In this document: piece by piece, positions 1 through 64,000 of the stretch
Numbering within the stretch: the stretch's first letter is position 1
Layout of the letters: each line of letters opens with the position of its first letter
Origin: Haloplanus salinus
GTDB taxonomy: Archaea > Halobacteriota > Halobacteria > Halobacteriales > Haloferacaceae
Length of the DNA stretch: 64,000 nucleotides
NCBI RefSeq assembly: GCF_003336245.1
Contig: NZ_QPHM01000003.1
Span: 1 to 64,000, forward strand
Direction: 5' to 3'
Translations under genes and position numbers: made by a program
Notes under the pieces: model-generated
The model's input: the letters and a program-made list of their open reading frames with translations, nothing else
The model's database searches: none
What the model was told of the DNA's origin: nothing

Positions 1-1101
1 ATGTACGACCCAGTCACGTTGCAGGTTTCCGGTCTTGGGGTAACGATAGTTGGCCTGTTCGTACTGGTGCTGGCAATCGTAACGGTCTGGCAGATGGTGC
101 GGATCGTCGATGCCTACGACAAGGAGGCACTCACCGTGTTCGGCGAGTATCGCGGCTTGATCGAGCCGGGCATCAACTTCGTCCCGCCGTTCGTCTCGCG
201 CACGTACCCGTTCGATATGCGTACACAGACGATGGACGTGCCCCGACAGGAGGCGATCACGCGGGACAACTCCCCCGTGACGGCGGATGCCGTCGTCTAC
301 CTCCGCGTGATGGACGCGAAGAAGGCGTTTCTGGAGGTCGAAGACTACAAGACGGCCGTCTCGAACCTCGCCCAGACCACGCTCCGGGCGGTCATCGGCG
401 ACATGGAACTCGACGAGACGCTGAACAAGCGCCAGGAGATCAACGCCCGCATTCGCAAGGAACTCGACGAACCGACCGACGAATGGGGGATTCGCGTCGA
501 GTCAGTCGAGGTCCGAGAGGTCAATCCCAGCCCGGAAGTGCAGAACGCGATGGAACAGCAAACCGGCGCGGAACGGCGACGTCGGGCGACGATCCTCGAA
601 GCACAGGGCGAACGCCGGAGTGCCGTCGAGAAAGCCGAGGGGGACAAGCAGTCGAACATCATTCGAGCGCAAGGTGAAAAACAGAGCCAGATCCTCGAGG
701 CACAGGGTGACGCCATCTCGACGGTACTGCGCGCGAAGTCCGCGGAGTCGATGGGGGAGCGTGCGATCATCGACAAGGGGATGGACACGCTCGAAGCGAT
801 CGGACGGGGGGAGTCGACGACGTTCGTCCTTCCGCAGGAACTTACCTCGCTGGTGGGGCGCTACGGCAAGCACCTCACGGGGAGCGACGTGGAGGCCGAC
901 GGACAGCAGCTAGACAGCCTCCAGTTCGATGCCGAGACGCGCGAACTCGTCGGACTCGACGACATCAAGGAGATCCTCGGCGAAATCGACCAAGCCGCGG
1001 AGATGGATGTCGAAGAGCTAGAACAACAGGCCAAGGCGGTCAAGGACGGGGCTTCGAACGCCGCGAGTGCCGGCCACGTGGAGGAGGAGACGAACGACTG
1101 A
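1..1101 (+). CDS. SPFH/band 7 (stomatin-prohibitin-like) membrane protein
   Basis: This is a membrane-anchored SPFH protein of the stomatin/prohibitin type, a family that forms oligomeric scaffolds on the cytoplasmic membrane. One hydrophobic segment lies at residues 12-32. The SPFH domain follows (about 33-200, with the family-typical GLIEPGINFVPPF and SPVTADAVVYLRV stretches). An Ala/Glu-rich coiled coil with repeated EAQGE/RAQGE units covers about 190-250. The acidic tail is typical of haloarchaea. The length of 366 residues is normal for the family. The first ATG is base 1 of the window, so a slightly earlier start cannot be excluded. The next gene begins 2 bases after the stop, which suggests co-transcription. 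NfeD-type partners often found beside SPFH genes are not visible. Confidence 0.93.
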   Translation: MYDPVTLQVSGLGVTIVGLFVLVLAIVTVWQMVRIVDAYDKEALTVFGEYRGLIEPGINFVPPFVSRTYPFDMRTQTMDVPRQEAITRDNSPVTADAVVYLRVMDAKKAFLEVEDYKTAVSNLAQTTLRAVIGDMELDETLNKRQEINARIRKELDEPTDEWGIRVESVEVREVNPSPEVQNAMEQQTGAERRRRATILEAQGERRSAVEKAEGDKQSNIIRAQGEKQSQILEAQGDAISTVLRAKSAESMGERAIIDKGMDTLEAIGRGESTTFVLPQELTSLVGRYGKHLTGSDVEADGQQLDSLQFDAETRELVGLDDIKEILGEIDQAAEMDVEELEQQAKAVKDGASNAASAGHVEEETND

Positions 1102-1103
1102 CG

Positions 1104-1379
1104 ATGACTTCCGAACGAAATCCACCACCGGGCTGGGTGTTGGAAACCGAGCGGACGACACACGACGAACTCATGGGCCGGGACTACACGACGGTCCTCT
1201 ATCGACAGGAAGACACCAGAAGCGCAGTGTACATCAACGAGGTCATCGACGGGGACAACGTCTGGGAATACATAGTACATCGCTCGGGACGGGACGGTGA
1301 CCTCGGGACCGCCGCCGACTTGGAGACGGCGAAGGAGGTAGCGTTCGCGTTCATGAACGACTCCGTCGCCAGCGTGTGA
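1104..1379 (+). CDS. small conserved-type haloarchaeal protein of unknown function
   Basis: This 91-residue acidic protein lies 2 bases downstream of the SPFH gene and is probably in the same operon. It has no membrane segment and no cysteine cluster. The pattern of strands (YTTVLYRQ, SAVYINEV, WEYIVHRS) followed by a helix rich in Ala (AADLETAKEVAFAFMND) suggests a small alpha/beta fold. No function is recognised. Confidence 0.75.
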   Translation: MTSERNPPPGWVLETERTTHDELMGRDYTTVLYRQEDTRSAVYINEVIDGDNVWEYIVHRSGRDGDLGTAADLETAKEVAFAFMNDSVASV

Positions 1380-1461
1380 CGAGGTCCGTGCCGTCGACGG
1401 TGAGCCTGCGATTACGGCGTCCGGAGACGGGTGATTGGGGGTCTATCGAACTCGAAAAATA

Positions 1462-2094
1462 TCAACCGAATAGATCGATGAGGATGTCAGAGACGACATC
1501 CGAGGCGTCGGTCTTTTCCTCGATGTACGTTCCAACGGTGAACCCAGTCATGAAAGTACCCGTAACCGCTCCGGCGGGGCCAGGTCCGATACCCGCACCG
1601 ATCAGTGCAGCGGTTCCTGGCGGTGTAGTGTTCGTCTTGGTTCCGTATCCGTTTCGAGCCGTGCTTCGTGATCCGGATGAAAAACCGGCCATCTCGGTTC
1701 CGAATTCACGAACAGAAGCATTGGCGAGTTTGTTGCCCTCGATCATCCGAGATGCGTTCCGTGCGGGCATGGACGTGTATGATTCGACAACAACCTGTGA
1801 AGTCGGAGCGAGTCGGTAGTGGTGGATATTCTCTCCGTCTTTCGACCTGTCCCCGGAAGATTCTGACGTAACAATGTCGTCTTCGGGGAGCCAGATGAGA
1901 GGACCATTACAGGGACATCCTTCCGCTGTAACACAGACGCACGTGCTGATTAGTACGAAGTTCCGGCCCCCGATTCGCCGCTCGACACCCTCGACTGGAA
2001 CGCCCGAAATGGGTGCAGTTGCGCCGGTTGCGATCCGGTCCTCGCGTATCGTCTCGTAATCTGGCGTCGCAATCGTAACGAATAATACATATAG
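1462..2094 (-). pseudogene. 5-prime-truncated gene with Cys cluster and Gly-rich hydrophobic C-terminus
   Basis: One reading frame stays open on the minus strand from 2094 (just after an in-frame TAA) to the stop at 1462, but it contains no ATG, GTG or TTG before the internal ATG at 1770. The roughly 210-codon product looks protein-like throughout. It has a CVCVTAEGCPCNGPLIWLPE segment near residue 45, then a hydrophilic middle. The C-terminal region is Gly/Ala-rich and hydrophobic (GTAALIGAGIGPGPAGAVTG) and is followed by an acidic tail. Only the last 102 codons could be translated from the ATG at 1770. I read this as the 3-prime part of a gene that lost its beginning. The family is not recognised; a secreted or membrane-active peptide precursor is one possibility. 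Confidence 0.5.
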
Positions 2095-2307
2095 TTACAA
2101 ATCCATACGGTCACCCATTTGAGTATAGGTGTGTACTCGATAGGAGAGTCTCTCCCCAGCGCAGTAGCGATCAGGCCACGAGACTGCTGAGAGGCCCGTA
2201 CTGGTTCGAGGATTACGCCCAGTTCCTGAAACACCAAGGCAGGGGGCTTCAGATTTCAGGTATCTATAGAGGGTAGCCTCGTACTGCGTAGTGATGACGT
2301 ATTAGCT

Positions 2308-2517
2308 TCAGTCATTCGGGGCCATCAACGGGGCCCCTTGGAGGCGTTTCGTGGTCGTCGTGCTACAGACTGGGCAGTGGTATATTTGGCGACCGTACAC
2401 TGTCTGGACGGTCCAATCTCCAATGACATCGCTCTCGCGACCGCAACTGGGACAGAAGAGGAGAGTCGTCTTCCGGCACGAGTTGGCTTCGGACGTGGAG
2501 GGCTGCTGAGCGGACAT
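2308..2517 (-). CDS. small zinc-ribbon protein
   Basis: This 69-residue protein has two CxxC knuckles (CPSCGRESD and CPVCSTT) about 25 residues apart, which is a typical rubredoxin-like zinc ribbon. The core segment reads as beta strands between the knuckles (VIGDWTVQTVYGRQIYHC). Haloarchaea carry many such stand-alone ribbons, and their partners are mostly unknown. The start codon ATG at 2517 is the only good one. It stands alone between intergenic stretches. Confidence 0.75.
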   Translation of the reverse strand: MSAQQPSTSEANSCRKTTLLFCPSCGRESDVIGDWTVQTVYGRQIYHCPVCSTTTTKRLQGAPLMAPND

Positions 2518-2759
2518 AGTAAGTGAGTGGCTCTGTTAAAAAATAGTGTTTGTATCCTGTACGAACGCGCTCCTCCCCTCCCTACTCGCTCCCTTCGGTC
2601 GCGCCTTGAGGAAGCGGACTCCGCGCGACCGCTTCAGTTGAAATCCTCTCTATCTGACAACATCGTCTTGCGAGATATAGAGGTTGTAGGCGGTACCCTG
2701 CCGGCCTTCTTTTACCGTCGATCGGCTAAACTGATAAATAAGAAGAGCGTGGGAACGAG
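2518..2759. other. intergenic stretch with palindromes and a possible IS end
   Basis: No gene is supported here. A GGCTCTGTTAAAAA stretch begins at 2529 and resembles the terminal bases of haloarchaeal insertion sequences, but no matching partner was found. An imperfect inverted repeat (CCTCTCTATCTGAC ... GCGAGATATAGAGG) lies near 2644-2683. Confidence 0.3.
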
Positions 2760-3140
2760 TTACTCGTGTTCGAGAGAGCGGACTCGTCCGAGCCACTCGT
2801 CGAGAAGAGGGTGGGCATCAACCCGAATCTCGCCGGTGCGGGCGTTGCGTTCGATAACCCCTGCCGACGACAATCGCGGGAGGTGTGCGTGGACGAGGTT
2901 CGTCCGAACGACCTGTCCCGGCGGTCGCTCTCCCGTCTCACCCACCGAAGCCTCGTAGGTGAGGACGGCTTCGACGACATCCTCGAGGGGGACGACCGAC
3001 CCGTCGGCGTCGTCGAGTGCGTACAGCACGTATCGGCGACGACGATCGCGTAGCAGGTCGAAGACCGTGTCGATGTGGTGGCTCTGGACATCGAATGCCT
3101 CCGTATCCACATCCGAAGAGTGCGGGTCCATCGTGGTCAC
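2760..3140 (-). CDS. DUF7344-type winged-helix transcriptional regulator
   Basis: This 126-residue protein has the layout of the haloarchaeal winged-helix family often annotated DUF7344: a first helix with the VFDLLRDRRRRYVLYAL motif (about residues 25-45), a central part with VEAVLTYEASV, and the HAHLPRLSSAGVIER recognition/wing segment (about 90-105). The arginine-rich first helix and the xHxxHLPxLxxAGxI motif are the family hallmarks. The start ATG overlaps the end of the upstream regulator gene by 4 bases, so the two are translationally coupled. It is probably a DNA-binding regulator; the target is unknown. Confidence 0.85.
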   Translation of the reverse strand: MTTMDPHSSDVDTEAFDVQSHHIDTVFDLLRDRRRRYVLYALDDADGSVVPLEDVVEAVLTYEASVGETGERPPGQVVRTNLVHAHLPRLSSAGVIERNARTGEIRVDAHPLLDEWLGRVRSLEHE

Positions 3141-3508
3141 CGAGGGGTCTCTACGTCCCCGACAGTCCGCAGGGGTAACGGGTGATTTGGTGGCCAGTCG
3201 TCCGCCAACTCGTCCTGACGGTCGTGCATCAATCTACGGAGCGGTTCGATCCTCTCGAACCGAGGGCCGCGCGTGATGAGACCGGAATCAGGGTCCCGGT
3301 CGATGGAGCCCGCGTCGGCCAGTTTTGTGAGGAGGACGTGGTAGGGCAGTACGTTTGCGCGTTTGAGGTCGTTGGCATCTTGCGCATTCTCGTCCGCAAA
3401 TGCCTCCGATGTGACGTGGTCTTCGTATTGCGGATTGTGTTGTCTAACGGCCATGAGGATGCGACGGCGGTACTCGTGGCTGAGTATCTCGAACAGTTCA
3501 CGCAGCAA
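3137..3508 (-). CDS. DUF7344-like winged-helix regulator, first gene of a coupled pair
   Basis: This 123-residue protein begins with LFEILSHEYRRRILMAV, the helix typical of haloarchaeal winged-helix regulators. It continues with NVLPYHVLLTKLADAGSIDRD, which replaces the usual HLPxLxxAGxI segment, and ends in a Pro/Arg-rich tail. Its last codons overlap the next gene (2760-3140) by 4 bases. Upstream, at about 3567-3590, an imperfect inverted repeat (AACGCGTCAC ... GTGATGCGTT) could be an operator for autoregulation. Confidence 0.8.
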   Translation of the reverse strand: MLRELFEILSHEYRRRILMAVRQHNPQYEDHVTSEAFADENAQDANDLKRANVLPYHVLLTKLADAGSIDRDPDSGLITRGPRFERIEPLRRLMHDRQDELADDWPPNHPLPLRTVGDVETPR

Positions 3509-3798
3509 ACCGTCAGCCCCTTCGTGTTTTTCCTTGACATTCGTAGATGGTTCTTGTTGCGAAACGCGTCACTTGGTGATGCGTTCCGCGCAACCGATGC
3601 GCGAAGAGAAATGGATGGCTGCGAACGGATGATCCCGTTTCAAGCAGCCCTCGCCGCTGGGACTAAACGCACAGTGTGCTCTGTTCCGTACTACCTTATC
3701 GTACCCGAGAGGCAAATGATTGTGGGTGTGATAATATTATGACCAGGTCGATGCAGAGTAGTTTCGACAAAGCCGCCACAATCCTATCGTTGTCGGCA

Positions 3799-4056
3799 TC
3801 ACGCTGATTCCTCGTCGTTCTCGGCGACTGCGAGCGCCCGCTGGATATCGTGCACGACGCGTTTGATCACGAGTTCGCGGAATTGCTTCCATCAACGGTG
3901 AGACCACACGAACGCGCCGAATTTCGGTTTGATCGATGCGTCGACCTGTGTGGGCCGAACTTTGACCAACACGAACTCCGCAGCCACCAAAATACCGTTC
4001 ATGATGACGAGAAAGAAGGCGAGAAGCAGTCCATTTAGAGAAATCAGATCGACCAT
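3799..4056 (-). pseudogene. N-terminal stub of a CNNM/HlyC-CorC-type membrane transporter
   Basis: From the ATG at 4056 a 54-codon frame reads MVDLISLNGLLLAFFLVIMN and continues with GILVAAEFVLVKVRPTQVD. This is the first transmembrane helix and the AAEFxLVxVRxTR signature of CNNM (DUF21)/CorC-type transporters, which normally exceed 400 residues. The frame stops at 3892-3894. In the same frame after the stop, FRELVIKRVVHDIQRALAVAENDEESA continues to a second stop at 3799 and looks like a C-terminal tail. I infer that a large internal deletion removed the rest. The stand-alone CBS protein directly upstream is a different gene but belongs to a related domain context. Confidence 0.7.
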
Positions 4057-4205
4057 AGTCAATTACGGACGTGGCGGTGCTTGTCGGAGATGGATACCTA
4101 CCGTTCTTCTCCGGACTGTCCCGGTTCGTGACCGACCACGATGTCGAAAGTAGTCACCGGCTGTCCGCGAGCCGGTGGTCTCAGGAATCACTCGATACAG
4201 GACGC

Positions 4206-4634
4206 TTACTGAGCGGCCAGGTCGTCTCGTCCACGAAGGATTGCGTTCCTGAGCCGAGGTAGATAATGGGTGAGATCAGTCGTCGTGAGGATGCCGACGA
4301 GTTCGCCATCGCCGGTGACTGGGAGCCGCTTGATCGAGTGTTCTTTCATCAGAGTGGCAGCGGCGTGGATGTCTTCCGTGCTGGCGATCGTGACGAGTGG
4401 TGTACTCAGAAACGCAGTCACACGAACGGAGTTGATATCGACCCCCGCTGCAACCTGCTGCATGATATCGGTTTTAGTTACGATCCCGATGTACTCGCTC
4501 GTCTCCGGTTCGACTACGACTGCCGATCCGATATCGTGATCCGCGAACAACGTCGCAACATCACAGGCCGTCGTCTCCGGCGGAATCGTCCGAACTGACT
4601 GTGTCATCACATCACCGACGAAGTGGTCAATCAC
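4206..4634 (-). CDS. tandem CBS-domain protein
   Basis: This 142-residue protein consists almost entirely of a Bateman module of two CBS domains. CBS1 covers about residues 5-65 (VGDVMTQSVRTIPPETTACD ... GIVTKTDIM) and CBS2 about 70-132 (VTAFLSTPLVTIASTEDI ... GILTTTDLTHY). Such modules bind adenine nucleotides and act as energy sensors or as regulators of other proteins. No effector domain is attached. The stub of a CNNM transporter lies 150 bases downstream on the same strand. Confidence 0.92.
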   Translation of the reverse strand: MIDHFVGDVMTQSVRTIPPETTACDVATLFADHDIGSAVVVEPETSEYIGIVTKTDIMQQVAAGVDINSVRVTAFLSTPLVTIASTEDIHAAATLMKEHSIKRLPVTGDGELVGILTTTDLTHYLPRLRNAILRGRDDLAAQ

Positions 4635-4928
4635 ACTACTAGTACTCTCTGGAGACGGTTAACCCTGAGGAGTAAGCACGCTGTACAGAGCGTACGCTAC
4701 GGCCATCTTTCGCTCAGAATCCGGAAACGAGGGGTTCGATTCGAAACTTTCTGCGGATCCGAAGCGTCAGAGGCCTCCTCGGTCCGCTCTGTCGTCTATC
4801 CTGAAGAGGTAACAACCCCCCGGTGTTAGGAGCATCCTCACAGAGCGTTCAGCAGGCACGGTGATCGATCACGCTTAGAACGTGGTCTCTCCCGCTCTTT
4901 ATCAAAGTAGCCCGCGTCTGTAACTCGC

Positions 4929-6053
4929 ATGAGAGAAGCTTCCCCTGTCTCGCTCTCTCAAATCCTGCTCCAGTTTAGCCCTCTGTTCGACGACACTCTG
5001 ACGATCATCGCCGTAGCAGTCGTCGTCGGTGGTGTGATCTGGTACCTCGGGACAGCTCTCCAGTCCTACGTTCGAACCGACATTGCTGAAATCGTGCGAG
5101 CGGGGCTGCTCCTCGTCTTGGCCACTGCCGTCGCCGTCGTCCTATTGCGCAGGTGGAACGCGACAACTGATGCGCTCGAGATTGCAGGCTTCGTTCAGGT
5201 GGGTGTCGATACGGGTGTTCGCGTCCTTCTTTCAGTCGTACTCTTTGTTGCTGCGTACACCGCCACACGCATCCTAAAAGGACTGCTTCTGGGCGGAACT
5301 CGTTCCACAACCCGGGCGGCATCGGAGCACCAGCGTCGTGTCGGTTTCTACGTCAGTCAGATCGTCCTCTTTACCATCGCGGTGTTTGGAACGTTCACAC
5401 TCTGGGGGTTCCGACTGAGTAATCTCCTGTTGGGGGCAGGCGTCCTCGGCATTATTCTCGGCTTGGCATTTCAAAGTACGCTCGCGTCGATTCTCGCGGG
5501 ATTCGTTTTGATGCTCTCACGGCCGTTCGACGTCGGTCACTGGGTCCGAATCGGTGATCACGAGGGCTTCATTACCGAGATTACGGTCAATCACGTCCGG
5601 CTTCGAAACCTCGACGGTGAGCACGTCGTTCTCCCGAACGAGGCCGTCGGAAACCGGACGATCATCAATCGAAGTGTGGAAGGAAAACTACGGCACCGTG
5701 TCGAAATCGGGATCGACTACGACGTGGACCCCGAGTATGCGGGGACTGTCGCGTTAGAGGCAATGGCAGACCTCGACGAGATCGTGGCTCAGCCCGAGCC
5801 AGAGGTCGTTCCAGTTCGATTCGACGATTCAGCTGTCGTCCTCGAACTTCGATTCTGGATCGAGAACCCGACACCACAGCGAAAGTGGCAGGCGGTCCGA
5901 GCCGTTGTTCACAGCGTCAAGTCTGCGTTCAAACGAGACGGTATCAAAATTCCGTTCCCACAGCGGGAACTCACCAAGCGTGGAGAGGGTGATGCTGTCC
6001 GGATTGCCGATACTGATCCAACTGACTCCACCACTAGTACCCGGTCAGAGTAA
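4929..6053 (+). CDS. mscS: MscS-family mechanosensitive ion channel
   Basis: This 374-residue membrane protein has three to four hydrophobic segments (about residues 20-45, 55-75, 95-112 and 140-160). The pore helix LLLGAGVLGIILGLAFQSTL is followed by the MscS beta domain (RPFDVGHWVRIGDHEGFITEI ... LPNEAVGNRTIINRS) and the alpha/beta C-terminal domain (about 250-345). Homologues open under membrane tension and release solutes during osmotic downshift, a direct need for a halophile. The ATG at 4929 gives the normal length. It is monocistronic by spacing; an AT-rich TTTATCAAAG at about 4900 could be its TATA element. Confidence 0.95.
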   Translation: MREASPVSLSQILLQFSPLFDDTLTIIAVAVVVGGVIWYLGTALQSYVRTDIAEIVRAGLLLVLATAVAVVLLRRWNATTDALEIAGFVQVGVDTGVRVLLSVVLFVAAYTATRILKGLLLGGTRSTTRAASEHQRRVGFYVSQIVLFTIAVFGTFTLWGFRLSNLLLGAGVLGIILGLAFQSTLASILAGFVLMLSRPFDVGHWVRIGDHEGFITEITVNHVRLRNLDGEHVVLPNEAVGNRTIINRSVEGKLRHRVEIGIDYDVDPEYAGTVALEAMADLDEIVAQPEPEVVPVRFDDSAVVLELRFWIENPTPQRKWQAVRAVVHSVKSAFKRDGIKIPFPQRELTKRGEGDAVRIADTDPTDSTTSTRSE

Positions 6054-6195
6054 GTCCAGAGTGGGGTCGACCGCAGAACGTGATACTCGGTGAAGTCGGC
6101 GGACGAGAGAGGCTGTGTTCGCCCCGCCGACGACTCACGTGTACAGGTCGGGTCTCGGAGGCACCCGGGTCGGCTCCAACGAAGCGTCCACGAGA

Positions 6196-6435
6196 TCAAT
6201 CCTCGAATTCGCCCTCGTACTGTTCGTAGGTGATGGTCAGTCGCCCCGGTGTGGGCCGTCTCGCTGCGTCTCGAAGCGTCCGGAACGCCTCCAAGAGTTC
6301 ATCGGCGTCGTCCGTCCCTTCTCGAACGCTCCGTGACTCCTCTCGAATCGTGTCGTATACCTGCTCCAGCATGCGTCGAGCGGCGTACGAATCAGTCTTC
6401 GAGTCTATCTCGAAGGACGCCTCGTAGTTGGACAT
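6196..6435 (-). CDS. small acidic helical protein
   Basis: A 79-residue protein starts at ATG 6435 (MSNYEASFEIDSKTDSYAAR). An upstream in-frame ATG at 6579 would add a basic, low-quality segment, so the shorter form is preferred. The sequence predicts one long helix (RRMLEQVYDTIREESRSVRE ... ELLEAFRTLRDAAR) followed by a strand (GRLTITYEQYE). No family is recognised. It runs in the same direction as the neighbouring zinc-ribbon gene. Confidence 0.6.
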   Translation of the reverse strand: MSNYEASFEIDSKTDSYAARRMLEQVYDTIREESRSVREGTDDADELLEAFRTLRDAARRPTPGRLTITYEQYEGEFED

Positions 6436-6491
6436 ACCCGTAGTTGGCGCTCCACTGGAATAACTGCTCTTCGTGTCGGAGGATTGCGCTG

Positions 6492-6632
6492 CTAATCGTG
6501 TGGGACAGTACTGTTCATCAGCAATCCACCACAGTGAGGACATTTGTTCGTGTTGGGATCTTCGATGCCGTCTCCACAATCACGGCATACGTAGAGCGTT
6601 GTTTCTGGGACGGAGTTACGTGTAGTTGTCAT
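6492..6632 (-). CDS. rubrerythrin-like zinc-ribbon miniprotein
   Basis: This 46-residue protein contains CRDCGDGIEDPNTNKCPHCG, two CxxC pairs in the spacing of the rubrerythrin-like zinc ribbons that are common in haloarchaea. The start at ATG 6632 (MTTTRNSVPETTLYVCRDC) matches the usual N-terminus of this family. An earlier ATG at 6689 would add 19 residues that do not fit. Confidence 0.7.
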   Translation of the reverse strand: MTTTRNSVPETTLYVCRDCGDGIEDPNTNKCPHCGGLLMNSTVPHD

Positions 6633-6874
6633 GTGTAATGCCTCCGCTGGTGAGCGGACACCGGCACTAACGCTCTCCGACGGCATCAACTGACGAGATT
6701 TTAACAGTCGGCCGATTTTTGATTAGCCGGGTGACGTAGGCTTCGAGAGTCTACAACGACTACTGTAGTACCACTGCAGACCGGCACGCCCGTCGAGTGT
6801 AACTCATATAATCAAAATTCTCTAAAGTATAAAAATAGATACGATTGATGCGTTTCGGTAGAGAGTGACGCAGT

Positions 6875-7210
6875 ATGACGAACCGCAGCCTCGACGCGTG
6901 TCTTCGTCTGATCGCCGACCGGCACCGACGTCGGATCATCCACCACTTGCGCCACGAGGCTAACGGGACCACGGCGTTCGACGACCTCGTCGATCGGATG
7001 CACAGGCGAGTTCCCGACGCCAAAGCCGGTCCACCGCAGGACCGAGAAGCACTCGCCATCCAACTCCACCACAGCCACCTGCCACAGTTAGCAGACCACG
7101 GTGTCGTCGAATTCGAGCACGGAACCGGAGTCGTCCGGTACCATCCCGACGAACAAATCGAGACGGTGCTCGACTCGCTCCCCGAAGAAGTGTCGCCGCC
7201 GAACCCCTGA
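6875..7210 (+). CDS. DUF7344-type winged-helix regulator
   Basis: This 111-residue protein has both hallmarks of the haloarchaeal DUF7344 family: CLRLIADRHRRRIIHHL in the first helix and QLHHSHLPQLADHGVVEFE in the recognition/wing part. It ends with a short acidic tail. The AT-rich sequence at 6800-6840 (ATATAATCAAAATTC, AAGTATAAAAATAG) just upstream looks like a strong archaeal promoter. Confidence 0.88.
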   Translation: MTNRSLDACLRLIADRHRRRIIHHLRHEANGTTAFDDLVDRMHRRVPDAKAGPPQDREALAIQLHHSHLPQLADHGVVEFEHGTGVVRYHPDEQIETVLDSLPEEVSPPNP

Positions 7211-7296
7211 TTAGCAAACGAAGTTCGAGCATCAGGTACGCCGGTCGGTGGTCTACGCCTTCTGGATGCAGGTAACTGGATCTGAAGTAACTGGTG

Positions 7297-8106
7297 TTAT
7301 GAGCCCGGTCTGTTTGGCGGGTCCGCGTCGAGTCGCCAGGTGAAAATCGCCTTCAGCACCACGACCAGACTGTTCGTTTCACCCTCGCCCCAGATGGCAG
7401 TCTCCGACCGCGGATCGGACGGACTCGCGCCCGCGCCGTTGACGAGCGCACTCACGAGGGTTTTTCGCCCGTCGACCATCATGAGCCGTCCCGCCGACGT
7501 GTCCGACCAGATCCACAGCGACTCGAACATCGTCGCGCCGGGGATCTCGTCCTGAATGCGTTCTTGAACCTCCGTCGACACCCCGGCGAGTTTGATCGAG
7601 ACGCCCCGTTCGGCGGCTTCGCCCAACCCCTCGATCAGGTCCTCGGTGAGCAGCCCTTCGACGGTCATGTAGACGATTTCGTCGTCGGCGCTGGCAAAGA
7701 AATCCAGGACCCGTTCCGTGACCGCAGTCTGGCCGTTTACCGTCCAGACGCCGCGCTGCTCGGCCCGTCGTTCGATGGGTTCGAGTTCACTCAGCGCCGT
7801 CCGGAGGATTTCCGTGCGGTGCTGTAGCTCGTGTTCGAACGTCCGACTCGCGGTTTCGGCGGAGATTGCCCAGAACTGCTTGGGCGAGGACTGGAGGATA
7901 TCGACGAGCCCCCGGTCGTGTAACTCGTCGATCGCGTCGTACACTCGCGTGCGCGGCACCTCCGACACTTGACTGACGTCTCTGGCAGTCCCCGTACCGA
8001 GGCTCGCAAGCGCGACGAACGTCCGCGCGGCGTAGGCACTCAACCCGAACCGTTCGAGTTGCTCGATCGCGGCGGTCTGTGGGTCTTCGACTGGATCACT
8101 GCTCAT
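7297..8106 (-). CDS. TrmB-family transcriptional regulator
   Basis: This 269-residue protein has an N-terminal TrmB winged helix (about residues 15-85; LERFGLSAYAARTFVALASL, TARDVSQVSEVPRTRVYDAI, LHDRGLVDI). A helical dimerisation linker follows at about 85-120. The C-terminal alpha/beta domain (about 125-260) resembles the TrmB effector-binding part; its sugar-binding residues cannot be confirmed. It is a diverged paralogue of the TrmB gene that starts at 8497 on the other strand. Both share the EVPRTRVYDAI helix and the QHSSPQQF-type segment, so the pair probably arose by duplication. Confidence 0.9.
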   Translation of the reverse strand: MSSDPVEDPQTAAIEQLERFGLSAYAARTFVALASLGTGTARDVSQVSEVPRTRVYDAIDELHDRGLVDILQSSPKQFWAISAETASRTFEHELQHRTEILRTALSELEPIERRAEQRGVWTVNGQTAVTERVLDFFASADDEIVYMTVEGLLTEDLIEGLGEAAERGVSIKLAGVSTEVQERIQDEIPGATMFESLWIWSDTSAGRLMMVDGRKTLVSALVNGAGASPSDPRSETAIWGEGETNSLVVVLKAIFTWRLDADPPNRPGS

Positions 8107-8496
8107 TGATCAAGTGGATGTTGGTCATTGTGAGCCCAGCCACGAGGAGTGGCCGGGCCGACACGCAACAGTACGGTGGTTGGGACACAGAACTGGACTG
8201 CGTGCCGACCAAACGGTTAGCTTTCACCCGGTATATCTCTTTTGTGATTAAATGGGTGACTTATTTTCCTTCGTTTCTCCGTGCCTCTACGCGGTGAAAT
8301 CCTGAGATGTTTGTTGTAACTAAGAAAATCACAACAAATTCGCGGTACTCGTCTGAGTAGCGAATTCGGACGATCATATTACCCGCCTCACGTCCCGCAC
8401 GCACTAGCCGTCATGATAAGAGTGACAATACCTATCCGTACCGGGAGCGAACCATTCAGGCAATTACTGGGGGAACACCCCGAGAGGTTGGGACAT
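8107..8496. promoter_or_regulatory. divergent control region between two TrmB genes
   Basis: This 390-base divergent intergenic region is AT-rich in its middle and carries two inverted repeats. The first is TTTGTTGT (8310-8317) pairing with ACAACAAA (8331-8338). The second is AATTCGC..TACTC (8337-8350) pairing with GAGTA.GCGAATT (8355-8366). Both lie about 130-190 bases before the plus-strand gene and about 200-260 before the minus-strand gene. They are candidate operators for one or both TrmB proteins; no coding capacity is supported. Confidence 0.5.
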
Positions 8497-9300
8497 ATGA
8501 ATACTACTGATAGTCTGGAGGAAGCAATCGAAGTCCTCCAACAACTCGGCTTGAAAGAATACGAGGCGCGGTGCTTCGTCGGCCTGTCCCGTCTCCACAC
8601 GGGAACGGCAAAGCAATTGAGCGAGATGACGGAGGTGCCCCGAACGCGGGTGTACGATGCGATTCGAGTGTTGGAGGCACAAGGCCTCGTCGAGATCCAG
8701 CATTCGAGCCCGCAGCAGTTCCGGGCGGTTCCGCTCGACGAGGCGACCGAGACCCTGCGCGATCAGTACGAAGACCGCGTCGAACGCCTCCACGATGCGC
8801 TGGACACGGTCGAAGTCGTCGAGGCGGACGACGAGACCACCATCCAGCAGGTGTGGGCGATGTCCGGGCGGGACGCGATCGAAAATCGGACGGACCAACT
8901 CATCGAGGACGCGGCCGGGGAGGTCGTTCTCGTCGTCGGCGACGAGTCACTGCTGACCGAGGATCTCGTTGCCACCCTCAACGACGTCGGTAACGGGGTC
9001 GACCTTCTCATCGGCGCGTTGACGGAGTCGCTTCAAGACCAGATACAAACGGCCGTGCCGGACGCCACGACGTTCATCTCCGGTCTAGAGTGGCTACATG
9101 GTCAAGACGCTACTGAAAACGAGATAGCGATCGGCCGGCTCCTTCTGATCGACCGCTCGACGATCCTCGTGAGTTCACTCATGCCCGACACCAAGGACGA
9201 ACAAGCGATATTCGGCGAAGGATTCGAGAATGGGTTGGTCGTCATCGCCCGGCGGCTCATGGCACAAGGGTTGTTGACCACCCGCGATCCCAGGCAGTGA
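8497..9300 (+). CDS. TrmB-family transcriptional regulator (paralogue)
   Basis: This 267-residue TrmB-like regulator has the winged helix at about residues 8-75 (LQQLGLKEYEARCFVGLSRL, KQLSEMTEVPRTRVYDAIRV), a coiled linker, and a C-terminal domain (QVWAMSGRDAIENRTDQLIE onward). The ATG at 8497 is preferred over the one at 8413: it matches the N-terminus of its paralogue and has GAGAGGTTG just upstream. The genes on both sides do not reveal a metabolic target. Regulation through the shared intergenic region is likely. Confidence 0.9.
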   Translation: MNTTDSLEEAIEVLQQLGLKEYEARCFVGLSRLHTGTAKQLSEMTEVPRTRVYDAIRVLEAQGLVEIQHSSPQQFRAVPLDEATETLRDQYEDRVERLHDALDTVEVVEADDETTIQQVWAMSGRDAIENRTDQLIEDAAGEVVLVVGDESLLTEDLVATLNDVGNGVDLLIGALTESLQDQIQTAVPDATTFISGLEWLHGQDATENEIAIGRLLLIDRSTILVSSLMPDTKDEQAIFGEGFENGLVVIARRLMAQGLLTTRDPRQ

Positions 9301-9330
9301 TCTCGCGACGAGCGACTAGTAGCTACTCCG

Positions 9331-9633
9331 TCAGCGGACGCAACTGTCAGAGGATTCTTGATCGCGGTCGTCGCAGGAACGGTCCTCGAGCAACTGGAAC
9401 GTGAGATACTCGCCATTGTCGATCGTGATGCAACGATCGTCGTACACGAACGAAAGGCGTCCGCCTGTCCGGGGAGTTCCGTCGTCCCGCGGGTCGAACA
9501 ACGAATCCAACGCAGCCGGATCGACGACATCCGCCAGTGGTCGAAGGGAACATGGGTCACGGCCTTCAACGGCGCTCACCGCGCGTACGACGGCCGTGCT
9601 GACCGATTCCTCCGGGCCGATTTCGTACTCCAC
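9331..9633 (-). CDS. HalOD1-domain protein
   Basis: The conserved part (VEYEIGPEESVSTAVVRAVS, LRPLADVVDPAALDSLF, GGRLSFVYDDRCITIDN) matches the short haloarchaeal output domain HalOD1, which occurs alone or fused to receiver domains and is thought to act in signal transduction. I chose the GTG at 9633 (about 100 residues) because residues upstream of it, reachable from ATG 9732, are Arg/Ser-rich and unlike the family. The start is therefore uncertain. Confidence 0.7.
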   Translation of the reverse strand: MEYEIGPEESVSTAVVRAVSAVEGRDPCSLRPLADVVDPAALDSLFDPRDDGTPRTGGRLSFVYDDRCITIDNGEYLTFQLLEDRSCDDRDQESSDSCVR

Positions 9634-10425
9634 AGTTCTAATTCGTGCTAGACGATCAAAAGCTCCGAAGTTTTTCACCCGGTTACTCAGAACAGAGTTA
9701 CACCGACGGGCTGAACCCCCACGTTGGCACACACTCAGGTCGGGGGAGTAGAACGAAATCTACAGATGCTGCAACTTCCGCCCGGGGGGACAGCTAAAAC
9801 TCTCTTCGAAACAGGCGTGTCTGCTTCATACCACCCAATTGGAGATAGTACTAGTACTGATGGTTCCGATGCATGACTCTCGAGGTGCTGTCTTTCGGGA
9901 TATTGCACAGGCTCCGCATACTGAGTGGCCTGCCTACGATTCGGCGCCACCCTACAATCAGGGTTCACTCGAAGCTCTTCAGGGGGATATCCGAATCGTC
10001 GGGCAGCGGTGGTTCAAACACGACCACCACGGTTCCTGTGTCCACGCGAGAAACCGGCGCCGAACCGGGACGGGATGCACTGCTTCGGTTCGATCGATCG
10101 GGCGTTGCTGCGTTTCGGGGAGCGAAATACGGCCCCGGTGCTTATTCTACGTCGTCGATTTGTAGCTGTCTGTGCGAGACGTGCATACGTCACCGGTAGC
10201 GTCCGTCACCCTCGGCTGGCTGTACAGTATCACGGCACCGCTTCGTGTCCCGGTCACGGGGTTGACAACCCCTTTCACGGAGGAAGCGTCTCTCGGTGCG
10301 CATTCGAGTACCGATACTACCACGCGCTCGTGCGTTCGACCGACACTGCGCGTTACGCTCGACCGACACGTCGCCCACCAACGCGGATCTGTACGCGACT
10401 TCGAGCGTCCCGAATCACGGAATCC
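9634..10425. other. long stretch without a supported gene
   Basis: About 790 bases between the HalOD1 gene and the next membrane protein gene. Several frames are open but Arg/Ser-rich and without family features. One plus-strand frame (about 9873-10190; GSNTTTTVPVSTRETGAEPG) could be a decayed fragment. I cannot support a gene. Confidence 0.4.
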
Positions 10426-11772
10426 ATGCGTCTGATCGGAGATCGCAGGATACTCTTAGGGTCCGTTTGCGTCGAAACCGTCGCCGCAGTATTCGTCGTC
10501 CTGTACGGGCACCTCTCGCTGCTAGCCGTCGCCGTCCTGTACTGGATCGATCTTCTCTTTCTGACGCTTCGGGTAACGGCACAACAGTTGTTCTCACGGC
10601 CCGTGACTGACCGTCGTTCGACCATATTTCAGCGCCCGTTCCGGCTGCTAGCCCACAAGCGTGGATCGATCGCCGTCAGCGACCGCCTTCCGGGGATTTA
10701 CCCGCGAAACGTTCCGGCGGTTTGGGGAGCGGCGTTCGTACTCGTCTTTTCGGCGAGCACGACGGCGTACGTCGCGGCCGTCGATGTGCCCGGGGAACTG
10801 TGGCGTTCTCCGGTCGCACCGCTTTTACTCGGCGTCGGACTCGTCGCGGCGGCGGCGAAATCGTGGCTGGTGCTGCGGGCGTACGTGGCCTCAAGAGGAT
10901 ACGAGGTCACTGTCGCCTCCGCGGTCGTCCCCCGGAAGCGGGTACTGATATTCGCCGTCTACGGTGGGTTGTTGTGGCTCGCATCGAAGTGGACACTTAC
11001 CACCCTCTCGGCGGAGGGCTTGGAGATAACACGCGCCGGGATGACGGTTTCCGCGTCCGTGCTGATCGTGTCGCGGTTCGCGTACGGTTGGTACGCGTCG
11101 CGTGCTCGACCCGACGACTGGCGGCCGGATTCGATGTCCGACCCCGACGATGGAGCGATATCCAAGAGGCAGTCGGGACCCGAACCGAACGGGGACGCGT
11201 CCGTCTCGTCTCCGCCATCGATTCCGGACGGCGAACCGCGGAAGACGATGGTGCCGGTTCGCGCGTCGATCCTCGCCGCAGGGGTGGTGAACGCGACGAC
11301 GACCGGCGGTGTCGTCGACAACCGCTTCGGGCACTGGAGACAGTTCATGATCCGGATGGGTATAGCGGGGGTGCTGGTCGTCGCCGTTCTTGCCCTGTTG
11401 GACGGTGCTATCGTTGTGTCCGCGGCCTTGGCGGCTATTCTCTTTGTTCTGGTTGGTGCTCTCTCGACGATGAGTGCGGTACATATGCTGTTGGCGCTCG
11501 GTGGTGTCGAATACGAATTTTACGAGTCCGAGGTGGTGGCGTACGACCGATACCTCGGACGACCACAGTGGTCGGCGTCGTACGACGGCGTCCGGAACGT
11601 CTCGGTCGAGCATGGGCTGTTCGGAAGCCCGCTCTGGCTGGACGCCGGAACGGTGTTTTTCGAGCGGAGTTCCAACTCTACGGACGGAGAGTCCGCGCAG
11701 GAACCGAGGTCGTCGGTCGCATTCGTTCCGGACCCCGAACGCGCCGGTGAACTGCTCGGATCCCGTTCGTGA
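10426..11772 (+). CDS. haloarchaeal polytopic membrane protein (DUF6498-like)
   Basis: A membrane protein of 448 residues starts at ATG 10426 (MRLIGDRRILLGSVCVETVA). Hydrophobic segments occur at about residues 8-50, 100-118, 126-145, 170-190, 200-220, and a pair at 310-355. The N-terminal stretch VLYWIDLLFLTLRVTAQQLF resembles haloarchaeal DUF6498 proteins. A hydrophilic loop of about 70 residues separates the N- and C-terminal membrane parts, and the C-terminal 90 residues are soluble. The frame is open 500 bases further upstream, but that part is Arg/Ser-rich and unlikely to be translated. Function unknown. Confidence 0.75.
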   Translation: MRLIGDRRILLGSVCVETVAAVFVVLYGHLSLLAVAVLYWIDLLFLTLRVTAQQLFSRPVTDRRSTIFQRPFRLLAHKRGSIAVSDRLPGIYPRNVPAVWGAAFVLVFSASTTAYVAAVDVPGELWRSPVAPLLLGVGLVAAAAKSWLVLRAYVASRGYEVTVASAVVPRKRVLIFAVYGGLLWLASKWTLTTLSAEGLEITRAGMTVSASVLIVSRFAYGWYASRARPDDWRPDSMSDPDDGAISKRQSGPEPNGDASVSSPPSIPDGEPRKTMVPVRASILAAGVVNATTTGGVVDNRFGHWRQFMIRMGIAGVLVVAVLALLDGAIVVSAALAAILFVLVGALSTMSAVHMLLALGGVEYEFYESEVVAYDRYLGRPQWSASYDGVRNVSVEHGLFGSPLWLDAGTVFFERSSNSTDGESAQEPRSSVAFVPDPERAGELLGSRS

Positions 11773-11917
11773 CGAGCCGTGACGAGTTCAGCGTGGTCGT
11801 CGCTGCTCGGAGAGTGCAACCGGCCGGCAATCTTGAACTGTCGTCGCCGTGTAGCGAAATCGTGTGAGTGCGGACATCGTCCCTCTACTCTGAGCGTATC
11901 CGGACAGGCTCTCGCGG

Positions 11918-12088
11918 GTGACGCTGCTACCCGGTGGGGCGTTTCTCGTCGTCACCGAGGCCGTCGACAGTGTACGGCTTTGCACGGCCGGGGGGTCCTG
12001 TCCGCCTGTCGTCACTCCGGAGGCGGTTGTGACCGCGACGTTCGGAACCGTTCTCCTCTACGTCTCACGCCGATTCCAGCCAGTGTAG
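11918..12088 (+). CDS. possible small membrane protein (GTG start)
   Basis: A 56-codon frame beginning at GTG 11918 encodes two hydrophobic stretches (LLPGGAFLVVTEAV and AVVTATFGTVLLYV) ending YVSRRFQPV. It could be a genuine small membrane protein, or the end of a frameshifted gene, since an upstream frame (VRTSSLYSERIRTGSR) joins it after a shift. The rest of 11773-12215 holds no other candidate. Confidence 0.25.
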   Translation: MTLLPGGAFLVVTEAVDSVRLCTAGGSCPPVVTPEAVVTATFGTVLLYVSRRFQPV

Positions 12089-12215
12089 CGCTCCCTACCG
12101 GCATCCGTGGACGCGACTCGTCAGTGTCCGGGGACTCACATGGATCGATTCGGTCGTCAAACCGGCGAAGAAGCTTCCAACACCACTAATTGGCCGCCGC
12201 GGTGATGATCTGTCG

Positions 12216-12872
12216 ATGCCCTCCACACGACCCGCCGACCGGCCACGGGAAGCACGCGCCGTCGCGGAGCGATATCTCAGACGTGAACGACCGCTGAGTG
12301 CGCTGATCGCCGTGCTCGCCGCGGCCGGATTCCTCGGCACGTTCGTCGTGACGTCGCTGGGACCCGCAGTCGTCGTCGGGGTACTGCTGGTCGTCGTCAC
12401 ACGTGCCCCGATTATCGAATCACGCGGGCTCGTCCGTCTTCGAACCGACGATGACGCCGAATCCGTCGTCGAGTCGTTCACAGGACCGACACCGCCGATC
12501 CTCGTGTTTCAGTGGGGAATTGCCGACGAGATCCGTACTGGAGACGGGCCGGTCACGTACCGGCTCTCGTATCTGTTCGGCCTGCGGTCGGTCGAGGTGA
12601 CGGTCGAGACACGGACGGATCGCACGCCGGATGGCGGCCGTCGGATCGAGTTGGAGCTCACGGTGGACGGCCAGCCGTGGTCGACGTACGTCGTCACCGT
12701 CGACGCGCGGGACGACGGGACCGTCGTCGAGTACGAGTACACGGCTGAGCGACGATTCGGCCTGCGGCGGGTTCCGCAACGACTCGTTGCGAAACGGTAC
12801 CGGGACGAAGCGCTCGAAGCCCAAGGGTACACCGTCGTCGAGCGAAACGAACAGTACGGCGTCGCTATCTGA
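12216..12872 (+). CDS. membrane-anchored protein of unknown function
   Basis: This 218-residue protein has two adjacent membrane helices near the N-terminus (about residues 28-47 and 48-62), then a soluble beta-rich domain of about 145 residues (VVESFTGPTPPILVFQWGIA ... RRIELELTVDGQPWSTYVVT). The alternating strands suggest a steroidogenic-acute-regulatory-like or lipid-binding fold, but this is only an impression. The start ATG 12216 is well placed. It lies alone between intergenic regions. Confidence 0.7.
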   Translation: MPSTRPADRPREARAVAERYLRRERPLSALIAVLAAAGFLGTFVVTSLGPAVVVGVLLVVVTRAPIIESRGLVRLRTDDDAESVVESFTGPTPPILVFQWGIADEIRTGDGPVTYRLSYLFGLRSVEVTVETRTDRTPDGGRRIELELTVDGQPWSTYVVTVDARDDGTVVEYEYTAERRFGLRRVPQRLVAKRYRDEALEAQGYTVVERNEQYGVAI

Positions 12873-12934
12873 ACGTTGCGAAAGGCTGAAATCTACTGCT
12901 TACGATCGGTATTTCTTGAGTGGGATGTTGTTGA

Positions 12935-12992
12935 GCTGATATCCTCCCCCGCCTGAAGGCGGAGGTATCCCAACCGCGTTTGGGATATTAGG
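12935..12992. repeat. two hairpins, probable relic of an IS200/IS605-type end or terminator
   Basis: A first hairpin (CCTCCCCCGCCT ... AGGCGGAGG) is followed at once by a second (TATCCCAA ... TTGGGATA). The first resembles the palindromic ends of tnpB elements elsewhere in this window. No transposase sequence is attached. The surrounding 12873-13144 holds no supported gene. Confidence 0.4.
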
Positions 12993-13144
12993 GTTTGCAA
13001 TCTACCACTCGTGCCTGCGGTTGGAATCCGCTGGACAAGTCGTGAAGGTAGACTCCGGGCTGTGCCAACCAGCCGGTAGTCCTATACTCGTCCGTCAGAC
13101 CGGTTGGAGCCACGAGCACCGGTCCGGAATCGACCGGCTGTCGT

Positions 13145-13582
13145 CTATGCCGCGTGCGACCGCAACGCCTGCCCGGCACGCCAGAGAAGGGTGGCACCCA
13201 GCGGAAGCAACGCCACACATGTACTGAGCGTCAGCGTCTGCGGAACGATCCAGGGCGTCACGAACGCCATCCCGACCCCGGCGAACGGGCCAATGGCAAC
13301 GGTGATCGTCGTGCTCATGAGCAGCCGTCGCTGGTTGTCGTCGAACTCGATACCATACCTACCCGTCGGTGGTATCAACAGTCCGAGCGGGAGGAGAAAC
13401 AGACCGGCCCAGACGACGAGCGACAGCGTGAGGAGCGCAATCGCCGGACCGAACAGCCCACCCGTGGCGGGCGGTGGCAGCCGCACGAGCGCCCGGGAGC
13501 CGAAGACTGCCAATCCGGCGCCGACCGTCGCCACCGGCAGTTGGAGCAGCCCCAGTACGCGCTGTCCGTTCACGAGTTCCAC
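13145..13582 (-). CDS. small polytopic membrane protein
   Basis: From the GTG at 13582 (VELVNGQRVLGLLQLPVATV) this encodes about 145 residues with four hydrophobic segments: an N-terminal one, LLTLSLVVWAGLFLLPLGLL, STTITVAIGPFAGVGMAFV and TLSTCVALLPLGATLLW. A polar loop NDNQRR-like segment lies between the second and third. An ATG at 13663 would add 27 polar residues unlike a membrane N-terminus, so the GTG is preferred. Function unknown. Confidence 0.65.
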   Translation of the reverse strand: MELVNGQRVLGLLQLPVATVGAGLAVFGSRALVRLPPPATGGLFGPAIALLTLSLVVWAGLFLLPLGLLIPPTGRYGIEFDDNQRRLLMSTTITVAIGPFAGVGMAFVTPWIVPQTLTLSTCVALLPLGATLLWRAGQALRSHAA

Positions 13583-13695
13583 ATAGTCCGACGTGTCAAA
13601 AGCTGTTGATGCGGCGTTTCGTGGGCTGCAACAGCGTCGTGACGCGGTGTAGCGTCCCCGCACCGAGCGGAACGCGACCGACGGGCCCCCGTGGG

Positions 13696-14481
13696 GTGTC
13701 CGAGCGAGAAACGCTGCACAACGTTTCGCACGTCACACCACTTGTGACCCTCCAGTTAGGCCGAGCGATCGGGCGTGAGACCCGACGCTCGCTTTCGATC
13801 AGTGGCATCGTCGCGCTCGTACCGATGATCTGCTATCAGGTTCTCTTCGTCGGCTCGTTCAACGCCGTCATCGTGAACCAACTCCCGTCCGGAGTACAGT
13901 CCAGCGGCTCCGGGGTTGGCTTCGCGCTCCCGCTACCGACCGAAGTCGCGGTCGGACTGGCCGTGGTCGCGCTGTTGCTCGGCATCGGCGTCTTTCTCGT
14001 GACCGCACGGCTGTTCGCACGTGACCTCCCCGATCTCTCGTCGCTTCCCGGGAATCTGTTCACCCGGCGTCTCGGCCGTGCGTTCCTGTCGACACTCGTC
14101 GTCAGCGTCGTCCTCGGAGTAGCGATCCCGATCGGGTTCGCGTTCCTCCTCGTTCCCGGTCTGTTCCTCGCCGTGAGCCTCCAGTTCGCGGTGTTCGCCG
14201 TCGCCGTCGAGGACACCGGCCCGATCGAGGCGTTCCGTCGAAGCTGGGAACTGGCGAGTGGGAACCGCTGGCGACTGCTCGCGCTCGTCGTCCTGTTCGG
14301 CGCCGTTAGCGCTGTCGGTGGCGCGGTCGGATCGCTACTTGCCTTCGTCTCGCCGTCGGTCGGGCAACTCGCCTCGCTCGTAATCAATTCGGTGCTCGTG
14401 ATTCTGATGTACGGCATCATCGCCGATTCGTTCGTGCAACTGCGCGGCGGATCGGCGTCCGCGACGCGTTCGCTCGCTTGA
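13696..14481 (+). CDS. polytopic membrane protein (DUF7847-like)
   Basis: This integral membrane protein of about 261 residues has six hydrophobic segments. It includes the motif FAVFAVAVEDTGPIEAFRRS (about residues 155-175), which is typical of haloarchaeal six-helix proteins with an EDTGxxEAFRRSWELxxGNR signature. The start is uncertain: GTG 13696 (VSERETLHNVSHVTPL) or GTG 13744. The frame continues upstream but is Arg-rich there. Function unknown; relatives are thought to be membrane-embedded regulators or insertion factors. Confidence 0.75.
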   Translation: MSERETLHNVSHVTPLVTLQLGRAIGRETRRSLSISGIVALVPMICYQVLFVGSFNAVIVNQLPSGVQSSGSGVGFALPLPTEVAVGLAVVALLLGIGVFLVTARLFARDLPDLSSLPGNLFTRRLGRAFLSTLVVSVVLGVAIPIGFAFLLVPGLFLAVSLQFAVFAVAVEDTGPIEAFRRSWELASGNRWRLLALVVLFGAVSAVGGAVGSLLAFVSPSVGQLASLVINSVLVILMYGIIADSFVQLRGGSASATRSLA

Positions 14482-14593
14482 GTCGGGGTTGTACTACCGT
14501 CTCGGCCGTTTTGGATGGTGACACAGTCGAAGGTGTTCACAGCCAGCCCGTTGCTGACTGTGAAATACCGTTTGAGCATTCAATAGCCAGTGA

Positions 14594-15574
14594 ATGCGTC
14601 GTGTCGATATGCAACCCCGACTGCTCGTTGCCACAGCCACAGCGGTCTGTCTCGTTGCCCTCGCCGGTTGTTCACAGCCCGCCGGGTCGCTCTCGATGGA
14701 CCCGGTCAACGACACGGAACTGGCCGACCACGCCAGCACGACCGTCCCCGAGGATGAACTAGCAGCGGAACACGAACGCGGCCCGCAACCACAGGTTCTC
14801 AGTCGGGCCGTCCAGAACGAATCCGCGACGGTCGCTGCGACGGACCCGCCACACAAGAACAATTCGACGGTATACCGGACGGGAGACCGGTTCTACACCC
14901 TTTCGTACACGACTGTAGGCACGACGAGCGGGCGGGAAGTGACCTACAGATTCGACGGAAACGCGACTACGGACGAGGCAGATCGGAAGGGGTGGGCGAC
15001 CGTCGCGTACAACGACTTGCCACCGGTCGACAGGGCGATGCTTCGTACTCCCCTGTCGGTGATAACGGCGGAGGAAGGCAGTCGGTCAAGCATCAAAGAG
15101 CGGCGAACGTACAGTCCAGCCGAACTCGACCAGTCGGCCATCGCCGACCAGCGGTACGATGCGATCAGATACGACGGAACGTTGGTCGAAGTCGACGTCG
15201 CGTCGAGCGAACCGCGCCCCCTGACCGTCTATCGGTACCGACCGAAGCCCGTTGCGACGACCGCTGACGCGTACGCCGCCTGTCTGCGGGACGAGTATAG
15301 GTTCGAACTGTCGGGGCTCGATCCGAACACGCGAGAGGCTGTGAACGAGGCGGCCGACGGAACGTATCGTGCGGATAACACTAGCGACACGGCGTTTCGA
15401 TCTCTCCTCGAGACGTTCCACAGCCACACGGCGGTTTCAGTGAACACCGCATCCGGGTCGTGGATCACCCGATACCAGGGGCGACTCTACTGGGTCGACC
15501 TTCGGTACACCGGCTTCGAATCCTACCGAGACTCCCGTCCGCGGGTGCGGGCCCCGGCGGCTGTCTGTTCGTGA
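14594..15574 (+). CDS. secreted lipoprotein (DUF7537-like)
   Basis: This 326-residue protein has a lipoprotein signal (LLVATATAVCLVALAGC) with the lipobox LAGC at about residues 23-26. The mature part is hydrophilic and beta-rich with Thr/Asp-rich segments, as in haloarchaeal DUF7537 lipoproteins. A second ATG at 14609 (MQPRLLVATATAV) would give a more compact signal peptide and is an equally good start. It is anchored to the outer face of the membrane. No ligand is indicated. Confidence 0.85.
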   Translation: MRRVDMQPRLLVATATAVCLVALAGCSQPAGSLSMDPVNDTELADHASTTVPEDELAAEHERGPQPQVLSRAVQNESATVAATDPPHKNNSTVYRTGDRFYTLSYTTVGTTSGREVTYRFDGNATTDEADRKGWATVAYNDLPPVDRAMLRTPLSVITAEEGSRSSIKERRTYSPAELDQSAIADQRYDAIRYDGTLVEVDVASSEPRPLTVYRYRPKPVATTADAYAACLRDEYRFELSGLDPNTREAVNEAADGTYRADNTSDTAFRSLLETFHSHTAVSVNTASGSWITRYQGRLYWVDLRYTGFESYRDSRPRVRAPAAVCS

Positions 15575-15601
15575 CCGGAGAGTGGTCGGTCGGAGAGTGT
15601 T

Positions 15602-15982
15602 TCAACTGCGTCCGAGACGGTCACGGCGTCGATACAGGTAGCACGTCAGGAGCGGAAGCGAAGCGAGCAGTAGTGGCGAGAAGACGGCAGCCCCGAGGTG
15701 TGCGAGGCCGCCGAGGCTCCACGCGATACTCGGAGACCATCGTTCGTCGTCACCGAGTGCCCGAATGTCTGCGAGCAGGCACGCAAAAACGACGAGGGCC
15801 ACGAGGATACCGCCCCAGAACGAAACCACTGCGAGGACGAACGACGCGATGCCAGTAGCGACGTTCGGATCACCGCCGGACGAGGACACGAGAATAAACG
15901 TCCGCGAACCGAAGTCGGAGAGGAGCGTCGCCACCGCAACGAGAGGGAACAGGGCGACACCGTACCACCACGAACTCGACAT
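15602..15982 (-). CDS. four-helix membrane protein
   Basis: This 126-residue membrane protein has four hydrophobic segments (WWYGVALFPLVAVATLLSDF, ATGIASFVLAVVSFWGGILV, ALVVFACLLADI, LGAAVFSPLLLASLPLLTCY) and ends RRRDRLGRS. The second ATG (15982) is preferred over 16012 because it places the first helix normally. Function unknown. Confidence 0.7.
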   Translation of the reverse strand: MSSSWWYGVALFPLVAVATLLSDFGSRTFILVSSSGGDPNVATGIASFVLAVVSFWGGILVALVVFACLLADIRALGDDERWSPSIAWSLGGLAHLGAAVFSPLLLASLPLLTCYLYRRRDRLGRS

Positions 15983-16086
15983 AGTGTTAATCGAGGAAGA
16001 AATAGTCGTCACACAGAGAGGCGTCGTGTCTCAGGAACACTAGTGGTGTAGAGTGCGTTTTAGCTTCTTTCATCCGAGAGTCCTCG

Positions 16087-16545
16087 CTACGTGCGACTCC
16101 GTGGGTCGGCGACGCCGTCGTGACCACTCCGTTCGGCCAGCCAGCCACCGAACCGGCCGGCGAGCGCCCCGGAGACGGCCACCGTTACTAACATGAGGCC
16201 GCCGAACGCGAGTGCCATCCCGACGCTGACCGCTTGGAACCAGGGCGGGTTCGGGATGTTCGAGATCGCCCGAAGCAGTTCTATCAGCGCCCAGAGAGCC
16301 GGGATTCCACCGATAAGCGCGGCTCGTATTCCGGTCGCGGTGCTATTCCCGCTTCGTCGCTTGATCAGATACCCGGCGAGTACGCTCCCGACGAGAATTG
16401 CTCCGAGCGTTATGTGCTCCGGTGAGCGCCACACTTCGAGTGCGGTGAACGGGAGTGCGAGTAGCCCACCGACGAGCGCGTACGTCCACGTCTCGGTCAA
16501 CTGGAGAGGACCAATCCGAACCACGTGCAAGTATCTATCGCTCAA
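16087..16545 (-). CDS. DUF5518-type membrane protein
   Basis: This 152-residue protein has four hydrophobic segments. The pattern LVGSVLAGYLIKRRSGNSTATGIRA is typical of haloarchaeal DUF5518 proteins, where a GYL-type turn and a G-rich helix pair precede a cytosolic GGWLAERSGHD-like end. Function unknown. Confidence 0.7.
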   Translation of the reverse strand: MSDRYLHVVRIGPLQLTETWTYALVGGLLALPFTALEVWRSPEHITLGAILVGSVLAGYLIKRRSGNSTATGIRAALIGGIPALWALIELLRAISNIPNPPWFQAVSVGMALAFGGLMLVTVAVSGALAGRFGGWLAERSGHDGVADPRSRT

Positions 16546-16685
16546 TATAAAAATCCCGCCACGGTGTTGCTCGGTCGAAGAGTGACGTTCGGTGCATTAC
16601 GAACGGTCCCCGTCCTCGGACGGTTGGAATACACTGGCTCCCGCTCTATGGGGCGTATTCGTTTTTGCGGTTGCGGGTCGGCCAG

Positions 16686-18347
16686 TTACTGTACCGGATC
16701 GTAGAGCCGGACCGTGACGAGACTGCCTTCGGGGTCGTTCTCCTGAAACTGAATCTCTCCCCCTAACTGAGTGACTGCCCAGCTGACGAACCAGAGTCCG
16801 ATACCCTGCCCGTGTTCGAGTTGTGTCTCGGTTCCGGCAGCGAGTATCTCTCGTTCCCGCTCGGGAATCCCCGGGCCGTCATCCGCAACGGAGAGTTCGA
16901 CCGTCCCGCCCGACACCTCCCGAACACTGAGTTCGACGCGGGGCGCGTCCGCAGTCGTGTGTTCGAGTGAATTTTCGACCAGTTCGAAAAGCACCTGTCG
17001 GAGTACGGCTCGATGGGAGGAGATAGTCACCTCGTCGGGACGGACGAGCGAGATGTCGGCCGACTCGTTCTCGGATCGGAACTGATCGACGACAGTACTG
17101 GCTACCTCAGTCAGATCGACCGACTCCGGTGAATCGGTACTCTCGGTCATGACTGTCTCCGCCTCTCTGACCTTGTTACTCAGTTCGAGAAGGTCGGTCG
17201 CGCGCTCTCGAATGCCGGTCCGTAGCTCCTCGTCGTCGACGTGGTCGGCGTACGCGAGCACGACGTCCAAGTCGTTGCGCACGTTGTGGCGGAGGATACG
17301 ATTGAGAACCGTGAGTCGCTGCTCTCTAGTCTCTCGATCGGTGATGTCTCGGAAGAGCACAGTTCTGGCGACGGGATTACCTTCGTCGTTAGTCGTGGCT
17401 TCCTCGACCGCGGAGACGCTGAGTTGGAACCGTCGACGCCCTTCGGACGTCCGAAGTGCGACCGTTCCCGTCGCACCTGTGGTGAGTTCGGTTCCGTCAA
17501 GTCCGTTAATGACGGACCGAATCGGTTCGCCGATCATCCCCTCCGTGGACCCGTCGAACAACTCCGCAGTCGTCTCATTGATATCCAGGACGTGATCGTC
17601 CCAGTCGAGGACGACGAGCGCCTCCTGCAGGGTTTCGACGACGCGTGTCCGTGCGACGTAGTCGGCTTTCGGGAACCCAGTCAGTACCGGATACCGTCGT
17701 ATTGCAGCGGTCAGGAAAACGCCCGACAGGAGCAGACCGAGCGTCGTGCCGCCGACCAGTGAGGTATTGGCCTCCACAACGGAGAGCAGGCTCGGAGCCA
17801 CGACGCTGGCCGTCAGCACGGTTATCTGTGTGCTCGACACCCGGGGATGACCCCAGCTGAGATCGATCAGTAGATACGTCGCGTACAGAGCATACAGGAA
17901 CAACAGAAAGCCGTACAGAACCGTCCACCCGAGTGCGAGTCCGAGTATCGGTCCGACGACCGTTTTGGAGGCATCACTAGCGAGAGCGACCGCGCCGATC
18001 ATCACCGGTAGCACGATGCCAAACAGTAGCACGATCCGCTTCCGTGTCGCCATGATTCCGCGGCCGGCATAGCTGAGCGCGTAGGCGATCCAAGCGACGG
18101 GGAGAAACAACAGGGCACCGAACTGCACGACGTCGACAAGCGACTCGAGGAAGCGCACGGTCGCCACGCTGACGACCGTGGCCCCAAGCGAGGAGACTGC
18201 CCAGACCGTCAGCGTGATCGAGAGTACGAGAAACGGTTCCGCACTAGGTTGGTCTCTGGACCGGTAAGCCCTCCACGTCGTCCAACACAATAGGGCGGAA
18301 GCCAGGGTCCTGAGTACCAGCGTAGTTAGTGTAGTACCGGAGATCAT
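16686..18347 (-). CDS. membrane-sensor histidine kinase with PAS domain
   Basis: This 553-residue sensor kinase has seven hydrophobic segments in residues 5-220 (7TM sensor type), one PAS domain (about 230-340; QEALVVLDWDDHVLDINETT to TVLFRDITDRE), and a dimerisation helix with the phosphoacceptor His (RILRHNVRNDLDVVLAYAD). The HATPase domain has N box ELVENSLEH, G1 DDGPGIP and G2 GQGIGLWF, so all catalytic boxes are present. It is probably an active membrane receptor that signals to a response regulator encoded elsewhere. It is divergent from the broken kinase at 18817. Confidence 0.93.
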   Translation of the reverse strand: MISGTTLTTLVLRTLASALLCWTTWRAYRSRDQPSAEPFLVLSITLTVWAVSSLGATVVSVATVRFLESLVDVVQFGALLFLPVAWIAYALSYAGRGIMATRKRIVLLFGIVLPVMIGAVALASDASKTVVGPILGLALGWTVLYGFLLFLYALYATYLLIDLSWGHPRVSSTQITVLTASVVAPSLLSVVEANTSLVGGTTLGLLLSGVFLTAAIRRYPVLTGFPKADYVARTRVVETLQEALVVLDWDDHVLDINETTAELFDGSTEGMIGEPIRSVINGLDGTELTTGATGTVALRTSEGRRRFQLSVSAVEEATTNDEGNPVARTVLFRDITDRETREQRLTVLNRILRHNVRNDLDVVLAYADHVDDEELRTGIRERATDLLELSNKVREAETVMTESTDSPESVDLTEVASTVVDQFRSENESADISLVRPDEVTISSHRAVLRQVLFELVENSLEHTTADAPRVELSVREVSGGTVELSVADDGPGIPEREREILAAGTETQLEHGQGIGLWFVSWAVTQLGGEIQFQENDPEGSLVTVRLYDPVQ

Positions 18348-18816
18348 CGTTCCATATCTCGGACAGCGATGTGGAGATTATGCCGCCTGAATACAACAGT
18401 GACTGCTCGATTCGGTCTCGAAATCGGAAGGCTGATAGACGGAGTGGAGCACGATTAGCGACGAACGCGTTGGGCGATTGTGGACATAGATCACCCGTTG
18501 GGGGATTGGGCGGGCGTAGAGACGGTGGATCCGGAAATTGATAGATGGAGTCCCCGTGTTTCACTGTCGGAAACTACGCCCTGAACCGGTTCGTATCGCT
18601 TCGAAGTGTGTCGAGCAGATGCGACGCCATCACAGGAGGTACCCGTCCAACGGCGTGGTGAACGCCCGGATGGACCGAACTTGGTGGCGCCTTGGATGAC
18701 TCGCTGAGGGTGTCGATATCGGCCCGGACGAAGCCGTGGACGCTACCTGCGTCCCGGGAGCGCGAATCAGTGATCGGGCCTAGTTCTTATTGGTGTCCTC
18801 ACAAAAATGCCACTGA
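18348..18816. other. divergent intergenic region between two kinase genes
   Basis: No gene is supported in these 470 bases. Several short frames exist on both strands but are Arg/Pro-rich and lack family features. It presumably contains the promoters of both kinase genes; CTAGTTCTTATTGGTG at about 18780 lies close to the plus-strand start. Confidence 0.4.
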
Positions 18817-20481
18817 ATGGACAGTACGGGACTTCTACCGGAGAAAATCCGCTCACGATACGCGGTGAAGCTCTTTGCTGTCTCGTTGCTCATTACCGCC
18901 GTTATCGTCGCTGGCGGGACGGCAATCGCCAGTCAGGTGTCCGATCGAGTCACGAACGAACAGTTGGACTCGGTCGAAGCCAACGCGGAACTCGAGGCGG
19001 AGAGTCTCGCCAGATGGTTCGAGGGTGAACGGGAGTCGATTCGGCTACTGTCCTCACATCGGGGTATCGACCCGTCGAATCGGATATGAACCGAGCGAAT
19101 CCTGAACAGGGAACTCGATCGAACGTCGGACGAACTCGTGGGTCTTCACGTCGTCGAGCGGTCGACCGAACAGCCGTCGAACGGCACGACGGAACGGATC
19201 GTTGCGAGCAGTGACGGCCTAGCCGGCGAGCCACTGGCTGCGACCGAGATCGACTGGGGACAGACTGCCACCGGCGAGGAAGTCGCGTTCCAGTTCGACA
19301 ACACGACGGAGACGCTCGTCTCGTGGGTGTATTTGGACGCCGGCAATATGTCCGTCGCGATCGCCTCACCGACGCCCGATGGCGACCACGTGTTGATCGG
19401 CGGGTACCATCCCAGCACTCGAGTGGCGGCGGCCGACGCGACTAACGACACGAGCACCGTCGTTCTGGGCGGCGTGAGTGGGTACGTCATGTTCGAGGAG
19501 AACAGCCCGAACGAGTTTCGCCCGTACAAGGGTGAATCAACCGTGACTGAGGTCGAGTCCCGGATCGAAGACCGACCGAATCAGTTCGTGCCGATCAGCG
19601 GTGCTCCACTGGACGACACGGAAGTGAGAGGCTACCACAGCGTCCCGAGCGACGGTGTCAACTGGGTCGTCGCCGAGGAAGTTCCCAGGTCGACGGCGCT
19701 GGCCGTGACCAATCAGGTTCAGACTGATCTGGTTGGATTGATCGGCCTCACGGTCGTCGGGTTCGTACTGATCAGCAGCATGATCCATCTCGGTCCAATC
19801 ACCTCGATCAGACGGCTGTCACGGCAGGCGGAAGCAGTCGCTGAAGGGGACCTGACGGCCGAGATTCCGGATGGAAACCGGATCGGCGAAGTCGGACAGC
19901 TCAGAGCCAGCCTTCATAGAGCGAAGGCATATATCGAAACGATCACCCAGCAGGCCGAAAAGATCGCCCGCCGAGAGTTCGACGACGCGGCGCTGGACGA
20001 GGAGATTCCGGGGCCCGTCGGGGAGGCGATGGCCGATATGCGCGACGATCTAGAGCAGTGCATCGAGGAACGAAAACAACGCGAACAACGGCTCGAGGTG
20101 TTCAACCGGCTGCTCAGACACAACCTCAGGAACCGGCTCGACGTGATCAGAAGCCACACGGAGCAGTTGGCCGACCAAACGGATGGCGACGATGCTGAGG
20201 CCGTTCTAGCAGCAACGGACCGGCTGGCGTCGATCGGCACTCGTGCCCGACGGACCGACCGTCTGATGGCTCGTAACCCCGATCCGACAGTGGTTGATCT
20301 CACATCGATGGTTCCTAGTCTGCTCTCGCAGACCACATCCGACGACATCACGGTCGACACGGAGTTCCCGGCGGCGACCACGCTCCGGACCGACGCCGAG
20401 ATACTGCGGACGACACTGACCAGCCCGCTGGAAAACGCAGTCGAATACGCGGAGTCGAGTCTGACATCCTCCCACGGCTAA
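18817..20481 (+). pseudogene. broken sensor histidine kinase (internal stop, 3-prime end lost to an IS)
   Basis: The N-terminus (MDSTGLLPEKIRSRYAVKLF then a membrane helix) is followed by an extracellular domain that hits an in-frame TGA at 19087-19089. The same frame then runs on from about 19138 through a second membrane helix (about 19730-19790), a HAMP domain (ITSIRRLSRQAEAVAEGDLT), and the dimerisation helix with His (FNRLLRHNLRNRLDVIRSH). The HATPase then begins (SPLENAVEYAESS). The frame ends where an IS200/IS605-type element begins, so the G1 and G2 boxes are missing, and they do not resume beyond the element. The kinase cannot be functional. Confidence 0.88.
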
Positions 20482-21638
20482 AGCCGTGGGGTTCCCCCAC
20501 TGGAGGTTGAACCCACGGATACGGAGAGGTTCGCAGGTTCGTCGTCGCGTGGGACGATGGCCTGCGTTTCGGGCCGTGCCAGTACGGCCCCCGCCTCGGA
20601 CAGCGGTTTCGAGAACTTGCCCAAGGCTCGTTTGCCGATGTTCAGCGCACCGTTCTTGTTCTTGTCGGCGTTGTCGTCCAACCCGCACTCGGGACACTCG
20701 AACCGTCCCTGCGTCTCACGTACGCCCTCACAGGCACGCCGATTACAGGTCTTCGACGTGTCGTATTCTTCGACCAAATGCACCTCAATGCCCGCGTCGT
20801 GGGCCTTGTACTCGATGTAGTTGAGCAGGCGGGCGAACGGCATCTTGTGGGTCTTGTCGTTGACATACCGCCCTTTGTCGTTGTCTTTGCGAATCCCGCC
20901 GAGGTCGCCCACAACGATGACTGCGTTCCGTTCCTCGGCATCTTCCACGATTTGCCGAGCAATTTTGTGGAGGCGGTCGTCGACCGCCCGCGACTCAGCG
21001 TCACCGATACGCTCGACCACCTGCTGTCCTCGTCGGGGTTTCGCCTTCCCGATGGACTTGCGGAGTTGCTTGTAGTGTTCGCGGATACGGCGGACTTCCT
21101 CGCCGTAGAAAGTAGTCTTGCGGTCGGAGAGGAACGCACAGGTAGCGACCCACCGTGCGCCCATGTCGATGGCCAGCACGTCGTCGTACTCGTCGGCCAC
21201 GGTCACAGACCGTTTGACGACGAGATGGACGTACCAGTCACCGTCACGGCGCACCAGTTCGCTGTCCCGAACGTTGCCCTCACGGACGAGTTGTTCGTCC
21301 TTCTGTGGGACGTAGGCGGGGCACCAGATGGAGTTGCCCCGTCCCCGCTCGGGGTCGTAGACGGGGACTTTGACCCACCACGACGAGAGAACGGTGTCTT
21401 CGTCGTGGACCACGTCGAACACGTCGTTGCGGAGGACGACAGGCTGTTCGGTGTCGGGGTTCGGGTCTTTCTGTCGTTGCACCTTCGACGCCTGCTGGTT
21501 GGTCGCGGAGTAGAGGTCGGCGTCTCCACCGTGAACAGCCGTCTGGAACGCCTCGTACTCACGGGCGAGCAGGTCGGCTTTCCTGTTGGTCAGCGAGTGG
21601 AGTTTGATCCGCACCGTGGTTGAGACGTTCCGTTGCAT
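20478..21638 (-). CDS. tnpB: TnpB RNA-guided nuclease of IS200/IS605 element
   Basis: The protein has 386 residues from ATG 21638 (MQRNVSTTVRIKLHSLTNRK). An earlier in-frame ATG at 21701 would overlap tnpA and is rejected. RuvC-I Asp lies in VLAIDMGARWV. The segment aligned with RuvC-II reads VVGDLGGIRK rather than the usual VEDL. A Cys4 zinc ribbon (CNRRACEG ... CPECG) precedes the RuvC-III Asp in NADKNKNGALNIGK. TnpB proteins are RNA-guided DNA nucleases that aid retention of the element. The C-terminal codons overlap the right-end hairpin, the region that normally encodes the guide-RNA scaffold. The gene starts 1 base after the tnpA stop. Confidence 0.9.
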   Translation of the reverse strand: MQRNVSTTVRIKLHSLTNRKADLLAREYEAFQTAVHGGDADLYSATNQQASKVQRQKDPNPDTEQPVVLRNDVFDVVHDEDTVLSSWWVKVPVYDPERGRGNSIWCPAYVPQKDEQLVREGNVRDSELVRRDGDWYVHLVVKRSVTVADEYDDVLAIDMGARWVATCAFLSDRKTTFYGEEVRRIREHYKQLRKSIGKAKPRRGQQVVERIGDAESRAVDDRLHKIARQIVEDAEERNAVIVVGDLGGIRKDNDKGRYVNDKTHKMPFARLLNYIEYKAHDAGIEVHLVEEYDTSKTCNRRACEGVRETQGRFECPECGLDDNADKNKNGALNIGKRALGKFSKPLSEAGAVLARPETQAIVPRDDEPANLSVSVGSTSSGGTPRL

Positions 21639-21639
21639 A

Positions 21640-22080
21640 CTACTCACCTGCTCGGGCGTCGATGTACTCCTCGATGACTTCGCTGGATACGTCGCCCGCA
21701 CTTGAGACGAAGTACGAGCGCGTCCACAGCGACGGCAAGCCGAAGTCGAACTCGTCGCGGAGGTGGCGCGAGGAGTAGCCCTTGACCTGTTGCAGTATCT
21801 TGTTCGGGGCGAGCGTCGGGTCGCCCGTGATGAACAAGTGTACGTGGTCGGGGCGAATCGCCAACTCCAGTACCTCTACCCCAAGTTCGTCGGCTTTCTC
21901 CTGGATGAGTTCTTCGAGACGGTCGCGTACCTCGCCCTCAAGCACCGATTTGCGGTACTGAGCGGGATCGAAGATCCCGCGAGGTACGCAAAGCTACGCT
22001 TTGCTTGACTTCGGACACCAGATGAAGTGATACTGGAGTTTGTGGACGCTGGTACGCTCCCTGTCGAACCCACGAGGCAT
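21640..22080 (-). pseudogene. tnpA: tnpA (HUH/Y1 transposase) interrupted by a 51-bp double-hairpin insert
   Basis: From ATG 22080 the N-terminus reads MPRGFDRERTSVHKLQYHFI then WCPK. After that comes a 51-base insertion (21958-22008) with an in-frame TAG, and the frame resumes YRKSVLEGEVRDRL without a shift. Removing the insert leaves 129 residues, the normal size of IS200-type TnpA. The HUH motif (DHVHLF) and the catalytic Tyr helix (EEYIDARAGE) are intact. As it stands, only the part from ATG 21945 could be translated, which lacks the first strand, so the protein is probably inactive unless the insert is bypassed. Confidence 0.85.
21958..22008. repeat. 51-bp insert of two tandem 3-base-loop hairpins in tnpA
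   Basis: On the plus strand, hairpin 1 is GCGGGATC-GAA-GATCCCGC (21962-21980) and hairpin 2 is GCAAAGC-TAC-GCTTTGC (21988-22004), separated by 7 bases. The stems are perfect. The insert falls exactly between the codons for Lys and Tyr of a conserved CPKYRKSVL motif and is a multiple of three in length. It shares its architecture with the inserts at 53487 and 54318. Confidence 0.8.
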
Positions 22081-22271
22081 CACCAGTATATAGATACCGT
22101 TCATCTAAAGATGTTACAAAAACATCTAACCCCAGCCGTGCCTACGAGCGTGGAGAGGTTCCCAGTTGTCGGCTTCATCCCATCCCTGAAGGGGTGGGCT
22201 TTCGCCTCGCTACCGCTGTAAAACACGCCATCCGACTACGACCACCTGATCGTTGTTCAATCGAATACCGA

Positions 22272-22625
22272 TCAGGAGGTAGCCGACCATGTCTCCTCTT
22301 GCTGATCGTCGATGGCCTCAAGCAGAGCGAGAACGTTTTGAAACTCGCGGCCCCGATGCACGGTTCCCTGGCTGGTGTCGTACTCGATCACGTTCGCATC
22401 CTGCAACTTCGGCAGGTGAACGTGATGAAGCTCGATACCTCGATGTTCTACGGAACCGTTGCCGTCGGGGTGCCGTGAATCCGTCCCCCGCAGGTGCTGC
22501 GTGAGTTGGTCGACAGTCGCTCCGTCGGGTGTGTCAGCCACCCGGCGGAGAATCCGTCGTCGCTGCTGTTTGGTCAGCAGCTCTAGTGCTGTCTCGGTCG
22601 ACATCCGCTGTTCTGAGTTGCTCAT
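22272..22625 (-). CDS. DUF7344-type winged-helix regulator
   Basis: About 117 residues from ATG 22625 (MSNSEQRMSTETALELLTKQ). It contains QQRRRILRRVADTPDGATVD and the IELHHVHLPKLQDANVIEYD recognition/wing segment typical of the DUF7344 family. A further ATG at 22655 adds ten residues; either could be used. It is the fourth DUF7344-like gene in the first 23 kb. Its target is unknown. Confidence 0.87.
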   Translation of the reverse strand: MSNSEQRMSTETALELLTKQQRRRILRRVADTPDGATVDQLTQHLRGTDSRHPDGNGSVEHRGIELHHVHLPKLQDANVIEYDTSQGTVHRGREFQNVLALLEAIDDQQEETWSATS

Positions 22626-22767
22626 GAGTAGTCCCACCATGTCCAGTCGGGACATCGGCTCGCAAGGACATGGACTAGATACTTCACGGACCTAGCCGAT
22701 ACCCGTGTCGTTACTTCGGATCCTCAAAGTACACAGAGGATTCGAGATGTAACTTGGTCATTTTTGA

Positions 22768-22842
22768 GAACAGATGATCTCAACAGCGTATGCATTGAGA
22801 CTGCCAGTCTCAACTTCTGTCACCACGAGGAAGTTGAGACTA
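22768..22842. repeat. inverted repeat and copy A of a sequence flanking the nrd region
   Basis: GTCTCAACTTC (22807-22817) pairs perfectly with GAAGTTGAGAC (22830-22840). The block TGCATTGAG..CCAGTCTCAACT.CTGT.ACCACG recurs at 27870-27905 in the same orientation. The two copies bracket the interval that holds the PIN stub, the decayed tnpB and the nrd operon. Confidence 0.5.
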
Positions 22843-22872
22843 CACCCGCTGCGGAGGAGGCGGCATGCGTAG

Positions 22873-23146
22873 TCACCGATACCCCGAAGTTGACTGGTGT
22901 GGAACGTAGTACCCGATTTCATCGATCCACGTCGACAGCCACTCGTCAGCGATCGATTCGTCGGTCTGTCCGGCATCGATAGCAGCCGAGAGCACACCGA
23001 CTGATCCGACCACGGGCACGCCCTGTTCTTCCGCAAATGATCCGGCATCTCCGTCATCCGTCAGCAGACGACCGTCCTCTGCGTCCGCCGAGGCGAACGC
23101 TCGGGCCTCGCCGGGGTCGAGATGGTCGCTGACGACCGTCTCTCTA
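22873..23146 (-). pseudogene. C-terminal stub of a PIN-domain toxin-like nuclease
   Basis: The last about 88 codons read VVSDHLDPGEARAFASADAE, then DGRLLTDDGDAGSFAEEQGV and end in DEWLSTWIDEIGYYV. This is the second half of a PIN domain, including the acidic A-(E)-D-G-RLLTDD segment. The N-terminal half with the first catalytic Asp and the usual antitoxin gene are missing. Upstream the sequence switches to the decayed tnpB that begins at about 23148, so the insertion or an associated deletion removed the start. No product is expected. Confidence 0.7.
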
Positions 23147-23147
23147 T

Positions 23148-24345
23148 TTGAAATGGTGTCCGAAACCGACCCGACTGAAATACTACATCGACGTTCATCG
23201 CCAAGCGTACAACTACACCCGGTACGAATACGGGAACGTAGATGCTGACAACATCGGGTCGGCGTACAAACACCACTACCGACTCCCTGATTGGAAAGAC
23301 GAGTTCTCCGTGTTCTCCGAAGTGGACTCGAAGGCTCTACAACCAACCGTCACACGGTTCTACCGGAACCTCAACGGACTTTCCGAGCAGAAACAGAACG
23401 GTCGAAAGGTCGGGAAACTCAAATCGAAGTCTCCGACTGAGTACCACAGCATAACGTATTCGCGGTCTGGCTTCGAACTCAAAGACACGAGTGGCCGACA
23501 CGCGACGCTAGAACTCTCCAAAGTCGGAGATATTCGTATTCGCTACCACCCTGAAATCCCTGACCAAGCAGAGGTCAAAGAAGTCATCATCAAGAAGGAG
23601 ACGACCGGAGGGTGGTTCGTCGCGTTCGGGCTCGAAACTGGAGATGCTGACTTGCCTGAGAACCCCGACGTGGACTCGCTCAACACGAGTAACAGCGTGG
23701 GAATCGACCTCGGCATCCTCAACTACAGCCACACCAGCGACGGCAAGACCGTGGACTGGCTCGACTCAGAAGACGACTACGAGCGACTCCGACGCGAACA
23801 GCGTAAGTTGTCTCGAAAGGGGAAAGGCTCGAACAGCTACGAGCAACAGCGAGTCGAAGTAGCGAAGGTGAAGCGTCATGTTCCTCGGAAGGTACTTGAT
23901 TATCAGCACAAACTCAGGACGTGGCTCGTCAAGGAGTATGACGCCGTGTTCGTGGAAAGCCTGAACGTCCAGAGTGTGCTTCAGGACGGCGGGAACGCTC
24001 GGAACAAGCAGGATGTTGCGTGGCGACAGTTCATCACCTTGCTTGAATACAGGGGAGATTTGCACGGAACGCACGTCGTTCAGGTTGATGCTCAGGGCAC
24101 GACGAAAGAATGTGCGTCGTGCGGTGTAGAGACAGCGAAACCTATCCGGGTTCGTGAGCATTCGTGTCCGGCGTGTTGGTTTGAAACGGATAGATGCAAA
24201 CGCTTCATTGAACGTGTTGCAGAGAGGCTCTGCTGCATTAGGGCTGGGATGGCCCGAATCAACGCCCGTGGAGACGGCGTCTCTCGAACCACTCGACCCC
24301 GAGGCGATTCACACGGGCCACCCCCTCATACCGACCGATGGGAGA
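23148..24345 (+). pseudogene. tnpB: decayed IS1341-type tnpB
   Basis: The frame begins abruptly (LKYYIDVHRQAYNYTRYEYG), lacking the first about 25 residues of TnpB. It shows RuvC-I (VGIDLGILNYSH), a RuvC-II segment altered to VFVESLNVQ (usually VEDL), and the zinc ribbon (CASCGVETAKP ... CPAC). At about 24196 two bases are missing inside FETDR-DANASLN, so the RuvC-III Asp is out of frame. The shifted frame continues LNVLQRGSAALGLGWPESTP up to the 3-prime end of nrdA. No tnpA or clear ends are present. Confidence 0.85.
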
Positions 24346-26040
24346 TCAGCTCTCACAAGCCTTGCATTCGAGAATGTCCCGGCTGAATTTCTGCGCAGCG
24401 TTCACGCTGTTCTGGTAGTAGAGACTCTTCACCCCCTTCTCCCAGGCCGAGATGTAGAGCTGGTTGATCTCCTTGACGCTCACCTCACTCGGATCGATCG
24501 AGATGTTCAGGCTCTGTGCTTGGTCGATATACTGCTGTCGCTGCGCTGCTTGGTTGATGATCGCCATCTGTGGGATTTCGGCGAAGGTCTTGAAGACCTC
24601 CTTCTCCTCGTCCGTCAGGCAGTCGAGATGCTGCACGCTCCCGTCTCGCTGTGCGATGCTGTCCCAGACCTCGCGTTCGTCTCTGCCTCGCTCCTTCAGG
24701 ATCGCCTCGAGGAACCGATTTTTCTGCGTCGACTTCAGTTTCGCGCCGTCGCGGACGAAGTAGTTCGACTTCAGCGGTTCGATGCTCGGACTGACCTGGC
24801 CCAGGATGACACTGCTGGACTTCGTCGGGGCCACGCTCATCGTCGTCGTGTTCCGGCGACCGTAGCCCTCGAGCACCTCCGGTTCGCCGAACTCGTCGGC
24901 AAGCCGGCGACTCTCCTCGTAGCTCCGCTCCCTGATTGTGCGGAATATCTCCTCGTTTTTCTCCATCGCCTCCATGCTGTCGAACGGAATCATCTCGCTC
25001 TGGAGGTAGCTGTGCCAGCCGAGGACGCCAATCCCGACCGCTCTGTGCCGTTTCGCGAACCGCACCGGGCGCTCCATGAACTGCGTCCCCTCCGCCTCTT
25101 GGATGAACTCCTCCATAACGGCATCGAGGAACCGCGTCAGCGTCTCCACTGCGTCGGTGTCTCTCCACTCGTCGTAGTGGAGCGCGTTCATCGACGAGAG
25201 ACAACAGACGAAACTCTCGTCGGGCGTGGCCGGCAGTGCAATCTCGGTACACAGGTTCGAGGCGTTGATTTCGTAGCCCTTGTCCTTGTAGACCTGTGGC
25301 TTCCCCTCGTTCATGTTGTCCCGGAAGATGATGTACGGGACACCGATGTTGATCCGTGTCTCGATGATCTCCGCCCACGTCTCTCGCTTCTCTTCGTCGC
25401 CGTCGACCATCGCCTGGAACCAGTCGTCACCGATGATGACGCCGTAGTAGATGTCCTGGACGGGGTCTCCCTCGGTCTTGATGTTGAGCCACTCCTCCAA
25501 GTCGTCGTGCTCAACGTCAATGTACCCCGCGAACTGGCCTCGCCGCGTCTCCCCCTGGCTGACGACGTTGATGATCGTGTCGAACAGCTCGGTGAAGCTG
25601 TAACTCCCGTTGCTCTTGCCGTTGTTCGTGATCGGGCTGCCTCGGGGCCGGATCTCGCCGAAGTACCCGCTGGTGCCGCCGCCCAGCTTGGTCATCTCGC
25701 CCACTTCGGCCTGCGTGTAGAGGATGCTCTCCATGTTGTCCTCGATGTAGCTCCCGAAGCAGCTGATCGGGAGGCCTCGGTCAAGACCGAAGTTCGACCA
25801 CACGGGACTCGCGAGGCTGTAGAACCCCCGACTCATATAGTCGTAGAACTTGTCCGCGAAGCCGTCGTCGTCTAAGATCTCTTCGGCCCGCTCCCCGATC
25901 TCCCTGACGCGCTCCTCGGCCGTGACGCCCTCCAGCAGGTACCCCTCGTCGAGGAACGCCCTGCTATCCTCGTTCAGCCAGTAGAACGGTTCCTCGTGCT
26001 GCCGTTTCACATCGTCGAGTGCTGGATCTGCTTGTGCCAT
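24346..26040 (-). CDS. nrdA: class I ribonucleoside-diphosphate reductase, large subunit (short form)
   Basis: The 564-residue catalytic subunit reduces ribonucleoside diphosphates to deoxy forms together with NrdB. Key residues are visible: the first redox Cys in LPISCFGSYI, the thiyl-radical Cys in NASNLCTEIALP, the second redox Cys region in ESFVCCLSSMN, the radical-transfer Tyr pair in KSLYYQNS, and a C-terminal CKACES pair that accepts reducing equivalents. The N-terminal ATP cone of longer NrdA proteins is absent (the protein starts close to the catalytic domain), so allosteric activity control by dATP is not expected here. It starts 2 bases after nrdB. Confidence 0.95.
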   Translation of the reverse strand: MAQADPALDDVKRQHEEPFYWLNEDSRAFLDEGYLLEGVTAEERVREIGERAEEILDDDGFADKFYDYMSRGFYSLASPVWSNFGLDRGLPISCFGSYIEDNMESILYTQAEVGEMTKLGGGTSGYFGEIRPRGSPITNNGKSNGSYSFTELFDTIINVVSQGETRRGQFAGYIDVEHDDLEEWLNIKTEGDPVQDIYYGVIIGDDWFQAMVDGDEEKRETWAEIIETRINIGVPYIIFRDNMNEGKPQVYKDKGYEINASNLCTEIALPATPDESFVCCLSSMNALHYDEWRDTDAVETLTRFLDAVMEEFIQEAEGTQFMERPVRFAKRHRAVGIGVLGWHSYLQSEMIPFDSMEAMEKNEEIFRTIRERSYEESRRLADEFGEPEVLEGYGRRNTTTMSVAPTKSSSVILGQVSPSIEPLKSNYFVRDGAKLKSTQKNRFLEAILKERGRDEREVWDSIAQRDGSVQHLDCLTDEEKEVFKTFAEIPQMAIINQAAQRQQYIDQAQSLNISIDPSEVSVKEINQLYISAWEKGVKSLYYQNSVNAAQKFSRDILECKACES

Positions 26041-26042
26041 CG

Positions 26043-27053
26043 TTAGAACATGTCCTCCGCGGTCACGCTCTGGGCGTGCTTGTTGTACGTGGTCGACCGC
26101 TTGCTGAAGAAGTCGTTATCCTTCGTCATCAGAATATCCTCGTCGAACCACCGCGTCTCCTCGAGCAGGCCCTCGTCCGGCTCGAATATCGGCTCGACAC
26201 CGACGTTTTCGAGACTCCGGTTGAACCGGTCCCGCAGGAACGCGTCGACGTGCTCCCGAGGAAGGAACTCTAAATCGCCCTCCTCGAATATCCAGTCCAG
26301 TATCTTCATTTCGGCCTCGAACGCCTGCCGACAGGCCTCCTGGATCTCTTCGTCGAACTCCTCGCCGAAGAGATCTGGATTCTCTTCCCGAATCGTCTCC
26401 ACCAGTTCGACACCGAACAGGCCGTGAATCTGCTCTTCCTTGCTGGTCGCCTCGACGGCATTCGCGATCCCCTTGAACTTCTTTTCGTGTTTATCGAAGC
26501 TCATCATAATGAGGAACTGCGAGAACAGCGAGACGTGCTCGACAAACGTGGAGAACAGCAGGATACTCATCACGTACTCCTGTTTGTCGTCACTCTCACG
26601 CTTCTTTAGGTACTCGTCGAGGTACTCGACCCGCTCCTCGATTGCCGGCACATCGGTCACCTCCTCGAAGTCCTCCGTGATCCCCAAGATGTCGAGGAGG
26701 TGGCTGTACGCGTCCATGTGTCTGACCTCGCTCTCCGCGAAGGTCATGCCGACGTTCCCGACCTCGGCTTTGGGCATCTCGTTATAGATATCTGCCCAGA
26801 ACGTCTTGACTTGGACCTCGATCTGTGCGATGGCCAGCATCGTCCGCTTGATGACTGTCTTCTCGGCAGGAGTCGTGTTGATCTTGAAGTCTTGAACGTC
26901 TCCTGAAAAGTTGAATTCCGTATGGACCCAGTAGCTGTTCCGTATCGCGTCCTTGTAGTCGAGGAAATCGGTGTACTCATACGGCTTTAGATGCGTTCGC
27001 TTGGAGAAGATGTCAGTCTCCGCATCTCCACCTGTGGTCTTGTTTTCAGTCAT
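26043..27053 (-). CDS. nrdB: class I ribonucleotide reductase, small (radical) subunit
   Basis: About 336 residues from ATG 27053 (MTENKTTGGDAETDIFSKRT). An ATG at 27179 would add 42 residues without similarity to the family. The ferritin-like fold carries the di-metal ligands: ESEVRHMDAYSHLL gives Glu and His ligands with the radical Tyr four residues after the His, FVEHVSLFSQF gives a further Glu, and SKEEQIHGLFGVE gives Glu and His. The radical Tyr is present, so this is an ordinary Tyr-radical enzyme needing oxygen for assembly. It sits between nrdR and nrdA in one operon. Confidence 0.95.
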   Translation of the reverse strand: MTENKTTGGDAETDIFSKRTHLKPYEYTDFLDYKDAIRNSYWVHTEFNFSGDVQDFKINTTPAEKTVIKRTMLAIAQIEVQVKTFWADIYNEMPKAEVGNVGMTFAESEVRHMDAYSHLLDILGITEDFEEVTDVPAIEERVEYLDEYLKKRESDDKQEYVMSILLFSTFVEHVSLFSQFLIMMSFDKHEKKFKGIANAVEATSKEEQIHGLFGVELVETIREENPDLFGEEFDEEIQEACRQAFEAEMKILDWIFEEGDLEFLPREHVDAFLRDRFNRSLENVGVEPIFEPDEGLLEETRWFDEDILMTKDNDFFSKRSTTYNKHAQSVTAEDMF

Positions 27054-27218
27054 TGCCACGTACCCCGGAGAAATCGTCCTCTGTTGGTCTCTGTTTCCGT
27101 CGTTCATCGGTTCGGTGCGTCCGAATCCACTCGTGTCGCTTTCGATACATTTGTTCGTAGTCCATGCTCGCCCGGTCAAGGATTGACCGAACGTCGGTTT
27201 GACTTGCGTGTGTTCGTG

Positions 27219-27716
27219 TCATTGTGAGCTGTGGGAGGCTTCGAAGTCATCAAGCTCCGCATCCAGGACTGCATCGAGTTCTCTCAGGAATTCCTGCGGC
27301 TCAGAGAATGCTTTGTAGACCGACACAAATCGAATGTAGGCTACCTTATCGAGCGTGCGGAGGTTCTCGGAGACGAGTTCGCCGATGAGACTTGAAGCGA
27401 CGATACGTGCCTCTCGATCCTGCAGTTCGCTCTCGATACCGTCGACGAGAGCAGTTACTGTTGTCTCGGTTACATTTCGCTTCTCAACAGCTCGCTCGAT
27501 CCCTGCGCGGAGTTTCTGTCGGTCGAACGATTCGATGGTCCCGTCGCGTTTTTTCACCTGGAGGGACTCCCACTCCGGACGTTCGTAGGTGGTAAAGCGG
27601 AACGAACAGCGTTGACACTCGCGGCGCCGTCGGACGGAGGTTCCGTCGGCACTGGTCCCCGTATCGACGACGCGCGTTCGCTCGTTCCCGCAGTCCGGGC
27701 AGTTCATAGTTGTCAC
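27219..27716 (-). CDS. nrdR: NrdR transcriptional repressor of ribonucleotide reductase genes
   Basis: This 165-residue protein has an N-terminal zinc ribbon (CPDCGNERTRVVDTG ... CQRCSFRFTTYER) followed by an ATP cone (VKKRDGTIESFDRQKLRAGI to SVYKAFSEPQEFLREL). This is the standard NrdR layout: in bacteria the ATP cone senses ATP/dATP and the ribbon binds NrdR boxes before nrd operons. It is the first gene of nrdR-nrdB-nrdA, so the operon is probably autoregulated. NrdR is mainly a bacterial protein, which fits gene transfer. Confidence 0.95.
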   Translation of the reverse strand: MTTMNCPDCGNERTRVVDTGTSADGTSVRRRRECQRCSFRFTTYERPEWESLQVKKRDGTIESFDRQKLRAGIERAVEKRNVTETTVTALVDGIESELQDREARIVASSLIGELVSENLRTLDKVAYIRFVSVYKAFSEPQEFLRELDAVLDAELDDFEASHSSQ

Positions 27717-27737
27717 TGCTTAATCCTCCAGGGTCTT

Positions 27738-27754
27738 AACCCCACATATGGGTT
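27738..27754. promoter_or_regulatory. palindrome before nrdR, candidate NrdR operator
   Basis: AACCCCACATATGGGTT lies 22-38 bases upstream of the nrdR start codon, at the distance where an archaeal TATA element is expected. Its AACCC/GGGTT arms flank a CATATG core. A repressor bound here would block transcription of the operon. The match to bacterial NrdR boxes is only partial. Confidence 0.4.
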
Positions 27755-28017
27755 CCCTCGATTTCGACCGCAATATCTGGTGGTGGAGACTATCACATAA
27801 AACTTCCCCAATGGAATTGATATAGTTCAACTGAATTTGAATAGTGGGCGTGGATAATTGAGATCAGATGCATTGAGTGACCCAGTCTCAACTACTGTTA
27901 CCACGGTGTCTCGACTCAGTCTGGCAGGTATTCAGCCCCTAATGCGGACTCCGTCTGCTGGTCAGGATATCTATGAATGGAACGCTATTCACCCGATTCA
28001 GAACGAGCAGACCGAGC
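27755..28017. repeat. intergenic, with copy B of the flanking repeat
   Basis: No gene is supported. The block at about 27866-27906 (ATGCATTGAGTGACCCAGTC...CAACTACTGTTACCACG) repeats the sequence at 22788-22827 with few differences. The second arm of the inverted repeat seen there is degraded here. Confidence 0.45.
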
Positions 28018-28383
28018 CTACTCGAATCGCTCTGCGACCTCTTCCACGAGGCCCTCCTCGACGACGGTTCGAAGAAGCGCATCCGTCATCTCTCGAACTA
28101 CGATGTTCCGGTAACCTCGTTGGTTGAGCTCGCGTTCGAGTTCGTACTTCATCCAAGAGTCGAAGTCGTTGATGCTCTCTTCACGAGCGTAGAAGGGCCG
28201 CTGCTTGGCTGCCTCGTGTGAAAAAGCAGTATGGGTCACGGGATCGTAGCTCTCGCTGGATTCCTCAGAGCTACTGCTCTCCGTGGTGGGAGAGCCCGAC
28301 TCTGACCCCGCTTGCGATTGCCCCTCCTCCGGGTCGTCTTCGAGCGTCTCCCCGAGGTCGGCAAACGGATCGTCCTCAGCCAT
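28018..28383 (-). CDS. small ParA-associated plasmid protein
   Basis: This 121-residue acidic protein starts MAEDDPFADLGETLEDDPEE, followed by a Ser/Glu-rich low-complexity stretch and a C-terminal helical domain (INDFDSWMKYELERELNQRG to DALLRTVVEEGLVEEV). Its start overlaps the end of the ParA remnant by 8 bases. Small proteins of this layout usually follow parA on haloarchaeal replicons and are thought to serve as DNA-binding partner in partition. It is intact although its ParA is not. Confidence 0.75.
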   Translation of the reverse strand: MAEDDPFADLGETLEDDPEEGQSQAGSESGSPTTESSSSEESSESYDPVTHTAFSHEAAKQRPFYAREESINDFDSWMKYELERELNQRGYRNIVVREMTDALLRTVVEEGLVEEVAERFE

Positions 28384-28560
28384 GGCGGACCACCTCCCCT
28401 GCCTCGACGATGTGCGCCAGCTCGTCGAAACACTTCAGCTGGTCACAGTCGGGATCGTAGTCCAGCAGAGGTTTGCGCTCCCCGTAGGCCTTCGTGATGT
28501 TGGTCCGGTCCCGGATGCCTGGTGAGAAACTGAGGTCGCCGGCGTCGACGGCTTCCCAGT
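28376..28560 (-). pseudogene. parA: C-terminal stub of ParA partition ATPase
   Basis: The last about 60 codons (WEAVDAGDLSFSPGIRDRTN, ITKAYGERKPLLDYDPDCDQ, LKCFDELAHIVEAGEVV) match the C-terminus of haloarchaeal plasmid ParA proteins. The ATPase core with the deviant Walker A motif is missing. At about 28560 the sequence switches abruptly to a polymerase fragment on the opposite strand. Confidence 0.8.
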
Positions 28561-28563
28561 CTC

Positions 28564-29175
28564 GAACATGACGGCCACTACGGCTGGGTGGCGTTCGTCC
28601 CGCAGCGCGAGAGCGACGCCGGCGCGTTGACGAAGTACTTCGGGAAGGCCGCCGACGAAGATGAGTTCAAGATTCGAGGTATCGAAGCTCGACAGCGCTC
28701 GACGCCGCCGTTCGTCGAGGATGTCCAGCGGGAGTGTCTCGAACGGTTCGACGCGACCCGGTCGCCGGACGTAATACTCGATTGTCTCCAGGACGCCATC
28801 AAGCGGCTCCACGCTGGAACGGTGTCGGTCGAAGAACTCGTCGAACGGAATCGTGTCTCCAAGCCACTCGAAGGGTACACGCAGAACACACAGAACGTGG
28901 CGGCGCTGAAGCGGGCTCAAGAGCAGGACCTCGCTGTCCACCCGGGACAGGACATCGAATACGTGGTCGTCGACGACGAGAAGCAGTCACGAGAGCGGGT
29001 CGCGTTGGCTCACGAGGAGATTGAGTCGTACGATCCGTCGTACTATGAGGCGCAACTCGTCAGAGCTGTCGAAAGTTTGCTGTCGCCGTTGGGCTGGGAT
29101 CGATCGAAGATCCGTCGGGAATTTGCGGGGACACGAATGACGAAGCTTTCGGCGTTTACAGAGACCGATGTCTGA
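28564..29175 (+). pseudogene. polB: C-terminal fragment of a family-B DNA polymerase
   Basis: The fragment (DGHYGWVAFVPQRESDAGAL, ALTKYFGKAADEDEFKIRGI, QDIEYVVVDDEKQSRERVAL, LLSPLGWDRSKIRREFAGTR) matches the thumb/C-terminal part of haloarchaeal family-B DNA polymerases. The exonuclease and palm domains are missing. An internal ATG at 28588 could start a 195-residue peptide, but it would have no catalytic activity. It lies head to head with the ParA stub. Confidence 0.8.
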
Positions 29176-29190
29176 GAGACGTCGATCCAA

Positions 29191-29230
29191 GTTACCCCAC
29201 AGACCAGAACGTTCTGGTTTGTGGGGTAAC
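29191..29230. repeat. 40-bp near-perfect palindrome GTTACCCCACA...TGTGGGGTAAC
   Basis: The arms pair at 19 of 20 positions. It begins 15 bases after the polymerase fragment and precedes the first origin-box pair. The outer GTTACCCCAC arms recur at 38109-38150. It could be a binding site for an initiator or partition protein, or a terminator. Confidence 0.7.
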
Positions 29231-29262
29231 CGTATGAGACGGCAGTCAATTGACGTACATCA

Positions 29263-29334
29263 CACACCGGGTTTCCGGTGAATCGCTTAGGAGACTAGTC
29301 GTTTAGTTATCCATTTCACCGGAAACCCGGTGTG
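29263..29334. repeat. inverted pair of origin recognition boxes downstream of orc1
   Basis: Box CACACCGGGTTTCCGGTGAA (29263-29282) faces TTCACCGGAAACCCGGTGTG (29315-29334). The two are perfect reverse complements separated by an AT-rich spacer. The GGAAAC core with a following G-rich part is typical of archaeal Orc1 binding boxes. Confidence 0.75.
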
Positions 29335-29394
29335 CGTCGGAGCCAGCGAAATTCGTAGCTGGAATCGAAGACGGTCTCGAGAGGCTTCGGCAGC

Positions 29395-30609
29395 TCACTC
29401 GATCGTATCGGCCAGGACATCCTTGACCACAGCAGGGTCTTCGAGCAACGTATGCTCCGTATAGCTCCCCTCAGCACTCCCGCCGCTATGGCGCGATTGC
29501 TCGACGATATCCAGAAACGCGTGTTCTTTCAGGAGATCACGAACCCGGCGAAGCGAAAGCGAATCGGATCCCTCCTGTCGGCAAATCTGCTCGTAGAGAT
29601 CGTAGACTCGAGTCGTACGGAAGCCCTGATTGTCGGGCGTAGTCTCATCTTTACGGGCATTGATCGACAGCATCGTCAGTGCCTGCAGCACATACCGTGA
29701 GTGCGGTGTCGAGCCACGAATCAGTTCCCTGAAGCGGTCGGTTTCGGCGCGTTCGCGGGCCTGTGTCACGAACTCTTCGCGAACGGTCTCGGCCTCGGTC
29801 GACTGGGCTATCTCACCGGCGTAACGCAGGATGTCGATGGCCTTACGAGCGTCACCGTGTTCGCGAGCGGCGAGCGCCGCGGCCCGTGGAATGACGCCAT
29901 CGTCGAGTACGCCATCACGGAACGCATCGCTTCGAGCGACCATGATCTCGTTGAGTTGAGAGGCGTCGTAAGGCGGGAAGACGAACTCGCGTTCGCAGAG
30001 GCTCGATTTGACCCGTTCGTCCATCCGATCCTTGTATTTGATCTTGTTACTGACGCCGATCACGCCGATCTTACAGGAGTCGAGTTTTCCGGCCTCGCCG
30101 GCTCGCGAGAGCTGCATCAAAATATCGTCGTCCTCCAGTTTATCGATCTCGTCGAGGATGATCAACACGACGTCGTATTCGGCATCGAGGATCTTCCACA
30201 GCCGCTTGTAGTAGGTGGCGGTACTGATGCCCTTGTCCGGAATATAAATATCCGTCTCGTCAGTGTTGACACTGCTCGCAATCGTCTGTACTGCCTGCGT
30301 TTCGGTTCCATCCTGCGCACAGTCGACGTAAGCGTGGGACGCGCTGACACCTTCCTCGTCGGCCGTCTGGACGAGTCGACGAGACACGTATTTGGCACAG
30401 AGCGATTTTCCCGTGCCAGTCTTGCCGTAGATGAGGACATTACTCGGAGACTGACCGAAAATACCGGGATTGACGGCGTTCGCGAGCTGACCGATCTCCT
30501 CGTCCCGGCCGACGATCCGTCCCTCCTCGGGGAGGTGATTAATTTCGAGTAGCTCCTTATTCACGAAGATTGGGTCCTCCCGAATGAATAGATCGTCAGA
30601 TTCGGACAT
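29395..30609 (-). CDS. orc1/cdc6: Orc1/Cdc6-type replication initiator
   Basis: This 404-residue AAA+ protein is preferred from ATG 30609 (MSESDDLFIREDPIFVNKEL); an ATG at 30663 lies inside an origin box region and is less likely. Walker A is YGKTGTGKSLC, Walker B VVLIILDEIDKLEDD, followed by sensor 1 (GVIGVSNKIKY), the AAA lid and a C-terminal winged helix (about residues 310-400). It recognises origin boxes and loads the replicative helicase. Boxes of one consensus flank the gene on both sides, so this gene and origin form one replicon unit. Confidence 0.95.
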   Translation of the reverse strand: MSESDDLFIREDPIFVNKELLEINHLPEEGRIVGRDEEIGQLANAVNPGIFGQSPSNVLIYGKTGTGKSLCAKYVSRRLVQTADEEGVSASHAYVDCAQDGTETQAVQTIASSVNTDETDIYIPDKGISTATYYKRLWKILDAEYDVVLIILDEIDKLEDDDILMQLSRAGEAGKLDSCKIGVIGVSNKIKYKDRMDERVKSSLCEREFVFPPYDASQLNEIMVARSDAFRDGVLDDGVIPRAAALAAREHGDARKAIDILRYAGEIAQSTEAETVREEFVTQARERAETDRFRELIRGSTPHSRYVLQALTMLSINARKDETTPDNQGFRTTRVYDLYEQICRQEGSDSLSLRRVRDLLKEHAFLDIVEQSRHSGGSAEGSYTEHTLLEDPAVVKDVLADTIE

Positions 30610-31250
30610 TCCTTGGACACCACGTTTCTGGTGAAATGGCTTGAGGTTTTCCCCGACACACACACACCACGTTTCCGGTGAAACTGTATGAGAGTGCGTC
30701 TACACTGCACGTGAAACGGGGGTTGTCGTCCACGGGAAACGAGGTCGAGACGGGGAAGATACGCACGCGCAGCCCTACGGGAGCGGACCTGACGAGAACC
30801 GGATCACGGAAAGACACCCCTGATAGGGGCGGTTCGACTGAATCAAGTAGAACACCGAAGCGACGAACTTCGCTTCGTTCCCTGATCAGCGATGGAGTCA
30901 CTGAGCTATAAACGTGCATAGATAATAAACCCCCGTCAGACATATGACGTAAATCCGAGCGATCTCGTCCCAGTATCTTTTACTGTCGGCTTCATCGGAA
31001 ACGCGGTGTGTCCACAACGGGGTTCGTCATCAGTACTCCAGGGATTCACGTGACTTATCGGCTCTATCCAGCGTTCGTGGTTCTCTGATCCGTCGTTAGT
31101 GTCGTGAGCTGTGCCGCGATTCATATCCACCCTGTTGACTGGAGTCACGTTTCACCGGAAACCCGGTGTGTCTGTGCGGAGTTTCGTGAGTTGACTCTAC
31201 CAAGCAGCCCGCGACCCGTCTCGATTCACCGGAAACCCGGTGTGTCTTCA
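30610..31250. other. replication origin region upstream of orc1
   Basis: Boxes of one consensus (TTCAYCGGAAACSCGGTGTG) occur at 30617-30635 and 30663-30682 on the minus strand, and at 30991-31010, 31151-31170 and 31225-31244 on the plus strand. The inner boxes face each other across about 300 bases that include an AT-rich run at 30897-30930 (CTATAAACGTGCATAGATAA), a plausible unwinding element. A further degenerate box (CCACGGGAAACGAGG) lies at about 30731. This is the layout of haloarchaeal Orc1-dependent origins. No gene is supported here. Confidence 0.8.
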
Positions 31251-31400
31251 CGAGGCGACATTGAGGTCACTCTCGCGGATTCACAGGGGCGATATGGTCG
31301 AGGTTGCCGTGTTTGCCCCAGTTCCTCGACTCACCACTCTCCTCGTCCTCACGGATACTGGAGAGGTCTCCAGCCACAATCGTTCCAACTCCCTCGTCCA

Positions 31401-31625
31401 CACCGTTGGACGACGTGTTTCGAGACACCGTTGGACGATGTGTTTCGAGACACCGTTGGACGATGTGTTTCGAGACACCGTTGGACGATGTGTTTCGAGA
31501 CACCGTTGGACGATGTGTTTCGAGACACCGTTGGACGATGTGTTTCGAGACACCGTTGGACGATGTGTTTCGAGACACCGTTGGACGATGTGTTTCGAGA
31601 CACCGTTGGACGACGTGTTTCGAGA
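31401..31625. repeat. nine exact-length 25-bp tandem repeats beside the origin
   Basis: Nine copies of CACCGTTGGACGAYGTGTTT+CGAGA follow head to tail without spacers. Copies 2-8 carry T at the variable position; the first and last carry C. The array is open in several frames on both strands because 25 is not a multiple of three, but no real protein is indicated. Its position beside the origin suggests iterons or a partition (centromere-like) site. Confidence 0.9.
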
Positions 31626-32287
31626 GGGTGTGGAAGTAGTGGGTGCGACGGGCCGACTTCTTTTGATTCAACCGCGTGGCTTGCTCGGAGTCTGAGCGTC
31701 ACAGCGAGCGATGCGCTTACCATCGTCTTGCACCCGTGACTGGTTCCGTATGGAAGCAGTGTAGGTACGAGTGACGACCCGTTTCGCCATACGTAATCCA
31801 TGTAGAGAAATCTACCTGAGCGTATGGATTGTCGTGGAACATCCAAATGTGCCATCAACTGTGGATGGCGTAGTTGATTGTCGGATTCATCCCCGCGCTG
31901 AAGCACGGGGCTTTCTCTTTGCACTTCCGTGAAAGCCGGTTGTTTGCTGAATCCATCCTCTGAGCCTTGTTCAGACGCTCCTGATAGCGTTGATTAGTGG
32001 CTATACTGGGAGAACAGATGTCGTCCGTGGCTAGCCCTCGATCCGATTTTGTTGCTTAGATATCAGCTGTAGAGGGCGATGTCCACCGCGTCTAAACAAC
32101 GCCTAGAGGCTGCATTTAGCAGAGTGCTATCGACGATACTGTCTCCTCCCTCGTTGACGGTCGTTCCCCAGGATGAACGGTGGGCCGATGGGGTCTTTCA
32201 CTCCTTGTCCTACCCCTTCGGAGTGGGGCTTTCGAAGATGCTGGATCACTCGCCCGGAGTCCACGAGAACGACCGATGCGGAGGGCC
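31626..32287. other. non-coding stretch with IS relics
   Basis: No gene is supported between the tandem repeats and the bat-like gene. A left-end relic of an IS200/IS605-type element (CCCCGCGCTGAAGCACGGGG preceded by CGGATTCAT) lies at 31885-31912. A separate 133-bp segment bounded by inverted repeats lies at 31967-32099. Confidence 0.5.
31967..32099. mobile_element. candidate 133-bp MITE
   Basis: TTGTTCAGACGC (31967-31978) and GCGTCTAAACAA (32088-32099) form terminal inverted repeats matching at 11 of 12 positions. The interior has no coding capacity. No clear target duplication was seen, so this remains a candidate. Confidence 0.4.
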
Positions 32288-35200
32288 TCAGGCTACTGCC
32301 GCTTCGTCGGATGGCACCGGCCCTTTTAACAACGCCTCGAACACTTTCCGTTCTGCCTTGCGGAGGTGCTGGTGGAACGTCGGCGGCGAGACGCCCAGCG
32401 ACTCGGACACCGCTTCGCCGTCGCTCTCGCGGGGCCACTCGAAGAAACCGGCATGGAAAGCCACCTCGACCGCCGCCCGCTGGCGCTCGGTGAGTTCCTC
32501 GTGGAGGAGCCGCTCGAATCGCGCCCTCGTATCGTCGGTTCGGGAGAACTGCCGCTGGGCGACCAGATCGGCCATCGGATAGGCGTCCTCGACCGCCTCG
32601 GCGATCGACCGGTTGTCGACGGTCGGCGGCAAGTGAACCGTCATGTGATAGTCGCCGTCCTCGATGACGGCCTCCTGGACGTAGCCGCCCCGCGAGGCGA
32701 CGACGGATAGCACCGGTGGCTCGGTCAGGGTCACCTCGAAGCGGTGGCGGTCGCCGCGTTGGCCGAGGTCCTGGACGGACTCCCAGTGCGGGACTGCATC
32801 GATGATCGATCCAACGGCGGGCCACGCATCGTCGGTGGCGGTCCCATACAACAGATAGGATCCGTCACCGGTCGGAACTGCCTGGTCGTGCGTGATTTGT
32901 CCCTCACTGCTGGCCTCGATCTCGAGTGCCTGGAACACGCCCGGGATGCGGAATTCGAGTTCGACCACCTCGTCGCTCATCAGTGCCTGCTTGCGCTCGA
33001 CGGCGGCGATGGCATGGCCCACCACTTCCCCGAGCTGGGTGAGCACCTGGCGCTCGGTGTCATCGAAGGCGTAGGGCCGGTCGGCGTAGACGTTCAACAC
33101 GCCGTGGGTCGCCCCCTCGTGGACGATGGGGATGGCCGCCGAGGAGCGGATGTCGTAGGCCTCGATGTGGTCGCGCCATGGGTCGTGTCCCGGATTTGTC
33201 TGGACGTCCTGAGCGACCTGTGGCTCGCCGGTCAGTAGCGCCTGCGCAGTCGGCCCGTTGCTCCGCTCGTCGTCGAGGTCGGTAGTGATCGTAACCCCGT
33301 CTAGGTACCCATCGACGCCGGCCTCCGTGCGGAGCTCCACCTCTCTGGTGACGCCGTCGACTTCACCAATCCAGGCGAACGAGAACGACTCGGCGTCGGC
33401 AAGGCCGCCGACGACGGCATCCTCTATCTCCTCGCGCGTCGACTGGGCGACGACGGCGTCGGTGATGTCTTGGACGACCCCGTTGAGGTTGTTGACGGCT
33501 TCGAGCTGCTCGCGCTGGCGCTTCAGTTCACGCTCGTGTTCCCGGTGTTGAGTGACATCCTGGGAGATGGTCAAGCCGGCGAATATCGACCCGCTCCCGT
33601 CACGAACGGGGACGACCTGGAACTGGCGGATCTGGTCGTTGAATTCGAACTCGAATTCGCTGACCTGGCCCTCGAAAACGGCGCGGAATCTGGGTTCGAA
33701 CGTGTCGGTGAACTCCGCAGGAAGGTGCTCGGGAATCGTATCTCCCTCTAGGTCCTCGATTGAAACGTCCAGTCCCTCGAACGCCTCGCCGCCCGCGATC
33801 AGATATTCGAGGTCCTCGTCGAACAGGATGATGGCTCCGTTCGGGTAGTTCTCGACGAGTGTTCTGTAGCGGCGCTCGGCCTCTTCGAGCTCTCGCTCGT
33901 ACTGCTTGCGCTCGGTGACGTCGGTAACCGCCCCCGGGAAGGTGACCGGGTCGCCGTCCTCACATACGACACGCGCTTTAGCCAGCACCCATCGGTACTT
34001 GCCGTTGGCATTCTCGACGCGGTACTCCTCTTCATACTCGCCGCACGACTCGACCGCTTCGTCGATCTTCCGCTCGATCCGATCGCGGTCGTCTTCGTGG
34101 ATGTTCGAGAGGAACCGTTCGAGCGAAACGCCCTCGCGGGCCGCCTCGGGGTCGACGCCGAAAGTTCGAGCGAACGACGGGCCGGCGACGAACTCGTCCT
34201 CTGGGATGTGCCACTCCCAGGTCCCGACTGCACCCGCCTCGGTCGCGGCCTCGAGCTGAGTCTTGGCCTCCTGGAGCTCTCGTTCGCGTTCCTTCCGGTC
34301 AGTAATATCCTGGGACATTGCCGCCGCGGCGAAAACCTCGCCGTCGTCATCTCGAACGGGCACGATTCGGAACGTGATGAACCGCTCTCCGAGTCCCTGT
34401 TCGAAAATTTGTGTGTCCCCATTGAGCGCAGCTTCGTACTTCGGCACGAGTACCTCGGAAAGCTCGGTCGGGAGAACGCTCTCGAGATGTTGCCCCTCCA
34501 GTTCATCGACGGTCTTCCCGGCTTCCCTGAGGGGTGTGCCACCCACAGTTACGTAGCGGAGGTCTTCGTCGACGAGGGCGACGGCACCGTTGGGGAAGTG
34601 CTCGACGAGCGTCTGGAGGCGCCGCCTGGACTCATCGAGTTCCCGCTCGTGTTCCTTGCGCTCGGTGATGTCCCGAACGACGCCGACACGTCCGGATGTG
34701 TCGCCGTGTTTGTACGGGCCGAACCGTCCCTCAACGGGGACGGTCTCCCCGTCAGCCGTCAGCAACTGGAACTCCAGCGTCGCGACGTCCCTCTCGCCTC
34801 GCTGCACCTCTTCGTTCAGTTCGGCCGCCTCCTCGTTGACCTCCTCGCTGTGGATGCGCGTCACGGGTTCGCCTAGCAGTTCCTCGCGGTCGTACCCCGC
34901 CATCTCGCAGAATGCGTCGTTGACCATCGTGAACCGGTCGTCATCGTCCAGAGCCGCTACACCGTCCCAGACGGTCTCGACGAGTTGTTCGTACCGTTCG
35001 AGTTCGCGCTCCCGTTGCTTGCGCTCGGTGATGTCGCGAAAGTACACCGAGAGGCCGCTTTCCGAGGGGTATGCCCGGACCTCGAACCATCGATCGAGAG
35101 GCTCGAAGCATTCCTCGTACGTAACCGACTCCTGCGTTTTAACCGCCCGACGAAATGCCTCCTCACCCATGGTCCCTTTCGCCTCGGGGAAGACCTCCCA

Positions 35201-36400
35201 GACGACACGCCCGAGGAGTTCGCCCTCGGTTCGGCCGAGGAACTCCTCGCCTCGGTCGTTCACATGGGTGAACCGCCACTCCTCGTCGATGGCGTAGAAC
35301 GCGTCGTCGACGCGGTCGAACACCTCTGCGAGCTCGGTTTCTAAGTCGTCGCGCTGACGTTCGAGCCGGTTGGCCTGCTCTCTGAGCGGGCTGATGTCCT
35401 CACCGACCACGACGACACGATCGACTTGGCCGTCCTCGTCCTCTAGCGGGGCGGCGTGCACCGACAGCCACCGGCGCTCGCCGTCGGAGTGTTCGATCTG
35501 ACACTGCTGCTCACGGACGGCGTTACCCGTTTCCACCACTCGAGTAACCGGCTGCTCCTCCTGACTGATTGGGGACCCGTCGGTATCGTACAGCTTGTAG
35601 TCATTGAGGTCGTAGGCACCGTCGTCGTCGACGATGCCGAGAAGATCAGTGGAGCGCTCGTTCACCCGAAGGATCTCACCCTCCGAAGAGGCTACTCCCA
35701 CGCCGACGGGGACCGTGTCCAGCACGCGCTCGATTAGGTCCCGCTCACGCCGGAGTTGCTGTTCGCGCTCGCGCCGTTCGGTCATGTCTCGCGTGACCAT
35801 CGCGAATCCGAGGAGTTCGCCGTCGTCGTCGCGGATGGCGGTGATGGTGACGTTCGCCCAGAACCGCGAGCCGTCGGCACGGACCCGCCAGCCTTCGTTC
35901 ACTATCTCGCCCTCGGCAGCCGCCGCTTCGAGGGTCTTCCCGGGGACCCCCTCGGCGACGGCATCGTCAGTGTAGAAGGTAGAGAAGTGTTCGCCAATGA
36001 TCTCTTTGGGTTCGTACCCCTTCACGTGCTCTGCGCCCGGATTCCACGTCGTGATGTACCCCTCCTCGTCGAATTGGAAGATGGCGTACTCCTCGACCGT
36101 ATCGACGAGGGCCCGGAACTCCACGTTCGGTCGAACCGGCGGTCGCTGGGCCCCGTCCCCCGTCTCGCTCGCGGCCTTCGCCGGCGGCGGCCGCCACCAG
36201 ACCCGTCCCCGCGCCCCGACCTTCTTGGTCCTGAGGCGTTCCTGGTCGACCAGCCGTTTTAGACGCTCGTAGGTGCTTCGCCGGCCTACGTCGAGGCGTT
36301 CGGTCACCTCGTTCGTTGTCAGCGGTTCATAGGCGTCCCCCGTGGCCTCGACCACGTCGAGCGTTTCACGCAAGCTTGTGGTCAGTCCCGTCGATTCCAT
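32288..36400 (-). CDS. bat-like multi-PAS/GAF transcriptional regulator
   Basis: A protein of 1370 residues from ATG 36400 (MESTGLTTSLRETLDVVEAT). Order of domains: N-terminal winged helix (TTNEVTERLDVGRRSTYERL), seven consecutive PAS-like units (about residues 85-960), and a GAF domain (about 990-1140; SIPIVHEG-like AAIPIVHEGATHGVLNVYAD). A bacterio-opsin-activator domain and a C-terminal HTH-10 (LTERQRAAVEVAFHAGFFEW to FHQHLRKAERKVFEALL) complete it. No kinase domain is present, so it is a one-component sensor-regulator like Bat, which responds to oxygen or light in Halobacterium. Repeated ITERKxxEREL linkers join the PAS units. The ligand is unknown, and the number of PAS units is high. 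Confidence 0.92.
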   Translation of the reverse strand: MESTGLTTSLRETLDVVEATGDAYEPLTTNEVTERLDVGRRSTYERLKRLVDQERLRTKKVGARGRVWWRPPPAKAASETGDGAQRPPVRPNVEFRALVDTVEEYAIFQFDEEGYITTWNPGAEHVKGYEPKEIIGEHFSTFYTDDAVAEGVPGKTLEAAAAEGEIVNEGWRVRADGSRFWANVTITAIRDDDGELLGFAMVTRDMTERREREQQLRRERDLIERVLDTVPVGVGVASSEGEILRVNERSTDLLGIVDDDGAYDLNDYKLYDTDGSPISQEEQPVTRVVETGNAVREQQCQIEHSDGERRWLSVHAAPLEDEDGQVDRVVVVGEDISPLREQANRLERQRDDLETELAEVFDRVDDAFYAIDEEWRFTHVNDRGEEFLGRTEGELLGRVVWEVFPEAKGTMGEEAFRRAVKTQESVTYEECFEPLDRWFEVRAYPSESGLSVYFRDITERKQRERELERYEQLVETVWDGVAALDDDDRFTMVNDAFCEMAGYDREELLGEPVTRIHSEEVNEEAAELNEEVQRGERDVATLEFQLLTADGETVPVEGRFGPYKHGDTSGRVGVVRDITERKEHERELDESRRRLQTLVEHFPNGAVALVDEDLRYVTVGGTPLREAGKTVDELEGQHLESVLPTELSEVLVPKYEAALNGDTQIFEQGLGERFITFRIVPVRDDDGEVFAAAAMSQDITDRKERERELQEAKTQLEAATEAGAVGTWEWHIPEDEFVAGPSFARTFGVDPEAAREGVSLERFLSNIHEDDRDRIERKIDEAVESCGEYEEEYRVENANGKYRWVLAKARVVCEDGDPVTFPGAVTDVTERKQYERELEEAERRYRTLVENYPNGAIILFDEDLEYLIAGGEAFEGLDVSIEDLEGDTIPEHLPAEFTDTFEPRFRAVFEGQVSEFEFEFNDQIRQFQVVPVRDGSGSIFAGLTISQDVTQHREHERELKRQREQLEAVNNLNGVVQDITDAVVAQSTREEIEDAVVGGLADAESFSFAWIGEVDGVTREVELRTEAGVDGYLDGVTITTDLDDERSNGPTAQALLTGEPQVAQDVQTNPGHDPWRDHIEAYDIRSSAAIPIVHEGATHGVLNVYADRPYAFDDTERQVLTQLGEVVGHAIAAVERKQALMSDEVVELEFRIPGVFQALEIEASSEGQITHDQAVPTGDGSYLLYGTATDDAWPAVGSIIDAVPHWESVQDLGQRGDRHRFEVTLTEPPVLSVVASRGGYVQEAVIEDGDYHMTVHLPPTVDNRSIAEAVEDAYPMADLVAQRQFSRTDDTRARFERLLHEELTERQRAAVEVAFHAGFFEWPRESDGEAVSESLGVSPPTFHQHLRKAERKVFEALLKGPVPSDEAAVA

Positions 36401-36657
36401 TACGAGTGTTATCCAACGCTCCCTCTTTAACACTCCGACAACGGAAGTGAAGGGATCCATCCAAGTGGATTCGATCGGTTTCTACAGCGCACGTACATCA
36501 GTTACATCGCGTCAGTACAGTTCTCCAGCGTGGTATCATCACGCACGACCCGTCGCATCTGAGGTACCTAATCAGTTAGAGAGTAGTCTTACCCTTTCCA
36601 GGAGACTGTCTAATTACACACCCAGGAGGCCTCACAGTGGGCCCGGGTACCAACACC

Positions 36658-36990
36658 ATGAGCGAACCAACAGTCGATGCTACGCGAGATGGAACGCGAT
36701 TGCCTAACCTCCCACAGAGCCAGCGTCATCGCGTGCTTGCCGACAAGCGTCGCCGGGTTCTGCTGGCAGAGCTCGAGGAACACACGGACCCAGTCTCGCT
36801 GGATGCGCTCACGTCGGCTATAGTCGCCCGCGAACGCGACGACGGCGGCCAGAGTCGCTCTGACAGGGTTCGGATCTCGCTGCACCACGTTCACTTCCCG
36901 CTGCTCGACGAGCTGGGCATCGTGGACTACGATCACGAGAATAACGTCATCGAGCCACAGCGCGCGGCCATCGACGGGCTCACTGACTGA
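36658..36990 (+). CDS. DUF7344-type winged-helix regulator
   Basis: About 110 residues from ATG 36658 (MSEPTVDATRDGTRLPNLPQ). It contains QRHRVLADKRRRVLLAELEE and the RISLHHVHFPLLDELGIVDYD segment of the DUF7344 family. It is divergent from the bat-like gene and may regulate it or the genes downstream. The intergenic region 36401-36657 contains no other gene. Confidence 0.87.
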   Translation: MSEPTVDATRDGTRLPNLPQSQRHRVLADKRRRVLLAELEEHTDPVSLDALTSAIVARERDDGGQSRSDRVRISLHHVHFPLLDELGIVDYDHENNVIEPQRAAIDGLTD

Positions 36991-37053
36991 CTACCGCGTG
37001 GATATTCACGAAGACCGTATACTCGAAACGGTTGACGGCCATTAGGGGAAACC

Positions 37054-37278
37054 ATGTCGGAGACTACAGTAGAGGACGTTCCCGCTGTATTCGATGGATT
37101 AGACGACCCACGTGAGCCGCTTGCAACGAGTGGGGTCGGGGAAAAGGAACTCCGTGCAGAGGTCCGTGCCGATCTCGCTGATGATCTCGGTGGGCATCCC
37201 AGAGACTACCATGCCGACCGCTACTTCACATCGCTCGAAGAATCCGACAGCGAGACGCTCCCGGACGGCGGAAGGTAA
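37054..37278 (+). CDS. small acidic protein upstream of a DUF433/PIN-like pair
   Basis: This 74-residue acidic protein (MSETTVEDVPAVFDGLDDPR ... GHPRDYHADRYFTSLEESDS) has no recognised family. Its stop codon overlaps the first codons of the DUF433 frame, so the two could once have been coupled or joined by a frameshift. It may be a component of the same toxin-antitoxin locus. Confidence 0.5.
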   Translation: MSETTVEDVPAVFDGLDDPREPLATSGVGEKELRAEVRADLADDLGGHPRDYHADRYFTSLEESDSETLPDGGR

Positions 37279-37673
37279 CTATTGTACTGAACAGAAAGTA
37301 CGACCCCTCCCAAAGCGAGCATCTCGCTCGGGAGATCGAGTCCACGCCGCACATCCGTGGCCGTCGGATCACCGTTCGAGACATCGGTGCGCTGGTCCAC
37401 AGGCGGAAGCTCGCGCCGCCGACCATCGCCGACCGGTTCGAACTGCCCGAGGCGGCCGTCCACGAAGCGCTCGCGTTCTACCATCTGAACCCCGAGTACT
37501 TCGCCGAACTCAACGCGTCCCGCCGCCGGCAGCACGAAGACGCGATCACGCCCGACGACGTTCCCCCCGACGATTCCTTCGATGCCGCCGAACTCGGCGT
37601 CGAGAACCCCTCGGTGACGGTCGACGACGGAGACGACACACCTGAGCCGGATCCGGACGGCAGCGGGGCCTAA
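37275..37673 (+). pseudogene. DUF433-type antitoxin, no usable start codon
   Basis: The frame from 37185 to the TAA at 37671 encodes VTIVLNRKYDPSQSEHLARE, then STPHIRGRRITVRDIGALVH and LAPPTIADRFELPEAAVHEA, followed by an acidic tail. This matches DUF433 antitoxins (VapB45-like), which begin M-x-I-V and contain PxIxGxRIxV. There is no ATG, GTG or TTG in the frame before the conserved domain; the expected start position reads GTA. Either the start was lost by point mutation or translation depends on the upstream gene. Confidence 0.6.
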
Positions 37674-37687
37674 GCCACTGGGATCAA

Positions 37688-38053
37688 ATAGAGTCGTTCG
37701 ATACCCTGCTTCACGAGTCCATCGAGCCGGTTCACGACGAACTCCGGAGCCTCGGGCACAACGCCACGCACGTGCTTGACATCCCCGAACTGGGGGAAGG
37801 TGCGCAGGACGAGTCTGATATTTTCCCGTGGCTTCGGGCGAACGATACCATCCTGTTCACACGAGACGACCACTGGATCGGCGCCGATTCCTCGGACCAG
37901 CAGAACGCCATCGACCCTGCTCGGACCGCCGGTGTGCGCTGGCTCGCGGACGAGTCGATGACTCCGGGCCAGCAGATCACGGCTATCCGCGTTATCGCGA
38001 CACTGCTGTCCGCCGACCTCGACGGCGAGCACGTTGAGATCACAAAGCGCTAG
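37688..38053 (+). pseudogene. DUF5615/PIN-like toxin partner, start codon lost
   Basis: Beginning shortly after the DUF433 stop, the frame reads ESFDTLLHESIEPVHDELRS, LGHNATHVLDIPELGEGAQD, DTILFTRDDHWIGADS and ends at 38053. This is the PIN-like (DUF5615/Mut7-C type) nuclease pattern with the DT(L)LHE, GHxAxHV and ILFTRDDHW motifs. The natural start position (before ESFDT) reads ATA instead of ATG; the first in-frame GTG at 37772 would remove the first catalytic segment. The pair looks like a recently inactivated toxin-antitoxin module. Confidence 0.6.
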
Positions 38054-38108
38054 CTCGACTACGTCGAATAAAAAACGAGTGACTCGGAGCCCAGCCTGCT
38101 CTCAGAAA

Positions 38109-38150
38109 GTTACCCCACGTTTCCGAACTAAACCCCGAAAGTGGGGTAAC
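38109..38150. repeat. inverted repeat GTTACCCCAC ... GTGGGGTAAC
   Basis: The ten-base arms match the outer arms of the palindrome at 29191-29230. The interior on the minus strand reads GTTCGGAAACGTGGGGTAAC, which resembles an origin recognition box (GGAAAC followed by a G run). The repeat sits between the PIN-like frame and the 3-prime end of the tubulin-like operon and could also act as a terminator for both. Confidence 0.55.
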
Positions 38151-39427
38151 TACACCCGCGGAATTTGGCTCTCCCAAAGGAGCGGAGAGGTCCGACACCT
38201 CTCGTTCCTCATCACGTCCGATACCAGTTCCTCGGTCACATCCGTCGAGACGTTCACTCCCGACGTCCACGCCCGGGTGCGGGCGTCGGCCGGTCGCGCC
38301 GATCGGCTCCAAGTGTTCCTGCAGGGCCATCTCCCAGCCGGCGTCGCCGTCGCTATCTGCGGCGAGGTTGACGTTGTACCGCCATTGTTCCCTGCTGGCA
38401 GATCTTTCGTGGATGCAACTTTCCACTCTATGATACCCGGAGACCGAATTCGGACGAAATCCGCATTAGCTGGAATTGATCTGTTGGTGTGATTGAAATT
38501 TCTATTATTCCTAATCTTAAATGGGCCATCGCTGACTGGGGTCGAGTTTGTCTCGTTGACGTACTCTAGAATCAGGGTATCGGCGGGAGTCGACCCACTC
38601 ACGACAACGGCTGGGTCAGTATCATTGATTTCAACGGTGACATCGTGGGCCCAGGGAGCCTCAGCGGCCCCATCGAGTGTAGCGAGACCCAACGGGGAGA
38701 ATAAGGCCCCCGCAACGGCAAAATACAACAAAGCGAGTACTCCGACAACTGCCACTCCGTACCCAATATCGACCGCAATTTCCGCAATCGAATCGCCATC
38801 GATTTCGCCATCAGATGCATCAGGCTCGGGATTCATCAGCGCCTGCGTTTGCCCGATCGGTTCCAGCCCCATATACGGCCCTTTCTCGACAATAAGGTCG
38901 TACGTGCTCATGGGGCCAGTATGGGTGCTTTCGCCTTCGGTGACCGCTATTTCCATACCTACCCGGGCACCACCAACCTCGCTGATCAATTCGAACGCTT
39001 TCTCATAGGAACTAACCCCGAAACGGAGGCGCTCGCCCCCAGACAGGAGTTCGCGCGCCCGACTACGCTGACGATCCGTCCCCACCTGTCCTGGATCGGC
39101 TGCGTCAAGATTACTCAGGACGTTCTCCCCGGATTCGGAGCGCTCGATTTTAAGTCCATGATCGGTCTCGGCGACGTCAATGACGGCCTCCCGGAATTCA
39201 CGCAGGAGGGCGTGATCACTGGATGTTATGTAGCTCGCGTAATATTGTTCCATCCGCCCGCTCGAGCTTTCGTATGCCCGGAAGTACGTCGTCAACTCGA
39301 ATGGCTGTGCATCCGAGATGGTGAACACAACCCCGTACCGGCTCATGTTTCGAATCTTCTCGTTTCGTTCGCCATCCGGATCGTCTAGGGGATAGCCACG
39401 GGAGTCATACAGTGTGACCTCGCTCAT
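38150..39427 (-). CDS. membrane protein of the tubulin-like operon, chimeric C-terminus
   Basis: This 425-residue third gene of the coupled operon overlaps the GTPase gene by 4 bases. The N-terminal about 190 residues are soluble (SRYGVVFTISDAQPFELTTY, SSYEKAFELISEVGGARVGM). One or two membrane helices follow (DIGYGVAVVGVLALLYFAVAG), then a beta-rich domain (VTVEINDTDPAVVVSGSTPA). From about residue 345 on (SPQIATATPAGRWPCRNTWS...) codon use changes to GC-rich and the sequence resembles out-of-frame DNA, so the original C-terminus was probably replaced by a fusion near 38395. No known family is recognised. Confidence 0.75.
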   Translation of the reverse strand: MSEVTLYDSRGYPLDDPDGERNEKIRNMSRYGVVFTISDAQPFELTTYFRAYESSSGRMEQYYASYITSSDHALLREFREAVIDVAETDHGLKIERSESGENVLSNLDAADPGQVGTDRQRSRARELLSGGERLRFGVSSYEKAFELISEVGGARVGMEIAVTEGESTHTGPMSTYDLIVEKGPYMGLEPIGQTQALMNPEPDASDGEIDGDSIAEIAVDIGYGVAVVGVLALLYFAVAGALFSPLGLATLDGAAEAPWAHDVTVEINDTDPAVVVSGSTPADTLILEYVNETNSTPVSDGPFKIRNNRNFNHTNRSIPANADFVRIRSPGIIEWKVASTKDLPAGNNGGTTSTSPQIATATPAGRWPCRNTWSRSARPADARTRAWTSGVNVSTDVTEELVSDVMRNERCRTSPLLWESQIPRV

Positions 39428-40881
39428 CCGTATTCACCCAGTCGTTCAAGCAGTTTGTCGAAGCCGACCGTTGCGACGGAGCCGCTGTTTCGCATCGGTA
39501 CTCGCTCTCCCTCGTCGTTAACTCGTGTTTGATAGAAGACCGGATGAATCTCGCTCCCTGCCGATTGAGCAACCAGAGACTGGATGGTCTGATTCGCACT
39601 GAGCCGATCGTTGGTGAACTGTTTGAAGTCCCCGTAGTACTGCTCGGCATTCAGTCCCTTCTCCTCACGGAAGCGTTCGGCTAGCACGTCGGCCTTGCTC
39701 GCGACGAGGATGATGTCCTTATCATCTGCAGCCTGTAAAATCTCGAAATATGGCTCGATATCAAGTGGTTCATTGTTCGTGTAGCGCTCACAGTCGATCA
39801 GAAGAATCAGTGTGTCAGCCTCCTCAACCGACTCGTGAACTCGAGAGAGCGTTATCGGCATCTCTGAGCGATCCATCGTACCGAGCATAGCATCGGGTAT
39901 CTCTTCGAGCCACTCGCCGGCGTAATCAAGCCCTGACAACTGGATATTCATCGGAAAGACTGAGCCGTAGACATACTGGAACTTGAGCGCCTCAAGTTCC
40001 TGCGTCCGTGTGGCACTGATAAACCAGCCTTCTTGTTGACGGTCAAGTTCCCCGACAAGATTCATCAAATCCTGACTTGGGTTCAGTGGTGTCGCCGTTT
40101 CTTCATCGCCACTGCCACTGTACCGGTCGAGCGCTTCGAGATAGGCACCGACCAGTAACAGGCTCTTCCCGGACGCCTTTGGTCCAAGGACGAGAAAGTC
40201 CCTTCGTGCATCGTATTGGACGAACCGTTTAGTGACGACGACGAAGCCACACACTAAAACCGCATTGAACGCAACCTGTTGGGCACCGCCGTGGACGTCG
40301 AACGAGCGCGTGGGCTCGATGATGGTAAACTGCCCCTCTCCAGTGAAGTCAAACGGGACTGGGTAGACCAAATGATATTCGAGGAATCCGATGACGGTCA
40401 TGATCGTTAGCATATAAAAGACGAGCTTTGATGCACGGCGCAATTCAAGGGTCTGAGAGCCACGAGCGGCTAATAATTCCCGTCCACCGCCGATGAGAGC
40501 GCCACCCAGAAGGCCGAACACTAACCACATGAGTGTATCGCCGAAATCGATGTTCGGAAGTAGTAGCCCCCGCGCGGACAGCAGCAGAATCCCGATTACG
40601 CTCCCACCGAACAGCAACACTCCCTGTAGTCGCTTTTTCGTATCGTAGGTCATCAGAAGAAGCGATCCAAAAAAGAGGCCAATAATGAACGTAGCTACGG
40701 CCTCCGTCTGCATGCCAAAGAGGTTGAGTGCGTAGAACAGTCGTCGTGGAATGCCGGCCCGTTGCCATGCTTCGCCGAGCATCGGCGTGAGTAGGGCCGC
40801 GAAGACAAGGATAAGAATAAGATAGACGACTAGCTGGACCTTCTCGCGGTTCTCTCGGAGCGCCTCGATGAACCCTGCCAT
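39424..40881 (-). CDS. membrane-anchored P-loop GTPase
   Basis: A 485-residue protein with five or six membrane helices in the N-terminal 220 residues, then a cytosolic P-loop NTPase domain. The P-loop is GPKASGKSLL (residues 233-242), G3 is SGLDYAGEW (DxxG at 319-322) and G4 is VASKADVLAE (SKAD at 395-398). This fits a Ras-like/TRAFAC GTPase. It starts 3 bases after the tubulin-like gene and overlaps the next gene by 4 bases. Fusion of a small GTPase to a multi-span membrane domain suggests that it recruits or regulates the tubulin-like polymer at the membrane. Confidence 0.85.
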   Translation of the reverse strand: MAGFIEALRENREKVQLVVYLILILVFAALLTPMLGEAWQRAGIPRRLFYALNLFGMQTEAVATFIIGLFFGSLLLMTYDTKKRLQGVLLFGGSVIGILLLSARGLLLPNIDFGDTLMWLVFGLLGGALIGGGRELLAARGSQTLELRRASKLVFYMLTIMTVIGFLEYHLVYPVPFDFTGEGQFTIIEPTRSFDVHGGAQQVAFNAVLVCGFVVVTKRFVQYDARRDFLVLGPKASGKSLLLVGAYLEALDRYSGSGDEETATPLNPSQDLMNLVGELDRQQEGWFISATRTQELEALKFQYVYGSVFPMNIQLSGLDYAGEWLEEIPDAMLGTMDRSEMPITLSRVHESVEEADTLILLIDCERYTNNEPLDIEPYFEILQAADDKDIILVASKADVLAERFREEKGLNAEQYYGDFKQFTNDRLSANQTIQSLVAQSAGSEIHPVFYQTRVNDEGERVPMRNSGSVATVGFDKLLERLGEYG

Positions 40882-40884
40882 CTG

Positions 40885-43800
40885 TTATTCGGAATCTGAG
40901 GGATCGTGACCCGACCGATCAACCATCTCACTAGCGTCGCGATGGGACGAGTCCTCTATCGATCCATCTTCCATAGCCGAATGGTGGTCTCTTTCGTGCC
41001 CGTTCGAGCGCTCTGAGTTGTCCGCACTCTGTGGTGCCTCCTCGGTGTCCTCTTCGTCGGCTCCGTACCAGACCTGCTCGCTATACTGATCGAGGAGCCC
41101 TTGCACGACAGCGTCCTCGTCTTGTAGCAGGAATTCGAGATCCTCGGTTGATTCAATATTGAGCGTGTCGGTTCGGCGGATGTAGTAGCCGTCATCGAGG
41201 CCGAGACTATGGTGAATACGGATATCAACGTCTGGATTACTGGCCCACTCATCATACCCGCTAGCGTAGCCATCAGCCTGAATCACCTTCCGGATGTTAT
41301 CGAGGAAGACACCATCAATGAACACACCAAGGCCGATATCCCAGTCGCCACCAATGGGAGGGCTCCACGCGCTGTATCGCTGTTTTGTCGGGTTCCCTTC
41401 CAGATCGAATGCCTCCCGATATGTCGATTTCAGATCGATTGTCTCCCCATCGATATTGTCCACGGCGGGGCTCATGAGCGCGACTCGAACCCGAAGGTCG
41501 CTGTACCGCCGACCGCGGTGATTTAGTTTCCGACGCTGAAGCCCCGTGTACTTCCGGTCAAGTGTGTTCTTTGCGAGTTCTTCGAGGCTCTCACGCAGCC
41601 GATTGCGCTCATGCGGATCGGCGAAAAGATCGGTTTCGGCGAGCGTCTCGTTGCCGGTCGCTTGGAGCACGTCGTCGGGCTGAATGTTCTTAATGAAGAC
41701 GTAATCTTCCGACTTGACGGCGACGGAGCCACCGGCATCCTCGTCGAATGTGGCAAGTGACTCGCGGAATTCAGTGTTGTTCTGCTCGAACGTGCGCCGG
41801 TGGGCGTTAACCGCCTCGAAGAGGTCGATCGTCTCCTCATACAGTTCCATTTCGACGGTCAGCTCGTCGATCCGAGCCTGCAAGTTTTGACGTCTGGCCG
41901 CCAAGTCGTCTGTCTCGACGAGTTCGCGTTCGAACGCTCGGCGGACGATCTCGCGGCAGGCCTCGCGATCGATCGGTGTCGTATCGAGTTCCGTCTCCAG
42001 CTCAGCGATATCTCCCTCATTTGGTTCCTCGTCAACGGCATCACGCAGCGCTCGAACGATGTCGGTGCGGAGATCACTGGCTTGCTGTTCGACTTTCCGG
42101 ACAACCGCGTCGGCGTCGTACTCGATGTCGACACGGAACTCATCAGGCGGCCCCAGTGAGAACACGCCGGCGTCATCAAGGCGATTTGACGCCATTCGGA
42201 ACGTCTTCTGGGCGTCCTGTTTCTCCTCAGCAGTTGAGGACTCCCAAGGAGTGAGTGATTCGAACGTGCTCTCTTCCTGTTGCATCGTAAGATGCGCCTT
42301 TTTTGCGTCGCGAAGTTCGGAGAGCGACTGGTTGATCGCTCGCTTATCCGCTTCGACGGAAACGCCCATCGGATGGAGCGTGCCTTCGAGTTGATCGAAT
42401 GCCTGATTTACCTCACCGCGGTCCACATTATCGACTTCGTCCGCAGTCTCGGTGTTGACAACTTCACTCATGTAGCTCGCGAGTGCTGAGTGCAGTGCCG
42501 CAAGATCGGCCTCGACCGCCTCCACGTTGAGGGTCTGTAGTTGTTCCAGATCGTCTTCGACAGTACGTTTCCATTTGGAGGTGCTAGCCTTGATCTCCTC
42601 TTGTTGGTCCTCCCGAACCTTCTCTAGTTCGGCTTCCGTCTCCGCGAGATCATCTTCTAAGCGCTCCAGTTTCTCAACTGAATCATCTAGTTGCGACTGC
42701 AGTCGCTGAAGGATCCCACCTGCACTCGTACCCACATCCTCTGTACCGAGGAGATACTCTACTGTCCGCTGGATACGGCTCGTATCAATGGCGGTCTTTT
42801 GCTCCAGCAGTCGCTTGCGACGCACGAGCAACTCGAGTTCTTGACTGAGTACGTCGACCAGTCGCGCGTCGACGCTATCTTTGAACGTCGTCTGTTGGTT
42901 CGGCTCTGCGACCCCTGCCCGGAGCGAGCCACCGATGACATCAACCTGATCGCCGATATCCTCGGCCTCGTTTCTCGCATCAGAGACGATGTCTTTGAAG
43001 ATGCCGACCGATTTGTAGTCGAGTTCGCCGAAGAGTTCGGAGTCAAGCAGAGACTCGAAGGTGTTCAGCCGCTCAGCAAGGTCGTTCTCATCCTCGCCTC
43101 GAAGCCCACCCTCGGCATCGTCGAACTGTGTATCAAGGAATAGTTCAACCTCTTCGTAGATATCGCGCTCCGCGTCCATCGCTGACTCTTTCAGATCGAG
43201 GAGCTCTTGGAATGTGCCGCGTGCTTCCTGCACGGCATCAATATTATACCGGAGAATCTGGGGAATACCAACGGTGAAAGGTGCGAATTGCGGAGAGCCA
43301 CTGAACACGTCTTCCATCCCCTGCGTGTTGTAGTAGCCAGCAATCAGATAGGTAGCAGCCTCGTCAAATTGCTCAAGCATTTCATCTGATTCGACTCGGT
43401 TGCCTCGCTTGCCGTCGAATCCTGTTGGATCGATCGGCATGAGGATCCGATCTTTGAACAGCTGATCGCCTTCGAGGCTAAGTCGTTCAAGCTCCGAGAG
43501 CGCGGCGAAGGCATTCGCACTTTCACGCAAGCCTTCTGTGTGGTTTGGCAGGACACCGAATAGCGTGATGTCTGCGGTCGGCATCTTCTGAGCCAGTTCG
43601 GTTGCAATATCGACGAACAGACCCGATCCCGTACCGCCACCAAGACCGCCGATAATCGCCACCTCACCCTTACTCGGGATGTCGACGAGTGTGGCCAGTT
43701 CGTCATCCTCGGCGTAAGCCTTGTAATACATCGCTTTCCCCAGACCACGCTTTCGCACGGCCCCCTTGGCGAAATTAAGATTCTCTTCGATGTGATCCTC

Positions 43801-44181
43801 GTCGATCCACCAATTCCCCTCGTCAATTCCGTTACCAGCGACAATACGGGGGACGACATCTTCTCCCGTAAGATCGATCCGGCTGTTCAACATGATATTC
43901 TCGGTGATCAGCTTATATCGAATATCGATATCACCGACACGTCCCTGATTCGTATCCCGAAGCTCCGCTTTGAGTTCATCGCGACGTTGCCGAATCGCCT
44001 CGATGCGGTTGAGATCGTCATCACGCTCCTCTTCGGCAGTGTCTAAAAGGGTGATCGTAAGCTGCTTTGGGTCCCGTCGTGGTCGAAGAATTTCGCGAAG
44101 AAGCCAATCAGATTCGAGTAGCTCCATCCCGATGTCTTTCCCCGCTCCCCCGATAGTGAAGACCCGATCCGGTACGGTCAT
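40885..44181 (-). CDS. large FtsZ/tubulin-like GTPase with coiled coils
   Basis: A 1098-residue protein. The N-terminal third carries the tubulin-superfamily GTP-binding motifs: FTIGGAGKDIG (residues 9-18, T1 loop position) and the signature GGLGGGTGSGLFVD (178-191, T4), with a NTQGM/NxHTEG-type segment (LPNHTEGLRE at 211-220). Long coiled coils follow at about 470-590 (LERLEDDLAETEAELEKVRE) and 770-830. A C-terminal domain of about 250 residues precedes an acidic Ser/Asp-rich tail. FtsZ and CetZ have only 350-400 residues, so this is a distinct large member, like the Tubulin_2-type FtsZ-like families. It is the first gene of a three-gene coupled operon. Confidence 0.9.
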   Translation of the reverse strand: MTVPDRVFTIGGAGKDIGMELLESDWLLREILRPRRDPKQLTITLLDTAEEERDDDLNRIEAIRQRRDELKAELRDTNQGRVGDIDIRYKLITENIMLNSRIDLTGEDVVPRIVAGNGIDEGNWWIDEDHIEENLNFAKGAVRKRGLGKAMYYKAYAEDDELATLVDIPSKGEVAIIGGLGGGTGSGLFVDIATELAQKMPTADITLFGVLPNHTEGLRESANAFAALSELERLSLEGDQLFKDRILMPIDPTGFDGKRGNRVESDEMLEQFDEAATYLIAGYYNTQGMEDVFSGSPQFAPFTVGIPQILRYNIDAVQEARGTFQELLDLKESAMDAERDIYEEVELFLDTQFDDAEGGLRGEDENDLAERLNTFESLLDSELFGELDYKSVGIFKDIVSDARNEAEDIGDQVDVIGGSLRAGVAEPNQQTTFKDSVDARLVDVLSQELELLVRRKRLLEQKTAIDTSRIQRTVEYLLGTEDVGTSAGGILQRLQSQLDDSVEKLERLEDDLAETEAELEKVREDQQEEIKASTSKWKRTVEDDLEQLQTLNVEAVEADLAALHSALASYMSEVVNTETADEVDNVDRGEVNQAFDQLEGTLHPMGVSVEADKRAINQSLSELRDAKKAHLTMQQEESTFESLTPWESSTAEEKQDAQKTFRMASNRLDDAGVFSLGPPDEFRVDIEYDADAVVRKVEQQASDLRTDIVRALRDAVDEEPNEGDIAELETELDTTPIDREACREIVRRAFERELVETDDLAARRQNLQARIDELTVEMELYEETIDLFEAVNAHRRTFEQNNTEFRESLATFDEDAGGSVAVKSEDYVFIKNIQPDDVLQATGNETLAETDLFADPHERNRLRESLEELAKNTLDRKYTGLQRRKLNHRGRRYSDLRVRVALMSPAVDNIDGETIDLKSTYREAFDLEGNPTKQRYSAWSPPIGGDWDIGLGVFIDGVFLDNIRKVIQADGYASGYDEWASNPDVDIRIHHSLGLDDGYYIRRTDTLNIESTEDLEFLLQDEDAVVQGLLDQYSEQVWYGADEEDTEEAPQSADNSERSNGHERDHHSAMEDGSIEDSSHRDASEMVDRSGHDPSDSE

Positions 44182-44186
44182 CGTGT

Positions 44187-44239
44187 GTGAATATCACATA
44201 CGTTGTCATCTTAAAACTGTTATCCACGGTGAATATCAC
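44187..44239. promoter_or_regulatory. two GTGAATATCAC boxes before the tubulin-like gene
   Basis: GTGAATATCAC occurs at 44187-44197, ending 6 bases from the start codon, and again at 44229-44239. The copies are 42 bases apart, about four helical turns, in direct orientation. The motif is nearly palindromic (GTGA..TCAC). They are good candidates for a repressor site covering the promoter. Confidence 0.55.
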
Positions 44240-44357
44240 CCTGGTTGACCATACTGCAGGTGTATAAGAGCAGATACCGTCTCACGGCCCACGTTGCATC
44301 CCGAGCCGATCTGATCCGGGCAAAGTACAGTTGTTTATGCTACCCTAGTGGAGAAAG

Positions 44358-46586
44358 CTAGCAGGTCCGATAGCCAAGTGTGGCCGCCTCCAGACGGGAG
44401 GTCACATCGTCAGCGGACGTGAATAGGCGCTGATTTGACGGCGTGTGCCAACTCGCCACCTTCAGGCGCGCGGCTGTCTCATCATCGATATCTGCCGTCC
44501 TCGCCAGTTCATCGATCGGCAGTCCCTGAAGATCGGTCGGCATGTCGTAGCCTGCCTCACGCAACGCTTCGATAGTCTCAGCGTCGACACCCAGAATTCT
44601 GTCAAAAGTGTCGACCTCGTCGAGCGCTTCGTCAGTTGAGACTTCGACCGATAGCTCCAGTTGCTCAATTCCTTCATCCTCGAGGAGGTCCACTGCCTGT
44701 TCGTAGCGGTCGCGTGCTTGGCGGAATCGGACGCGGGCGACCGTCTGCTGGTCGCTTACAAACGCGACGATAGCATTCTCCATGTCCGATTCAGCAGCGC
44801 CAAGGAGTTCCTGGACGTCATCAAGCGCCTGTCGGGGCGAATCGACACTCAACAGTGCGGCCTTCGCCGCTTCGAGTTCGTCACGAATCTCCGGTGCCTG
44901 ATCATCATCAACAGCTGATAGCGCTTGGTTGAAGCCTTCAACGGCATCTTCTAGTCGTGTTGCAGCACGACCGTACTCACCCTGATCTTTGGCGCGCTGC
45001 CCCTGTTCAAACGCCTGTGTTGCCTCCTCGACAAGCTCGTCCGGCTCCATATCGCTAGTCACATCCTCAACATCACGGTCAGTTCCAACATCGCCAGTAT
45101 CGTGCGTATCGCGCGACTCCGTGGTGGCCGCTACTGTATCGGAAGCCGAGCCATTCCGCAAGCCAAGATAGCTCGCTAGCAGCACCGAGCCAAGTACTAC
45201 GCTGCCGATTCCAGCGAGAAGGGTCCGGTTCTCTCTCACCATGGACAGCTGTGAGGGCTCTGTACTCATCGCTGGCGTCGCGGTACCAGTGGCCAGCGAG
45301 GTCGACACTGGTGTTTCGGTGGGTGTCGAGTCACTATCTGACCGACTATCGGTAGGGGCTGGTGTTGGCGTTGTGGTTGGAGTCGGTGTTTGAGTCGAGG
45401 TGTCGGCCGAATCAGTCCCAGGTGTAGGTGTTTCGTCGCCGACGATCGCGTACAGCGTACCATTTTCTCCGGCAGCGTATACAACCCCGTTTGAGACGGA
45501 GAGAGCAGGGTGGGCAGACGGGCTAAGTGTGTATGACCACTGCTGAGCACTCGTCGTCGGCTCAATGGTGCGGACGCCGCCGCTGATTCCAACACAGAGG
45601 ACGTCTTCGGACAGAACGGGTGAGTAGCACCGAGCACCCGCGTCGAATTGATACCGCTCAGTGCCCGTATCTGGATCAAGAATATAAAGTGTGCCATCAC
45701 CTCCGGGAACAGCCAGTATTGAATCTGTCACCGCCAAGCTTGCTGGTGATTGTATGGGGATATTCTTCGACCACTGTTGCTCTCCGAACTGTGCGGTGAG
45801 AGCAATGACTCGGTCGTTTTCGCTCGTGAGATAGAGTGTGCCGTCAGCAACTACGGGTGGTGAACGAAATCCGTTTAATACTTGCGTCTGCCAGTATCGG
45901 CGACCATCTTCAGCATCGAGTGCAAAGACCATGCCAGCTTCATTCGCAGCGTAGACGTTACCATCAACAACTGCTGGTGCTCCGTAGATTGGGCCCTCAG
46001 TGTTGAACTCCCACTGTACCTCCCCAGTTGTGGCGTTGAGGCCAGACACTCGGCCGTTGCGTCCACCGATGTAGACACTGTCACCAACGGGTGTCGGGGA
46101 CGCACCGATCGGAAGCCCAAGTGATGTGCTCCATCGTTCGCTGCCATCATCAGTGGAAAGAGCATAGACATTGGAATCCGTGGAGCTGACATAGACCGTT
46201 CCGTCGGCGACAGCTGGCGTTGAATAGATACTATTGTCCGTCCGGAACTGCCAACGTGGATTGCCAGTAGCCGTATCAAGCGCATAGACGGAGTTACTGG
46301 TGCTTCCCACGTAGGCCGTCCCATCAACGACGGCAGGTGCAGAAAATGATTCAGCCTGAACAGTGAACTGCCACCGTTCCTGGATTGATTCTGTTGGAAC
46401 TACACTTGAGCCAGTGCCAGCGTTAGTGGCAGTACTACGGTGCATTGGCCAGTTTGTAGTTGCTGAAGACTGTGCAACACCCGACATCGGAATAAGCCCC
46501 GAAGTTGCCGTCGTAACCGCCCCAAATTGAGCGAGAAGCCGCCGGCGAGAAAGCGCGGCCGTCCCCACGGAACGCATCAATAGCAC
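44358..46586 (-). CDS. Tat-exported beta-propeller with membrane span and cytosolic helical/HhH tail
   Basis: This 742-residue protein has a twin-arginine signal (SRRRLLAQFG at 13-22), then a PQQ-like beta-propeller of seven or eight repeats (about 50-385; repeated AVVDGTxYVGSxxxxVYALD units). A Thr/Pro-rich linker (385-450) leads to one membrane helix (about 455-476), an alpha-helical TPR-like region (about 510-650; QGQRAKDQGEYGRAATRLED) and a helix-hairpin-helix domain (about 661-710; ILGVDAETIEALREAGYDMP). The propeller is outside and the helical tail inside. The gene runs with the tubulin-like operon 176 bases downstream and shares its AT-rich codon use, so it is a likely partner, for example a surface sensor. 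Confidence 0.85.
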   Translation of the reverse strand: MLLMRSVGTAALSRRRLLAQFGAVTTATSGLIPMSGVAQSSATTNWPMHRSTATNAGTGSSVVPTESIQERWQFTVQAESFSAPAVVDGTAYVGSTSNSVYALDTATGNPRWQFRTDNSIYSTPAVADGTVYVSSTDSNVYALSTDDGSERWSTSLGLPIGASPTPVGDSVYIGGRNGRVSGLNATTGEVQWEFNTEGPIYGAPAVVDGNVYAANEAGMVFALDAEDGRRYWQTQVLNGFRSPPVVADGTLYLTSENDRVIALTAQFGEQQWSKNIPIQSPASLAVTDSILAVPGGDGTLYILDPDTGTERYQFDAGARCYSPVLSEDVLCVGISGGVRTIEPTTSAQQWSYTLSPSAHPALSVSNGVVYAAGENGTLYAIVGDETPTPGTDSADTSTQTPTPTTTPTPAPTDSRSDSDSTPTETPVSTSLATGTATPAMSTEPSQLSMVRENRTLLAGIGSVVLGSVLLASYLGLRNGSASDTVAATTESRDTHDTGDVGTDRDVEDVTSDMEPDELVEEATQAFEQGQRAKDQGEYGRAATRLEDAVEGFNQALSAVDDDQAPEIRDELEAAKAALLSVDSPRQALDDVQELLGAAESDMENAIVAFVSDQQTVARVRFRQARDRYEQAVDLLEDEGIEQLELSVEVSTDEALDEVDTFDRILGVDAETIEALREAGYDMPTDLQGLPIDELARTADIDDETAARLKVASWHTPSNQRLFTSADDVTSRLEAATLGYRTC

Positions 46587-47054
46587 CCTCCATGCACGGC
46601 CGACGCTGTCATACGGATTCTATGTTGGTTAGTCACGATCCGCAGCGGATCCCCCCGAGTAACGAGCCCCATGGGCAAAGGTAAAATGGAATACAGGTAA
46701 TAAACATTCGTGTCGAAGAAACAACTATTTGTGAAGATTGATTTTGAGACGGCATCGTGGTGGGAGCGTACATTCGCCTCTGGTCGAAGGAGCTGATGAA
46801 GCGACTATTGAGGTGTCGTAGCCAACCCGAGCATATGCGCAAACTGATTATTATTTGGACAAAAATGCCTTAGAGCAGGTTGTAGACTCTGAGACATCAT
46901 TATATGTTTAGTCGGGATGTTGATATAGTTGCGGTTGTCAGTAGTGACATGTATGGTCAGAGGCTTCAGCAGTGGACCCGCCCTCGCCGTGGGACAACGG
47001 TGCAATCGAACGGACGTCGGTCTCAGCGAGCGTCTCTGAGGCCGGAGCGACTGA
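46587..47054. other. AT-rich divergent intergenic region
   Basis: No gene is supported. The stretch is much more AT-rich than the plus-strand gene that follows and marks the right edge of the AT-rich tubulin block. AT runs at about 46690-46740 and 46842-46865 may hold promoters. The long minus-strand frame over 46938-48962 is a shadow of the gene on the plus strand. Confidence 0.45.
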
Positions 47055-49187
47055 ATGCGTGAGCTGGGCGCGCTCGTCGCTGTCTTGCTCGTAATCGTCT
47101 CGGGGTTCGCCCCGTTCGCGGTGGTGGGGGTCGCCAGCGCGGCCGGTAACACGACCATCGTAGTCGCCGCTGACGGGACCGGGGACCACCAGACTATCCA
47201 GGCCGGCGTCGACGCAGCGACCGCTGGCGACACCGTCGAGGTGCAGTCGGGAACCTACACGGAACAGGTCACCGTCGACACGGAGATCACACTGGTCGCG
47301 CCGAACGGAGCGACGCTCGACGGGACTGGGATCAGTGGGGGCACAGTCGGTATTGACGTGACTCCGTCGCTCGGGTCGGGACTCACCATCGAGGGATTCA
47401 CCGTGACGGGGTACACTGACGGCGTCACCGTCGGGGGCTCGGCTGGCGAGAGCTACGACGACGCCAGCGAGGAGAGCATCAGCGGCGGCTGGACCATCCG
47501 CGACCTGGTCAGTACGGGCAACGCCGAGGACGGCCTCGACATCGGGGCCGCTACAGGGACCGGGTGGACGCTGCGGAACGTCAGAGCCACCGGGAACAGT
47601 GACGATGGTATCGAGATTGGGGGGTTCGCTAGCGGGACGGTTGCGTGGCGTCTCCTCGAAAGCAACGCGTCCGCGAACGACGGGTACGGCATCCGCGTGT
47701 CCTCGACCAGCGGTAGCTGGGAACTGTTGGACTCGACCACGAGCGACAACCGAGATACCGGGCTCTATGCGTCGGGGACGAGCGGCGCGTGGACCATCGG
47801 CCACCACAACGCGTCGGCGAACAGCTTCAACGGAATCGACATCGCAGGGGGCGGCGGTGGCGACTGGACAATCCACAACACGACGGCCTCGGACAACAGC
47901 GACGTGACACTCTACCGCAAGGACGGCCCCGGTCCCTCGACCGAGTTCGCTACGACCACGACGGACGACGTCGGCTACTACACCTTCGACGTACCGGCTC
48001 CCCCGGGCGAGTCGACGGTCGAGACGCGCCTCCACTTCGACGACCCGACCGGCGAGTACGCACAGGCCTGGTACCGGGACCGGCATCGCTGGGCGAACGC
48101 GACGGCGATGCGGAACGCGGTCGGAAGCCACGACCGGCACAACTTCCAGACGCTCCGGGAGGCGGGAATGCTGCTGGACGTGTGGGTCCAGCCACTCTCG
48201 ACCTGTCAGGACCCGACCGACGCCGACAGCTGTACGTTCCCCGACCGCGAGGACACGGTCACCGTCGACCCGAACGAGACCGTCGCAGTCCACTACGAAC
48301 TGTGGAACGGCGACGACCGGGTCTACCGGGACTACGACGTCGACGACCCGGCGACCCGGACCACGATGTTCGGCGCGGGCCACGAGATCGCACCCGGCGA
48401 GCTCCGATCGAAGACGGAGACGCTGACCGCACCCATCGTCGACGGTACATACGACTACCGGGCGAATTCGACCAGCGACACCCGCAACGGCGTGGTGAGC
48501 AACTCGACGGCGACCTACACCATCGAGGTCAGCGGTTCCGTCGCCCAGCAGGCCCGATCCCCCGACGGGTTCAGTGCCCGTATCTCGAACCCGGGGTCGG
48601 GTGAGCCGGTCCTGCTCGGTGGCGACGACGGCGTCGCATCGACCAGCGGGACGACGATGCAGAGCCTGCTCTTGCGGACCGATGGGTCGAACTACACTGT
48701 GAACGTGACCGGGAACGACTCGGCGCCGGCCGGGACGGCCCCGCTCCCGCTTGCGCCCGGTGGCACCGCCTTCGGCTACTTCACCGTCGGTCACTCGATC
48801 CCGGACACCGCGATTGCAAACGTCACCTTCAGGCTCCGTGTCGACCGGGGCGACCTCTCCGGCGCCGGCATCCAGCCGACAGACGTGACGGTGTACCGAT
48901 ACGTCGACGGCGTTCCGACGCCACTCCCGACGGCAGTCGTCGAGGAAACCTCGACGGCGCACGTCTACGAGACGACCTCACCGGGACTCTCCGTGTTCGC
49001 TGTCGATACGGCCGATCTGATGAGTCCGCCAACGACTGAAAACGCGACACCTTCTCTCGACCGGACGACTGCGGGCCGAACTGGGACGTCAGTCGATACT
49101 ACTGGGGCTAGCAGCCCGGGGTTCACCGTCGTCCTCACTGCACTCGCGCTACTGGTCGTGGCAGTCCGCCTGAGCCGACGGCGCTGA
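47055..49187 (+). CDS. secreted beta-helix surface protein with PGF-pre-PGF and PGF-CTERM-like tail
   Basis: This 710-residue protein has a Sec signal peptide (MRELGALVAVLLVIVSGFAP, residues 1-30). A right-handed parallel beta-helix follows (about 35-290; HQTIQAGVDAATAGDTVEVQ, repeated GIxIxG and DNRDTGLYAS-type turns). Next come a middle domain (about 290-480) and a PGF-pre-PGF domain (about 490-645; DGFSARISNPGSGEPVLLGG). The C-terminus SSPGFTVVLTALALLVVAVR plus basic residues is an archaeosortase-type anchor signal. It is exported and anchored on the cell surface, where beta-helix proteins often bind or cut polysaccharides; no catalytic site was identified. Confidence 0.88.
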   Translation: MRELGALVAVLLVIVSGFAPFAVVGVASAAGNTTIVVAADGTGDHQTIQAGVDAATAGDTVEVQSGTYTEQVTVDTEITLVAPNGATLDGTGISGGTVGIDVTPSLGSGLTIEGFTVTGYTDGVTVGGSAGESYDDASEESISGGWTIRDLVSTGNAEDGLDIGAATGTGWTLRNVRATGNSDDGIEIGGFASGTVAWRLLESNASANDGYGIRVSSTSGSWELLDSTTSDNRDTGLYASGTSGAWTIGHHNASANSFNGIDIAGGGGGDWTIHNTTASDNSDVTLYRKDGPGPSTEFATTTTDDVGYYTFDVPAPPGESTVETRLHFDDPTGEYAQAWYRDRHRWANATAMRNAVGSHDRHNFQTLREAGMLLDVWVQPLSTCQDPTDADSCTFPDREDTVTVDPNETVAVHYELWNGDDRVYRDYDVDDPATRTTMFGAGHEIAPGELRSKTETLTAPIVDGTYDYRANSTSDTRNGVVSNSTATYTIEVSGSVAQQARSPDGFSARISNPGSGEPVLLGGDDGVASTSGTTMQSLLLRTDGSNYTVNVTGNDSAPAGTAPLPLAPGGTAFGYFTVGHSIPDTAIANVTFRLRVDRGDLSGAGIQPTDVTVYRYVDGVPTPLPTAVVEETSTAHVYETTSPGLSVFAVDTADLMSPPTTENATPSLDRTTAGRTGTSVDTTGASSPGFTVVLTALALLVVAVRLSRRR

Positions 49188-49377
49188 GACGCTACTGATA
49201 CGACGCGAGGACTGCCCCGACTGCGCGCCGTCCTCGTCTTCTCGGTGGGGGACGTACAGTGGCGTTCCAAAGTAGCCTGGACCTCGTAGGGAAGGGGACG
49301 CCCGAAGACACGCTGTTCGAATTCGAGCCGAACATAAGTTCGCGGAGTTGACCGAACCACGTTCTCGCCACCGATTC

Positions 49378-49754
49378 TCTATCACGCCCACCAGTTCGGG
49401 CTCGCCTTTCACGGGCTCTTCCACCTCTTCGGGACCGTGATTGCCGCGCTGCTCGACGCCGACGTCGATCCGGAATACTATCGCCACGTCCACGAACTGG
49501 TCCACATCGTCGAGGACGGTCGCCTGGCTGGTTGTCGCGGTGTGGATCCCGCTGGCAGTCGCTGCTGCGACGACTCCCCACGTCCCTGCGAACGCGCGGA
49601 GATTAAGTGAAAAGACAGCTTCGGCAACTCGATCGACGTTGCCGCCGAGATAATTGAACGCTCGAAGCAGGCCACCGACCAGCGGGACCATTATCAGGAA
49701 GAACCCGATGTTCGTAATCTGACCGAACAGCAACAACACGAGAACACGCACCAC
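49378..49754. pseudogene. two overlapping gene remnants
   Basis: On the plus strand, 49378-49545 reads LYHAHQFGLAFHGLFHLFGT, then VIAALLDADVDPEYYRHVHE and LVHIVEDGR, a convincing protein segment that has no start and soon meets frame breaks. On the minus strand, 49560-49754 reads VLVLLLFGQITNIGFFLIMV and NVDRVAEAVFSLNLRAFAGT, a membrane segment that could start at ATG 49754. Neither belongs to a family I recognise. The region 49188-49808 has no intact gene. Confidence 0.4.
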
Positions 49755-49808
49755 ATCTCGTACGGTGGCACCTGAAAAACGTTGACTCCCTGTGTCGTCG
49801 TCATCGAG

Positions 49809-51437
49809 TTACTCCGTCCCGGATGCCGTGTTGTCGGGAATATCGATTCTTACGGTCGTTCCGTTATCTATTTCAAACGAAACGTCGCCGTTGAGTGTCA
49901 TCACTGCCCACTTGAGTTGCCACAGTCCGAGTCCAGTCGTGTGCTTCAGTGCGTCCTCTGTGCCCCTGTCCAGAGCGTCGAGTTCCGCTGCAGGGATGCC
50001 TGGGCCGTCGTCGCTGATGATCACGCAGTAGCCCCCGTCCGTGGCTGTGATCGTCACTGCCGCCGCCGAGGCTGCGTAATCGACCGCGTTTTTGAGTGGA
50101 CTCTCGATTGCGTTCGCGGCAGCCCGTCGATTCGTGGTTACCACAGCCGTTCCCGGCATGTCGGTAGTGACGGTCACGTCCGTGGCCGAAATACGGTCTA
50201 GTGCTCTCTCTACTATCCGCGTGAGATCGATCTGGCTGCTGGATTCCCGTGCTGAAACGAACCGATCGATCTGCTGTGCTTGCCGACCGAGCGCGACAGC
50301 GTCATCAGCAGCCGCAATGATCGACGAACGGTGCTCATCCACGCTACTCGGCAGGGTCTCGGCGTGGCTCTTCACGATGTCCATCCGGTTTCGAAGATTG
50401 TGTCTCAGCACTCGGTTCAAAACGGACAGTCGCTGTTGACTGACCTCACGGTCGCTCACGTCACGAAAGCTGAGTACACTTGCAATTCTGTTGCCATGTG
50501 GATCGGTAACGGCCGATAGCTGCGAATCGTACTGTCGGACTCCAGCAACCGTTTCGAGAGAGATAGTCTCGCTAGCCGCGATTTCGTCGATTTCATACCC
50601 TACGACGTCACCGATTTCGCTCGTTAGAAGCTCGCTCCGCGTCGTGTCGAGTTTTTCGACGGCGATTCGGTTGCTCTGTACGACTCGCCCGTTCGCATCA
50701 ACGACGAACATTAGATCGTCTGTCTGTTCGATCAGCGCGTCTTCACCGAGCGCTCCGACTGCCGGAATCGAGCTGAAGAGACCATACCGGTAGCGAGCAG
50801 CGGCCAAGCCCGTACAGGCGGTGATCGTCCCGGCATCGAACGTAACCGCCATCGCGGTCGCCGTTATCTCCAGAGTCGAGAGGTTCCAGAACAAGAACGA
50901 CCCGATGGGGATGGCCGAGAGTGACAGAGCCTGCCGTAACGAGAAACGGGCGTCGTTCTTATTCTGTCGAACCAACAGGTAACAGCCGGAAGCAACCAGC
51001 GAAAGTACATACGCAAAAACGACTGTGGCAGTGAAGCCTGCAATCGCTGGCGGTAACTCGACCTGACTTGCCTGGAGGCCAACGCGGAGCGGGACTAGCA
51101 ACACCGGTAATGTCAGTGCCAGTACCAACCGACGGCTGATCGCCGGACGCGTTCCGGTGTACTGGAGGGTAAATACGAACCACGGCGCAGTCATGAGGTT
51201 CCAGGTCACAAGTGGCAGGAGCGACCATATCTGATCACTCGTCTCTGGACCCGGAAGCCACGGGATACTACCGACCGACGCGGTGAGAACGCTTCCAACG
51301 CCCAAGATGCCGACAGTCGCTGCCAGTGCCCGACGACCGAGCTGTGGATCCATCCGCAGTACTGAGTAACTAACCCAACACAGCCAGCCCCCCGCAAAGA
51401 GTCCGATAACCAGGAATCCGTATATAACCGATACCAC
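49809..51437 (-). CDS. membrane-sensor histidine kinase with PAS domain
   Basis: A 542-residue sensor kinase of the same layout as the one at 16686: seven hydrophobic segments (residues 5-225), a PAS domain (about 235-345; DDLMFVVDANGRVVQSNRIA to SVLSFRDVSDRE), and a dimerisation helix with His (LNRVLRHNLRNRMDIVKSHA). The HATPase has N box ESPLKNAVDY, G1 SDDGPGIP and G2 HTTGLGLWQ. All boxes are present. No response regulator is adjacent. It probably senses a membrane-related signal. Confidence 0.92.
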   Translation of the reverse strand: MVSVIYGFLVIGLFAGGWLCWVSYSVLRMDPQLGRRALAATVGILGVGSVLTASVGSIPWLPGPETSDQIWSLLPLVTWNLMTAPWFVFTLQYTGTRPAISRRLVLALTLPVLLVPLRVGLQASQVELPPAIAGFTATVVFAYVLSLVASGCYLLVRQNKNDARFSLRQALSLSAIPIGSFLFWNLSTLEITATAMAVTFDAGTITACTGLAAARYRYGLFSSIPAVGALGEDALIEQTDDLMFVVDANGRVVQSNRIAVEKLDTTRSELLTSEIGDVVGYEIDEIAASETISLETVAGVRQYDSQLSAVTDPHGNRIASVLSFRDVSDREVSQQRLSVLNRVLRHNLRNRMDIVKSHAETLPSSVDEHRSSIIAAADDAVALGRQAQQIDRFVSARESSSQIDLTRIVERALDRISATDVTVTTDMPGTAVVTTNRRAAANAIESPLKNAVDYAASAAAVTITATDGGYCVIISDDGPGIPAAELDALDRGTEDALKHTTGLGLWQLKWAVMTLNGDVSFEIDNGTTVRIDIPDNTASGTE

Positions 51438-51564
51438 GTGCAGTGGATTGTATCAGATCATTATACGATTACCGATGGAAGCCGCGCAGAGTTTAGATGT
51501 CACGTCTAGCCCGGACGGCCCTGGACTGCTGCATCGACTCTCCGTGTTCGTCAGCCGGTTCCGA

Positions 51565-52044
51565 TCAGCCGCTGGGAGTTTCAACGGAGTCTCGTCTTCG
51601 ACCGATACACGCGATGATCCGCGACCGGTTTTCATCCGAACGGCCACTCGGAGTACCTTCTGACGCTCCGACCGGGAGTCGGCTGGGGTGGGTCGCGCGA
51701 GCACTGGCTGCCGTCGGAAGCGCATCGACGATCCACAGCAGGTTCCGCAGTACCGACGCGCCAACCGTACAGGTGGAGCCATCCGACGTGACGACGACGA
51801 GTCCCAACAGGCACGTTCCGGGCGTGTACCCGCACAATCCTTCGAGCAAAAAGCCGTAGACCAACGTTGCGACCACCCCCGCGAACACCAACAAAAGGGA
51901 TCCGGTGTCGCCGAGAGCCGTCCCGGCGATCACGGCCACACCCCAGATCGGTCCCATGAGGACCGAATCGATGACATGCGCGAGTACCCGATGCCGGATC
52001 ACGTCTCCGCTCGTTCCGAGTTTCGGGGTCGGACGTTTCTTCAT
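51565..52044 (-). CDS. RDD-family membrane protein with aberrant C-terminus
   Basis: This 159-residue protein begins with RDD features (IRHRVLAHVIDSVLMGPIWG) and two further membrane segments. It includes the conserved GYTPGTCLLGLVVVTSDGST and ASVLRNLLWIVDALP. After about residue 110 the sequence becomes Ser/Arg-rich and lacks the last RDD helix, so a frameshift or truncation is likely. RDD proteins are multi-span membrane proteins of poorly known transport or regulatory role. Confidence 0.75.
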   Translation of the reverse strand: MKKRPTPKLGTSGDVIRHRVLAHVIDSVLMGPIWGVAVIAGTALGDTGSLLLVFAGVVATLVYGFLLEGLCGYTPGTCLLGLVVVTSDGSTCTVGASVLRNLLWIVDALPTAASARATHPSRLPVGASEGTPSGRSDENRSRIIACIGRRRDSVETPSG

Positions 52045-52059
52045 CTTGCTGTTTGAGTG

Positions 52060-52257
52060 CTAGAGGTCGGCATACAGCGTGGTCAAGCCACATTCCGGGC
52101 AAAGGAACGCCTGAAGTGAGGTCCGATACCCGATTCCGAGGCGCTCCAGTACACCACCTTCCCTGTCGGTTTCGACGTAGAGGTCGCCGACTCCTTCGGC
52201 GGTTACCGCCGTTTTCTCCATATCGACACCACAGTCCGGACACTGGCGCTCATCCAT
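52060..52257 (-). CDS. zinc-ribbon protein
   Basis: This 65-residue protein starts at ATG 52257 (MDERQCPDCGVDMEKTAVTA). It has CPDC and CPECG pairs near its two ends (about residues 6-9 and 54-58), a ribbon with an internal beta-strand pair (DLYVETDREGGVLERLGIGY). A longer form from 52290 adds only 11 residues. It lies 15 bases upstream of the RDD gene on the same strand and may be co-transcribed with it. Confidence 0.75.
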   Translation of the reverse strand: MDERQCPDCGVDMEKTAVTAEGVGDLYVETDREGGVLERLGIGYRTSLQAFLCPECGLTTLYADL

Positions 52258-52487
52258 TGGTCTCAGTTCAGTATTGATACCAATTCTCAAAAGGCCACAT
52301 TCGAAATTTCGCGGTTGGAAACACGCTGGGACTGTGCTTGATCGACGCTTTCCAGTCGACTGAGGGACCCCGGAGTAGGCAGTCTCTTGTGTCGATTAAA
52401 CTGGGAGTCGGCCGTGACCAGCGTGGCTGTTTCCGAGAGTGGAACAGTGGCCACCGGTTGATAAACTGGCCATACGATCACTGCAGT

Positions 52488-53201
52488 ATGACTCGAAGTC
52501 AACAGTTCAGTACTGCAGACGCTGGCGGATGGGCACTGGCGACCCGTCTCTTCGGCGTCGGCTTTCGTCGTGAGACATACGCGAACTTGGCGTATCTGCT
52601 CGCCCGGTTTCCGCTTGGCATCGCTTACTTCACGGTCTTGATAACCGGCCTTAGTCTTGGGGTGGGGCTGGTTCCGATGGTCGTCGGAATCCCGATACTG
52701 GCCGGTGTGCTCGCGCTCGGCGGCTACATTGGGGTGATCGAAGCGGCGCTCTTGAGCCGACTCCGCGGACGTGACATCTCGATCCCTCCCGCCGACCCTA
52801 CCGAACTGTCGGTACCCGAGTATCTGAAAGCCGTTGTAACCTCTCCCGGTAACTACCTGCTCGTCGGGTTCGGGTTCGCGTCGTTTGCCGTCGGTATTCC
52901 GTTGTTCGTTGCCATTACGGTCGTATTTTCGGTTGGGCTCACGCTCGTAGCCACACCCGTTCTCTACTGGATCCCTGGAGTCGAATACGAGTTCACGGGC
53001 CTCCGTGGTTCCATCGAGGTCGGGTCGTCGTCCGTCGACGCCGGGTCCGTGGTCGGAACCAGCATCAATACGCTTCCGGAGGCGCTGGCCGCGTCAGCAG
53101 TCGGTGTCGTCGTCTGTCTCGGAGGCCTGCACGCAGTCAACCTGAGCGCTTGGCTCCTCGCCGGACTGACCGAGCGCCTCCTCACGTTCCTGTCGGAGTA
53201 A
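52488..53201 (+). CDS. sensor-domain membrane protein
   Basis: This 237-residue protein starts at ATG 52488 (MTRSQQFSTADAGGWALATR). Four hydrophobic segments are present. The sequence FFGVGFRRETYANLAYLLAR-like start (FGVGFRRETYANLAYLLARF) and PLGIAYFTVLITGLSLGVGL match the putative Sensor domain (PF13796) seen in haloarchaeal and actinobacterial membrane proteins, usually before kinases or as stand-alone proteins. It is divergent from the zinc-ribbon/RDD pair. Confidence 0.82.
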   Translation: MTRSQQFSTADAGGWALATRLFGVGFRRETYANLAYLLARFPLGIAYFTVLITGLSLGVGLVPMVVGIPILAGVLALGGYIGVIEAALLSRLRGRDISIPPADPTELSVPEYLKAVVTSPGNYLLVGFGFASFAVGIPLFVAITVVFSVGLTLVATPVLYWIPGVEYEFTGLRGSIEVGSSSVDAGSVVGTSINTLPEALAASAVGVVVCLGGLHAVNLSAWLLAGLTERLLTFLSE

Positions 53202-53249
53202 TCGTTCCCTGTCGTAATTCGGGACCGGTCTGTCGCCACACACGGCGGA

Positions 53250-53447
53250 CTAACGTTGTAGGCGCTCGACAGTTCGCTCGGCGAACACGCCGACAAGCGC
53301 GATGCTCCCGCCGATGACCGTGTAAAGCGCTAGGATCGCACTGGTTCCGTAGCCTTGGAGATAGCCGATGCTCGATAGCCGGAGCATCGCGAGAACGCCG
53401 CTCGGTCCCCCGATGATGACCGGCGTCGGTTTCCTCCGATGAGGTGT
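53250..53447 (-). pseudogene. C-terminal stub of a membrane protein cut by an IS
   Basis: The frame reads PVIIGGPSGVLAMLRLSSIG, then YLQGYGTSAILALYTVIGGS and IALVGVFAERTVERLQR, with a TGA immediately upstream at the boundary of the tnpB element. An internal ATG at 53387 could start a 45-residue peptide with one membrane helix. The missing part does not reappear beyond the element. Family not recognised. Confidence 0.5.
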
Positions 53448-53486
53448 TCACACAGAATCGAGGGGGAAGCCCACGGCTTTAGCCGT

Positions 53487-53541
53487 CTCCAGAACGCTCC
53501 GCGTTCTGGTGGGCTGCACAAGAGCTTCGCTCTTGTGAACG
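53487..53541. repeat. 55-bp double-hairpin insert in an IS left end
   Basis: Hairpin 1 is CCAGAACGC-TCC-GCGTTCTGG (53489-53509) and hairpin 2 is CACAAGAGC-TTC-GCTCTTGTG (53517-53537), followed by AACG. It interrupts the left-end stem of the tnpB element; an uninterrupted version of that stem and flank is seen at 58605. Confidence 0.8.
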
Positions 53542-53630
53542 TAAAAGGAATCCGACAAAACTCGAAACAAACCACGAGCGATAGCAACCCGACTCCCCCA
53601 CGCCAGTCGTTAACGTGATAAAGAGAAAAT

Positions 53631-54935
53631 ATGATGTGCGAAATACGGGTGGAGGACGTGATTCGCGTGGTCGAGGCCAAACTCGACGTATCCACGGAGC
53701 GGTGCGACGAGCTCAATCAGACTAAAGACCAGTTCCTCCACTGCGCGAACACCACCGCAGCGTGGGCGTGGAGACACCCGAACGACTACTGCGTGACCTC
53801 GAAACAGGAAGCCGAGAACTCCGCAACGAGACGGAGCTGACGGCAAACCTCGTGTAGAACGGGATTCGGCGTGCTATCGAGGTCAAAAAAGCGGTGTCGC
53901 CCGACTCAAGGAGGGCGAGAACACCAGTCAACCGCAGTTCGATGCGTGGAGCGTCGTCTACGACAAGCGTTCTGCGACGTTCCACCGCGACCACGTTTCC
54001 CTTTCCACAGTGAACGGTCGCATCGAGTGTGACTACGTGATTCCCGACGACGCAGAGAGGACACCGATCGGCGAGTACCTGCTGAACGAGGACTACGGGT
54101 TCCGCACGTCCACGTTGCAGTACGACCGTTCGACGGAGTCGTTCTACCTCCACGCTCGAATGCGCCGAACGACAGACGGGGAAGAGTCGTCCACGACTAC
54201 TTCTGAAGACGCCAAGCACAGAACAGTCCTTGGTGTTGACCTGAACGTGGACGGCTCGCTCGCCGTGACTTCCACAGGCGCGTTTATCCGGAACGCCGAC
54301 GAGATGAACAATCGACGTCACCAGAAGCCAGCGGCTTCTGGTTGGCTCACGAGAGCGCCGCTCTCGTGAACGCCGAGAGTTCGAGAAGACGCGGGGGGCG
54401 ATGCAACAGGCGGGAACGCGGTCGGCGCACCTGTCGATTCAGTCGATGAACGACCGCGAACCGGATTCTCGAAGACGCCCGCGACCACGGGTGTACGCAT
54501 ATCGCGTTCGAGAACCTGACCGATATTGGCAAGCGGATGACTGGTGCAAAGCGATTCCACGCGTGGGCGTTTCGGCGGTTGTACCAGTACGTCGAATACA
54601 AGGCCGAGATGTACGGCATCGAGGTTGAGCAGGTGAGTCCTGCGTACACGTCTCAACGGTGTTCGTCGTGTGGGTTTACGCACGAGGACGATCGGCGGTC
54701 GAAACACCAGTTCGTGTGCCAGAAGTGCGAATATGAACTGAACGCGGATTACAACGCGAGCAAGCTTCTCGAGAAACTCCACTCGGGGCAGACGTCTTCG
54801 AGTGGAGGCGCACCCTGTCAGTGTGCGCTAGCGTCAGGGACGCCGAACCTGAACGGCGATTACACCGCCTCCGTCGATTCGACGGCAGAAGGGGAGTCCA
54901 CTGACAAGCCCACGACTTCAGTCGTGGGTCACTGA
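53631..54935 (+). pseudogene. tnpB: tnpB with at least five disruptions
   Basis: The N-terminus MMCEIRVEDVIRVVEAKLDV is normal. A deletion of about 15 bases follows near 53817, then an in-frame TAG (LTANLV-stop) at about 53858, a frameshift near 53893, a 55-base double-hairpin insert at 54318-54372, and a deletion of about 12 codons near 54458. Conserved parts remain: RuvC-I (VLGVDLNVDGSLAV), RuvC-II (HIAFENLTDI), and the zinc ribbon (CSSCGFTHEDD ... CQKCEYELNADYNASKL) with RuvC-III Asp. It is inactive. Confidence 0.88.
54318..54372. repeat. 55-bp double-hairpin insert inside tnpB
   Basis: Hairpin 1 is CCAGAAGCC-AGC-GGCTTCTGG (54321-54341) and hairpin 2 is CACGAGAGC-GCC-GCTCTCGTG (54348-54368), followed by AACG. 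Without it the frame reads NADEMNNRRREFEKTRG, the normal TnpB sequence. Length, spacing, three-base loops and the CCAGAA, GGCT, CACRAGAGC and TGAACG positions match the insert at 53487. Confidence 0.85.
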
Positions 54936-55010
54936 CTGCGACCTACCGCGAGCACAGCGTCGGCGTGCCTGCTTTTCGTGCCACAGCGGGCGAGTACAAT
55001 CCATCGAGGG

Positions 55011-56645
55011 TCACCGATCTCTCCGTGACCAGCCCGCCACTGCTGCGACGAGAACGAGTAAGAGGACCAAACCCACTGCAGCCGGAATGATACCACCGGT
55101 GCCGACCGCCGGCCGTTGGGGTGTCACCGTTTCGCCAGCGAAGTTCGGCGAGATTGGCACCGCTCTCGTGACACTCGCCGTGCTACCGTTAGTTCTCTCG
55201 ATGGTGAGGGTGACGGTCGTCTCGCCGTCCGTCCTCGCGGGTAGTTCGAGCACTCGTCCACGTTGGTCGACGGTACCGTCACCGTCAATGTCCCAGCGGT
55301 GTGTCGCGACGGTATCTTGCGCCACCGCCGGGTATGCAACGAGCCGGACCATGTCGCCTGCGTTCGGATCGCTCGGGCTAACCCCGAACCATGCCTCACC
55401 GTCCGTGGCTGTTCCTGTCGATGAACTCGACGTCTGTGTCGCGGCGGCCGTCGGCACCGGAGTCGTGGCCCTAGTCGACGGTGCCGATGCCTCCGAATCG
55501 GTCGAGGTCGGAGTGGCTGTTGACATTGGGGTAGCGGTGACCGTTGGCGTCGCTTCGGTCACGGTGATGGTCCCACAGGCTGCGATGTCACTGGTTTCAC
55601 TACCGCTGTACGACCAGACCTTCACCCGTGGCTCGTAGGTCCCTGGTTCGGAATACGAGATCAACCGCGACCGCTGTGCGGTGTACTCGCCGAACGAACT
55701 GCCGCCATATTTGTCGTACTGGTAGTCGTCGGCGTGCTCCGAGCCCGAGGCGTCGATCGTCACCGGCTCGCCGACTTGAACGCTGATCGCCGAGATCGTA
55801 CACTTGGCGACCGCACTGGGGGCTGGGGTGGGAGTGGCCGTCGGCGTCGGGGTCGGTGTCGACGTCGCTTCGGTCACGGTGATGGTCCCACAGGCTGCGA
55901 TGTCACTGGTTTCACTACCGCTGTACGACCAGACCTTCACCCGTGGCTCGTAAGTCCCTGGTTCGGAATACGAGATCAACCGCGACCGCTGTGCGGTGTA
56001 CTCGCCGAACGAACTGCCGCCATATTTGTCGTACTGGTAGTCGTCGGCGTGCTCCGAGCCCGAGGCGTCGATCGTCACCGACTCCCCAATCTGGACGCTC
56101 GTCTCCGAGAGCGTACACTTGGCGACCGCACTGGGGGCTGGGGTGGGAGTGGCCGTCGGCGTCGGGGTCGGTGTCGGGGTCGCTTCGGTCACGGTGATGC
56201 TTCCACAGGCTGCGACATCGCTGGCTTCACCATCGCTGTACGACCAGACCTTCACCTGCGGATCGTAGGTGCCGGGTTCGGCGTACGAGACCAACCGCGA
56301 ACGTTGTGTGGTGTACTCCCCGAACGCTTCGTTCCCATACTTGTCGTACTGGTGGTCGTCGGCGTTCTCCGAGCCCGAGGCGTCGATCGTCACCGACTCG
56401 CCGACTTGAACGCTGGTCGCCGAGACCGTACACCGGGCGATGGGGTCGGTGTTCGTGGCGAACGCCGGACTCGGCCCTGCATCGCCGCTATACAGCGCAC
56501 TGCTCGTCGCGTCCGCACCGACGACGGGGCTCACACCAAACGTGATAGCGCCGATCAGCGTCAACAAAACGAGGGCAATCCCCCCGTAGCGGCGTGTCGA
56601 GTGATTGCTCGACGGTGACTCGTCACGGTGTCTCCGCTCCTCCAT
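55011..56645 (-). CDS. surface protein with three PKD-like repeats
   Basis: About 544 residues from ATG 56645 (MEERRHRDESPSSNHSTRRY). It has one N-terminal signal/anchor helix (GIALVLLTLIGAITFGVSPV). Three PKD-like domains follow (CTVSATSVQVGESVTIDASG pattern), linked by Thr/Pro repeats (TPTPTPTATPTPAPSAVA). A fourth, diverged PKD-like unit lies at about 445-515, and a C-terminal membrane helix with basic end closes it (AVGLVLLLVLVAAVAGWSRR). The three units are nearly identical in DNA and spaced exactly 315 bases apart (starting near 55561, 55876 and 56191). An outer-surface adhesin-like role is likely. Confidence 0.85.
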   Translation of the reverse strand: MEERRHRDESPSSNHSTRRYGGIALVLLTLIGAITFGVSPVVGADATSSALYSGDAGPSPAFATNTDPIARCTVSATSVQVGESVTIDASGSENADDHQYDKYGNEAFGEYTTQRSRLVSYAEPGTYDPQVKVWSYSDGEASDVAACGSITVTEATPTPTPTPTATPTPAPSAVAKCTLSETSVQIGESVTIDASGSEHADDYQYDKYGGSSFGEYTAQRSRLISYSEPGTYEPRVKVWSYSGSETSDIAACGTITVTEATSTPTPTPTATPTPAPSAVAKCTISAISVQVGEPVTIDASGSEHADDYQYDKYGGSSFGEYTAQRSRLISYSEPGTYEPRVKVWSYSGSETSDIAACGTITVTEATPTVTATPMSTATPTSTDSEASAPSTRATTPVPTAAATQTSSSSTGTATDGEAWFGVSPSDPNAGDMVRLVAYPAVAQDTVATHRWDIDGDGTVDQRGRVLELPARTDGETTVTLTIERTNGSTASVTRAVPISPNFAGETVTPQRPAVGTGGIIPAAVGLVLLLVLVAAVAGWSRRDR

Positions 56646-57585
56646 CTCGTCGTCAGTCGGTGGATTCATGTCTGGTCACTACCCCTAGAGTTCGGCCCGG
56701 GACCCGTCGCACGGCTAAAAACCGCATCTGGACGCCGTCAGTCTGGGTGGCTGTCATGGCGGCTCCGTCCCCGACCGTCGCCCGCGCAAATTCTCGCAAG
56801 CGAATCGGGGCGGTCGACTCGCCTACGTACGGCCGGTCGTAATGACGGGATTGCTGTACATCGATAAAAATACCAATGTTACGTGATAGCTGTACGAGAC
56901 GATAGGCGAGCCAGCCGGGTCCGGAGTGCTCTTCGCTCGAAATCACCCGTCGTAGGAGATGTTCCGACCGGACGGGAAACAGCGACAGACACTCCTCTTG
57001 GACGGTCGAAGAGGGCATCGACTCACAAGAGACGTCCGTCGTGTAGGTGTCGACGAACTCCTGCAGGCCACCTCGGAAGCGCTCGCTTGCTGTCTCGGCA
57101 GTCCGATCTCAACTGGCTTCGACGTCCAACCCGACGAGTTCGTCACGCGATTGGTAGTATATCTCCCCAACTAGCACAACCTGGTACGGCATCAGCTTCT
57201 CGATCCCGTGGGCCGTCCACAGCGTCATCACCCCACAGGACGCGATCAACGTCGCCGTCGTTGGACTCGGCTAGCGTGTCGCCAAGGCCGGCGACCCGAT
57301 CCGAAACGCCAACATCTCGGTCCGGTCGGCGTGCTGTCGTGGCTGTGAAACTGAGACGGACGTCGCAGCCGTCGTCTCGGGCTGAGCGCTCGTCGGCCTG
57401 CTACTGACCGTCGAGGTGCGGGCGAGTCGTCCGGAAGAGAGTAGCATCATCGGTCAACGCGAAATCGGCCCGCATGTCCCGGATACCCCGCTCACGCTCG
57501 TCGTCGGGCCGGTCGCCCGGCGCCACCTCACTGACGGGTGTGGAGCACGGTCGCGTCGTTGGGGCGAACGGACTCCGTCTGCCCG
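56646..57585. other. stretch of about 940 bases without an intact gene
   Basis: Only short open frames occur. Two plus-strand pieces look faintly protein-like: about 56959-57174 (DELLQATSEALACCLGSPIS) and about 57188-57280 (YGISFSIPWAVHSVITPQDA then INVAVVGLG and a stop). These may be relics of decayed genes. I cannot assign them. Confidence 0.35.
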
Positions 57586-57993
57586 TCACTCGGAGAGCAG
57601 GCGGTCGAGCGCCGTCCGCTCGGCGTGGTCCCACCCCGTGCCGCCGGTCGCGCGGTGTAGTTCCCGAACCGTCGCGGATGCTGGCGTTCCGGTCAGCACG
57701 GCGACGTTCTCGGTTCGGCGCTGCCACGCCAGCCTCCACGCCATCGCGGGTTCGACCCGGACGTAGGTGATCGTCGGGTCGGGATCGACCGCTCGGAGCG
57801 GGACGCGGCGCCGTCCGCCGGTGTCGGTCGCGTCGACGACCGTGGACGCGCGGGGCGACACGTCGGCGGCGGCGCGGACGGCCGCCAGCAGGTCCCCGAA
57901 ATCGGGGACGCGCCACGATAGACTCCGGTGGCCCTGATACTGCTCGACGTGGATGGGTGGATCGACCGACACGCGCTCGGTGTCGTCCGGCAT
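57586..57993 (-). CDS. haloarchaeal protein of unknown function
   Basis: This 135-residue soluble protein (MPDDTERVSVDPPIHVEQYQ ... DALDRLLSE-type end) has the segment SLSWRVPDFGDLLAAVRAAA and a C-terminal VAVLTGTPASATVRELHRAT. Codon use is normal for the host. No family was recognised. It lies alone on the minus strand. Confidence 0.6.
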   Translation of the reverse strand: MPDDTERVSVDPPIHVEQYQGHRSLSWRVPDFGDLLAAVRAAADVSPRASTVVDATDTGGRRRVPLRAVDPDPTITYVRVEPAMAWRLAWQRRTENVAVLTGTPASATVRELHRATGGTGWDHAERTALDRLLSE

Positions 57994-59158
57994 ACGACGT
58001 GGTCCGTCCGTTCGGTAAAGAGCCTACCTCCGATCGTCGATGCACGGGTGCGTTCGTCGGTGACGCCCAGCCAGTGGCTTCTTAGCCTCGCTTCGAACAC
58101 CCGCCGGCCGTGGGTCCGGTGTGCTCTGTGGAGCGATATGGCGTCCATTCGCTCGCCCGCTTGACCTGTGAGGCCGCTCAGAGTCGAGCGAACCGTCTCG
58201 GAGCGGGCCGCGCACTCGACGTCGCGGATCGCTCCGAATGCCCTCGGCCGCTGGGTGGCGTGGAACGACGAGTAGCGCCGCCGAACGGCAACCCGTTCGG
58301 GAGGCGGTGATACGGCCACCCCGCACCTCACCGTCGCTGCCTGCTGTGGGCTGCTCGGAGTTGAACCGGGGCCCTCCAGCGCCTCCGCCGGTGACGCTAC
58401 CATCAGCGGAACCCCGGAGCCCGGAGGATCCTCCACCCGTCACGCGGTCGCTGCTAGCTGTGCTACCAAACTGAACGCTGTACCCACATTCGGTGTGCGA
58501 CTGTCGGGACAACGACCCTCCGCATCGCCCCGTCTTGTCGGAACTGGTATCGAATCGATGGGGCGGCCGTCTGCCGCGGGGGTTACAGCGGTTCAAGGAG
58601 AAAACCCACGGCTTCAGCCGTGGGATGAATCCGACAACAGCCGAAACAACTAGGACGGCTCGTATCGTCAGTCGTGCTACCGAGTCTCGGGTAAGGATAT
58701 GCACGCCAGCGCGGCGGTAGATGAAGCCCGCTATCCGAGTCGTGGGCCGGACTGGCACGGCCCACAACCCCACCGAACGACGCGAGTGGGGAACCTCTCC
58801 GTCGTGGGCACGGTCTGTGACCGTGGAACCCCACGACTTCAGTCGTGGGAGGATGTCAGATCGACCGGTGGTTCCAACCGGCGTTCCACGGTGGCGTCCG
58901 GGTGCAACACGCCGGCTGTGCTCGGCGGTGTGCGGCCGGTCGTCACCCACCCTTGGGTCATCTCTCGCGGCCGTCAGCCGCCGATGTCTCACCGGCGCCG
59001 ACCGTATCGCACCCGCGTCGTGGCTGCCGCAACCGGCTCCCCCGCGCGCGGCGCGTCGGCCCGCAGTTACACACGACCGACTCAGACCGATTCGCCTCCA
59101 CCCCGAACGGCCGCCACACGCCCCGAAAGATAAGCCGCCGGCCCGGTAAGGCAAAGTG
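57994..59158. other. gene-free region around a mini-element
   Basis: Apart from the tnpB-derived mini-element at 58600-58857, no gene is supported. Long open frames on both strands are Arg/Pro/Ser-rich and overlap each other, as expected by chance in high-GC DNA. Confidence 0.4.
58600..58857 (+). mobile_element. tnpB-derived mini-element (PATE-like) keeping both ends
   Basis: A left-end hairpin CCCACGGC-TTCA-GCCGTGGG (58605-58624) followed by ATGAATCCGACAACAGCCGA is typical of haloarchaeal tnpB elements. A right-end hairpin CCCACGAC-TTCA-GTCGTGGG lies at 58830-58849. Just before it, one frame reads VGNLSVVGTVCDRGTPRLQS, close to the NLSVSVGSTSSGGTPRL end of the TnpB at 20478. Nearly all of the coding region is deleted, but the 3-prime part that normally carries the guide-RNA scaffold is kept. 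Such non-autonomous derivatives are known in haloarchaea as palindrome-associated elements. Confidence 0.75.
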
Positions 59159-61015
59159 ATGCCGACGTATCCGATCGAGGAGTTGGCGAGTCTGCCAAGT
59201 TTCTACCATCCGGCGGCCGCCCCGAGCGGCGACGCCGTCGCGGTGTACTACGACGGGAGCGGCCGCAACGAGCTCTGTCTCGTCGACCCTGCGACGGGTG
59301 AGATGACCCGGGTTAGCGACGGCACCGTTCCGCGGGACGCTCGGTACCCCTTCCGGTGGGCGCCCACGGGTGACAGGCTGTACTTTCACCGGGACTGTGG
59401 CGGCGACGAACAAAACGACATCGTGGCCATCGGTCGCGACGGTGCGGTCGAGCCGGTCGTCGAGAACGACGGACAGACGATCCTCGCCGATGTCTCCGAG
59501 AACGGTCGGTATCTGTTGCTCGTCAGCGACGTCGGCCAGCAGCTGAACCTGTACGAACACGACCGCGAGACGGGCGCCACGACACGGCTCACCGAGTACC
59601 GGCAGCCGGTCCGCGGCGGCGTCTACACGCCCGACGCGAATCGAGTGGCGTACACCACGAACGAGTCCGAGAGCCTCGACAATCGAGACGTCTACGTCGC
59701 GGCCGTCGCGCGCGACGACGGTGACCCCGCGACGCTGACCGACGTCCGTAACCTCCAGATCGGCCGAGAGGGGGCCGAGGCAGCGGTGAGCGACGTCAGC
59801 CCCGACGGGACCCGGCTCCTCGTCTCCGACAACACCTCGGATAAGCCGCGCGTCGGGATCTACGATCTGACCGACGAGACCCTCGCCTGGCTCACCGACC
59901 CCGAGCACGTCGAGTCGCCAGCGACCTTCCTGCCCGAAGGTGAGAGGGTCCTCGCAACCCGAACGCGGCAGTGTGCGGTCGTGCCGGTGGTTCACGACCT
60001 CGACGGCGGCAGCCGGGAGCTCGACCTGCCGGATGGCGTCGCCTCCGTCCCCGGCGCCGGTGACGCCGCGACGCTCTCCGCAACCGAGGTACTAGTCGCG
60101 CACCAGACGCCCACCGACCGTCCGACGCTGCTCCGCGTGGACCTCGAAACCGGCGACACGGACACGATCCTCCAGCCGGCGTACGGCACGCTCGATCCCG
60201 ACGGATTCGTCGACTGCTCGTACGAGACGTTCGGGTCACACGACGGGCTGGATATCGAGGCGCTGGTGTACGACTCCGGACGCCGGCCCTCGCCGGTCGT
60301 CGTGAAAATCCACGGTGGACCGCCGGCACAGGATCGGAAGGGGTTCGATTTGGGCACACAGTTTCTCGCGACGCGCGGGTACAGCGTACTCCGGGTGAAC
60401 TACCGCGGCTCGACCGGCCGAGGCCGGGAGTTCAAGAACCTGATCAACGGCGACTGGGGCGGTGCCGAACAAGGCGACATCGCCGCGGGCACCCGGTGGC
60501 TAGCCGGACAGGACTGGGTCGACGAGGGCCGTATCGCCGTCATGGGCGGGTCGTACGGTGGCTATTCGACGAACATGCAGCTGGTTCTGTATCCCGAGCT
60601 GTACGCTGCGGGCATCAGCCAGGTCGGGATCGCCGACCTCGAGGCGCTCTACGAGGAGTCGATGCCACATTTCAGGACGATGCTCCGCCGGTATCTCGGC
60701 GACCCGGCGGCGAACGAAACGCTTTATCGGGAGCGGTCTGCGGTCACCCACGTCGAGGACCTTGCAGCCCCGCTCTGCATCGTCCACGGGGTCAACGACC
60801 CGCGGTGTCCGATCTCGCAGGCGCGCCTGTTCCGCGACGCCCTGCTCGACGCCGGATACGACGAGGGCGAGGACGCCGACTTCGAGTACACCGAGCTCGG
60901 CGACGAGGGTCACGGCTCGACCGATATCGACAACCGGATCCGCTCGTTCGAGATCGTCGCGGACTTTCTCGACCGACGGATGCCGGTCGAGACGACGCCC
61001 GAGACGGGCCACTGA
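59159..61015 (+). CDS. S9-family (prolyl oligopeptidase-like) serine peptidase
   Basis: A 618-residue protein from ATG 59159. The N-terminal about 340 residues form a beta-propeller (repeated SPDGTRLL, PTGDRLYFH units) that limits access to short peptides. The C-terminal alpha/beta-hydrolase domain (about 370-610) has the oxyanion segment VVKIHGGP and the nucleophile elbow MGGSYGGYS, with the catalytic Asp in GVNDPRCP and His in GDEGHGS. It probably cleaves oligopeptides in the cytoplasm, as no signal peptide is present. All catalytic residues are intact. Confidence 0.95.
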   Translation: MPTYPIEELASLPSFYHPAAAPSGDAVAVYYDGSGRNELCLVDPATGEMTRVSDGTVPRDARYPFRWAPTGDRLYFHRDCGGDEQNDIVAIGRDGAVEPVVENDGQTILADVSENGRYLLLVSDVGQQLNLYEHDRETGATTRLTEYRQPVRGGVYTPDANRVAYTTNESESLDNRDVYVAAVARDDGDPATLTDVRNLQIGREGAEAAVSDVSPDGTRLLVSDNTSDKPRVGIYDLTDETLAWLTDPEHVESPATFLPEGERVLATRTRQCAVVPVVHDLDGGSRELDLPDGVASVPGAGDAATLSATEVLVAHQTPTDRPTLLRVDLETGDTDTILQPAYGTLDPDGFVDCSYETFGSHDGLDIEALVYDSGRRPSPVVVKIHGGPPAQDRKGFDLGTQFLATRGYSVLRVNYRGSTGRGREFKNLINGDWGGAEQGDIAAGTRWLAGQDWVDEGRIAVMGGSYGGYSTNMQLVLYPELYAAGISQVGIADLEALYEESMPHFRTMLRRYLGDPAANETLYRERSAVTHVEDLAAPLCIVHGVNDPRCPISQARLFRDALLDAGYDEGEDADFEYTELGDEGHGSTDIDNRIRSFEIVADFLDRRMPVETTPETGH

Positions 61016-61330
61016 GCTCTCCGGACTCCCCCGGCCCGGCCGGTCGGCTAACGGCGTCTCGTGGCGGCGTGGTCACCCGGTCGTCGCCACGGCGATGCTC
61101 TTCGGACTTCCGGCGCGTAGACGGTTTCCCGCGCACGCAGCCACCGTTCGCACGAACCCGCCCGACGACCGCACCGCTCGCCGGGGTGAGCACGTCAGTC
61201 CCGTGTCCGCGCCACGAGTCGTGCGACCGTTACGCGGACGGGCGTCATCCCGGTGGCGACTCCTGCCACCGCGACGCGCACCGGGCGCGCGGACGGGCGG
61301 GGTGAGCCTCGTCGCCGTTCGGCCCGCCAG
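61016..61330. other. intergenic, nothing recognised
   Basis: About 315 GC-rich bases downstream of the peptidase gene. Open frames are Arg/Pro-rich and chance-like. I see no gene, repeat or RNA. Confidence 0.4.
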
Positions 61331-61606
61331 CTACAGCGGTGCGACCTCGAACCGGCCGGTGTCGATCAGGTCGACGAACTCCGTCACGGCAAAGGTCGTT
61401 CCGGCGGTGATGACTCGCGACCGTCCGCCGAGCGGCCAGCCGACCTGCTCCTCAGTCTCGTATTCGGTCGCCGGTTCGACCGTCACTCCCGATCCATCGA
61501 TCCGTGCCACCCACAGCACCCGATCGTACTCGGTGTCGTACAGTCCATCGCCGGGCGTGACGGTCGCACTCTCGGTCTCGATCGACTTGGCGTCGGAGAA
61601 TCCCAC
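61331..61606 (-). CDS. small protein of unknown function
   Basis: This 91-residue acidic protein (MGFSDAKSIETESATVTPGD ... VITAGTTFAVTEFVDLIDTG) is predicted mostly beta. Codon use is normal. Family not recognised. Confidence 0.6.
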   Translation of the reverse strand: MGFSDAKSIETESATVTPGDGLYDTEYDRVLWVARIDGSGVTVEPATEYETEEQVGWPLGGRSRVITAGTTFAVTEFVDLIDTGRFEVAPL

Positions 61607-61664
61607 GTGTAGCCCGCGTAGGGGCCGGCGGAGCTAAAGGCTGCCGGCGCTCGTGACGGCCTCG

Positions 61665-61928
61665 TTACTCGAACAGTCCCTCCTCACGAAAGCCGGTCAT
61701 CAGGTCGTCGACGAGGTCGGTCGCCGTCTCGTAAGGGTAGTCCTGATACTCGCCGTAGGTCGCCCCGAATTCCATCACGTCGACCGACACGTCGCCCGCT
61801 TCGAACGTCGTCGCCGGGCCGTCGGGTAGCGCCGGCACCAACTCCATCGGGTCTTCGACCGGGAAATCCGCGTCGGTGAACACCGCTTCCAGTTCCGCCC
61901 TGAGCAGTTCAGCGTCGTCCGATGACAT
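61665..61928 (-). CDS. MTH865-like family protein
   Basis: This 87-residue protein starts at ATG 61928 (MSSDDAELLRAELEAVFTDA). The segment FPVEDPMELVPALPDGPATT and the closing helix DLVDDLMTGFREEGLFE match the MTH865-like family of small archaeal proteins with unknown role. Upstream in-frame ATGs (61967 and 62093) would add Arg-rich residues and are not preferred. Confidence 0.75.
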   Translation of the reverse strand: MSSDDAELLRAELEAVFTDADFPVEDPMELVPALPDGPATTFEAGDVSVDVMEFGATYGEYQDYPYETATDLVDDLMTGFREEGLFE

Positions 61929-62095
61929 ACTGCGTCTTTCGTTACCGAGTCTGAAATCGTTGTTCATGCCGTGGCACACGCCGCCGGCCAACGACGATCG
62001 GTGTGGTAGCGCTCTCGGGCGACGAATCACGACCACATCGTGCCGTCCCCGTCGAACGGGATCCCCTCGCGACCGTCGCAGCCGACGGGCCAATG

Positions 62096-64000
62096 TCAGG
62101 CGTGGACGCTACGCAGCCGTGCGAGTTGGGTCCGCAGCCACTCCCGATCGACGACGCCCAGTACCTCCAGTTCGTCCCGCTCACTGTTCCGGCCGGCCGG
62201 CGCGGTCAGCGGCCCGTCGTCGACCGCTCGTTCGGCATACTGGCGCGCCTCACCGACTACCGCCCTAACCCCTTCGGCGTCGCCCTCCGTGGCCCGTTTC
62301 GCGGCCTCGTCGGCGAGCGCGGCTACCCGTTCGTCGAGGGCATCGTCGATGACGAGTTCGTCCGGGACACGCCTGAACAGGTCGCGAAGCATCGTCGACG
62401 CGAGCGGGAGTTCGAGCGTCTCGTCGGGGTGGTCGACGCGGAGATTCGTGACCCCGGACGGCGCGCCGAGCGCGAGCGGGGCGAGGGGGACGCGCTCGCG
62501 CCCGTGGGACACCGCTCCCGATTCGTGGTCGTATCCGTCGTCGCCGGGAGCGACGAGTGAGGTGGACGGGACGAGTCGCCGGGCGAGCGTCTCGTCGGTC
62601 GCCTCGTTCCGGAGCGCGACCTCCATCTCCCCTTCGGCCATCGGCCCGGGGGGAACCGAGTGCAACAGATCGAGGTGGTGGACCGCGACGGCGCCGTCAT
62701 CGGCCGTGATCATCCCGACCAGTTTGTAGGTCGCGTCGGGGGCCGCACTCGCGGGACCGCCGGGGGCGTCCTGGGTCCTCGACGCGAGATGGACGCCACT
62801 CGGGTAGCCACCGAGGCGTGGCGCGTACAGTCCTTCGAGCAGCGCCTGCCGCATCCGGGCGTCCATCCAACTCGCCCCGCCGTAGGACATGGTCGACTCC
62901 ACGCGCGGGGCCGTCTGCCCGATCGTGTCGTACGTCAGCGTGCCCCCGGGTTGGGTGGACGCTCGCTGTGTCGTGGTGACGACCCTGAACCCGCCGTCGC
63001 GGAGGTCGTACCCGATCAGCTCCACGCCCGGTGTGTCGGTGACGTTGAACCCGCTGTAGGTGAACGGCCCCTTCGTCCGTGCGTGGTCGGGTTGCACGAA
63101 CCAGGTGCCGTCCCGTCCGACCGACTTGTCCGCGATGCGGTCCTCGTTCGGGTGGCGACGCTGCGCGAGCGGCCACGGTGACCCGCTGCGCGCGTACGCG
63201 TCGTTCACGAAGAAATGCTGGACCTCGTGTGACAGCACCTGCGCCGTCCCGAACGCGAGCGACGCGTTGCCGGCGTGTGCCTCCGCCGACGGAGCCGTGA
63301 TGCTGTTCGTGTACGTGAGCCCCCCGGCCGAGATGTCGTGGTAGTCGTAGTAGTCCGGGCCGCCATTCTGGTTGCCCGCGGCCTGATACGTGGAGACGTC
63401 GAAGTTCACCTTCCCGCCTTTCAGGTCGATCACCGCGTCCGTGGACATGTACAGGCTCGCGTTGAATCGTCCCCGTCGGCCGACCTTCGCGACGTTGTGG
63501 GCGTCGACGCCCGGTCCGGTCAGTTTGACCCGTCCGTCTCTGGTCGTCGTGCCCTCCTCGACGCCGCGAACGGCGGCGCCGCCGACGTAAAAGAGCGCGA
63601 CCGGTCCCGGAAACGTCGCCCGGAGGAGCTGAAAGACGTTCCGTGCGTAGGTACGGGGCTGCAGTGGGAGCCCGTTGTTCGCCGGGCCGTAGTTACTCCC
63701 CCCGTCCGGGTCGCGAACTTGGAAGAGACAGATGTTGAGTGTCTTGGGCTTTCGAACGACGAATCCCGAACTGCCGACCGACGGCTGATCACCGATGCGG
63801 GCGAACGTCGGGGTGAGCGTCTTCCCACCGAGCGGATGGCCGACGAACGTCGAGACGAACACCCGGACGGCGCTCACGTCGTCGGGGAGTCTGAACACCG
63901 GGAGCGCGTCCGTGCGCCCGTCGTCGCTCGGGACGTTTCCGCCGGTCAGTCGCCCCCACGTCGCGACGTCTTCAGTCCCGGACTTCGCGAACTCCGCGAC
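62096..64000 (-). CDS. large protein with HExxH metalloprotease motif (5-prime end outside window)
   Basis: The frame is open from the right edge of the window to the stop at 62096, at least 634 residues, so the start is missing. A GTG at 63898 is an internal possibility, but the frame before it (VAEFAKSGTEDVATWGRLTG) looks coding. LSHEVQHFFVNDAYARSG contains HEVQH, the zinc-binding HExxH of metallopeptidases. The surrounding domain has beta-rich segments (GKVNFDVSTYQAAGNQNGGP) and many Gly/Tyr. The last 100 residues are helical. Family not recognised; a zinc peptidase-like role is inferred only from the motif. Confidence 0.75.
   Translation of the reverse strand, partial: VAEFAKSGTEDVATWGRLTGGNVPSDDGRTDALPVFRLPDDVSAVRVFVSTFVGHPLGGKTLTPTFARIGDQPSVGSSGFVVRKPKTLNICLFQVRDPDGGSNYGPANNGLPLQPRTYARNVFQLLRATFPGPVALFYVGGAAVRGVEEGTTTRDGRVKLTGPGVDAHNVAKVGRRGRFNASLYMSTDAVIDLKGGKVNFDVSTYQAAGNQNGGPDYYDYHDISAGGLTYTNSITAPSAEAHAGNASLAFGTAQVLSHEVQHFFVNDAYARSGSPWPLAQRRHPNEDRIADKSVGRDGTWFVQPDHARTKGPFTYSGFNVTDTPGVELIGYDLRDGGFRVVTTTQRASTQPGGTLTYDTIGQTAPRVESTMSYGGASWMDARMRQALLEGLYAPRLGGYPSGVHLASRTQDAPGGPASAAPDATYKLVGMITADDGAVAVHHLDLLHSVPPGPMAEGEMEVALRNEATDETLARRLVPSTSLVAPGDDGYDHESGAVSHGRERVPLAPLALGAPSGVTNLRVDHPDETLELPLASTMLRDLFRRVPDELVIDDALDERVAALADEAAKRATEGDAEGVRAVVGEARQYAERAVDDGPLTAPAGRNSERDELEVLGVVDREWLRTQLARLRSVHA

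Follow-up and report, generated by a model that had tools for sequence, protein, structure and literature searches.

What does a tubulin-like GTPase do in an operon whose other products sit in the membrane? The 64,000-nucleotide stretch of DNA analyzed here (the window) contains four genes, BPR, TUB, GTP and MEM, which an earlier note had read as a same-strand set, and all four open reading frames were found where it had placed them, on the minus strand (Table 1). The last three are as tightly packed as described, with 3 bp between TUB and GTP and a 4 bp overlap between GTP and MEM. The gap ahead of TUB contains a TATA-like element and possibly gives TUB-GTP-MEM a promoter of its own; given this gap, BPR need not belong to the TUB transcript.

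Table 1. Coordinates of the operon and its predicted features within the window
Feature	Position	Strand	Description	Basis
BPR	44358-46586	minus	742 aa, PQQ beta-propeller ectodomain, one membrane helix, cytosolic tail	
BPR signal			twin-arginine-like SRRRLLAQF	read from sequence
BPRC (BPR cytosolic tail)	44361..45074	minus	residues 505-742, receptor tail family	
BPR-TUB gap	44182..44357	minus	176 bp	
TATA-like TTTTAA	44211-44216		~30 bp ahead of TUB start	
TUB	40885-44181	minus	1098 aa, FtsZ-like 1 / Tubulin_2 protein	Pfam match and model
TUB N-terminal nucleotide domain	43246..44181	minus	~residues 1-312, T1 and T4 motifs	
TUB helical / coiled-coil region	41566..43242	minus	~residues 314-872	model secondary structure
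TUB C-terminal alpha/beta module	41068..41493	minus	~residues 897-1038, conserved	model and alignment
GTP	39424-40881	minus	485 aa, membrane P-loop GTPase	
GTP helices	40234-40833	minus	~residues 17-216, five predicted, ahead of P-loop	
GTP P-loop GPKASGKS	40162..40185	minus	G1	
GTP DYAGE	39913..39927	minus	G3 with conserved glutamate	
GTP SKAD	39688..39699	minus	G4	
MEM	38150-39427	minus	425 aa ORF, one predicted helix 225-243	
MEM native part	38339..39427	minus	cytosolic N-domain ~1-200, helix 225-243, short ectodomain to ~363	
MEM ORF 3' end	38150..38338	minus	probably non-native; repeated plasmid DNA fused to ectodomain	

TUB belongs to the tubulin superfamily and is of the FtsZl1 type of Makarova and Koonin. 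The FtsZ/tubulin likeness first claimed for it holds: the protein matches Pfam Tubulin_2 (E 9.6e-12) and Tubulin (3.8e-8), both above cut-off, and carries both expected motifs, T1 GGAGKDIG at residues 11-18 and T4 GGLGGGTGSG at residues 178-187. The fold of its N-terminal part, on which that claim had been staked, matches tubulin/FtsZ, and a profile search recovered Tubulin_2 in 27/27 relatives. The model secondary structure continues with an extended coiled coil and then a C-terminal domain, as in FtsZl1, the C-terminal module including the invariant residues G957, D961, N962, H991, G998 and R1003. A second Tubulin_2 match in the same genome proved to be a separate, chromosomal FtsZ/CetZ-type protein of 360 aa.

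The core of the operon is not new, since TUB belongs to a known family. FtsZl1/Tubulin_2 (PF13809) operons were predicted in 2010, and the founding member is the haloarchaeal Halorhabdus utahensis Huta_2051, with the same architecture as TUB (Makarova and Koonin, PMC2875224). Both have an N-terminal FtsZ-like domain, a long helical or coiled-coil region and a mostly helical C-terminal region, in ~1050-1100 aa, but the C-terminal module of the window TUB is modeled as alpha/beta. FtsZl1 genes also resemble TUB in having an adjacent diverged P-loop GTPase, membrane-associated in archaea, and kinases near some relatives.

TUB shares a nucleotide domain with FtsZ and CetZ of haloarchaea, but is about three times longer, and Pfam recognizes neither FtsZ_C nor Tubulin_C in it. 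The FtsZl1 description reports the T6-H7 elements as unidentifiable by sequence (PMC2875224). In TUB, profile comparisons align only ~residues 163-241, with alignments ending near residue 232 where T6-H7 was sought, and neither the catalytic T7 loop nor the filament contacts could be located; past the aligned part the model has a helix at 262-284 and a strand at 302-312. A possible T7 equivalent is the invariant D961-N962 pair, which comes after a strand, however, not a helix.

Filament assembly is common among GTP-driven tubulin relatives, and the partners of TUB are membrane-bound. Both points suit a membrane-remodeling machine, in which TUB filaments would shape vesicles or the envelope and the GTPase and MEM would act as structural anchors. 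Makarova and Koonin proposed this at the level of the family in 2010 (PMC2875224). The canonical FtsZ C-terminal elements were, however, not found in TUB, and remodeling leaves unexplained the fast-changing ectodomains, kinase-fused receptors, dispersed BPRC receptors and TUB-less GTP-MEM pairs described below. We consider it unlikely.

The GTPase, or its paralog, adjoins TUB in 41/41 full-length loci read, and MEM nearly always follows the TUB-linked GTPase; TUB homologs thus do co-occur with the GTPase and a membrane partner, as the first reading required. Exceptions are short TUB paralogs of ~560 aa, which have no GTPase (L103, L104). The family pattern is five helices followed by GSGKS, DYAGE and (T/S)KxD. 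The window operon has one GTPase gene only, while a diverged TUB clade has two, the copy on the TUB side being devoid of nucleotide motifs; judging by this motif loss, that clade has an inactive/active GTPase pair.

The N-domain of MEM is encoded directly downstream of the GTPase wherever gene order was read, including nine loci without TUB, and on this evidence of gene order GTPase and MEM form a pair. MEM is constant inside and variable outside: between close species its outer part shows mostly 39-65% identity, compared with 93-97% for TUB and 81-96% for the MEM N-domain, so the ectodomain diverges far faster than the core. Surface proteins in general may well change this rapidly. The last ~60 residues of the window MEM are probably not native, because GC jumps there to 71%, the segment does not align with relatives, and its DNA recurs in two further copies on the same replicon (contig C3). 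The MEM N-domain gave no significant fold match, the viral library included. At E 0.01-0.7 the fold list contains the GTPase-regulating longin/DENN proteins FLCN-FNIP2, SMCR8-C9orf72, Lst4 and Mon1-Ccz1, and also TagF. PAS and GAF proteins are interspersed in the same list. With no significant match and this admixture, the predicted longin/DENN likeness is a lead only. The bacterial polarity system MglA-MglB, in which a GTPase is paired with a roadblock GAP, offers a works-like analogy, since there too a GTPase has a regulator, whose fold may be longin/roadblock-like, but the window GTPase is membrane-spanning and tubulin-linked and the MEM N-domain has no significant fold match.

BPR was described as a beta-propeller with a cytosolic HhH tail. 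The propeller is clear (PQQ_2, 4e-51), with a single predicted membrane helix at 456-474, but the HHH_5 match of the tail (1.9e-4) lies under the cut-off. The gene might be an unrelated neighbor, leaving TUB-GTP-MEM as the unit: it is separated from TUB by the gap noted above, propeller genes are common in haloarchaea, and in most relatives BPR is absent from the position it has in the window. Against this, the BPRC tail family was confined to genomes that carry window-type TUB (12/12; the tails were those first detected close to TUB, and the genomes are mutually related), where it is joined to differing ectodomains. Propellers also recur next to the operon, and a single protein joins MEM to a propeller both in L109 and on a plasmid of Haloplanus. 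An unrelated BPR is thus very unlikely, and the gene is best read, from these distributions, as a true associate of the TUB operon, in agreement with the partnership first proposed.

The operon lies on a 409-kb replicon and is apparently mobile. Window-type TUB is spread patchily (31/391 genomes), relatives occur on plasmids, and the same operon is found on a methanogen plasmid. The AT-richness that had been taken as a sign of transferred DNA is real: the block has 54-57% GC, where the window as a whole has 60.3% and the two large genes flanking the block 64-67%. Stretches at about 2-7 kb and 26-32 kb of the window are equally AT-rich, however, and base composition by itself therefore says little about transfer. 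The plasmid locations, together with the presence of TubZ among the sequence and fold matches of TUB, could point to a TubZ- or PhuZ-like cytoskeleton that segregates DNA or plasmids. TubZ is a distant match only, however, many copies of the operon are chromosomal (on contigs >2.9 Mb), the conserved partners are membrane proteins rather than DNA-binding adaptors, and no relative was found in phages or IMG/VR that would indicate a phage or viral origin. Segregation is, in our view, scarcely credible.

The neighborhood had also been thought distinctive for its missing von Willebrand (vWA) and OmpA partners and its additional propeller. Indeed, no intact vWA gene lies next to the window operon, nor any OmpA or kinase gene beside its TUB. 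Among relatives, however, vWA, Hsp70, protein kinases and propellers occur in shifting combinations, and vWA, present in most FtsZl1 operons (PMC2875224), is a frequent associate rather than a strict criterion. Because FtsZl1 relatives swap these genes, the window set does not stand apart. In some relatives, kinase domains near the operon are fused to similar ectodomains.

A strong anatomical likeness was noted with the bacterial DO-GTPase/GAP1-N2 systems (Kaur et al., 2020, PMC7159879). These share with the window a GTPase with a glutamate after DxxG, a tubulin with coiled coils, membrane proteins whose extracellular beta-sandwich domains vary, and a conserved protein encoded directly downstream of the GTPase. 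Paired GTPases, Hsp70/GrpE, DnaJ-beta-sandwich-repeat fusions, vWA and kinases are shared with relatives of the window operon; among the associated components, tubulin occurs in the window itself and Hsp70/GrpE, DnaJ fusions, vWA and kinases beside relatives only. Two paralogous GTPases are present in only 38% of the bacterial systems, and the three bacterial themes, called non-overlapping in PMC7159879, are mixed in haloarchaeal loci. In contrast, the DO-GTPase2 model gives GTP 17.2 bits against a cut-off of 27, with weak matches in 10/30 relatives, DO-GTPase models found nothing in the window's own genome at E 0.001, and GAP1 families matched 0/29 MEM N-domains, even at E 10. With the GTPase below cut-off and GAP1 domains not found, we describe the operon as working like these systems rather than as a member of them.

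Some members of the diverged clade adjoin Hsp70, DnaJ-fused, GrpE or vWA genes, which links that clade to the bacterial conflict systems. A GTPase-centered conflict system of this kind would recognize viruses or competitors at the surface and respond with protective or suicidal TUB assembly. The patchy distribution, plasmid copies and variable recognition parts would fit, but the recognition domains face outward, GAP1 domains were not detected, a recurring toxin or nuclease was not seen beside the operon, and defense families were unmatched apart from a sole PADLOC match, to LmuB, which is a coiled-coil match and was treated as an artifact. A conflict role therefore appears doubtful.

Considered together, the survey suggests that TUB forms the output end of a switch responding to the cell exterior, and we give an even chance to the operon being a transmembrane signaling switch. 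This model draws on the GTPase constantly beside a tubulin-superfamily protein, the GTPase-MEM pairing with its divergent ectodomain, the confinement of BPRC to TUB genomes on differing ectodomains, the kinase-fused ectodomain proteins, the MEM-propeller fusions and the inactive/active GTPase pair; the unlocated T7 loop, the unmatched MEM N-domain fold and the GTPase-less short paralogs weigh against it. An extracellular ligand or surface would be sensed by the outward receptors, namely MEM, whose ectodomain varies, and BPR, which has an exported propeller and a dedicated cytosolic tail. We infer that the MEM N-domain would act on the GTPase encoded just upstream, possibly in a GEF- or GAP-like manner, and that the GTPase would recruit TUB or switch its assembly at the membrane. 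The output may be a local change of membrane or envelope, or it may consist in recognizing other cells or viruses. The earlier note had left remodeling and signaling side by side; variable receptors predicted to face outward, a membrane GTPase and kinase-fused partners favor signaling, and remodeling is no better supported than before.

A more specific version is tentative, and we think it improbable as it stands: a haloarchaeal receptor-GTPase-tubulin pathway, running from exchangeable sensors through a longin/DENN-like domain and the membrane GTPase to assembly of a tubulin-like scaffold. Its sensors would be MEM and the BPRC-tail receptors, some of them kinase-linked. If true, it would be a prokaryotic counterpart of the control of a cytoskeleton by surface signals.

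The TUB-GTPase core is known, and the present analysis adds the inside/outside pattern of MEM, the BPRC family and the GTPase pair, proposed here as archaeal upstream parts of FtsZl1; the available part of the FtsZl1 description (PMC2875224) includes neither MEM nor a BPRC receptor family. Two separate predictions, membrane remodeling and GTPase-centered conflict systems, are now connected. We found no functional study of FtsZl1, a family predicted in 2010, in the open-access literature searched. Haloferax profundi and Haloarcula japonica carry copies of the operon and are related to species amenable to genetics, which makes its function directly testable.

All four minus-strand open reading frames proposed in the earlier note are present exactly where it placed them. 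The genes for the FtsZ-like 1 (FtsZl1) protein TUB (1098 residues), the membrane P-loop GTPase GTP (485 residues) and the membrane protein MEM (425 residues) are close-packed, with spacings of 3 and -4 bp; that for the propeller receptor BPR (742 residues) precedes TUB at a distance of 176 bp and could have a transcript of its own. Their replicon, a 409-kb contig (C3) of a 3.55-Mb haloarchaeal genome, also carries a multi-PAS/GAF Bat-type regulator, Orc1/Cdc6, ribonucleotide reductase large and small chains and an IS605-type OrfB.

Coordinates of the operon genes and of other features mentioned in the text
Feature	Sequence	Position	Strand
BPR	window	44358-46586	(-)
TUB	window	40885-44181	(-)
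GTP	window	39424-40881	(-)
MEM	window	38150-39427	(-)
Regulator, Orc1/Cdc6, reductase chains, OrfB	window	32288-36460, 29395-30663, 24346-27179, 23148-24386	(-), (-), (-), (+)
Repeated DNA at the MEM 3' end	window	38140-38352	
Repeated DNA, further copies	C3	367975-368188, 396954-397045	
DnaJ fusion	L069	13406-17151	
DnaJ fusion	L072	12514-14502	
TUB N-terminal half, WOR-3 MAG	L112	882-2465	

TUB belongs to a protein family already described. Its identification as tubulin-like is borne out by Pfam matches to Tubulin_2 (E 9.6e-12) and Tubulin (3.8e-8), both above cut-off, the former shared by 27/27 aligned TUB relatives. The tubulin fold is likewise recovered from an AlphaFold2 model (27 homologues, mean pLDDT 83), for which the PDB matches listed are FtsZ, CetZ, TubZ and tubulins, alone or in complexes (probability 1.00, E about 1e-5 to 1e-4, target TM-scores 0.32-0.48). 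After an N-terminal nucleotide domain (residues 1-312) come ∼560 helical residues, then a conserved C-terminal α/β module (897-1038) in which G957, D961, N962, H991, G998 and R1003 are invariant. The 1051-residue Halorhabdus protein on which Makarova and Koonin founded the FtsZl1 family has the same architecture; their paper describes a neighboring diverged GTPase, membrane-associated in archaea, and reports T6-H7 as not identifiable (PMC2875224). Profile comparisons did not identify T6-H7 in TUB, the alignments ending before residue 245.

GTP comprises five predicted membrane helices, then GPKASGKS, DYAGE and SKAD motifs. It resembles DO-GTPase2 weakly (17.2 bits against a cut-off of 27), as do 10 of its 30 relatives. 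GTP or a paralog directly adjoins TUB on the same strand in all 41 full-length loci read (the window and 40 others), as expected from the partnership put forward in the earlier note. The exceptions to this adjacency are short TUB paralogs of ∼560 residues in Halorubrum aquaticum (L103) and Halorubrum rubrum (L104), which have no GTPase neighbor; both species also carry the full operon. One diverged clade of TUB differs: there the GTPase on the TUB side has lost P-loop, DxxG and TKxD together (5/5 aligned: L068, L070, L071, L072 and L074), and a second, larger paralog retains the P-loop and a DxxG-like motif without the TKxD lysine, which looks like an inactive/active pair.

The membrane partner co-occurs as well: the conserved cytosolic N-domain of MEM (MEM-N; motifs LTIYDSxG...FFRARES...EQFYAVY), found in 49/391 genomes by genome search, lies directly downstream of a GTP-family GTPase wherever gene order was read. 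Since nine such loci (L133-L141) have no recognizable TUB alongside, GTP and MEM make up the stable pair, to which TUB is an added partner. The MEM-N model is of good quality (pLDDT 88, pTM 0.85) but has no significant match in the PDB; the best listed include several longin/DENN-type GTPase regulators and TagF (E 0.01-0.7), a likeness that is a lead only. The probably non-native 3' end of the MEM gene is DNA repeated on the replicon at 84-86% identity, and on Haloplanus plasmids a similar segment extends over the 5' end of a vWA-protein gene and the sequence upstream of it.

Beyond MEM-N, and in the window-type TUB clade separated from it by a single predicted membrane helix, lies an ectodomain that differs among loci: Ig-like, CarboxypepD_reg-like or tandem repeats, a PQQ propeller (L109 and a Haloplanus plasmid), or, in Methanohalobium, a domain annotated PGF-pre-PGF. 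Among close Halorubrum-type loci, leaving out the more distant L049, identity is 93-97% for TUB, 95-98% for GTP and 88-96% for MEM-N; the MEM ectodomains are mostly 50-65% identical. Ectodomain pairs at 73-77% include L050/L054 and L053/L087, yet these are not closest in TUB. Ectodomains are 39-48% identical in the coriense-type group and 72-85% in the Natrialbaceae-type group, versus 97-99% for TUB in the latter. The recognition part of MEM thus looks exchanged or rapidly changing.

Homologs of the cytosolic BPR tail (BPRC, residues 505-742) adjoin TUB operons behind varied ectodomains (propeller, CARDB or none). With nine tails as queries against 391 Halobacteria, strong matches (>60 bits) occur in only 12 genomes, all 12 within the 31 with window-type TUB and none elsewhere, so the propeller gene holds up as an operon associate. 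The overlap (hypergeometric 6e-15 across the survey; about 4e-4 within one genus, g2, among the genomes listed) overstates certainty, because the queries came from TUB neighborhoods and the genomes share ancestry. About half of these receptors sit apart from TUB, so adjacency fails to account for the overlap. In many loci, moreover, propeller genes in general neighbor the operon, frequently in the same orientation; the background is 2-59 PQQ_2 matches per genome. Other neighbors combine a protein kinase domain with a propeller, PKD, CARDB, CarboxypepD_reg or solute-binding domain in one fused protein, in agreement with the kinases noted by Makarova and Koonin (2010).

We favor a model in which the operon is a transmembrane switch: receptor ectodomains would sense, MEM-N would act on the GTPase, and the GTPase would control TUB at the membrane. 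What sequence shows is the set of parts, the topology predicted for them and their mutual dependence; every functional step we infer. The main alternatives are a conflict system and a machine for remodeling.

In several diverged loci, as well as on plasmids of Halorubrum and Haloplanus, the same TUB-GTPase core stands alongside Hsp70, GrpE, DnaJ-β-sandwich fusions or vWA genes, the subset varying by locus. In L069 and L072, DnaJ domains fused to CarboxypepD_reg/β-sandwich repeats adjoin Hsp70 near TUB, resembling the DnaJ-FNIII fusions of bacterial GTPase/GAP1-N2 systems. Kaur et al. described three non-overlapping themes in those systems: tubulin with vWA, Hsp70/GrpE with DnaJ-fused FNIII, and kinases (PMC7159879). 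The archaeal TUB family combines these themes, whereas the bacterial systems keep them apart. We do not claim membership, because a family search detected no GAP1 domains and the GTPase match falls under cut-off.

TUB relatives are patchily spread, and searches found no phage or viral ones. In a quick tree, the window protein falls outside the main Haloferacaceae clade and clusters with Halobonum, Halarchaeum (Halobacteriaceae) and a Haloferacaceae MAG; this placement suggests transfer, with paralogy a possible alternative. A complete TUB-GTP-MEM set in the same order is present on plasmid pMETEV01 (L142) of Methanohalobium evestigatum, a methanogen outside Halobacteria. A TUB N-terminal half, 27% identical, lies on a bacterial MAG contig (L112, candidate division WOR-3) and could be a bacterial relative or a misbinned contig. 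The TUB-GTP operon also occurs in Haloferax profundi (L094) and Haloarcula japonica (L100), members of genera with laboratory genetics.
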